Source: a virus. Taken from it: a stretch of DNA of 22,053 nt. The position numbers were made by a program, and so were the translations under genes. The notes beneath the pieces are model-generated. The model was not told the DNA's origin, did not search any database, and saw only the letters and a program-made list of their open reading frames with translations. The DNA is taken from IMG/VR virus record IMGVR_UViG_3300047386_000295, positions 1-22,053 of that record, one strand, 5' to 3'. Below, piece by piece: positions 1 through 22,053 of the stretch. The first letter of the stretch is position 1; each line of letters begins with the position of its first letter.

Positions 1-1
1 A

Positions 2-3000
2 ACAGAGCTAAACGTTAAGCTGGCAGATGAAGGTAAGCCTACTGTCGACATACGCATACAAGGCAAGTCGATCTTTGATATCACTAGCCAAGACTTGTTA
101 GGTCCAATAGGCGACGTTGTGGCGGCAAGAGCAGACGGTGCCGATGTACAGCTCCGTGATGTGCTAGGCGCTAGAGGCCAAATGGCTGGTTCTCGAATTG
201 AAACAAGAGTAAATCCTGGGGACAATGATTGGGTAGCTAAAGCCGAAGATGAGATAGACCGCATTGAGGCAGCTAACTACCAGAACAATTTGCCCTTTTA
301 TGAAGAAGGTGACGGACCAACCCCCCAGGAACAGCGAGAGCTTGAAAAGTTAGCACGGTTAACTGAGCGAGAACGCGATGCGATTTATGCTAAGTATAAA
401 GCAAGGTCAAAAGCCAGCGTTTCAACTACAGTCGTTACGGATCGCAAGTCAGATAATTTTGTCAGTGTAGAATTCACGGATTCGTTCGGAGAGCAGTTTT
501 CTGTCCGCCGCGAAAACAACCGTCCTAACGGCAAGCCACTTACGCTAGAGACTGCAAAGAAAGAGGTTGCTCGCCTTGAGCGAGATGGTTTCAAACCGGA
601 ATTGCGTCTCACGCCTAAGAACAGCGCTTTTGTTGTAACTGCAACGCGCCGTGTACCGCGCGGCGATGCCGTAAACGCCCCGACTCTTAGTGAGCGTGAC
701 CCGCAGCCTTCAGAACTCGGTTCCAACTTAGCGGGAGCGCCTCAGCCAGCTAGCCAAGCCAGAATTGAGCAGATAATCACCGCTAAACAAACTCAAACCA
801 CTAGAGCGAAAGCCGTTGATGAGGCCTTAGCACGCGAGCAATTTACTGAAGTAGAAAGCGTAGAAGAGTACTTCTACAGCGCAGAAGAAGCTGATGCTTA
901 CGCAACTAGGCTGCGCGACACAGAAGGCTTCGATAACGTCACTGTCAAAGACCCTGTCGTAAATGAAGGCGCTAACCGAGACACAGAACAAGGTCTCGGT
1001 GACGAAGTCATGGGCATGAGCACGTCGAACTACAACAAAGACGGTTTTGATGCTGCTGACCCAGATCTGCCTAAAACACGATTGAATCTGGAGATGAACC
1101 CACGACGCGACGTTGATCGCAGCTTGGGCGGGAAGAACAGGCAAACGTATGGACGCCAGACTTATCGTGGCGCTGAATACCCCTTCGGTAGCTTGGGTAC
1201 GATATCGACTGAGTTTGTGACTAAGACGATCGCTAAGATAAAGCCAAAGAAGCCGGTAATCGTTATTGGTCTTTCGCAACTTAAAAAACTTACTCCTGCA
1301 AAAATTGCAGAGCAGTTTAACGATCCGCAAGTCGCCGCTATGATCACGAACGTTGCAGCTGAGTTAGCGAGCAACAACGATAAACGCGGGGAGTATATCG
1401 GTTTTACCAATGCTCACGTTGCTTTGGTTGATGATATTAGTGTAGCTAATGACCTACAAACCGCTTTAATTTCTGCCCACGAAGCGCTGGGGCATGTTCT
1501 GTTTAATGAAGAGATTGAAGGCACACTAGCTAACCCCGCCTTGAGAAAGAGACTTGAACGTGACTTTGAGAAAGCGCGCACGGCTCCGGGCGCACCTGCA
1601 CAGTATCAAACTGAACACGGGTTCGAAGAATGGTTTGCGGATCAGACTGCAATCACAGCTAAGAACATATACATCAGGGATCAGAAGCAGCCCAACGGTG
1701 TTGTAGGCAGAACCTTTGCGAAGATAGCTGAGAAGCTAAAAGCTATGTGGGACTCGCTAAGCGCGGAGTTCAAACGCCGATTTGGTAAAGACTCCTACTC
1801 AAAGAGCTTTGATGACTACATAGAAAACACCATCATTAAAGAACGAGCGCATTTGCGACAAGTGGCTGGCAAGGCGTCAAGAGAAGTGGCTTACAGCAAA
1901 AAATCGCTTGTTCGGGCGATGGAAGAGTCGATCACAAAGAACCCCGATGCCCAGCAAAGCGTTAACTCAATGCTTCGCAACTTCAAAGATCATATTGATG
2001 GCACTGCTGCTGGCCACACCATGTTTAAAATGGTGCTACCAGAGGACAACATTCTTCGCGGTATTAGCCCAGTAATAGCCGACATGATGTACGCGCGTTC
2101 AAATGCTAAATCTCGGGCCAACAACCAGTTTGGTTATCTCAAGTCGAAAGACCATGTACGCGGACAAGTGTATGACCAACTCGAAAAGATTCTCGGTACA
2201 AACTGGGAAGCTAAAGAAGTACAAGATGCATTTGAGCTTGCGGCAGACCAAGACAAGAAGACTGAAGACTTGGACGGCAAGGCTCGTGAGATTAGAGACT
2301 GGCTAAACAAATTTTACGACGACTACATCGCCAAGACCCCAGGCAATGAGATAGCTAAGCGCGGAGACTTTTTTCCCGTGGCGCTAGACTTGGCGGCTAT
2401 TTTTAACAACGAAACTCGTGCAATCGCGGAAGGCGCGCCAGAGACCACATTTACTGAGATTGTCATCAAGTACAACCCACTTGCTAACGAGGAGACCATT
2501 CGCCAAGCGGTAAGCGGTCTTGTCGCGAGACAGCAAAGTATCATAAATGACAATGAGATTACCTTTGACGCTCAAAACCCACAGAGCGTCGTTGAAAAAG
2601 CGCGAGTACTGACACAAAACATACCGCACAGTGAATTGAAGCCGTTCATTGAAAAGCCAGAAGTGGCATTGATGAAGTACATACGGCACGTAATTACGCG
2701 TTCTGAATGGAAACGTAACACCCACGACGCAGACGGCAACGACATGCTTGCGTCTGAGTTGGCTAAGTTACCTGAAGCGAAGCGCAAAGAAGCGGTCACC
2801 ACCCTAGAGCGATACCTCGGTTACACAGATAAGCCACTAAACCCAAGGCTTTCCAAAGCTATGTCTTGGATGCAACTGTTTAACTGGGTTACGTTGTTGC
2901 CGCTAGCTACTATCGGGTCTATCCCAGAGTTTGGTGGTGCTATCGTTAACACTAAAGAGTTCAACGGTTTTGGCATGGCTAAGAACGCCATACTCTCGCG

Positions 3001-3985
3001 TATCCAGAACCCCGAGCAAGCTATTCAACTCGCTAGAACACTCGGTGTAACCCACAGCACGGTAATGGGTAATCTCGGGCTTACCGAAGCAGATGCCGAG
3101 TACTTAGACCCTCGAGTACGTAAATACTCTGACGCGTTCTTTTCGAAGATCGGCTTGGATTACTTCACCCGCTACACCAGAGAGTTTGCCTCCGTAATGA
3201 GCGTAGAGTTTTTGGTTGAGCACGCTTACAACAAGACGAATAACGACCGCGCTAGTCGCTATCTCAAAGACCACGGCGTAACAGCTGAGCAAGTAAAGTC
3301 TTGGCACAGCAGTCAGGTTGATGGTGCTCATTACACCTTCGAGGGTGAAGACGGAAAAGCGGTGATGGGCGCTATGCAACGCTTTGTAGATAACTCTATG
3401 TTGAAGCCAAATGCAGCTGAGCGTACTAGCTGGGGTAACGACCCGAAGTATCAGCTTATCTGGGCGCTAAAGTCATACCTATTCTCGTTCGGTAAAGTAA
3501 TCCTAGGCGGCGTTAAACGTGAAATGCAGATGCGGTTGGCAGAGGGCGACACTACTCTGGCTAAGTTAAGCAGCGTTGGGATGATGGGTCTCCTTACGGC
3601 CGCAGCGTTTATGCCGCTTGCTGCACTGTCTTTGGAATTGCGAGAAATTGCGAAAGCAGGCATTGCAGGCGTACTCCCTGGCGTAGAAGCAAACGCCCGT
3701 TACTTCCGTTCTGACAGAATGGATATGATGACTTACATGGGTGAGTTATTTGATCGCGGCGGTCTAGCTGGACCAATGGCCGTGTTCGGCATGATTGGTA
3801 AAAGCGCTGAATGGGGCGAGTCGCAAGGGCTTGGCCCAATTGGACAAACCTTCAAGGCGTTATCGCCTATCTTTGGCCCCACATACGGATTCCTTGTCGA
3901 CGATATAGCGTTAGGCCTTTACAGCGGTAAAGGCTGGGACGTAGTGCCTGCTCGGATAATCCCTGGATACAGTCTAGTACTTTAG
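2..3985 (+). CDS. Large polyvalent phage protein with zincin-like site, 5'-truncated
   Basis: The frame is open to the left edge, so this is the 3' part (about 1,327 residues visible) of a larger gene. The TTG at 95 is only the first possible start codon inside the window. The N-terminal third is charged and probably flexible. At visible residues 493-498 is HEALGH (HExxxH), followed about 45 residues later by EEWFAD, a layout that fits a zinc metallopeptidase with a downstream acidic ligand. HExxxH-type sites occur in domains of the large polyvalent proteins that phages package and inject. The C-terminal part has two hydrophobic stretches (about 954-985 and 1189-1213), as expected for a protein that meets a membrane during DNA ejection. 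It lies directly before the lysis genes, and its TAG stop overlaps the next gene's ribosome site. An ejected multi-domain virion protein is inferred; the peptidase is probable, its target unknown. Confidence 0.7.
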   Translation, partial: TELNVKLADEGKPTVDIRIQGKSIFDITSQDLLGPIGDVVAARADGADVQLRDVLGARGQMAGSRIETRVNPGDNDWVAKAEDEIDRIEAANYQNNLPFYEEGDGPTPQEQRELEKLARLTERERDAIYAKYKARSKASVSTTVVTDRKSDNFVSVEFTDSFGEQFSVRRENNRPNGKPLTLETAKKEVARLERDGFKPELRLTPKNSAFVVTATRRVPRGDAVNAPTLSERDPQPSELGSNLAGAPQPASQARIEQIITAKQTQTTRAKAVDEALAREQFTEVESVEEYFYSAEEADAYATRLRDTEGFDNVTVKDPVVNEGANRDTEQGLGDEVMGMSTSNYNKDGFDAADPDLPKTRLNLEMNPRRDVDRSLGGKNRQTYGRQTYRGAEYPFGSLGTISTEFVTKTIAKIKPKKPVIVIGLSQLKKLTPAKIAEQFNDPQVAAMITNVAAELASNNDKRGEYIGFTNAHVALVDDISVANDLQTALISAHEALGHVLFNEEIEGTLANPALRKRLERDFEKARTAPGAPAQYQTEHGFEEWFADQTAITAKNIYIRDQKQPNGVVGRTFAKIAEKLKAMWDSLSAEFKRRFGKDSYSKSFDDYIENTIIKERAHLRQVAGKASREVAYSKKSLVRAMEESITKNPDAQQSVNSMLRNFKDHIDGTAAGHTMFKMVLPEDNILRGISPVIADMMYARSNAKSRANNQFGYLKSKDHVRGQVYDQLEKILGTNWEAKEVQDAFELAADQDKKTEDLDGKAREIRDWLNKFYDDYIAKTPGNEIAKRGDFFPVALDLAAIFNNETRAIAEGAPETTFTEIVIKYNPLANEETIRQAVSGLVARQQSIINDNEITFDAQNPQSVVEKARVLTQNIPHSELKPFIEKPEVALMKYIRHVITRSEWKRNTHDADGNDMLASELAKLPEAKRKEAVTTLERYLGYTDKPLNPRLSKAMSWMQLFNWVTLLPLATIGSIPEFGGAIVNTKEFNGFGMAKNAILSRIQNPEQAIQLARTLGVTHSTVMGNLGLTEADAEYLDPRVRKYSDAFFSKIGLDYFTRYTREFASVMSVEFLVEHAYNKTNNDRASRYLKDHGVTAEQVKSWHSSQVDGAHYTFEGEDGKAVMGAMQRFVDNSMLKPNAAERTSWGNDPKYQLIWALKSYLFSFGKVILGGVKREMQMRLAEGDTTLAKLSSVGMMGLLTAAAFMPLAALSLELREIAKAGIAGVLPGVEANARYFRSDRMDMMTYMGELFDRGGLAGPMAVFGMIGKSAEWGESQGLGPIGQTFKALSPIFGPTYGFLVDDIALGLYSGKGWDVVPARIIPGYSLVL

Positions 3986-3994
3986 GAGAAATTT

Positions 3995-4372
3995 ATGAGC
4001 ATATTTACAGCACTACTAGGCCCTGTGGCCGATATTGGTAAAACGTTTTTGGCTAACAAGGCTGCTGAAAAGCAGGCTAAGCACGAAGCCAAAATGAACG
4101 TTATCCAGAACGATGCAGACTGGGAAGCGAAGATGGCAGACGCTTCTGGCAGCTCGTGGAAAGATGAGTTTTGGACTATAATATTAGCTGTACCAATATT
4201 CATGGTTGGCTACGCAATCATAGCTAACGATATGACAGTTGTAGATCGTGTGCGGCAAGCATTCTCAACGCTGAACGATCTGCCTGAGTGGTATCAATAC
4301 CTTCTATTTATCGCGATCTCGAGTTCCTTTGGAATCAAGGGCGCATCGAAACTTATGGGAATGCGCAAATGA
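3995..4372 (+). CDS. Holin of the 3TM (GTA holin) type
   Basis: This 125-residue protein begins at an ATG preceded by AGGAGA, which overlaps the upstream stop codon. Residues 20-58 are a charged helix ending in SSWKDEFW, followed by a hydrophobic segment at about 60-78 and a second at about 101-116 before a basic tail. The short helix, the WKDEFW entry and the paired membrane segments match the GTA_holin_3TM family, which permeabilises the inner membrane so that the endolysin can reach the wall. Location agrees: it heads a three-gene lysis cassette, overlaps the next gene by 4 bases (ATGA), and an M15 peptidase follows. The family assignment is by pattern recognition only. Another small membrane protein of the lysis module is the main alternative. 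Confidence 0.7.
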   Translation: MSIFTALLGPVADIGKTFLANKAAEKQAKHEAKMNVIQNDADWEAKMADASGSSWKDEFWTIILAVPIFMVGYAIIANDMTVVDRVRQAFSTLNDLPEWYQYLLFIAISSSFGIKGASKLMGMRK

Positions 4373-4650
4373 CCGACCCAGAAACAAACCGACGGTTCGA
4401 CCGACTTGAAGCAAAGATAGACAAGCTGACCGAGGTGCTAACTAACGTAGCACGCGTTGAAGAGAAGCTCATTGGTACAGACGCGCGTCTAAAGCGTCAT
4501 GAGTTTCGTCTCGATGAAGGCGAGCGGAAGCTCGACGAAGTAGCCGAGCAAGTAGCCACTAATAGTCAGGTCGTTAAGGTTGGTCAGGGGCTCGTCGCCT
4601 CAATCTGGGCAGCACTGCTCGGCTTCGTTTTTTATATGTTCAGAGAATAA
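4369..4650 (+). CDS. Coiled-coil protein with C-terminal membrane anchor (XhlA-like)
   Basis: The 93-residue reading starts at the ATG that overlaps the holin stop in ATGA. An in-frame upstream start at 4288 would run through the holin gene and is less likely. Residues 5-68 are heptad-rich and charged (RFDRLEAKIDKLTEVL onward), with a strong coiled-coil look. Residues 73-90 form one hydrophobic segment and only FRE follows. A helical rod ending in a single C-terminal anchor is the design of haemolysin XhlA-type proteins, which sit in phage lysis cassettes next to the holin and endolysin. A spanin-like role is possible but there is no lipobox or N-terminal signal. Translation is probably coupled to the holin. 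Confidence 0.6.
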   Translation: MTDPETNRRFDRLEAKIDKLTEVLTNVARVEEKLIGTDARLKRHEFRLDEGERKLDEVAEQVATNSQVVKVGQGLVASIWAALLGFVFYMFRE

Positions 4651-4652
4651 CA

Positions 4653-5000
4653 ATGACAGAGTTTAAGTACTTCAAGATAGAAGATTTTGACTGCCAAGAG
4701 ACTGGCGAGAATGAAATGCAAGAAGATTTTATTCACGCACTAGATCAACTGAGAGCAGCATGCGGTTTCCCGTTCTATATAACGAGCGGTTTTAGAAGTA
4801 AAAATCACAGCGTCGAGAAGCGAAAGGCAGAACCAGGCACCCACGCACAGGGCATTGCCGCAGATGTCGCAGTACAAGGTGGCGCTCAACGGCGCGCAAT
4901 TGTGGCTCATGCATTGGCAATGGGGATGTCCGTTGGTGTTGCAAAGGGCTTCGTACATGTAGACATCAGAAAGACCACTCCAGTCCTTTGGTGCTATTAA
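4653..5000 (+). CDS. M15-family peptidoglycan endopeptidase (endolysin)
   Basis: This 115-residue protein has the zinc-binding layout of the peptidase M15/VanY-like group: GTHAQGIAAD at 62-71 supplies a histidine (H64) and an aspartate (D71), and HVD at 102-104 supplies a second histidine. TSGFRS at 44-49 matches the conserved strand before the first motif. Family members cut the peptide cross-links of peptidoglycan and serve as small single-domain phage endolysins, about this length. There is no signal peptide or membrane anchor, so it should depend on the holin encoded 650 bases upstream. It is the last gene before promoter A, and no classical terminator is seen after it. Confidence 0.85.
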   Translation: MTEFKYFKIEDFDCQETGENEMQEDFIHALDQLRAACGFPFYITSGFRSKNHSVEKRKAEPGTHAQGIAADVAVQGGAQRRAIVAHALAMGMSVGVAKGFVHVDIRKTTPVLWCY

Positions 5001-5008
5001 TTACTAGC

Positions 5009-5033
5009 ATTATATTAGTTCAGCTAATATAAT
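5009..5033 (+). promoter_or_regulatory. Promoter/operator A
   Basis: ATTATATTAG at 5009-5018 and CTAATATAAT at 5024-5033 form a perfect 10-bp inverted repeat around TTCAG. The right arm ends in a consensus -10 box, TATAAT (5028-5033). The -35 region 17 bases upstream (TAGCAT) is poor, which suggests that an activator is needed or that the bound protein acts as repressor. The predicted transcript would start near 5040, leaving about 16 bases of leader with AGGTG as ribosome site. Same architecture as sites B and C. No T-run follows, so it is not an intrinsic terminator. Confidence 0.65.
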
Positions 5034-5055
5034 CAGATAACATACAGGTGTAAAA

Positions 5056-5430
5056 ATGGCGTATTCACAAACACTTAACCTTGTTGCAGGTGACACTCTG
5101 CCAGAGCTGACTTTTACGCTAAAAGACAGTCAAGCCGCAGCGTCTGGCAAAACGCTAGACGAAAATGACGCTTCTACGTGGGCTCCGATTGATATAACAG
5201 GCGGCTCGGTAAAACTACGTATACGAGAGCTTGGTAGTACAACCGTGAAGAGCACGCTTTCCTGCACAGTAACTGATGCCACGAACGGGAAAGTAGCCAC
5301 TAACTTCCCTACTGGGACGCTAGATACAGCTGGTACGTTTGAAGGTGAGATTGAAATGACCTTTGCTAACGGCGGTATTCAGACTGTTTATGACTTGTTA
5401 AAGCTAAAAGTACGTAGTGATTTTGACTAA
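5056..5430 (+). CDS. BppU-N-like baseplate/tail appendage protein
   Basis: This 124-residue protein is the first gene after promoter A, with AGGTG six bases before the ATG. It starts with a beta-rich segment (residues 5-22, GDTLPELTFTLKD) and continues as alternating strands: PIDITGGSVKLRIRE, a run ending in CTVTDATNGKVA, and GTFEGEIEMTFANGG. This order and the DITG...VKLRIR signature resemble the N-terminal Ig-like domain of baseplate upper proteins (BppU_N/DUF2479), which attach receptor-binding parts to the tail. Here the domain stands alone as a small protein, so it may be an adaptor for the following fibre genes. The fold assignment is moderate and the exact place in the virion is inferred from context. 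Confidence 0.6.
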   Translation: MAYSQTLNLVAGDTLPELTFTLKDSQAAASGKTLDENDASTWAPIDITGGSVKLRIRELGSTTVKSTLSCTVTDATNGKVATNFPTGTLDTAGTFEGEIEMTFANGGIQTVYDLLKLKVRSDFD

Positions 5431-6122
5431 TGGGTCCGAAGGCTAGCGTTACTTACGTAAAAATTACTGGCAGAGCCGCCTACCAGTTAGCAAAGGGCGA
5501 AGTGTCATACACAGACATGACTGCCACTGAGATTAAGTTGGATGCGTATCCAATAAATCAGTATCTAGACGACCCTTTTAATTTTTCGGATGTAGCAGCG
5601 CTGCATACGCAAAAGACAACCTTAGACAGCTTGGGATTCACTGAATCTCAGGCCATTGCGTTAGCTAAAAGCGCAGTTGATAGCGTTGGATTTAGCGACT
5701 CAGTCAGTTTGCTGGTGACAGTTATACGTGACTTTACCGATTCGTTTGCGGTGACAGACGCATCTGTCTTTACGTTTGACAAAGGTATTAGCGATCAGGT
5801 CGCTCTGTCCGAAGTAATTGATCGAGCGTTTGATACAAGCAAAGCAGACTCCATATCACTCGGAGATTTGTACAGCAGTACTTATGCCAAACCTGCAAGC
5901 GACGCGTTTTCGGTGTCTGACTCGTTTAGCCGTGTTGCGAATTTTTCCAGAGGCTTTACCGAAGCGTTCGGTCTGGACGAAGTAGTAAACGTTAGCCCGA
6001 ACTGGGGCGTCGAGAAAACAAATGTGCTGTCGTTCTCAGACAGTTTTAGTTACGAGATAAGAGCTGGTCACAACGCTGTACTGAACACCTCAGCATTAAA
6101 CACATTCACACTTAATTCATAG
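5430..6122 (+). CDS. Repetitive virion protein with DSFSVSD-type repeats
   Basis: The ATG shares a base with the preceding stop (TAATG) and has no clear ribosome site, so translation is probably coupled. The first 60 residues (SVTYVKITGRAAYQLAKG) look like a small beta domain. The rest is an irregular repeat built around F-x-D-S/F-S-V-S-D-S units: DSLGFTES, DSVGFSDSVS, DFTDSFAVTD, SDAFSVSDSF and LSFSDSFS, spaced about 25 to 40 residues. Such Ser/Asp-rich repeats occur in tail and fibre proteins of marine phages, where they form elongated beta structures. No enzymatic motif is visible. Tail appendage is inferred from its neighbours on both sides. Confidence 0.5.
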   Translation: MGPKASVTYVKITGRAAYQLAKGEVSYTDMTATEIKLDAYPINQYLDDPFNFSDVAALHTQKTTLDSLGFTESQAIALAKSAVDSVGFSDSVSLLVTVIRDFTDSFAVTDASVFTFDKGISDQVALSEVIDRAFDTSKADSISLGDLYSSTYAKPASDAFSVSDSFSRVANFSRGFTEAFGLDEVVNVSPNWGVEKTNVLSFSDSFSYEIRAGHNAVLNTSALNTFTLNS

Positions 6123-6131
6123 GATAAAACC

Positions 6132-6557
6132 ATGATTAATGAAGCATTAAAACTGACAGGCCATGTAACCGTGGCAATCAACAATGAAGTGGTGCAAGAG
6201 ATACCCAACCTCGTCGTTACGGCTGGTAAGGGTTACGTTGCTAGCCGCATGAAAGACACCACAGCTGGCGCTATGAGTCACATGGCTACAGGCACAGACA
6301 ACACAGCTGCAGCTGCAGGTGATACCGCGCTCGGTTCAGAGTCTGGTCGTGTGTCTTTAACCTCTACCACTGTTAGCAGCAACGTTATTACTTACGTAGC
6401 TACGTTCCCAGCTGGCACAGCGACGGCGGCTCTTACTGAAGCAGCGATTTTGAACGCTTCTAGCGGCGGCACAATGTTGTGCAGAACAGTCTTTGCAACT
6501 GTGAACAAAGGTTCTTCAGATGCTATGACCGTGACTTGGGCAATAACCGCTTCGTAA
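6132..6557 (+). CDS. Tail fibre-like structural protein
   Basis: This 141-residue protein has an AGGA ribosome site overlapping the upstream stop codon. It is beta-rich and Ala/Thr/Gly-rich, with segments NLVVTAGKGYVASRM near residue 26, MATGTDNTAAAAGDTALG in the middle, and a C-terminal part reading AAILNASSGGTMLCRTVF followed by MTVTWAIT. I recognise this order from small structural proteins encoded among fibre genes of many marine phages, usually annotated as virion or tail fibre protein. It has no catalytic motif or membrane segment. It lies between two other appendage genes at short spacing on the same strand, which supports a shared role in the adsorption apparatus. Confidence 0.55.
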   Translation: MINEALKLTGHVTVAINNEVVQEIPNLVVTAGKGYVASRMKDTTAGAMSHMATGTDNTAAAAGDTALGSESGRVSLTSTTVSSNVITYVATFPAGTATAALTEAAILNASSGGTMLCRTVFATVNKGSSDAMTVTWAITAS

Positions 6558-6569
6558 GAGAGGTTTCTC

Positions 6570-7157
6570 ATGGCAGTTTTATTTCACAACAATGCGACTA
6601 CGACGCTGTCGGCGGGTGTTAGCGATTCTGCCACATCTATTACGGTGGCAGATGGGTCAGCGTTTCCAGCGCTTTCTGGTAGCGACTACCTTTATCTGAC
6701 TCTTGAAGTAGACAGCGACCCGACGCTTAAAGAGATTGTTAAATGTACGGCTCGTAGCAGTAACACGTTGACGGTCGTTAGAGCCCAAGATAACTCTACT
6801 GCCCGTACCTTTTCGTCAGGAGATAAGTGTGAGCTTAGGCTTACCGCTGCAGGTTTAAACGATGTTGCAACACAAGCTGATACAGACACTACCTACACAG
6901 TGGGCGATGGCGGTCTAACGCAGAACAACTTCACCGATGCGGACCATACCAAGCTCGATGGTATAGAGGCTAATGCCACTGCTGACCAGACAAATGCCGA
7001 GATACGTGCGGCTGTTGAGGCCGCAAGCGACTCAAATGTGTTCACTGATGCAGATCACACGAAACTCAATAATGCAGGTACACAATCTGTTGTCACTACG
7101 GCTCCCACCAGTGCCAGTGGCTTTGCAAACGGACACGTCTGGTATGTAGTGAGCTAA
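6570..7157 (+). CDS. Tail fibre protein with FTDADHTKL repeats
   Basis: The gene starts at an ATG six bases after AGAGG and encodes 195 residues. Residues 1-95 form a beta-rich head (TTLSAGVSDSATSITVADGS...LTVVRAQ). After a linker come two copies of FTDADHTKL, at 121-129 and 158-166, separated by a segment rich in alanine and acidic residues (ATADQTNAEIRAAVEAAS). These units are widespread in tail fibres of marine phages and are thought to form trimeric shaft structure. The C-terminus (ASGFANGHVWYVVS) resembles the short tip sequence of related fibre proteins. It belongs to the operon begun at promoter A and precedes the Thr/Ser-rich protein by only nine bases. Confidence 0.65.
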   Translation: MAVLFHNNATTTLSAGVSDSATSITVADGSAFPALSGSDYLYLTLEVDSDPTLKEIVKCTARSSNTLTVVRAQDNSTARTFSSGDKCELRLTAAGLNDVATQADTDTTYTVGDGGLTQNNFTDADHTKLDGIEANATADQTNAEIRAAVEAASDSNVFTDADHTKLNNAGTQSVVTTAPTSASGFANGHVWYVVS

Positions 7158-7166
7158 GGGCCAGCC

Positions 7167-8339
7167 ATGTCAATAAAAGTTAACGACAGTGGTACTCTTA
7201 AAGAACCTACCCAAATCTTCGCTAAAGGGGATCAGGGAACGTTGTATGGCGTTAACTACGTTGTTGTAAACAACAACGGTACGTTAGGCACTGTCTGGAA
7301 TGCTGTCTATGACACAACCAGAGATACAAGTACCGTTTTTGCCACCGTCACAGCGTTTGATACCTCCACCAGCTATACGACCACCTATAGCACCAGTGCT
7401 GGCACGAGCAACGCGACTACGACAGCGTTCGACACGACCACTACTTTTGGTACGAGCAACGCTACGACTACAGCCTTTAACACCACGACTACTTTCGGTA
7501 CTTCTCGCGGCACCAGCAAAGCAACCACCACGTCGTTCAACACAACGACCACTTACGGTACAAGCAGATCAACTACTACGTCGTACACCACATCGTTTAA
7601 TACGGCTATCGTCACGTCGTTTAACACGTCGCGTACCACGACTTACAACACACAGACACACGCACAAAGCTACCCAGGGTACTCCACAAATAACAGGGTA
7701 TTACGCACGAGTAGCAGTATTGGTGGCGATTTATCAAGCTGGACATACGGTGGCACAGCAATTGCTTCGGCTCAAGCCACCACCACCACTTATTCGGCGG
7801 GCGGTTTTACATACCAGCGGGGCGCTCAACACAGTACCGGTTATGATGCGACTTACGGCGTCACGAGCTACAATTATCGAATTAAGAGGCTCGCCAGAAC
7901 CCGCAGCACTTCTCGCACCACTACTTATGGAACCTCTCGCGGAACCACCCGTGGAACCTCTCGCGGCACCAGCAAATCAACCGCCACGTCTTTCAACACG
8001 TCTCGCGCCACTGGCACCAGCAGATCAACTACTACGTCGTACACCACATCGTTTAATACGTCTCGCGCCACTGGCACCAGCAGATCAACTACTACGTCGT
8101 TTAATACGTCGCGGGCTACTGGCACCAGCAGATCAACTACTACGTCGTTCACTACGACTTTTGACACTAACAACACTACCGCGCATGACACAGGGACAAG
8201 TAGATCGACTAACACGAATCGGGATACGTCCACGGTGGTTTACGAAAGACTTACAGCAACGGGTAATGAGACCGAAGTAGGCAGTCAAGGCGCTAACAAT
8301 CGCCGTTATTGGGATGGCTCACAGTGGACGGAAGACTAA
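7167..8339 (+). CDS. Thr/Ser-rich repeat tail appendage protein
   Basis: This 390-residue protein has a short non-repetitive head (residues 1-45). Two large blocks (about 50-160 and 246-355) consist of units such as TSRSTTTSFNTS and RATGTSRSTTTS, in which most residues are Thr or Ser with regular Arg, Phe/Tyr and Asn. Between them is a mixed region (about 165-245) rich in Gly and Tyr. The C-terminus ends in RYWDGSQWTED, a motif like short terminal segments of other fibre proteins. The DNA repeats are near exact (see repeat entries). Context says tail fibre or adhesin. The density of hydroxyl residues makes it a good candidate substrate for the glycosyltransferase-like proteins encoded next, but no modification signal can be read directly. 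Confidence 0.6.
   Translation: MSIKVNDSGTLKEPTQIFAKGDQGTLYGVNYVVVNNNGTLGTVWNAVYDTTRDTSTVFATVTAFDTSTSYTTTYSTSAGTSNATTTAFDTTTTFGTSNATTTAFNTTTTFGTSRGTSKATTTSFNTTTTYGTSRSTTTSYTTSFNTAIVTSFNTSRTTTYNTQTHAQSYPGYSTNNRVLRTSSSIGGDLSSWTYGGTAIASAQATTTTYSAGGFTYQRGAQHSTGYDATYGVTSYNYRIKRLARTRSTSRTTTYGTSRGTTRGTSRGTSKSTATSFNTSRATGTSRSTTTSYTTSFNTSRATGTSRSTTTSFNTSRATGTSRSTTTSFTTTFDTNNTTAHDTGTSRSTNTNRDTSTVVYERLTATGNETEVGSQGANNRRYWDGSQWTED
7563..7604 (+). repeat. 42-bp exact direct repeat, copy 1
   Basis: This 42-bp stretch in the first Thr/Ser block of the tail protein recurs exactly at 8019-8060 in the second block, 456 bp downstream. The distance is a multiple of three, so recombination between copies would keep the frame while deleting or duplicating the middle region. 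Confidence 0.85.
8001..8149 (+). repeat. Tandem repeats of 60 and 48 bp in Thr/Ser block
   Basis: TCTCGCGCCACTGGCACCAG occurs at 8001 and again at 8061, and the matching sequence continues through ACTACGTCGT, giving an exact 60-bp period. A third unit follows after about 48 bp with a few silent-type changes (GCGGGCTACT in place of GCGCCACT). Both periods are multiples of three. The array encodes RATGTSRSTTTS units. Includes the second copy (8019-8060) of the 42-bp repeat found at 7563-7604. Confidence 0.85.
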
Positions 8340-8473
8340 TGGATGATATAGCTCGAAAATTAGAAAACACGCTTGACGTAATTATGGAGCACTTTTCAGA
8401 AACAGAAGACCGTATTTCTGAACTCGAAGAGCAGGTGGCTCAATTGGTAAAAAGACTTGAAGAAACTAGCTGA
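8339..8473 (+). CDS. 44-residue coiled-coil protein
   Basis: This short gene begins at an ATG that shares its A with the stop of the Thr/Ser protein (TAATG) and ends at the TGA at 8471. The product is acidic and helical throughout: it starts MDDIARKLENTLDVIMEH and ends with a clean heptad stretch from RISELEEQVAQL to KRLEE. A short coiled coil encoded right after a fibre gene could be a trimerisation or assembly aid, or a capping piece. I do not recognise a family. It overlaps the next gene by 17 bases and its only support besides reading frame is coding-like overlap spacing on both sides. Confidence 0.6.
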   Translation: MDDIARKLENTLDVIMEHFSETEDRISELEEQVAQLVKRLEETS

Positions 8474-9350
8474 GAATGACGAGTTTGGTAACCCCGCTGC
8501 GCACTTTTTCAAAAGCGGAAATGTACTGAGGAACAGAAAGAGCGACCAGTTAATAGCGATCAAGAAGCTGTTACCGGAGACGTGGAGAGGTACAAAGATC
8601 GAATATGACCTTTGGTACAACTTTAGCGACGGCAAGATACATGGCTACGTTTATACGGACTTGCTGACGAAGTTCATTTACCTAAGAGCAGCGAGTATAG
8701 AACACGCGTCTAAAACGATGCAGCAAGCTGCGAGCGGCAAAATTAACGCGGTTGGCGAGCGTTGGTTCAATGATATTGCTGAGAACAATGAAGACAAGTA
8801 CCGACTACGATCGACTGGAGAGGAACATGACTTCGTTATCTTCCTCCCAGGTACGAACATATTAGACAAGGTTACGGACTGGCCTAAAGTCGAGAGAGCA
8901 ATAGCGCAAGGCGCGAAACTCAAGTGCCACCCGCTTACGTCGCCAACTGTGTATCAGCATTTAGTACATAAGTACGGCGCAGAGAACATTATTGAAAAGA
9001 AGAAGAGTGGCAACGCAATACTAGATCGAGCGGCGATTGTGGGCTGCTGTGAAAACAGTGAGATGGGCATTGTAGCCCTTGCAAAAGGTAAGAAAGTTTA
9101 CTTATTCGGCAAGCGCGATGAATGGTGTACGTACACGGCAATTTACAGGGCGTTGGAAACTCAAGGCGTTCTTCGAGTAGACCGCTTGAAAGCGCTTTTA
9201 AGTAGCGATAGTTCGGGGCTAATACCGTCAAGCCCCGATAGTCATCAGGATAACGTGACTAACTTTTTTGATCAGTACATAGGAGTTGAGCATGTCGCGC
9301 CCAGAAGTTTTAGTAGTCGAGTGCAACAGGCTGGCGTCGTTAACAGTTAA
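8457..9350 (+). CDS. Glycosyltransferase-like protein, KpsS/GT-B type
   Basis: The protein is up to 297 residues. No ATG is available before 8718 in this frame, so a TTG start at 8457 inside the end of the coiled-coil gene is the best choice, though not certain. The region from about residue 125 reads FVIFLPGTN, then LKCHPLTSP, then a segment ending in NSEMGIVALAKGKKVYLFGK. A strand, an HP motif, and a Ser/Glu-containing loop before a Gly-rich turn is the pattern of the C-terminal nucleotide-sugar half of capsule-type GT-B enzymes. The N-terminal half has no motif I know. It overlaps the next gene by 59 bases and lies in a cassette with another transferase-like gene and a sulfotransferase. 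A sugar-transfer role is inferred; donor and acceptor are unknown. Confidence 0.5.
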   Translation: MKKLAENDEFGNPAAHFFKSGNVLRNRKSDQLIAIKKLLPETWRGTKIEYDLWYNFSDGKIHGYVYTDLLTKFIYLRAASIEHASKTMQQAASGKINAVGERWFNDIAENNEDKYRLRSTGEEHDFVIFLPGTNILDKVTDWPKVERAIAQGAKLKCHPLTSPTVYQHLVHKYGAENIIEKKKSGNAILDRAAIVGCCENSEMGIVALAKGKKVYLFGKRDEWCTYTAIYRALETQGVLRVDRLKALLSSDSSGLIPSSPDSHQDNVTNFFDQYIGVEHVAPRSFSSRVQQAGVVNS

Positions 9351-10008
9351 CTCTGTAAAAACGAACATGCCTGACTGGGACTATAAGGTGGTGCCCTACG
9401 TTGGAGGGTTTATACCTACAGCCCTGAAGAATCTCACAAAGACAGCGTTAGTGGTGAAGAGCGGAGTTATTTTGGACGTTAAAGATGGGGATATGCCGTC
9501 TTGGGAACTGCTCAGTGAGTATGACATTTGTTTGAGCCGCGCAGGGGTATTTAGCGACCACCCTAAACACAGTCAGGCTTATAAGCTCATCGGCAGCAAG
9601 ATTGGTAAAAACCATTTAGACCTGAGCGTTTTTATTATTAACCCAGAACGATGGGCTGACATACCAGCTTCGGATGTGGGGGTGCTGCAAACAGCAAAAC
9701 GTCTACGCATGCCGAGACACATGAACCATAAAAGCGATGCGCTCATCGCGAATGTTTTGTCAGGGAAGCTGGCGATGGATTACGGAATGCTCGCCGAAAA
9801 CGCTTCTATTTGTAACTACGTAGATGTGTTTGAAAAAGGTTCAGCCAATGGTAACGAGATGTTTGCCTACGCTCTGGAAAAAGCATCACCGTTCGCAGAC
9901 GAGTTACCAACCGTAAAAAAGTTGGCAGAGAAAACGCTAGCTCGCGTTGCAAAGCTGCGAGTCGGGTTAGCAAAAACATTATTAGAGGACACAACTGATG
10001 AACATTGA
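9292..10008 (+). CDS. Putative glycosyltransferase, GT-A-like
   Basis: The start is the ATG at 9292, six bases after AGGAG; an in-frame TTG at 9286 would leave no spacing. The 238-residue product opens with VLVVECNRLASLTVNSVK, a strand-helix start typical of GT-A folds, followed by TALVVKSGVILDV and a short acidic turn (DGD, near residue 66). Later come DICLSRAGVF and LDLSVFIINPERW, similar to the acceptor-side strands of small glycosyltransferases. The C-terminal 40 residues are a basic amphipathic helix. No unambiguous DxD motif in the usual place is visible, so activity may be lost or the call may be wrong. The pair of overlapping transferase-like genes suggests that the products act together. 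Confidence 0.4.
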   Translation: MSRPEVLVVECNRLASLTVNSVKTNMPDWDYKVVPYVGGFIPTALKNLTKTALVVKSGVILDVKDGDMPSWELLSEYDICLSRAGVFSDHPKHSQAYKLIGSKIGKNHLDLSVFIINPERWADIPASDVGVLQTAKRLRMPRHMNHKSDALIANVLSGKLAMDYGMLAENASICNYVDVFEKGSANGNEMFAYALEKASPFADELPTVKKLAEKTLARVAKLRVGLAKTLLEDTTDEH

Positions 10009-10354
10009 GTATGAAGCAAAAATACTAGAGCTATATACGATCCCCGAACAAGACGGACGCGAGAACGTCGTCAAAAAAGTGCTGTGGCAGGTAGAGTTTT
10101 TTGATCCTGATTTCCGCCGCGCAGTGAACAGCCAAGGTCAAATACTGACATACCTGAACACTGACACTCTGTCTGATTCATTTATCGATTACAGCAGTAT
10201 AACCCAGCAGCAAGTATTGCAGCTTTGCCTTGATCGCGAAGGCGGGTCGGATTTCTTGGAACATCTACAAGGCGCACACGAAGCTAATTTATCAGCGCAG
10301 TATGCTGACCGATATTTAACACTGCGCCCAACGGCAGAACTGGCGGTCAGCTAA
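9998..10354 (+). CDS. Conserved-style phage protein of unknown function
   Basis: This 118-residue gene overlaps the preceding one by 11 bases. The N-terminal half appears beta-rich (EAKILELYTIPEQ, VVKKVLWQVEFFDPD) and the C-terminal half helical, with SITQQQVLQLCL and a final segment around SAQYADRYLTLRP. The layout of a tryptophan-containing strand, an acidic loop, and a 'Y-x-S-I-T-x-x-x-V' turn reminds me of small hypothetical proteins found among tail genes of cyanophages and other marine phages, but I cannot name a family with confidence. No active-site motif, signal or membrane segment is visible. It may be a structural protein carried in the accessory cassette or a partner of the transferases. 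Confidence 0.5.
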   Translation: MNIEYEAKILELYTIPEQDGRENVVKKVLWQVEFFDPDFRRAVNSQGQILTYLNTDTLSDSFIDYSSITQQQVLQLCLDREGGSDFLEHLQGAHEANLSAQYADRYLTLRPTAELAVS

Positions 10355-10932
10355 TGACCATTAAAATGGCAAAGCAGGGTGTTTTTAGCACTAACCCGAT
10401 GGGGGGCCACGCGGTGCCGCAGTGGGAAACAGTGCAGGAGTTTTGCGAGTGGTGGAATGCTGCGAATCGACCAATTGCACCACCAGACGAAGTTGTAAAT
10501 TTAAGCGACGACGCCACCTCTTTTTGTTTGTTTAGAAGCGGTCAGTTTCAGGTTGAACTGTATCTGATACACCCTTGCCCAAACTTACCTATCCACGGAC
10601 ACCCAGACGTTGATGTGATCAAGATGCGCTTGGACACCTGGGCAGTAGATGACGCAGGTCAGTTGAAACAGATCACCTACAGAGAGGCATCCGAGACTTT
10701 AGTTACAGGCGAGACTCATGGCGCAGGCGTCAATTTCAAAGGTCGTGATGTAGTGGACGGCGGTTTTGGGCTGCTTGCCTTTCAAAAATGGAAGGATGGC
10801 CTTACACCTACAACGGTCGCTGCCCGCTGGAAGGGGCCGACTGTAGGACCAATGCAAGAGGATCTGATTCGCAGACTTACACCAGGGGCCACCGTATCGG
10901 ATGGTTACGCAGACACAACCGGAGTACCATAA
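10354..10932 (+). CDS. Possible cupin-fold protein
   Basis: The ATG shares a base with the previous stop (TAATG), so translation is coupled. Of 192 residues, the middle (about 65-125) reads as a beta barrel: FQVELYLIHPCPNLPIHGHP followed by DVDVIKMRLDTW, then a second histidine region (GETHGAGVNF) and GGFGLLAFQKW. An HxH motif followed by a later histidine within alternating strands is what cupin metal sites look like. Cupins include sugar epimerases, isomerases and dioxygenases, which would suit a sugar-modifying cassette. The usual glutamate between the histidines is not obvious. I therefore give the fold moderate to low weight and make no claim on the reaction. Confidence 0.35.
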   Translation: MTIKMAKQGVFSTNPMGGHAVPQWETVQEFCEWWNAANRPIAPPDEVVNLSDDATSFCLFRSGQFQVELYLIHPCPNLPIHGHPDVDVIKMRLDTWAVDDAGQLKQITYREASETLVTGETHGAGVNFKGRDVVDGGFGLLAFQKWKDGLTPTTVAARWKGPTVGPMQEDLIRRLTPGATVSDGYADTTGVP

Positions 10933-11582
10933 TGTATCTTTCAAAAAAGCATAAACTTCTGTTCGTAGCGGTTCCCCGCACTGCATCCAATAGCGTCCAA
11001 AGGGCCATATTAGATTCAGACATTACAGATAGCACCGATGTAGTTTACTCACTGACAACCCCCCAAGACATCACAGCGATGAAAGCGTATCACGCTACGC
11101 CTGCGGTGCTGGTCAACACAAATGTTGTAACAGCAGATGAACTTAGCGAGTACACCGCGTTTGGTTTTATACGCGAGCCTTTTGAAAGGTGGGTGTCGGC
11201 TTTCTTTTTAGGAAGACACTCAGGCGCGTTAGATGCGTCAGAAGACCCTCTTGATCAGCTATGCAATCTTGTGAGATATGCAAGTTCGCCCCGCTATAAG
11301 TTTTTTTCATATAGGGATTACTTCTTTATGGGCGACACTCAGGTAGCAACGGCATATCGATGGGAGGACGTAGAGGCTGTAACAAAGAGCATTCTTGGCG
11401 ACAAGTTAGGAACTCCCGTAACTGCGGAGTTTCCAAGCATACAGATGAATCCGAATGGTGTACCCGCCGAATTCAGAGAGCCTGTACAAGATTGGCTACC
11501 TGCTGATTGCTACACCAAAATGGTTCAGTATTTTGCTGAAGAGACAGCTTTTTTTGACGCAACGCCGCGTTTTGAAGGGTAA
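10932..11582 (+). CDS. Sulfotransferase family protein
   Basis: I take the ATG at 10932, which overlaps the previous stop (TAATG), instead of an upstream in-frame start at 10788. The 216-residue protein carries both cofactor motifs of PAPS-dependent sulfotransferases. FVAVPRTASNSVQRAI at 11-26 corresponds to the 5'-phosphosulfate loop after the first strand. FGFIREPFERWVSAFF at 77-92 corresponds to the 3'-phosphate-binding R-x-P-x-x-R-x-x-S motif, with R81 and S89. Later motifs (YRWEDVEAV, near residue 150) also fit. Members transfer sulfate from PAPS to sugar hydroxyls or tyrosine. It is the last gene of the accessory cassette, after two glycosyltransferase-like genes, so a sulfated glycan or sulfated virion protein is the natural guess. 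The acceptor cannot be told from sequence. Confidence 0.7.
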   Translation: MYLSKKHKLLFVAVPRTASNSVQRAILDSDITDSTDVVYSLTTPQDITAMKAYHATPAVLVNTNVVTADELSEYTAFGFIREPFERWVSAFFLGRHSGALDASEDPLDQLCNLVRYASSPRYKFFSYRDYFFMGDTQVATAYRWEDVEAVTKSILGDKLGTPVTAEFPSIQMNPNGVPAEFREPVQDWLPADCYTKMVQYFAEETAFFDATPRFEG

Positions 11583-11634
11583 TTATTACGAAGAGAAAGC
11601 ATGGCCTGAACTCCCCTTTTTACTACGTTTAGTG

Positions 11635-11663
11635 TTTAAAAGTATTAGCATAGCTAATATAAT
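11635..11663 (+). promoter_or_regulatory. Promoter/operator B
   Basis: TTTAAA (11635-11640, 4 of 6 to the -35 consensus) is followed 17 bases later by TATAAT (11658-11663). The spacer is filled by ATTAG-CATAG-CTAAT (11644-11658), extending to TATTAGC-ATA-GCTAATA. A protein bound there would cover the promoter. Predicted transcription starts near 11670, only about 11 bases before the ATG, with AAGAGG (11670-11675) at the very 5' end. Confidence 0.65.
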
Positions 11664-11680
11664 AAGTGCAAGAGGTTATG

Positions 11681-13384
11681 ATGGTTTATTTTAAAAGAGA
11701 AAAATTTGCAGGCATTGCACCAGCAGTCAATCCTCGACTGTTGGCGGAGAGATTCGGGCAGATTGCAGAGAACATTGACTTTGAGTCCCAACACCTGAAA
11801 TCTGTTACTCACGATTCTGATACGTATTTGCTGCAAAATTCTGCGCGACGTTCTATATATTTTTACCGCGACACAAATTGGTTGGAGTGGAGCGAAGAAG
11901 ACGTCTCTGCAGTGCCAGGGCCTATACCAGGGGATACAACTGATCGCCTGTATTATACCGGAGACGATTACCCGCGCGTTGGTACATACGCCACTTTAGT
12001 GGCTGGCAACAACGGTTACCCTAATACGTCGTATCGTTTAGGAGTTCCCGCGCCTTCCGCTGCCCCTACTGTCGTTATAAATAACACAGCCGATGACAGT
12101 CTCACGCCCGATGACGTTAGCTATGTGTATACGTTAGTAACCGCTTTTGGCGAAGAGGGTCCACCTAGCGACCCAAGCGGTGCGATAGAAAAAGATGCTG
12201 GTCAAACCGCAACACTTACTTTAGCTACAGGCAGCTTACCATCTGGTAACTACAATTTTGGCGCTGGTGCAAAAAAGCGCATATACCGTTCCAATACAGG
12301 TTCTACAAACACTCGGTTTCAGTTTGTAGCTGAAGTGTCATACAACACTACTTCGTATACCGATAGCACCGAGTCAGCGTTTTTGGGTGAAGTATTGCCA
12401 AGTGATACTTGGATTGGTCCGCCAGATGATGATGCGAACCTGTATCCCGATGGCCCGTTGCAGGGCTTAATCCCACTCGCACAAGGCGTCATGGCAGGCT
12501 TTACAGGCAAGCGTTTCTGCTTGAGCGAACCATTTCTTCCGCATGCTTGGCCGATCCAATATCGGATTACGACTGAAGAAGACATTGTTGCGATAGCAAG
12601 CACTTCTAATGGCGTAGTTGCTCTGACAGACGGTCAGCCTTATTTCATTACTGGTACTGACCCTAGTGCTATGACGGCGATTCGAATAGATCTGGCACAA
12701 GCCTGCGTCAATACACGAAGCGTTGTAGATATGGGCGACTACATCATTTATGCGGGGCCGGATGGCTTATGCACAGTGCAAGGCGCTCAAGGAGCTGTTG
12801 CAACGCAAGGCCAAATTAGTGCTAAACAGTGGAACGATGACTTCAACCCCACCACTATTCGAGCGTTTAAGCATGAAGGCACGTACGTAGCTTTTCATGC
12901 TGGTGGTGGCTGGGTATACGACCCCCGCAATCAGGACGCAAGCCTAACTACATTAACAGTTTCTGGAGATATTAGAGGCGGCTACCGGAACCCGAAAGAC
13001 GGCCAGCTTTACGTTATTGTCGGCAACAAAATTCGTAAGTACCGTGGCAGCACCACGCCTAAGAACCTCAAGTTCAAGACCAAAAAGTTTGTATCACCTA
13101 CTCCGATCTCTATGGGTTGGATCTCAGTCAACGCAAATGCTTACCCAGTAACAGTAAGGGTATACGGCGACGGCTTCCTTGTTGCTCATTATGTACTTAG
13201 TAAATCAGGAGGAACATACACGCAGGCTACTACTGTGCCTGCCGGAGTTAGTAATGGCACTTTACAAGAACCAATCATGCGCATGCCCGCTGTTATTGCT
13301 CAGGAGTGGGAGGTTCAGGTAGAAGGGACAGACATAAATGAGTTTTGTCTTGCACAAGCGATGGACGAGGTGCGCGGTACATGA
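11681..13384 (+). CDS. Tail nozzle/tubular-type structural protein
   Basis: Three in-frame starts are close together (GTG 11666, ATG 11678, ATG 11681); the last has AAGAGG at five bases and is chosen, giving 567 residues. The N-terminus (FAGIAPAVNPRLLAERFGQIAENIDF) has the opening seen in many phage tail tubular B/nozzle-like proteins. A beta sandwich with VSYVYTLVTAFGEEGPPS around residues 145-165 resembles a fibronectin-like insert. The centre reads MAGFTGKRFCLSEPFLPHAW, then ALTDGQPYFITGTDPSAMT, strings I associate with a widespread marine phage virion protein. It is the first gene after promoter B and overlaps the next by 4 bases. The nozzle role is by resemblance; another baseplate part is possible. 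Confidence 0.6.
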   Translation: MVYFKREKFAGIAPAVNPRLLAERFGQIAENIDFESQHLKSVTHDSDTYLLQNSARRSIYFYRDTNWLEWSEEDVSAVPGPIPGDTTDRLYYTGDDYPRVGTYATLVAGNNGYPNTSYRLGVPAPSAAPTVVINNTADDSLTPDDVSYVYTLVTAFGEEGPPSDPSGAIEKDAGQTATLTLATGSLPSGNYNFGAGAKKRIYRSNTGSTNTRFQFVAEVSYNTTSYTDSTESAFLGEVLPSDTWIGPPDDDANLYPDGPLQGLIPLAQGVMAGFTGKRFCLSEPFLPHAWPIQYRITTEEDIVAIASTSNGVVALTDGQPYFITGTDPSAMTAIRIDLAQACVNTRSVVDMGDYIIYAGPDGLCTVQGAQGAVATQGQISAKQWNDDFNPTTIRAFKHEGTYVAFHAGGGWVYDPRNQDASLTTLTVSGDIRGGYRNPKDGQLYVIVGNKIRKYRGSTTPKNLKFKTKKFVSPTPISMGWISVNANAYPVTVRVYGDGFLVAHYVLSKSGGTYTQATTVPAGVSNGTLQEPIMRMPAVIAQEWEVQVEGTDINEFCLAQAMDEVRGT

Positions 13385-14523
13385 CAGACCCCACCCAAGT
13401 TCCAGGCATACCAAGACCACCTTCAACGGTAGATGCAGAAACGCGCGCCTATCTTACTGCTTTAGCAGAAGCCGTTGAGATACGCCTTGGCCGTCGAGGT
13501 GATCCTCTCGATCGAGCCGTTACTTTACGAGAGCTTGTTGCTGGGGGCCTTGCAGTCAATCTCCAAGGAAACTACTTCAACGAGCGTCGTACAGGTTTAG
13601 TCGGTTCTATTAGCCCTGCGCCTACTCCAGCGATACAAGACCTTAGCCCCCCTGCGGTTATTACTAGTCTTGCGGCATCGGGCGCGTATTCTGTTATTAA
13701 TCTGAGTTGGGCCCCTATTGTTTCCGGCACGGGAGTGCTTACAGAGGTGTGGTCTCACACCAGTGACGTGCTTGGTGACGCTGTGCTGACTGCGGTTGTT
13801 AGTGGGTTCACATACACCGACCCAGTTGGAAGCGCGCAGACTCGTTACTACTGGGTTCGAGCTGTTTCTCAAGCTGACGTATTTGGCTCGTTTAATGACA
13901 GCGCGGGAACAGTAGGCACAACGGCTGCGGACGTTGACTTTCAGTTAGACGTTTTGGCTAACGCAATTACTAGCAGCGAGTTAGCTACGTCGTTAGCGAC
14001 TCCAATTAGTGATATCCCAGGCATTAAGACTGATATACAAGATCTTGAAGGTCAGTACTCAGTAAAGATCGATAACAACGGTCATGTTGCGGGCTTTGGT
14101 CTAAGCAACACGACTACGACCGCAGGCCCGACGTCTGCATTTATTGTTCGTGCTGATAAGTTCGCGGTGATTAATCCCGCATCAACGGCTGATGGTCTTG
14201 GTACAACGACTCCGACAGCGGCCAACGTACCGTTCTTCATTGACAGCGGCACTACCTACATCAAAGCGGCCGCGATAAAAGACGCGTCGATTACGTCAGC
14301 AAAGATTGGTTCATTAAGTGCTAATCAGATCTCTACAGGCACACTGAGTGCCGACAGACTTGCTTCAAGCAGCATTGGGGTAAATAAACTAAACCTTGTT
14401 GGTACGGGCGCACAAATTAATTTGAAGAGCGCTGCGTCAGGCGCGCGAATGGTAATCCAAGAAGACAAAATTGAAGTTTTCGACTCGTCTAACACGTTGC
14501 GCGTGAAGCTGGGGAACCTCTAA
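13381..14523 (+). CDS. Tail-tip/host-specificity protein with DUF1983-like domain
   Basis: The ATG overlaps the preceding stop (ATGA), giving 380 residues. Residues 1-75 include a coiled stretch (TRAYLTALAEAVEIRLGRRG). Residues 85-185 look like a fibronectin type III domain (PPAVITSL...VINLSWAP...TRYYWVRAV). From about 225 comes QYSVKIDNNGHVAGFGLS, then SAFIVRADKFAVINP and VPFFIDSGTTYIKAAAIKDA, the hallmark of the DUF1983 central domain of lambda J-like tip attachment proteins. The end has SAKIGSLSANQI- and STGTLSADRL-type repeats. J-like proteins are usually over 1,000 residues, so this is a short, self-contained version made of the last domains only. It probably links the tail tip to receptor-binding proteins encoded next. 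Confidence 0.7.
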   Translation: MTDPTQVPGIPRPPSTVDAETRAYLTALAEAVEIRLGRRGDPLDRAVTLRELVAGGLAVNLQGNYFNERRTGLVGSISPAPTPAIQDLSPPAVITSLAASGAYSVINLSWAPIVSGTGVLTEVWSHTSDVLGDAVLTAVVSGFTYTDPVGSAQTRYYWVRAVSQADVFGSFNDSAGTVGTTAADVDFQLDVLANAITSSELATSLATPISDIPGIKTDIQDLEGQYSVKIDNNGHVAGFGLSNTTTTAGPTSAFIVRADKFAVINPASTADGLGTTTPTAANVPFFIDSGTTYIKAAAIKDASITSAKIGSLSANQISTGTLSADRLASSSIGVNKLNLVGTGAQINLKSAASGARMVIQEDKIEVFDSSNTLRVKLGNL

Positions 14524-14831
14524 TGCCTTCAGGGATACGAGTTTGGTCATCTTCAGGCGCACTTCGCCTTGACCCGGGCGACAAGCAGGTTATGCACTAT
14601 GCGTTTTATTCTGGGACGTTGACTGGTGGGGGCTCTTCCACAACTACAGTGACAATCGGTGGAGGGTACGACATTACTTCTGGCGACTGGGGTATCGACA
14701 TAACGCCCGTGGATTACCATTTAGAAGCTGTATCTACTACCAATACCGTCACTTTAACAAACAACAATCCTTCGACAGCGGGATACAGCTCTATTTTTTG
14801 GCGCATTAACGTATTTAAGTTGAATCAATAA
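14523..14831 (+). CDS. Small tail fibre-tip protein
   Basis: The 102-residue gene overlaps the tail-tip gene by one base and the next gene by one base (TAATG both times). It is beta-rich with a Gly/Thr-rich centre (GTLTGGGSSTTTVTIGGGYD). Its opening, SGIRVWSSSGALRLD, closely parallels the opening of the following protein (FGFRAYNSSGFTQID), which suggests a shared attachment domain or duplication. Proteins of this style are common right after J-like genes and are usually annotated as hypothetical tail proteins. No enzymatic motif is visible. A role at the distal tail is inferred from order. Confidence 0.55.
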   Translation: MPSGIRVWSSSGALRLDPGDKQVMHYAFYSGTLTGGGSSTTTVTIGGGYDITSGDWGIDITPVDYHLEAVSTTNTVTLTNNNPSTAGYSSIFWRINVFKLNQ

Positions 14832-15592
14832 TGGCTTTTGGATTTCGTGCATACAACAGCTCTGGATTTACACAAATAGATGAGACCACTCAGGGCTATC
14901 AGGTGCTTGCGACAGGCACGGTTGCAGCGACCGATGCTTATACACAGGGTTATGTAACCATCCCAAGTAGCTACCCAGACGATATTTTGGTGGTGGCTAG
15001 GCCGAGTAACCCAAACACGAACGTGCAGTACCGATTATTCGCTAGGTACTCCGACATAACGCTTTCTAACGGCTCTCGGCAACGGCGTTGTTACATGAAT
15101 TTTGCATATGGAAGCGTTGTTCTTGCTACGCAAGCCGCTGACTACGCAATTATCCAACGCTGCAGCTTGTTTGATGACACACAGATTAGCGGGCAAACCC
15201 CCCCGAACTACGGGTTTAATGTGTATCGGTCAAATGGAACGCTGAGTTTCACCACAGAAAAACCAACGTATCGTGTGCGCGCGGCGCGACATCATGAGGT
15301 AACGGCAACTAGTTTTGGTGCTGCTACTTGGTTTACAGCGTCCAGCGTAAATGATCTTAAAAACATATATGCGTTAGCAATGAGTTACGGCGGTTTGTAC
15401 AGAAGGGTGTATGGCCCCTCTGAGGACAAGCAGTACCAGGCTAAGTCGCGGCTAGGTGCTTGGAATTTTAACGCTACTCCTCCAACTTTTAGTACAGCTA
15501 TTCAGAATGTGGGCGGTGAGACGATTGCTCAGAGTAGTTACACCCGAGTTTGGAAAGGACACAGGACAGAAATGGTAGGTTATGTCGTATGA
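14831..15592 (+). CDS. Tail fibre/receptor-binding candidate
   Basis: This 253-residue protein starts with the GFRAYNSSGFTQID motif shared with its neighbour upstream and is then rich in beta strands, Tyr and Arg. Examples are YRLFARYSDITLSNGSRQRRC and FNVYRSNGTLSFTTEKPTYRVRA. The C-terminal quarter (TFSTAIQNVGGETIAQSSYTRVW) is compatible with a distal tip. It sits between a small tip protein and a tail assembly chaperone gene, the standard location of a variable receptor-binding protein. I do not recognise a specific carbohydrate-binding or depolymerase domain. It overlaps the chaperone gene by 4 bases (ATGA). Confidence 0.5.
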   Translation: MAFGFRAYNSSGFTQIDETTQGYQVLATGTVAATDAYTQGYVTIPSSYPDDILVVARPSNPNTNVQYRLFARYSDITLSNGSRQRRCYMNFAYGSVVLATQAADYAIIQRCSLFDDTQISGQTPPNYGFNVYRSNGTLSFTTEKPTYRVRAARHHEVTATSFGAATWFTASSVNDLKNIYALAMSYGGLYRRVYGPSEDKQYQAKSRLGAWNFNATPPTFSTAIQNVGGETIAQSSYTRVWKGHRTEMVGYVV

Positions 15593-16035
15593 TTAAATTT
15601 GCTTTTGTGAATGAACATGGCGAAGTCGTAGCCACAGTACACCCTTCAGAAGACGGCGCGTTTACCGATGGTGAGCAGGTTGGCGACGATACTGTGCGCA
15701 GTTTTGACTACGCCGAAAGCGATGCGGATGTTTGTGAAAACTGGTACTGGCGAGACGGTTGGCAAAAAGATAAACCTGCGCGCCCATCAGAATATCATTA
15801 CTGGGCAAACTACCAGTGGAATTTAGACGAAGTTAATTTAGCTGCTGAAGTTCGGGAGACTCGTAACAGGAAACTGTACAGATCTGACTGGACGCAAGCG
15901 GCTGATAGCCCGTTGTCCGATGCTGCGAAAGCAGAGTGGGTAACTTACAGGCAAGCACTGCGAGACGTTCCCGCAAACTACACAACAATCAATTCCCTAG
16001 ATGAGGTGTCATGGCCGACTGAACCAGGAGGCTAA
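15589..16035 (+). CDS. Phage tail assembly chaperone (TAC_14-like)
   Basis: The ATG at 15589 overlaps the upstream stop; a longer reading from 15550 would run into the fibre gene. The 148-residue product ends in a pattern that identifies the family: from about residue 95, REXRNRKLYRSDWTQ (X for one residue), then DSPLSDAAKAEWVTYRQALR, a proline turn, and DEVSWPTEP. This RxxKLxxSDWT...LSxxxKxxWxxYRxxLRD...WP signature is found in small tail assembly chaperones/tail fibre assembly proteins of many phages, where it helps fold or attach fibres. The N-terminal half (MIKFAFVNEHGEVVATV) is a beta domain. It follows directly on the candidate receptor-binding protein, its likely client. Confidence 0.75.
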   Translation: MIKFAFVNEHGEVVATVHPSEDGAFTDGEQVGDDTVRSFDYAESDADVCENWYWRDGWQKDKPARPSEYHYWANYQWNLDEVNLAAEVRETRNRKLYRSDWTQAADSPLSDAAKAEWVTYRQALRDVPANYTTINSLDEVSWPTEPGG

Positions 16036-16036
16036 T

Positions 16037-16525
16037 ATGGACCCAATAACCGCAATCACCACAGCTACAGCTGCATTCAATACTGTCAAAAAGATGGTTC
16101 AGATGGGGCGAGACGTGGAAGACACGCTGGGACAAGTCGGTAAATGGTACGGAGCAATCGCCGACTTAAATGAAGCCGAGCGTATCGCTAAGAACCCACC
16201 GCTTTTTAAAAAGATAGTCGCTAGTAAGTCTGTCGAAGAAGAAGCAATGAACGTTTACGCCGCTCAAAAGAAAGCGGAACAGCAAGAAAGAGAGCTGCGT
16301 GAGTTGCTTATGTATACGTATGGCCCGAAAGGCTACCAAGAACTGGTTGACCTTCGTCGGCGTATCAAGAACGAGCGCGAAAAAACTATCTACGCTCAGG
16401 CCCGTCGTCGTAAAGATGCTTTCTGGCTGACTGTGCAAAGCACGGCAATCCTGTTTATGAGCGGTCTTCTTTATCAAATATTCATGATGCTTTACACGAG
16501 CATCCAAGCAGTAAACAACGCGTAG
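16037..16525 (+). CDS. Conserved marine phage protein with C-terminal membrane segment
   Basis: A strong AGGAGG lies before this ATG, giving 162 residues; the longer frame from 16001 lies inside the chaperone gene. It opens MDPITAITTATAAFNTVKKM, continues with a helical, charged centre (KNPPLFKKIVASKSVEEEA, then a QKKAEQQERELREL coil), and ends with one hydrophobic segment at about 137-155. I recognise the whole layout from a small protein found next to tail or lysis genes in many marine phages. Its function is not established as far as I know. A membrane-anchored coiled coil could act in lysis or DNA entry. It is translated independently rather than coupled. Confidence 0.6.
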   Translation: MDPITAITTATAAFNTVKKMVQMGRDVEDTLGQVGKWYGAIADLNEAERIAKNPPLFKKIVASKSVEEEAMNVYAAQKKAEQQERELRELLMYTYGPKGYQELVDLRRRIKNEREKTIYAQARRRKDAFWLTVQSTAILFMSGLLYQIFMMLYTSIQAVNNA

Positions 16526-16534
16526 GAGATAACC

Positions 16535-16630
16535 ATGCACAAAGGTAAAGGCAAGCAGTGTGTTTTAAACCAGCAAGATAAACCAAAAAAGAAAAAGAAG
16601 AAGAAGGTGAAAAAGAACTATGGCTACTAA
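16535..16630 (+). CDS. 31-residue lysine-rich protein
   Basis: A clear AGGAGA stands seven bases before the ATG, and the frame ends at the TAA at 16628. About half of the residues are lysine, with an unbroken block of seven (residues 18-24) and a KKNYGY end. The start MHKGKGKQC contains one cysteine. Such a peptide would bind nucleic acid or an acidic partner non-specifically. It overlaps the next gene, also very basic, by 11 bases. No family is known to me. The ribosome site and overlap support expression. Confidence 0.55.
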   Translation: MHKGKGKQCVLNQQDKPKKKKKKKVKKNYGY

Positions 16631-16856
16631 GCGCGACTACAAGAAAGAGTATAGCGAGTACCACAGTAAGACCGACCAGAAGAAGAACCGCGCGGGCCGT
16701 AACAAGGCCCGTCGGACTGCTCTCGCCAAAGGCAAAGTGAAGAAAGGTGACAAGAAAGATGTTCACCACAAGGACGGTAACCCCCGCAACAACAAGCCTA
16801 GTAATGTGAAGGTGGTGAGCCGTAAGAAGAATCGTGGCAAGTACAGGTTTGCATAA
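16620..16856 (+). CDS. Small basic HNH-like phage protein
   Basis: This 78-residue protein is strongly basic. The first 40 residues are a Lys/Arg-rich helix (KRDYKKEYSEYHSK, RAGRNKARRTAL). The C-terminal half has VHHKDGNPRNNKPSNVKVV, which resembles the His-His...Asn...Asn core of the HNH/ββα-metal finger, ending with SRKKNRGKYRF. Proteins of this size and pattern occur at the end of late operons in marine phages and are sometimes labelled HNH endonuclease. Flanking zinc-binding cysteines are absent, so it may bind DNA without cutting. It is the last gene on this strand before the attachment region. Confidence 0.5.
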   Translation: MATKRDYKKEYSEYHSKTDQKKNRAGRNKARRTALAKGKVKKGDKKDVHHKDGNPRNNKPSNVKVVSRKKNRGKYRFA

Positions 16857-16861
16857 CGACC

Positions 16862-16885
16862 ATGCAGTTAATGCATTAGTTGCAT
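16862..16885 (+). promoter_or_regulatory. Imperfect 24-bp palindrome upstream of the small membrane peptide
   Basis: ATGCA, ATGCAT and TGCAT recur at 16862, 16871 and 16881, forming a palindrome with 20 of 24 symmetric positions around TAATGCATTA. It precedes a TATAAT at 16900 and occupies the -35 region, so it looks like an operator or activator site. Confidence 0.4.
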
Positions 16886-16899
16886 ATCGCTAGTCCACG

Positions 16900-16905
16900 T
16901 ATAAT
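16900..16905 (+). promoter_or_regulatory. -10 box of a promoter for the small membrane peptide gene
   Basis: A consensus TATAAT is 26 bases upstream of a small ORF with a good ribosome site (AGAGG, 16922-16926). The nearest -35-like hexamer, TTGCAT at 16880, is only 14 bases away, shorter than usual, so an activator may be needed. Confidence 0.4.
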
Positions 16906-16931
16906 TGCGCCTCAATCAACCAGAGGTAAGC

Positions 16932-16997
16932 ATGATTCTTTACGTAATAGCTTTTGTTCTTGTAGCTTTAGGCGCGATAGCCAAACAAGATCTTTAG
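16932..16997 (+). CDS. 21-residue single-pass membrane peptide
   Basis: This tiny ORF starts at an ATG five bases after AGAGG, downstream of a consensus -10 box. The product is one hydrophobic helix, MILYVIAFVLVALGAIA, followed by a short KQDL tail. Single-helix peptides of this length act in other phages as membrane-active regulators, inhibitors or toxins. None of that can be assigned here. Its stop codon lies inside the inverted TGGCACAC pair, so the gene ends within the proposed attP arm. Real expression is likely from the promoter and ribosome site, but only related genomes can confirm coding. Confidence 0.45.
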   Translation: MILYVIAFVLVALGAIAKQDL

Positions 16998-17014
16998 TGT
17001 GCCACTTGGCACAC
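16997..17014. repeat. Integrase arm-type sites, left pair (TGGCACAC inverted)
   Basis: GTGTGCCA (16997-17004) and TGGCACAC (17007-17014) form an inverted pair within a perfect 9-bp stem AGTGTGCCA/TGGCACACT. The same octamer returns twice on the other side of the attachment core, as expected for integrase arm sites. No T-run follows on either strand, so a terminator is unlikely. Confidence 0.55.
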
Positions 17015-17045
17015 TGAAAAATAATGTAAAATAAAATATGTAGTA

Positions 17046-17115
17046 GTATCAATAAGTTATGCAATTCGGTATCTGAAGTACAGATAGACATAAATCTAGC
17101 TAAAAGCATTGATAC
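17046..17115. repeat. Nested inverted repeats in the attachment region
   Basis: GTATCAAT (17046-17053) and ATTGATAC (17108-17115) are a perfect 8-bp inverted pair 54 bases apart. Between them TATCTG-AAGTA-CAGATA (17070-17086) is a second, compact palindrome. They lie between the left arm sites and the core, where excisionase, host bending factors or a regulator would bind. Confidence 0.4.
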
Positions 17116-17143
17116 ATAAGGATTTAGAGGTGATTTAGGTATA

Positions 17144-17163
17144 GAATCCCTCTCTCTCCGCCA
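17144..17163 (+). other. attP: attP core, identical in pattern to a tRNA-Ser 3' end
   Basis: GAATCCCTCTCTCTCCGCCA reads as the end of a serine tRNA: second half of the T arm (GAATCCC), 3' acceptor strand matching a GGAGAGA-type 5' strand, discriminator G and CCA. There is no 5' half of a tRNA upstream, so it is not a tRNA gene. Its place, 70 bases before the integrase start and flanked by arm-type repeats, is classic for phages that integrate into the 3' end of a tRNA and restore it. Confidence 0.75.
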
Positions 17164-17212
17164 TCATTTCAGCCCTTGTCACATCTACGTTTCCGTGTGA
17201 GCATACACTCAC

Positions 17213-17231
17213 TGGCACACGGATGGCACAC
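17213..17231. repeat. Integrase arm-type sites, right pair (TGGCACAC direct)
   Basis: TGGCACAC at 17213-17220 and 17224-17231 are direct repeats with an 11-bp period, ending two bases before the integrase ATG. They replace a ribosome site, and integrase bound there could repress its own gene. Confidence 0.55.
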
Positions 17232-17233
17232 TG

Positions 17234-18256
17234 ATGGGAACGATAACAAAGCGCGGAAAGAAGTGGAAAGCTCAGATCCGCATCAAGGGTTACCCACAAC
17301 AAACACAAAGTTTTTTCACTAAAGCAGCCGCCGCTTCATGGGTTTTAAAAATAGAATCCCAGATGGACAATCATTCGTGGGTAGACGTCAGCGGTACGCG
17401 GTCTACTCACATTGATTACTTGGTCGACCGACTAGTAGCCGAAAATACTAAGTTTGGAATCGTTACCCCTGTCCCGAAGATGGGACAACTTAACCAGATC
17501 AAAAAATATTTTAGCGGTGTATCGATACACGATATGACCTACGACATGGTTATGGATTTTGCAGCTATGCGCTACAAAACGATTTCCGCTTCAACGCTCC
17601 AAAAACAGATGTACTACTTGCGTCAGGTCGTAGAAGCCAGTCGCATCACAACTCAAGAGAATGTTGTAGCGCAAGCTATTGACGAGTTGAAAAGAAAGAA
17701 GGTGATCAAGGGCAGCGTGTGGCGTACGCGTCGGCCAACCCCGTCTGAACTAGAAGCACTGAAGTTTGAGTGCGGTATTTATGAAGGCAGTAATGAAAAG
17801 CCTAATTGGCTGTGGTACGCGATCGACATAGCTGTTCACTCTGGTCTACGCCAAGGGGAAATTCACGAATTAAAATGGTCTAACGTGTGTTGGGAAAAGG
17901 ATCTTGTCCTCGTGAATCGGAAAGATAAAGACTCAGAAACAGGCAAGTCTTGGAAGGAAGTACCGCTTGTGGAGGGCGTGAGAGAGGCGTTGCTACGCGC
18001 ACAGAATGATCTTGGGCAAGGTGATTACCCTTTTACTGTAAAGACTACTGCGTCGATTTCTGACAAGTTTGCCAAGATGACTAAGAAGCTGGGGATTGAC
18101 GACCTGCGCTTCCATGATTTGCGTCATGAGGCGATAAGTCGGATGTTTGAGAGGGGGATGCGAGTTGAACAAGTGCAAGTTGTTTCGGGACACAGTTCAC
18201 TTGAACAACTCTCAAGGTACGTCAATCTTCGCGCGGAAGATTTAGCTGGGATGTGA
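17234..18256 (+). CDS. int: Tyrosine recombinase integrase
   Basis: The 340-residue protein has the three expected parts. Residues 1-45 form an arm-binding beta domain (GTITKRGKKWKAQIRIKG). Residues 55-155 are the helical core-binding domain. From about 165 comes the catalytic domain with R206 (SGLRQGE), a lysine in the beta hairpin at 230-241, H294 and R297 (FHDLRHEA), H320 (SGHSS) and the nucleophile Y329 (SRYVNL). The set is complete, so the enzyme should be active. It catalyses recombination of attP with a bacterial attB, here presumably a tRNA-Ser gene. No ribosome site is visible, and the arm repeats occupy its place. The 3' end overlaps the convergent excisionase-like gene by 35 bases. 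Confidence 0.93.
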   Translation: MGTITKRGKKWKAQIRIKGYPQQTQSFFTKAAAASWVLKIESQMDNHSWVDVSGTRSTHIDYLVDRLVAENTKFGIVTPVPKMGQLNQIKKYFSGVSIHDMTYDMVMDFAAMRYKTISASTLQKQMYYLRQVVEASRITTQENVVAQAIDELKRKKVIKGSVWRTRRPTPSELEALKFECGIYEGSNEKPNWLWYAIDIAVHSGLRQGEIHELKWSNVCWEKDLVLVNRKDKDSETGKSWKEVPLVEGVREALLRAQNDLGQGDYPFTVKTTASISDKFAKMTKKLGIDDLRFHDLRHEAISRMFERGMRVEQVQVVSGHSSLEQLSRYVNLRAEDLAGM

Positions 18257-18434
18257 AGTATTTAGCAATTTCTTGGGTCGGAAAAAGATACTTTTTACCG
18301 CGTCGCACATGAGGTACGTCTAGTTGGCCGCGATATATCTGCTGATACATCGACTGTTTCTTGATCCTTAATAGATCGGCAAGTTCTTCCAAGTCCATGA
18401 ACGGGCCGTACTTCTCTAATAAGATCTGTTCCAC
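18222..18434 (-). CDS. Excisionase-like MerR/HTH_17 protein
   Basis: I start at the GTG at 18434 because AGGAGG lies nine bases upstream; a longer frame has no such site. The 70-residue product contains MDLEELADLLRIKKQSMYQQ, a helix-turn-helix, followed by a wing (LDVPHVRRGKKYLFP) and a final helix (TQEIAKYF). This is the layout of the small winged-helix proteins that include phage excisionases, which bend attachment-site DNA and direct integrase to excise. Position next to the integrase gene supports that role. It is the last gene of the leftward operon and its stop codon falls two bases from the integrase's catalytic Tyr codon. A regulator without excision role is the alternative. Confidence 0.65.
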   Translation of the reverse strand: MEQILLEKYGPFMDLEELADLLRIKKQSMYQQIYRGQLDVPHVRRGKKYLFPTQEIAKYFTSQLNLPRED

Positions 18435-18453
18435 CGAGTGTTGCCTCCTGCAA

Positions 18454-18479
18454 CTTATATTTGTGAAACTAATATTAGT
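18454..18479 (-). promoter_or_regulatory. Candidate regulator site upstream of the excisionase-like gene
   Basis: ACTAATATTAGT (18468-18479) is a perfect 12-bp palindrome in the 61-base gap between regulator and excisionase-like genes. Read on the minus strand, ATTAG-TTTCA-CAAATATAAG (18478 down to 18454) also resembles sites A to C with one mismatch in the right arm and one in the -10 box. That -10 would be only four bases from the ribosome site, so a regulator site is better supported than a promoter. Confidence 0.4.
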
Positions 18480-18495
18480 ATAGGTACTGTCAAAG

Positions 18496-19071
18496 TCAAT
18501 CTGTAATGCTGTTGTTAACCTCCGTTTCGAGTACGGCAAACTTTTTGCTTATGTCTGAGTCAGGCGGTAAGTCTTCTTTCTTGTAAATGCGAGCTTCTTT
18601 TTGACCCTTAGCTTGGACCATAAAAATGCTAGCGTTGGGGTGATCTTTTGGCGGGCACACATGAGTGAACCACGTAGCGTTCTTGTTTGAGCTACCAGTT
18701 CGGTAAGTGAAAATGCTAGCGTCTGTTTTCACCCAGAAAGAAGATGGGGGGTGAGTGTCGTAGTATTTTACATTGATCTGTTTTGACAGATTCGAAGCGT
18801 CATACTTGATTATTCGGGTTCTAGTGTGAGGCAAGAACTCTTGAACGTTTGGGTCGATCTCAACAGGATCAACACATAAAAAATTAGCGAACTTAATGAC
18901 TGCTGCTGGACCTAGTTCGGTAATGTTGTTGAGGTAATGGGATACAGCGCTTTGTGACCAGCCAAGTTTTCCCGCAGCTTCAACCTGCGTAAACTTCATT
19001 TCGGCTTTCTTTTGATCCCAAATAGCGCGTAAATTATTCACGGCTTGTGGTAACTCGTGGGCTTTTTTCAT
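18496..19071 (-). CDS. XRE-family regulator with degenerate S24-like C-terminus
   Basis: The 191-residue protein has an N-terminal Xre/Cro helix-turn-helix: residues 27-47 read FTQVEAAGKLGWSQSAVSHY, then LNN. After a linker, residues 105-185 have the strand pattern of CI/LexA-type peptidase domains (SFWVKTDASIF...FMVQAKGQKEARIYKK). The usual Gly-Asp-Ser-Met is replaced by TDAS and no clear catalytic lysine lies in its expected strand, so self-cleavage looks lost. That argues against a standard RecA-induced switch, although the alignment is mine by eye. The ATG at 19071 lies inside the nuclease gene (38-base overlap) with AGGA upstream. It is the best candidate to bind the ATTAG-N5-CTAAT sites, which is inference only. 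Confidence 0.7.
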   Translation of the reverse strand: MKKAHELPQAVNNLRAIWDQKKAEMKFTQVEAAGKLGWSQSAVSHYLNNITELGPAAVIKFANFLCVDPVEIDPNVQEFLPHTRTRIIKYDASNLSKQINVKYYDTHPPSSFWVKTDASIFTYRTGSSNKNATWFTHVCPPKDHPNASIFMVQAKGQKEARIYKKEDLPPDSDISKKFAVLETEVNNSITD

Positions 19072-19465
19072 CCGCTCGTCCTGAGTGTGTTTGGTTGTAG
19101 ATCCACTCAGCTACCTGCTTTCGTGGAATACTTTCTTCTACATACCTATCCTTATATATATTAGCTGAAAATTCGTCAACTATTATTAGTGCAGAATCTT
19201 CAACTCCTAATATTAGTGCTACCGAAGTACTCACTTTCATACGTTCTAACCATGCACATTGGAGCGGTGATAACGAATGACGGATCACAGTTGTGTCTTT
19301 CTTGGGTAGGGTTTTGACATACTTGTACTCGACGAACAGCACACCTGCTGGACCTGCATACATGGCGTCGGGCACACCTCCCGTATACGTGTCGTGGATT
19401 TTCCACTTGTAGACGTCGGGTGACAGAGCGTTATGTATGCTTCGTACAAAACCGTGCTCGTTCAT
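19034..19465 (-). CDS. VRR-NUC-type PD-(D/E)XK nuclease
   Basis: The 143-residue protein shows a PD-(D/E)XK core: GGVPDAMY at 29-36 gives the aspartate (D33), and FVEYKYVK at 44-51 gives E46-Y-K48, with a helix before (FVRSIHNAL). The short spacing and GxPD start fit the VRR-NUC subgroup of phage and repair nucleases, which may act on branched DNA. A small standalone VRR-NUC beside an SNF2-like helicase is a common phage pair. The ATG is the only start in frame after an upstream TGA, yet no ribosome site precedes it; the leader is the folded element described separately. The middle of the gene holds three TATTAG sites spaced about 26 bases. Confidence 0.75.
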   Translation of the reverse strand: MNEHGFVRSIHNALSPDVYKWKIHDTYTGGVPDAMYAGPAGVLFVEYKYVKTLPKKDTTVIRHSLSPLQCAWLERMKVSTSVALILGVEDSALIIVDEFSANIYKDRYVEESIPRKQVAEWIYNQTHSGRADEKSPRVTTSRE

Positions 19466-19471
19466 AAAGTA

Positions 19472-19553
19472 AGTAGCCCGTTTCGGTCAACGGTGGGCTA
19501 GACCGTTGAATCAGGACGCAATCCCGCGCCCTTGACCTGGAGGAATGGCTACT
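19472..19553 (-). ncRNA. Structured intergenic RNA element, unassigned
   Basis: The gap between the upstream gene's stop and the nuclease start folds almost completely on the minus strand. A closing stem AGUAGCC/GGCUACU (19553-19547 with 19478-19472) encloses two hairpins: GGGCGC/GCGUCC (one G-U pair, loop GGGAUU) with a GGUCA/UGAUU extension, and UCAACGGU/ACCGUUGA with a 7-base loop. The G-U pairs favour the minus strand as the transcript. AACGG next to the closing stem (19482-19478) can also pair with CCGUU in the second hairpin, so two folds compete. It may control translation of the nuclease. No T-loop, so not a tRNA. Confidence 0.45.
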
Positions 19554-20214
19554 ACCCGTGCTGCTCGTAAAGACCTTCAGCAAATCGGTAGTCTTCTTCT
19601 TTGGTCCAGCCTGCGAACGATACATCTAGGTTCAACCATGAGCCTTTGTCGTTGCTTGCTGGCACAGCTTGCATGGTCCATAAGCCAGCGAAACGATCGC
19701 CGCCTTTCATACCAATCTGGCTGTTCCAAGTTTTAGAAACTCTGAGTTTAGTGTTGGCAAAGTCCATGATGACTGGGCCTTCTAGCTCGCCAGTTTCAGC
19801 ATCCTTCAACACCAACATGTGTCGATGCGTAGGTGAAACGGTGTAGTCATCAGGTCTGCCTGTTGCCTGTATAGCTTCTTCAGCTGCAATTGCTGAGCCG
19901 TAACTACCAAGCAAGCCACCACCTGCGTCACGGTTTTTCCAGACAGTGTATTCACTGCTGAACGTGATGCTGATGATGTGGAGAGTGTCTGAATAGACTT
20001 GATCCGTGAGCGTGTTGTAGAACAAACCTACCTCTGCCCCTTTCACAAACTTGGGGTGGTTTTTGTCTACTTCGTCGTGCATTTTCTGCAGCAACTTCAA
20101 TCGAGGGATCTGTACTTCTGATCCTACGTTCTCGTTACCACGACCAGCGCCCATTGAGGCTGCTACGTGTGCTGGTACGTTGTCTTCTTTTATTGCTAAC
20201 GCTGTGCTACCCAT
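19552..20214 (-). CDS. Conserved-style phage protein of the DNA-metabolism block
   Basis: The 220-residue product starts at an ATG with AAGGA upstream. From about residue 33 it reads QIPRLKLLQKMHDEVD, then a beta-rich core (GLFYNTLTDQVYSDTLHIISITF, Y-x-x-WKNRDAGGGLLG), and it ends in an acidic tail (DYRFAEGLYEQHG). An IPRLKLLQ start, a GGG loop and an acidic C-terminus recall phage proteins found next to helicases and nucleases, some of which are suspected single-stranded DNA-binding proteins. I cannot confirm such a fold here. It lies between a small coiled-coil gene and the structured element, in the same leftward operon. Its TAG stop forms part of that element's closing stem. Confidence 0.45.
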   Translation of the reverse strand: MGSTALAIKEDNVPAHVAASMGAGRGNENVGSEVQIPRLKLLQKMHDEVDKNHPKFVKGAEVGLFYNTLTDQVYSDTLHIISITFSSEYTVWKNRDAGGGLLGSYGSAIAAEEAIQATGRPDDYTVSPTHRHMLVLKDAETGELEGPVIMDFANTKLRVSKTWNSQIGMKGGDRFAGLWTMQAVPASNDKGSWLNLDVSFAGWTKEEDYRFAEGLYEQHG

Positions 20215-20256
20215 ATCAATTGTTCCTTGTTAAATGTCAGTTGTTAAGTTTTACGG

Positions 20257-20661
20257 TTAAAGTTTTCGGAAATTGACGCGTCTTACGGTACGAGGCGCTA
20301 AGCCAGGGACAACTTCGCCCATCTTTAGCAGCTCTTTGTAAGCAGTCGAACTCACACGTCGTTGAAGCAAGCTGAAATCCTGAGTACTTGTGACATGCTC
20401 ATAGAGAGCATCCCAGTCAGTAACATCTGGCACAGTGTCTTCGTTGATCGACACAGAAGCGTTTTCATTTGCTGTTCTTGAAACCCCTTCTGAGTCCATC
20501 TTCTTGAGCAGGAGAACGTCTATGTAATCTTGTTCTCCACGCAATTCTTTTAGCTGTTTATTCAGCTGATCCATTTGGCCTTTGATTTCGGCACGATGGT
20601 TGATTAGTTCAGTGATGCTTTGGTTTTCTAGGCTAGATGCCGCTAGTTCTACTACGCTCAT
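20257..20661 (-). CDS. Conserved phage protein with N-terminal coiled coil
   Basis: The 134-residue gene overlaps the helicase stop by 4 bases (ATGA). Residues 15-55 form a coiled coil (ELINHRAEIKGQMDQLNKQLKEL). A middle strand region (ASVSINEDTVPDVTDWDALYEHV) and an ending with FSLLQRRVSSTAYKELL and VPGLAPRTVRRVNFRKL follow. I recognise this architecture from a small protein found in early operons of many marine phages; its function is unknown to me. The coupling to the helicase gene suggests a partner or loader, which is inference. No enzymatic motif or DNA-binding fold is evident. Confidence 0.55.
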   Translation of the reverse strand: MSVVELAASSLENQSITELINHRAEIKGQMDQLNKQLKELRGEQDYIDVLLLKKMDSEGVSRTANENASVSINEDTVPDVTDWDALYEHVTSTQDFSLLQRRVSSTAYKELLKMGEVVPGLAPRTVRRVNFRKL

Positions 20662-22007
20662 GATGCGATCCTCCGGTTGGTATGTAAGTCTTTAAGTACA
20701 GATAGAAGCTCTTCCATCTTTGAAGTTTTGTTTTGCAGCTTTTGGTAGACATCGGTTTCCCATGTGTCTTTTGCTGCTATTTGAATGATTTCGGTTTTGT
20801 CGGTTTGGCCAGCGCGGTATATACGTCGGTTGAACTGCACGTAGTGCTCTGCGTTGTACGTTGGCGATGCCCATATGACTGTCTTTGCTTTAGTCATAGT
20901 GAGGCCGTGTCCTGCTGATTGGGGGTGACAGAACACCACCTGCAGCTGGCCTGCTTGTAATCGATCAACGATTTCTTTTCGTTTGGATGCTTGTACAGTG
21001 CCGTCAATAACGCCGTAAGGTATGCCCATCTTTTCGGCAAGCATCGTTAATTGCTCACGTTCGTGCTTCCAGTTGAACGCAACGAGGGACTGAGAACGTT
21101 CTGCAACGAGCTGCATTACTAGCTCGTAGCGCTCGGCATGTATGCCTTGAGCTGTGCCATGCTCGTCATAGATAGAACCAGTGCAGAGTTGCAGTAGTTT
21201 TTTGACTTTAGCGCCAGCATGCACAGCGTTGATTGTTGTCTGTCCGGTGTATAGGACGTTGTCCTGAGCCAGTTGTTCGTATTGCTGTTGAATTTTCTTG
21301 GGCAACGTTACGTATACGGTGTGTACGCTCTGGGCTGGCATGTCGATACAGTCAGTTAACTCGTATCGAATGTTGATGTCGCTAAGTGCAGCACCAACAA
21401 TCTCTTGTGCATCTTCTTTGTCATGCCATTCGTTAGCGAAGCCATTAAAGCTAGATGTACATACACTGCTACGAAACGAGTAGAAGCGATGGCCTAGGCG
21501 TTCACCATCGTCAACGATCAGTGTTGGGTGCCATATGTCCGTTATGGTGTTGCTGTTTGGCGTACCGGACATTGCTATACGGTTGTCAAAGTGCTTCGCA
21601 ATCTTTAATGCTGCTTTGCTGCGCAGTGAATCTTTGTTTTTGAATGCAGTGAACTCATCAATAACCAATGTATTGAAGTTTTCTAGGAGATCAGCATTCG
21701 CAGCTATCCATTTGACTGCGTCGTGATTAGTAATGACAACATCTTCTGTACCGAGGAACGCTTTCTCACGGTTCTTGGCGTACGCGCAAACGTACGTTAG
21801 GTCAGGCGTGAACTTTTCAATGTCATCACCCCACGAACTCTCGAGGATCGACAAGGGTGCTAAGACAAGTGTCCGTGTTCCGTTGTCTTTGATTGCATCA
21901 AGTACGGAACGTGTTTTGCCTGTACCTGGGTCAGATGTGATAAGGCAGCGTGGGTTACTATTAATGAAGTCAGTCGTGACTTTTTGATGCTCGAATGGTT
22001 CGTACAT
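20658..22007 (-). CDS. SNF2-like superfamily 2 helicase
   Basis: The 449-residue protein carries the SF2 motif set: a Q-type start (FEHQ, 5-8), Walker A SDPGTGKTRS (25-34), motif Ia VLAPLSIL, motif II DEFT (117-120), motif III SGTPNSN (147-153), and in the second domain SAGHGLTM (motif V) and QFNRRIYRAGQ (391-401, motif VI). The compact spacing and the R-x-Y-R-x-G-Q end are those of the SNF2/Rad54-like group, which move along duplex DNA rather than unwinding it. Small phage versions go with recombination and replication genes, as here with a VRR-NUC nuclease. It is the first gene after promoter C, with a weak ribosome site. Confidence 0.88.
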   Translation of the reverse strand: MYEPFEHQKVTTDFINSNPRCLITSDPGTGKTRSVLDAIKDNGTRTLVLAPLSILESSWGDDIEKFTPDLTYVCAYAKNREKAFLGTEDVVITNHDAVKWIAANADLLENFNTLVIDEFTAFKNKDSLRSKAALKIAKHFDNRIAMSGTPNSNTITDIWHPTLIVDDGERLGHRFYSFRSSVCTSSFNGFANEWHDKEDAQEIVGAALSDINIRYELTDCIDMPAQSVHTVYVTLPKKIQQQYEQLAQDNVLYTGQTTINAVHAGAKVKKLLQLCTGSIYDEHGTAQGIHAERYELVMQLVAERSQSLVAFNWKHEREQLTMLAEKMGIPYGVIDGTVQASKRKEIVDRLQAGQLQVVFCHPQSAGHGLTMTKAKTVIWASPTYNAEHYVQFNRRIYRAGQTDKTEIIQIAAKDTWETDVYQKLQNKTSKMEELLSVLKDLHTNRRIAS

Positions 22008-22030
22008 AGGTCATCACTCATTGATGGTTG

Positions 22031-22053
22031 ATAATATTAGCACAGCTAATATT
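22031..22053 (-). promoter_or_regulatory. Promoter/operator C for the leftward operon
   Basis: AATATTAGC-ACA-GCTAATATT is a perfect 9-bp inverted repeat running to the window edge. Read on the minus strand it gives CTAAT followed by TATTAT (22036-22031), a -10 box with 5 of 6 matches in the same register as in sites A and B. The start would be near 22024, leaving a leader of about 17 bases before the helicase ATG. The -35 region lies beyond the window. Confidence 0.6.

Follow-up and report, generated by a model that had tools for sequence, protein, structure and literature searches.

The window, by which we mean the whole 22,053-base IMG/VR virus record that was analysed, carries a podovirus-like structural module along with genes for an M15 endolysin-like protein, a tyrosine integrase, an XRE protein, an HTH_17 protein and an SNF2-like helicase. 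The source is an uncultured marine phage that is probably temperate; a near-identity search of cultured phage records gave no near relative of the window, and the virion protein encoded after site B (gene B in what follows) is distantly related, at ~32%, to proteins from Vibrio, Aeromonas and enteric phages. An Rfam scan of the window gave no match. The features that bear on the analysis are these:

1436-1450, plus strand: a fourth exact match to ATTAG-N5-CTAAT, within a large virion-protein ORF and absent from the original prediction
5009-5033, plus strand: site A, putative operator-promoter ATTATATTAG-TTCAG-CTAATATAAT, with its core at 5014-5028 and a -10 box TATAAT at 5028-5033
5056-5430, plus strand: gene for a 124-aa protein downstream of site A, with a weak BppU_N-like match
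11635-11663, plus strand: site B, with a -35-like TTTAAA at 11635-11640, putative operator ATTAGCATAGCTAAT at 11644-11658 and a -10 box TATAAT at 11658-11663
11681-13384, plus strand: gene B, which follows site B and encodes an internal virion protein-like product (phrog_511)
17234-18256, plus strand: tyrosine integrase, as would fit a temperate phage
18222-18539, minus strand: HTH_17 small protein (excisionase-like), the next gene after the XRE gene
18496-19071, minus strand: XRE protein of 191 aa, the proposed repressor for all sites, with an HTH domain closest to lambda CI
19151-19216, minus strand: proposed repressor-maintenance promoter, within the upstream nuclease-like ORF
20658-22007, minus strand: SNF2/DEAD-like helicase, the first gene downstream of site C
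22031-22050, minus strand: site C, with putative operator ATTAGCTGTGCTAAT at 22036-22050 and a -10 box TATTAT at 22036-22031

The palindrome ATTAG-N5-CTAAT is found four times in the window against 0.07 expected, and four copies were reached in no shuffled sequence, which agrees with the original claim that its repetition is not due to chance. The sites A, B and C of that prediction, along with their shared -10 register, proved exact in their coordinates on re-checking. Each of the three lies in a gene gap, together they make up three of the four matches, and the register of the -10 box is identical across them (TATAAT in A and B, TATTAT on the minus strand in C). At site A the arms reach 10 bp each (ATTATATTAG-N5-CTAATATAAT, 5009-5033), and the site is flanked by the M15-peptidase (endolysin-like) gene on one side and the 124-aa gene, starting at 5056, on the other. 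Site B stands upstream of the internal-virion-protein-like gene and has its -35-like TTTAAA 17 bp upstream, while a convincing -35 was not found at sites A and C. Site C, upstream of the SNF2-like helicase gene, is at the head of the leftward early operon; the contig ends 3 bases from it, and in the relative L005 more early genes and additional sites follow beyond this point. The fourth match, at 1436-1450, is probably a chance occurrence and was treated as such, since similar in-gene motifs in two other contigs sit in a different protein context.

Relatives of the phage were gathered through the XRE protein (17 loci, and 69 with alignment) and, as an independent set, through gene B (80 loci). 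Across the first 101 loci ATTAG-N5-CTAAT was counted 146 times as against 0-13 times for 29 other permutations of the arm letters, numbers that are inflated by kinship and come mostly from contigs that are fragments. Whole contigs carried the motif in 23 of 27 cases, with 0 matches to the reversed pattern, and a blind count of all 5-mer palindromes with gaps of 0-11 put ATTAG with a gap of 5 (or its extension, TATTA with a gap of 7) first in nearly all repressor-bearing contigs. As many as 15 copies were counted in one contig, and nearly all relatives have inner bases that fit ATTAGY-NNN-RCTAAT. When placement was counted in 12 long contigs together with the window, 78 of the 102 sites (76%) were found to lie between ORFs, although intergenic DNA makes up 12.3% of the sequence (p~1e-49). 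The junction at site A recurs in ~18 relatives, with the operator kept and TATAAT usual; at the place of site B an operator is present in 14 relatives, several of them with unrelated upstream genes; and at the promoter of site C it is present in ~35, with base changes that are coordinated. The conservation in related genomes on which the original prediction hinged is seen, at homologous promoters, and so is an enrichment between genes.

The further idea that the operator is fused to a -10 box needs to be narrowed. Of 62 near-start sites in the relatives, 27 have a -10 matching at 5/6 or 6/6 positions in this register and 12 have one on the mirrored side, so that fusion is common but not universal; it holds for A, B and C and fails as a general rule. 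The placement at operon heads likewise describes many sites that stand before gene groups, but other sites fill gaps inside operons, as in the early same-strand operon of L005, L009, L017 and L018, where they occupy successive gene gaps. The mean match per spacer gave no clear peak at 16-18 bp for a -35 shared among relatives, and in one class of sites a TTG that keeps a constant position appears to belong to the end of the upstream ORF.

The XRE protein is the proposed reader of these sites. Its HTH domain matched lambda-type CI alone among PDB profiles (E 1e-7 to 4e-6), and in the predicted structure (pLDDT 90) the domain aligns to lambda CI (3kz3/1lmb) with Z 11-12. Two Gln residues that align with the operator contacts Q33 and Q44 of lambda CI are invariant, and a 17-bp frame, if centred as in lambda, would place an A at half-site position 2 as there. 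The predicted beta domain at the C-terminus aligns loosely to full-length CI, and apart from the N-terminal match to lambda the structure search left this domain without a clear assignment; Pfam gave no match to an S24 peptidase domain, and no invariant Ser/Lys pair was found in the C-terminal half. An alignment search of GTDB genomes with XRE yielded no relative.

The XRE gene points the same way as the early operon, at the end of which it lies, and the gene upstream of it is the nuclease-like ORF. Inside that ORF, the proposed promoter element at 19151-19216 consists of a -35 TTGACG (19174-19179), a 17-bp spacer and a -10 TATAAG (19151-19156), and it is plausible from its sequence that TTGACG-N17-TATAAG is the promoter for the repressor. 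Operator half-sites stand at 19159-19164, 19184-19189 and 19207-19216, with a spacing of 23-25 bp. Most relatives with the closest repressors have half-sites 90-150 bp before the XRE start, again inside the nuclease-like ORF and 23-25 bp apart, and codons under the two half-sites that lie closer to the repressor have a synonymous difference of 0.00-0.31 as compared with a mean of 0.47. Besides the dispersed operators there may be a lambda-like repressor-promoter element. We also observed CTAATATTAG together with two near-matches to the operator (1-2 mismatches each) at 18459-18488, in the 5' region of the HTH_17 gene.

If XRE reads the palindrome, the two would be expected to occur together. 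Among the 40 contigs chosen by gene B, at least 2 sites were present in 20 of 25 with the repressor and in 4 of 15 without it (p=0.002), and at lengths of at least 40 kb in 11 of 12 and 0 of 4, respectively (p=0.003), both comparisons being confounded by kinship. Four contigs without a detected repressor had 2-5 sites, and all of them are incomplete and shorter than 40 kb. When contigs of at least 15 kb were picked by the motif instead (n=31), the repressor was present in three, including the two richest in sites (8 and 11), and in G085, which has 6 sites, it was not found. The only exception among the long contigs is G026, whose recognition helix, WGQSNFSHYIANINKL, is divergent and which carries 13 copies of a different palindrome in the same geometry, TAGTA-N7-TACTA; this pairing of a divergent repressor with 13 palindromes of its own (L158-L160) looks like a parallel regulon of switched specificity.

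The operators also seem to follow the repressor in sequence. Repressors with Pro-51 in the recognition loop pair with TAATA-N7-TATTA operators, and on the tree this change has two independent origins, both in the expected direction, a number too small for the tree test to be significant. At the SNF2 promoter both halves of the operator changed together, to AATAC..GTATT in L121 and to AATAG..CTATT in L119, and the capsid-gene promoter reads AATAGCTATACTATT in the Pro-51 phage G047 and has no operator in the repressor-less G019. Some relatives (L011, L012 and L016) have canonical-helix repressors alongside half-changed operators. In all, operator bases change with the recognition region of the repressor in three lineages, a covariation that is confounded by kinship and in which a number of the A-class calls have a single site behind them. 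The same sequence is found beside related repressors outside the group: Rac-SA53 of E. coli, the nearest cultured homologue, has an exact copy of ATTAGCCTCACTAAT within the 107 bp that separate its repressor gene from the cro-like one, and no other copy in 6.2 kb, and G075, an isolate prophage found by motif alone, has a single site between CI-like and Cro-like genes. In the gap of Rac-SA53 (L102:2896-2935), ATTAGCCTCACTAAT and AATAGTCAGACTATC stand 25 bp apart, and the repressor region of this prophage occurs in 176 of 5,426 complete E. coli genomes.

Conservation, intergenic placement, co-occurrence, covariation, the two outgroup prophages and the synonymous constraint at the half-sites are largely independent lines, and together they support the single regulator with dispersed operators that had been suggested, with XRE as its proposed reader. 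We are confident, on this comparative evidence, that ATTAGY-NNN-RCTAAT is very probably the operator of the phage's own lambda-CI-like XRE (18496-19071), which would occupy it at many sites of the genome and lock promoters A-C. In the prophage state, repressor dimers would sit on many sites along the genome, and at A, B and C, where the right arm supplies the first T of the -10 box, a dimer would cover both spacer and -10 and exclude RNA polymerase. The promoters so closed would be those of the virion gene (B), of the gene or block after the endolysin (A) and of the early leftward operon (C). The repressor itself is probably made from its own promoter in the nuclease-like gene, where it would read half-sites of the same kind and regulate its own synthesis, and its loss would open all of the local promoters together. 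Binding, repression by occlusion, autoregulation and the temperate state are the steps that we infer in this scheme. Promoter occlusion cannot account for all of the sites, since many are without a good -10, and those with no -10 in register may serve other promoter registers or act as roadblocks. Given the sequence evidence for one lambda-like repressor at all sites, silencing in this phage and in dozens of relatives would seem to act from many places at once, not from one central switch. A larger picture, which we put forward only tentatively, is that a lambda-CI-type repressor was rewired to dispersed operators across the genome, that blocks of genes travel with their own operator-promoter, and that the sites serve as locks, as roadblocks within operons and as junctions for module exchange.

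It could be argued that the same repressor works mainly as at a stoperator, halting elongating RNA polymerase in the gene gaps, and that promoters are secondary. The succession of sites in the early-operon gaps of the four relatives named above fits this, as do the many near-start sites without a 5/6 -10, but the near-perfect -10 in fixed register at A, B and C and the conserved junction at A do not, and stoperators, unlike these symmetric sites, are asymmetric and for the most part share one orientation (PMC6550527); we regard this alternative as unlikely. It is improbable that a second phage protein, either Cro-like or HTH_17, binds the sites as an activator or antirepressor target with XRE being incidental: lambdoid switches do put two proteins on the same operators (PaaR2 and YdaS of CP-933P, PMC8630535), and the HTH_17 gene directly follows that of XRE, but the covariation maps to the recognition residues of XRE and a palindrome over the -10 and spacer favours repression. 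A host regulator whose palindrome is exploited by phages would be in keeping with the relatives of gene B in host genomes, which are distant only (Endozoicomonas and Oceanospirillales MAGs, with 0-1 site each), but sites are mostly absent from relatives lacking the repressor, and we reject this very improbable reading because operator changes track changes in the phage protein and the same operator stands beside related repressors even in unrelated prophages. That AT-rich palindromes met common -10 boxes by chance, for which one might cite the AT-richness of these boxes and the first T that the arms supply, has practically no likelihood and is refuted by the permuted-arm, reversed and shuffled controls, which are near zero, and by conservation at homologous promoters.

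The preferred reading, in which XRE holds many dispersed operators, can be compared with known systems. In phage P1, 22 dispersed C1 operators silence separate lytic promoters (PMC8546580), so that the likeness is that of one repressor with many scattered operators; the P1 operators are asymmetric and 17 bp long, ATTGCTCTAATAAATTT (PMC8546580), whereas those described here are palindromic and go with a lambda-CI-like HTH. The stoperators of Cluster A mycobacteriophages are also dispersed, with motif changes that track the repressor lineage (PMC6550527), and are read by a monomeric, two-domain repressor (PMC9283540). Dispersed sites and a motif that follows the repressor lineage are common to both systems, but stoperators are asymmetric and stop elongation, while our phages have palindromic sites, with a promoter fused to each of A-C. 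The CI operators of lambda lie in two clusters, OR and OL. With lambda, which has six CI operators (PMC10742460), our system has in common the closest solved HTH structure, a 17-bp odd-centred palindrome and, upstream of the repressor, half-sites that are 23-25 bp apart; it differs in that the operators are dispersed and the repressor closes the early operon, and Pfam detected no S24 domain in it. This phage does not have the lambda arrangement of operators clustered between divergently oriented cI and cro, and the original contrast with a lambda-type single divergent operator stands, the sites being dispersed and XRE co-directional with the early operon. RacR of E. coli K-12 binds a gap with GCCTAA/TTAGGC repeats (PMC5700373), which have a related core, and the DicA-like homologue of Rac-SA53 has ATTAGCCTCACTAAT in its control gap; for regulators of this RacR/DicA type a single divergent control region is known, as opposed to the genome-wide operators here.

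Our literature search found no described phage operator of this sequence, nor any system that pairs a lambda-CI-type protein with symmetric genome-wide operators. From what the sequences suggest, the system would resemble P1 C1 and the stoperators in function and lambda CI in protein family, with its symmetric sites setting it apart. P1 and some actinobacteriophages are known to silence the whole prophage genome with one repressor, in both cases through asymmetric sites, and the same silencing is apparently achieved here with a lambda-CI-type protein and symmetric operators in a large group of uncultured phages. Residues of the repressor have changed together with many operators in this group, and these natural experiments make directly testable both the evolution of immunity specificity and the way in which a phage switches all of its operators at once.

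Several further observations concern the modules around the operators. In L090, L100 and L275 the endolysin-operator junction is directly joined to gene B and the whole A-B block (window 5000-11690) is missing, and since this block is skipped, the operators look like module borders. The block is variable among relatives, and in the window it encodes a sulfotransferase-like protein (10920-11582) just upstream of site B. Comparison of L005:6820-7033 with L010 and L032 revealed a cysteine-containing ORF of ~58 aa that has its own operator and precedes the SNF2 operator, and that is absent in some phages. Lastly, in relatives only and not in the window, a ~190-nt leader, MALTNFGTLTGDQLQTW..., which runs from the operator-promoter to the capsid-like gene, is very highly conserved, as in the following examples:

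L195, 12867-13071, plus strand: conserved capsid leader
L194, 6482-6686, minus strand: conserved capsid leader
L155, 5133-5337, plus strand: conserved capsid leader

Comparison of the leader with Rfam gave no significant match. It contains GGTCGGCCCGTAGCCGTAAAAAACGTA and is predicted to fold into a multi-hairpin RNA, in which 10 of 42 pairs are changed on both sides, and it is possibly an undescribed structured phage RNA.
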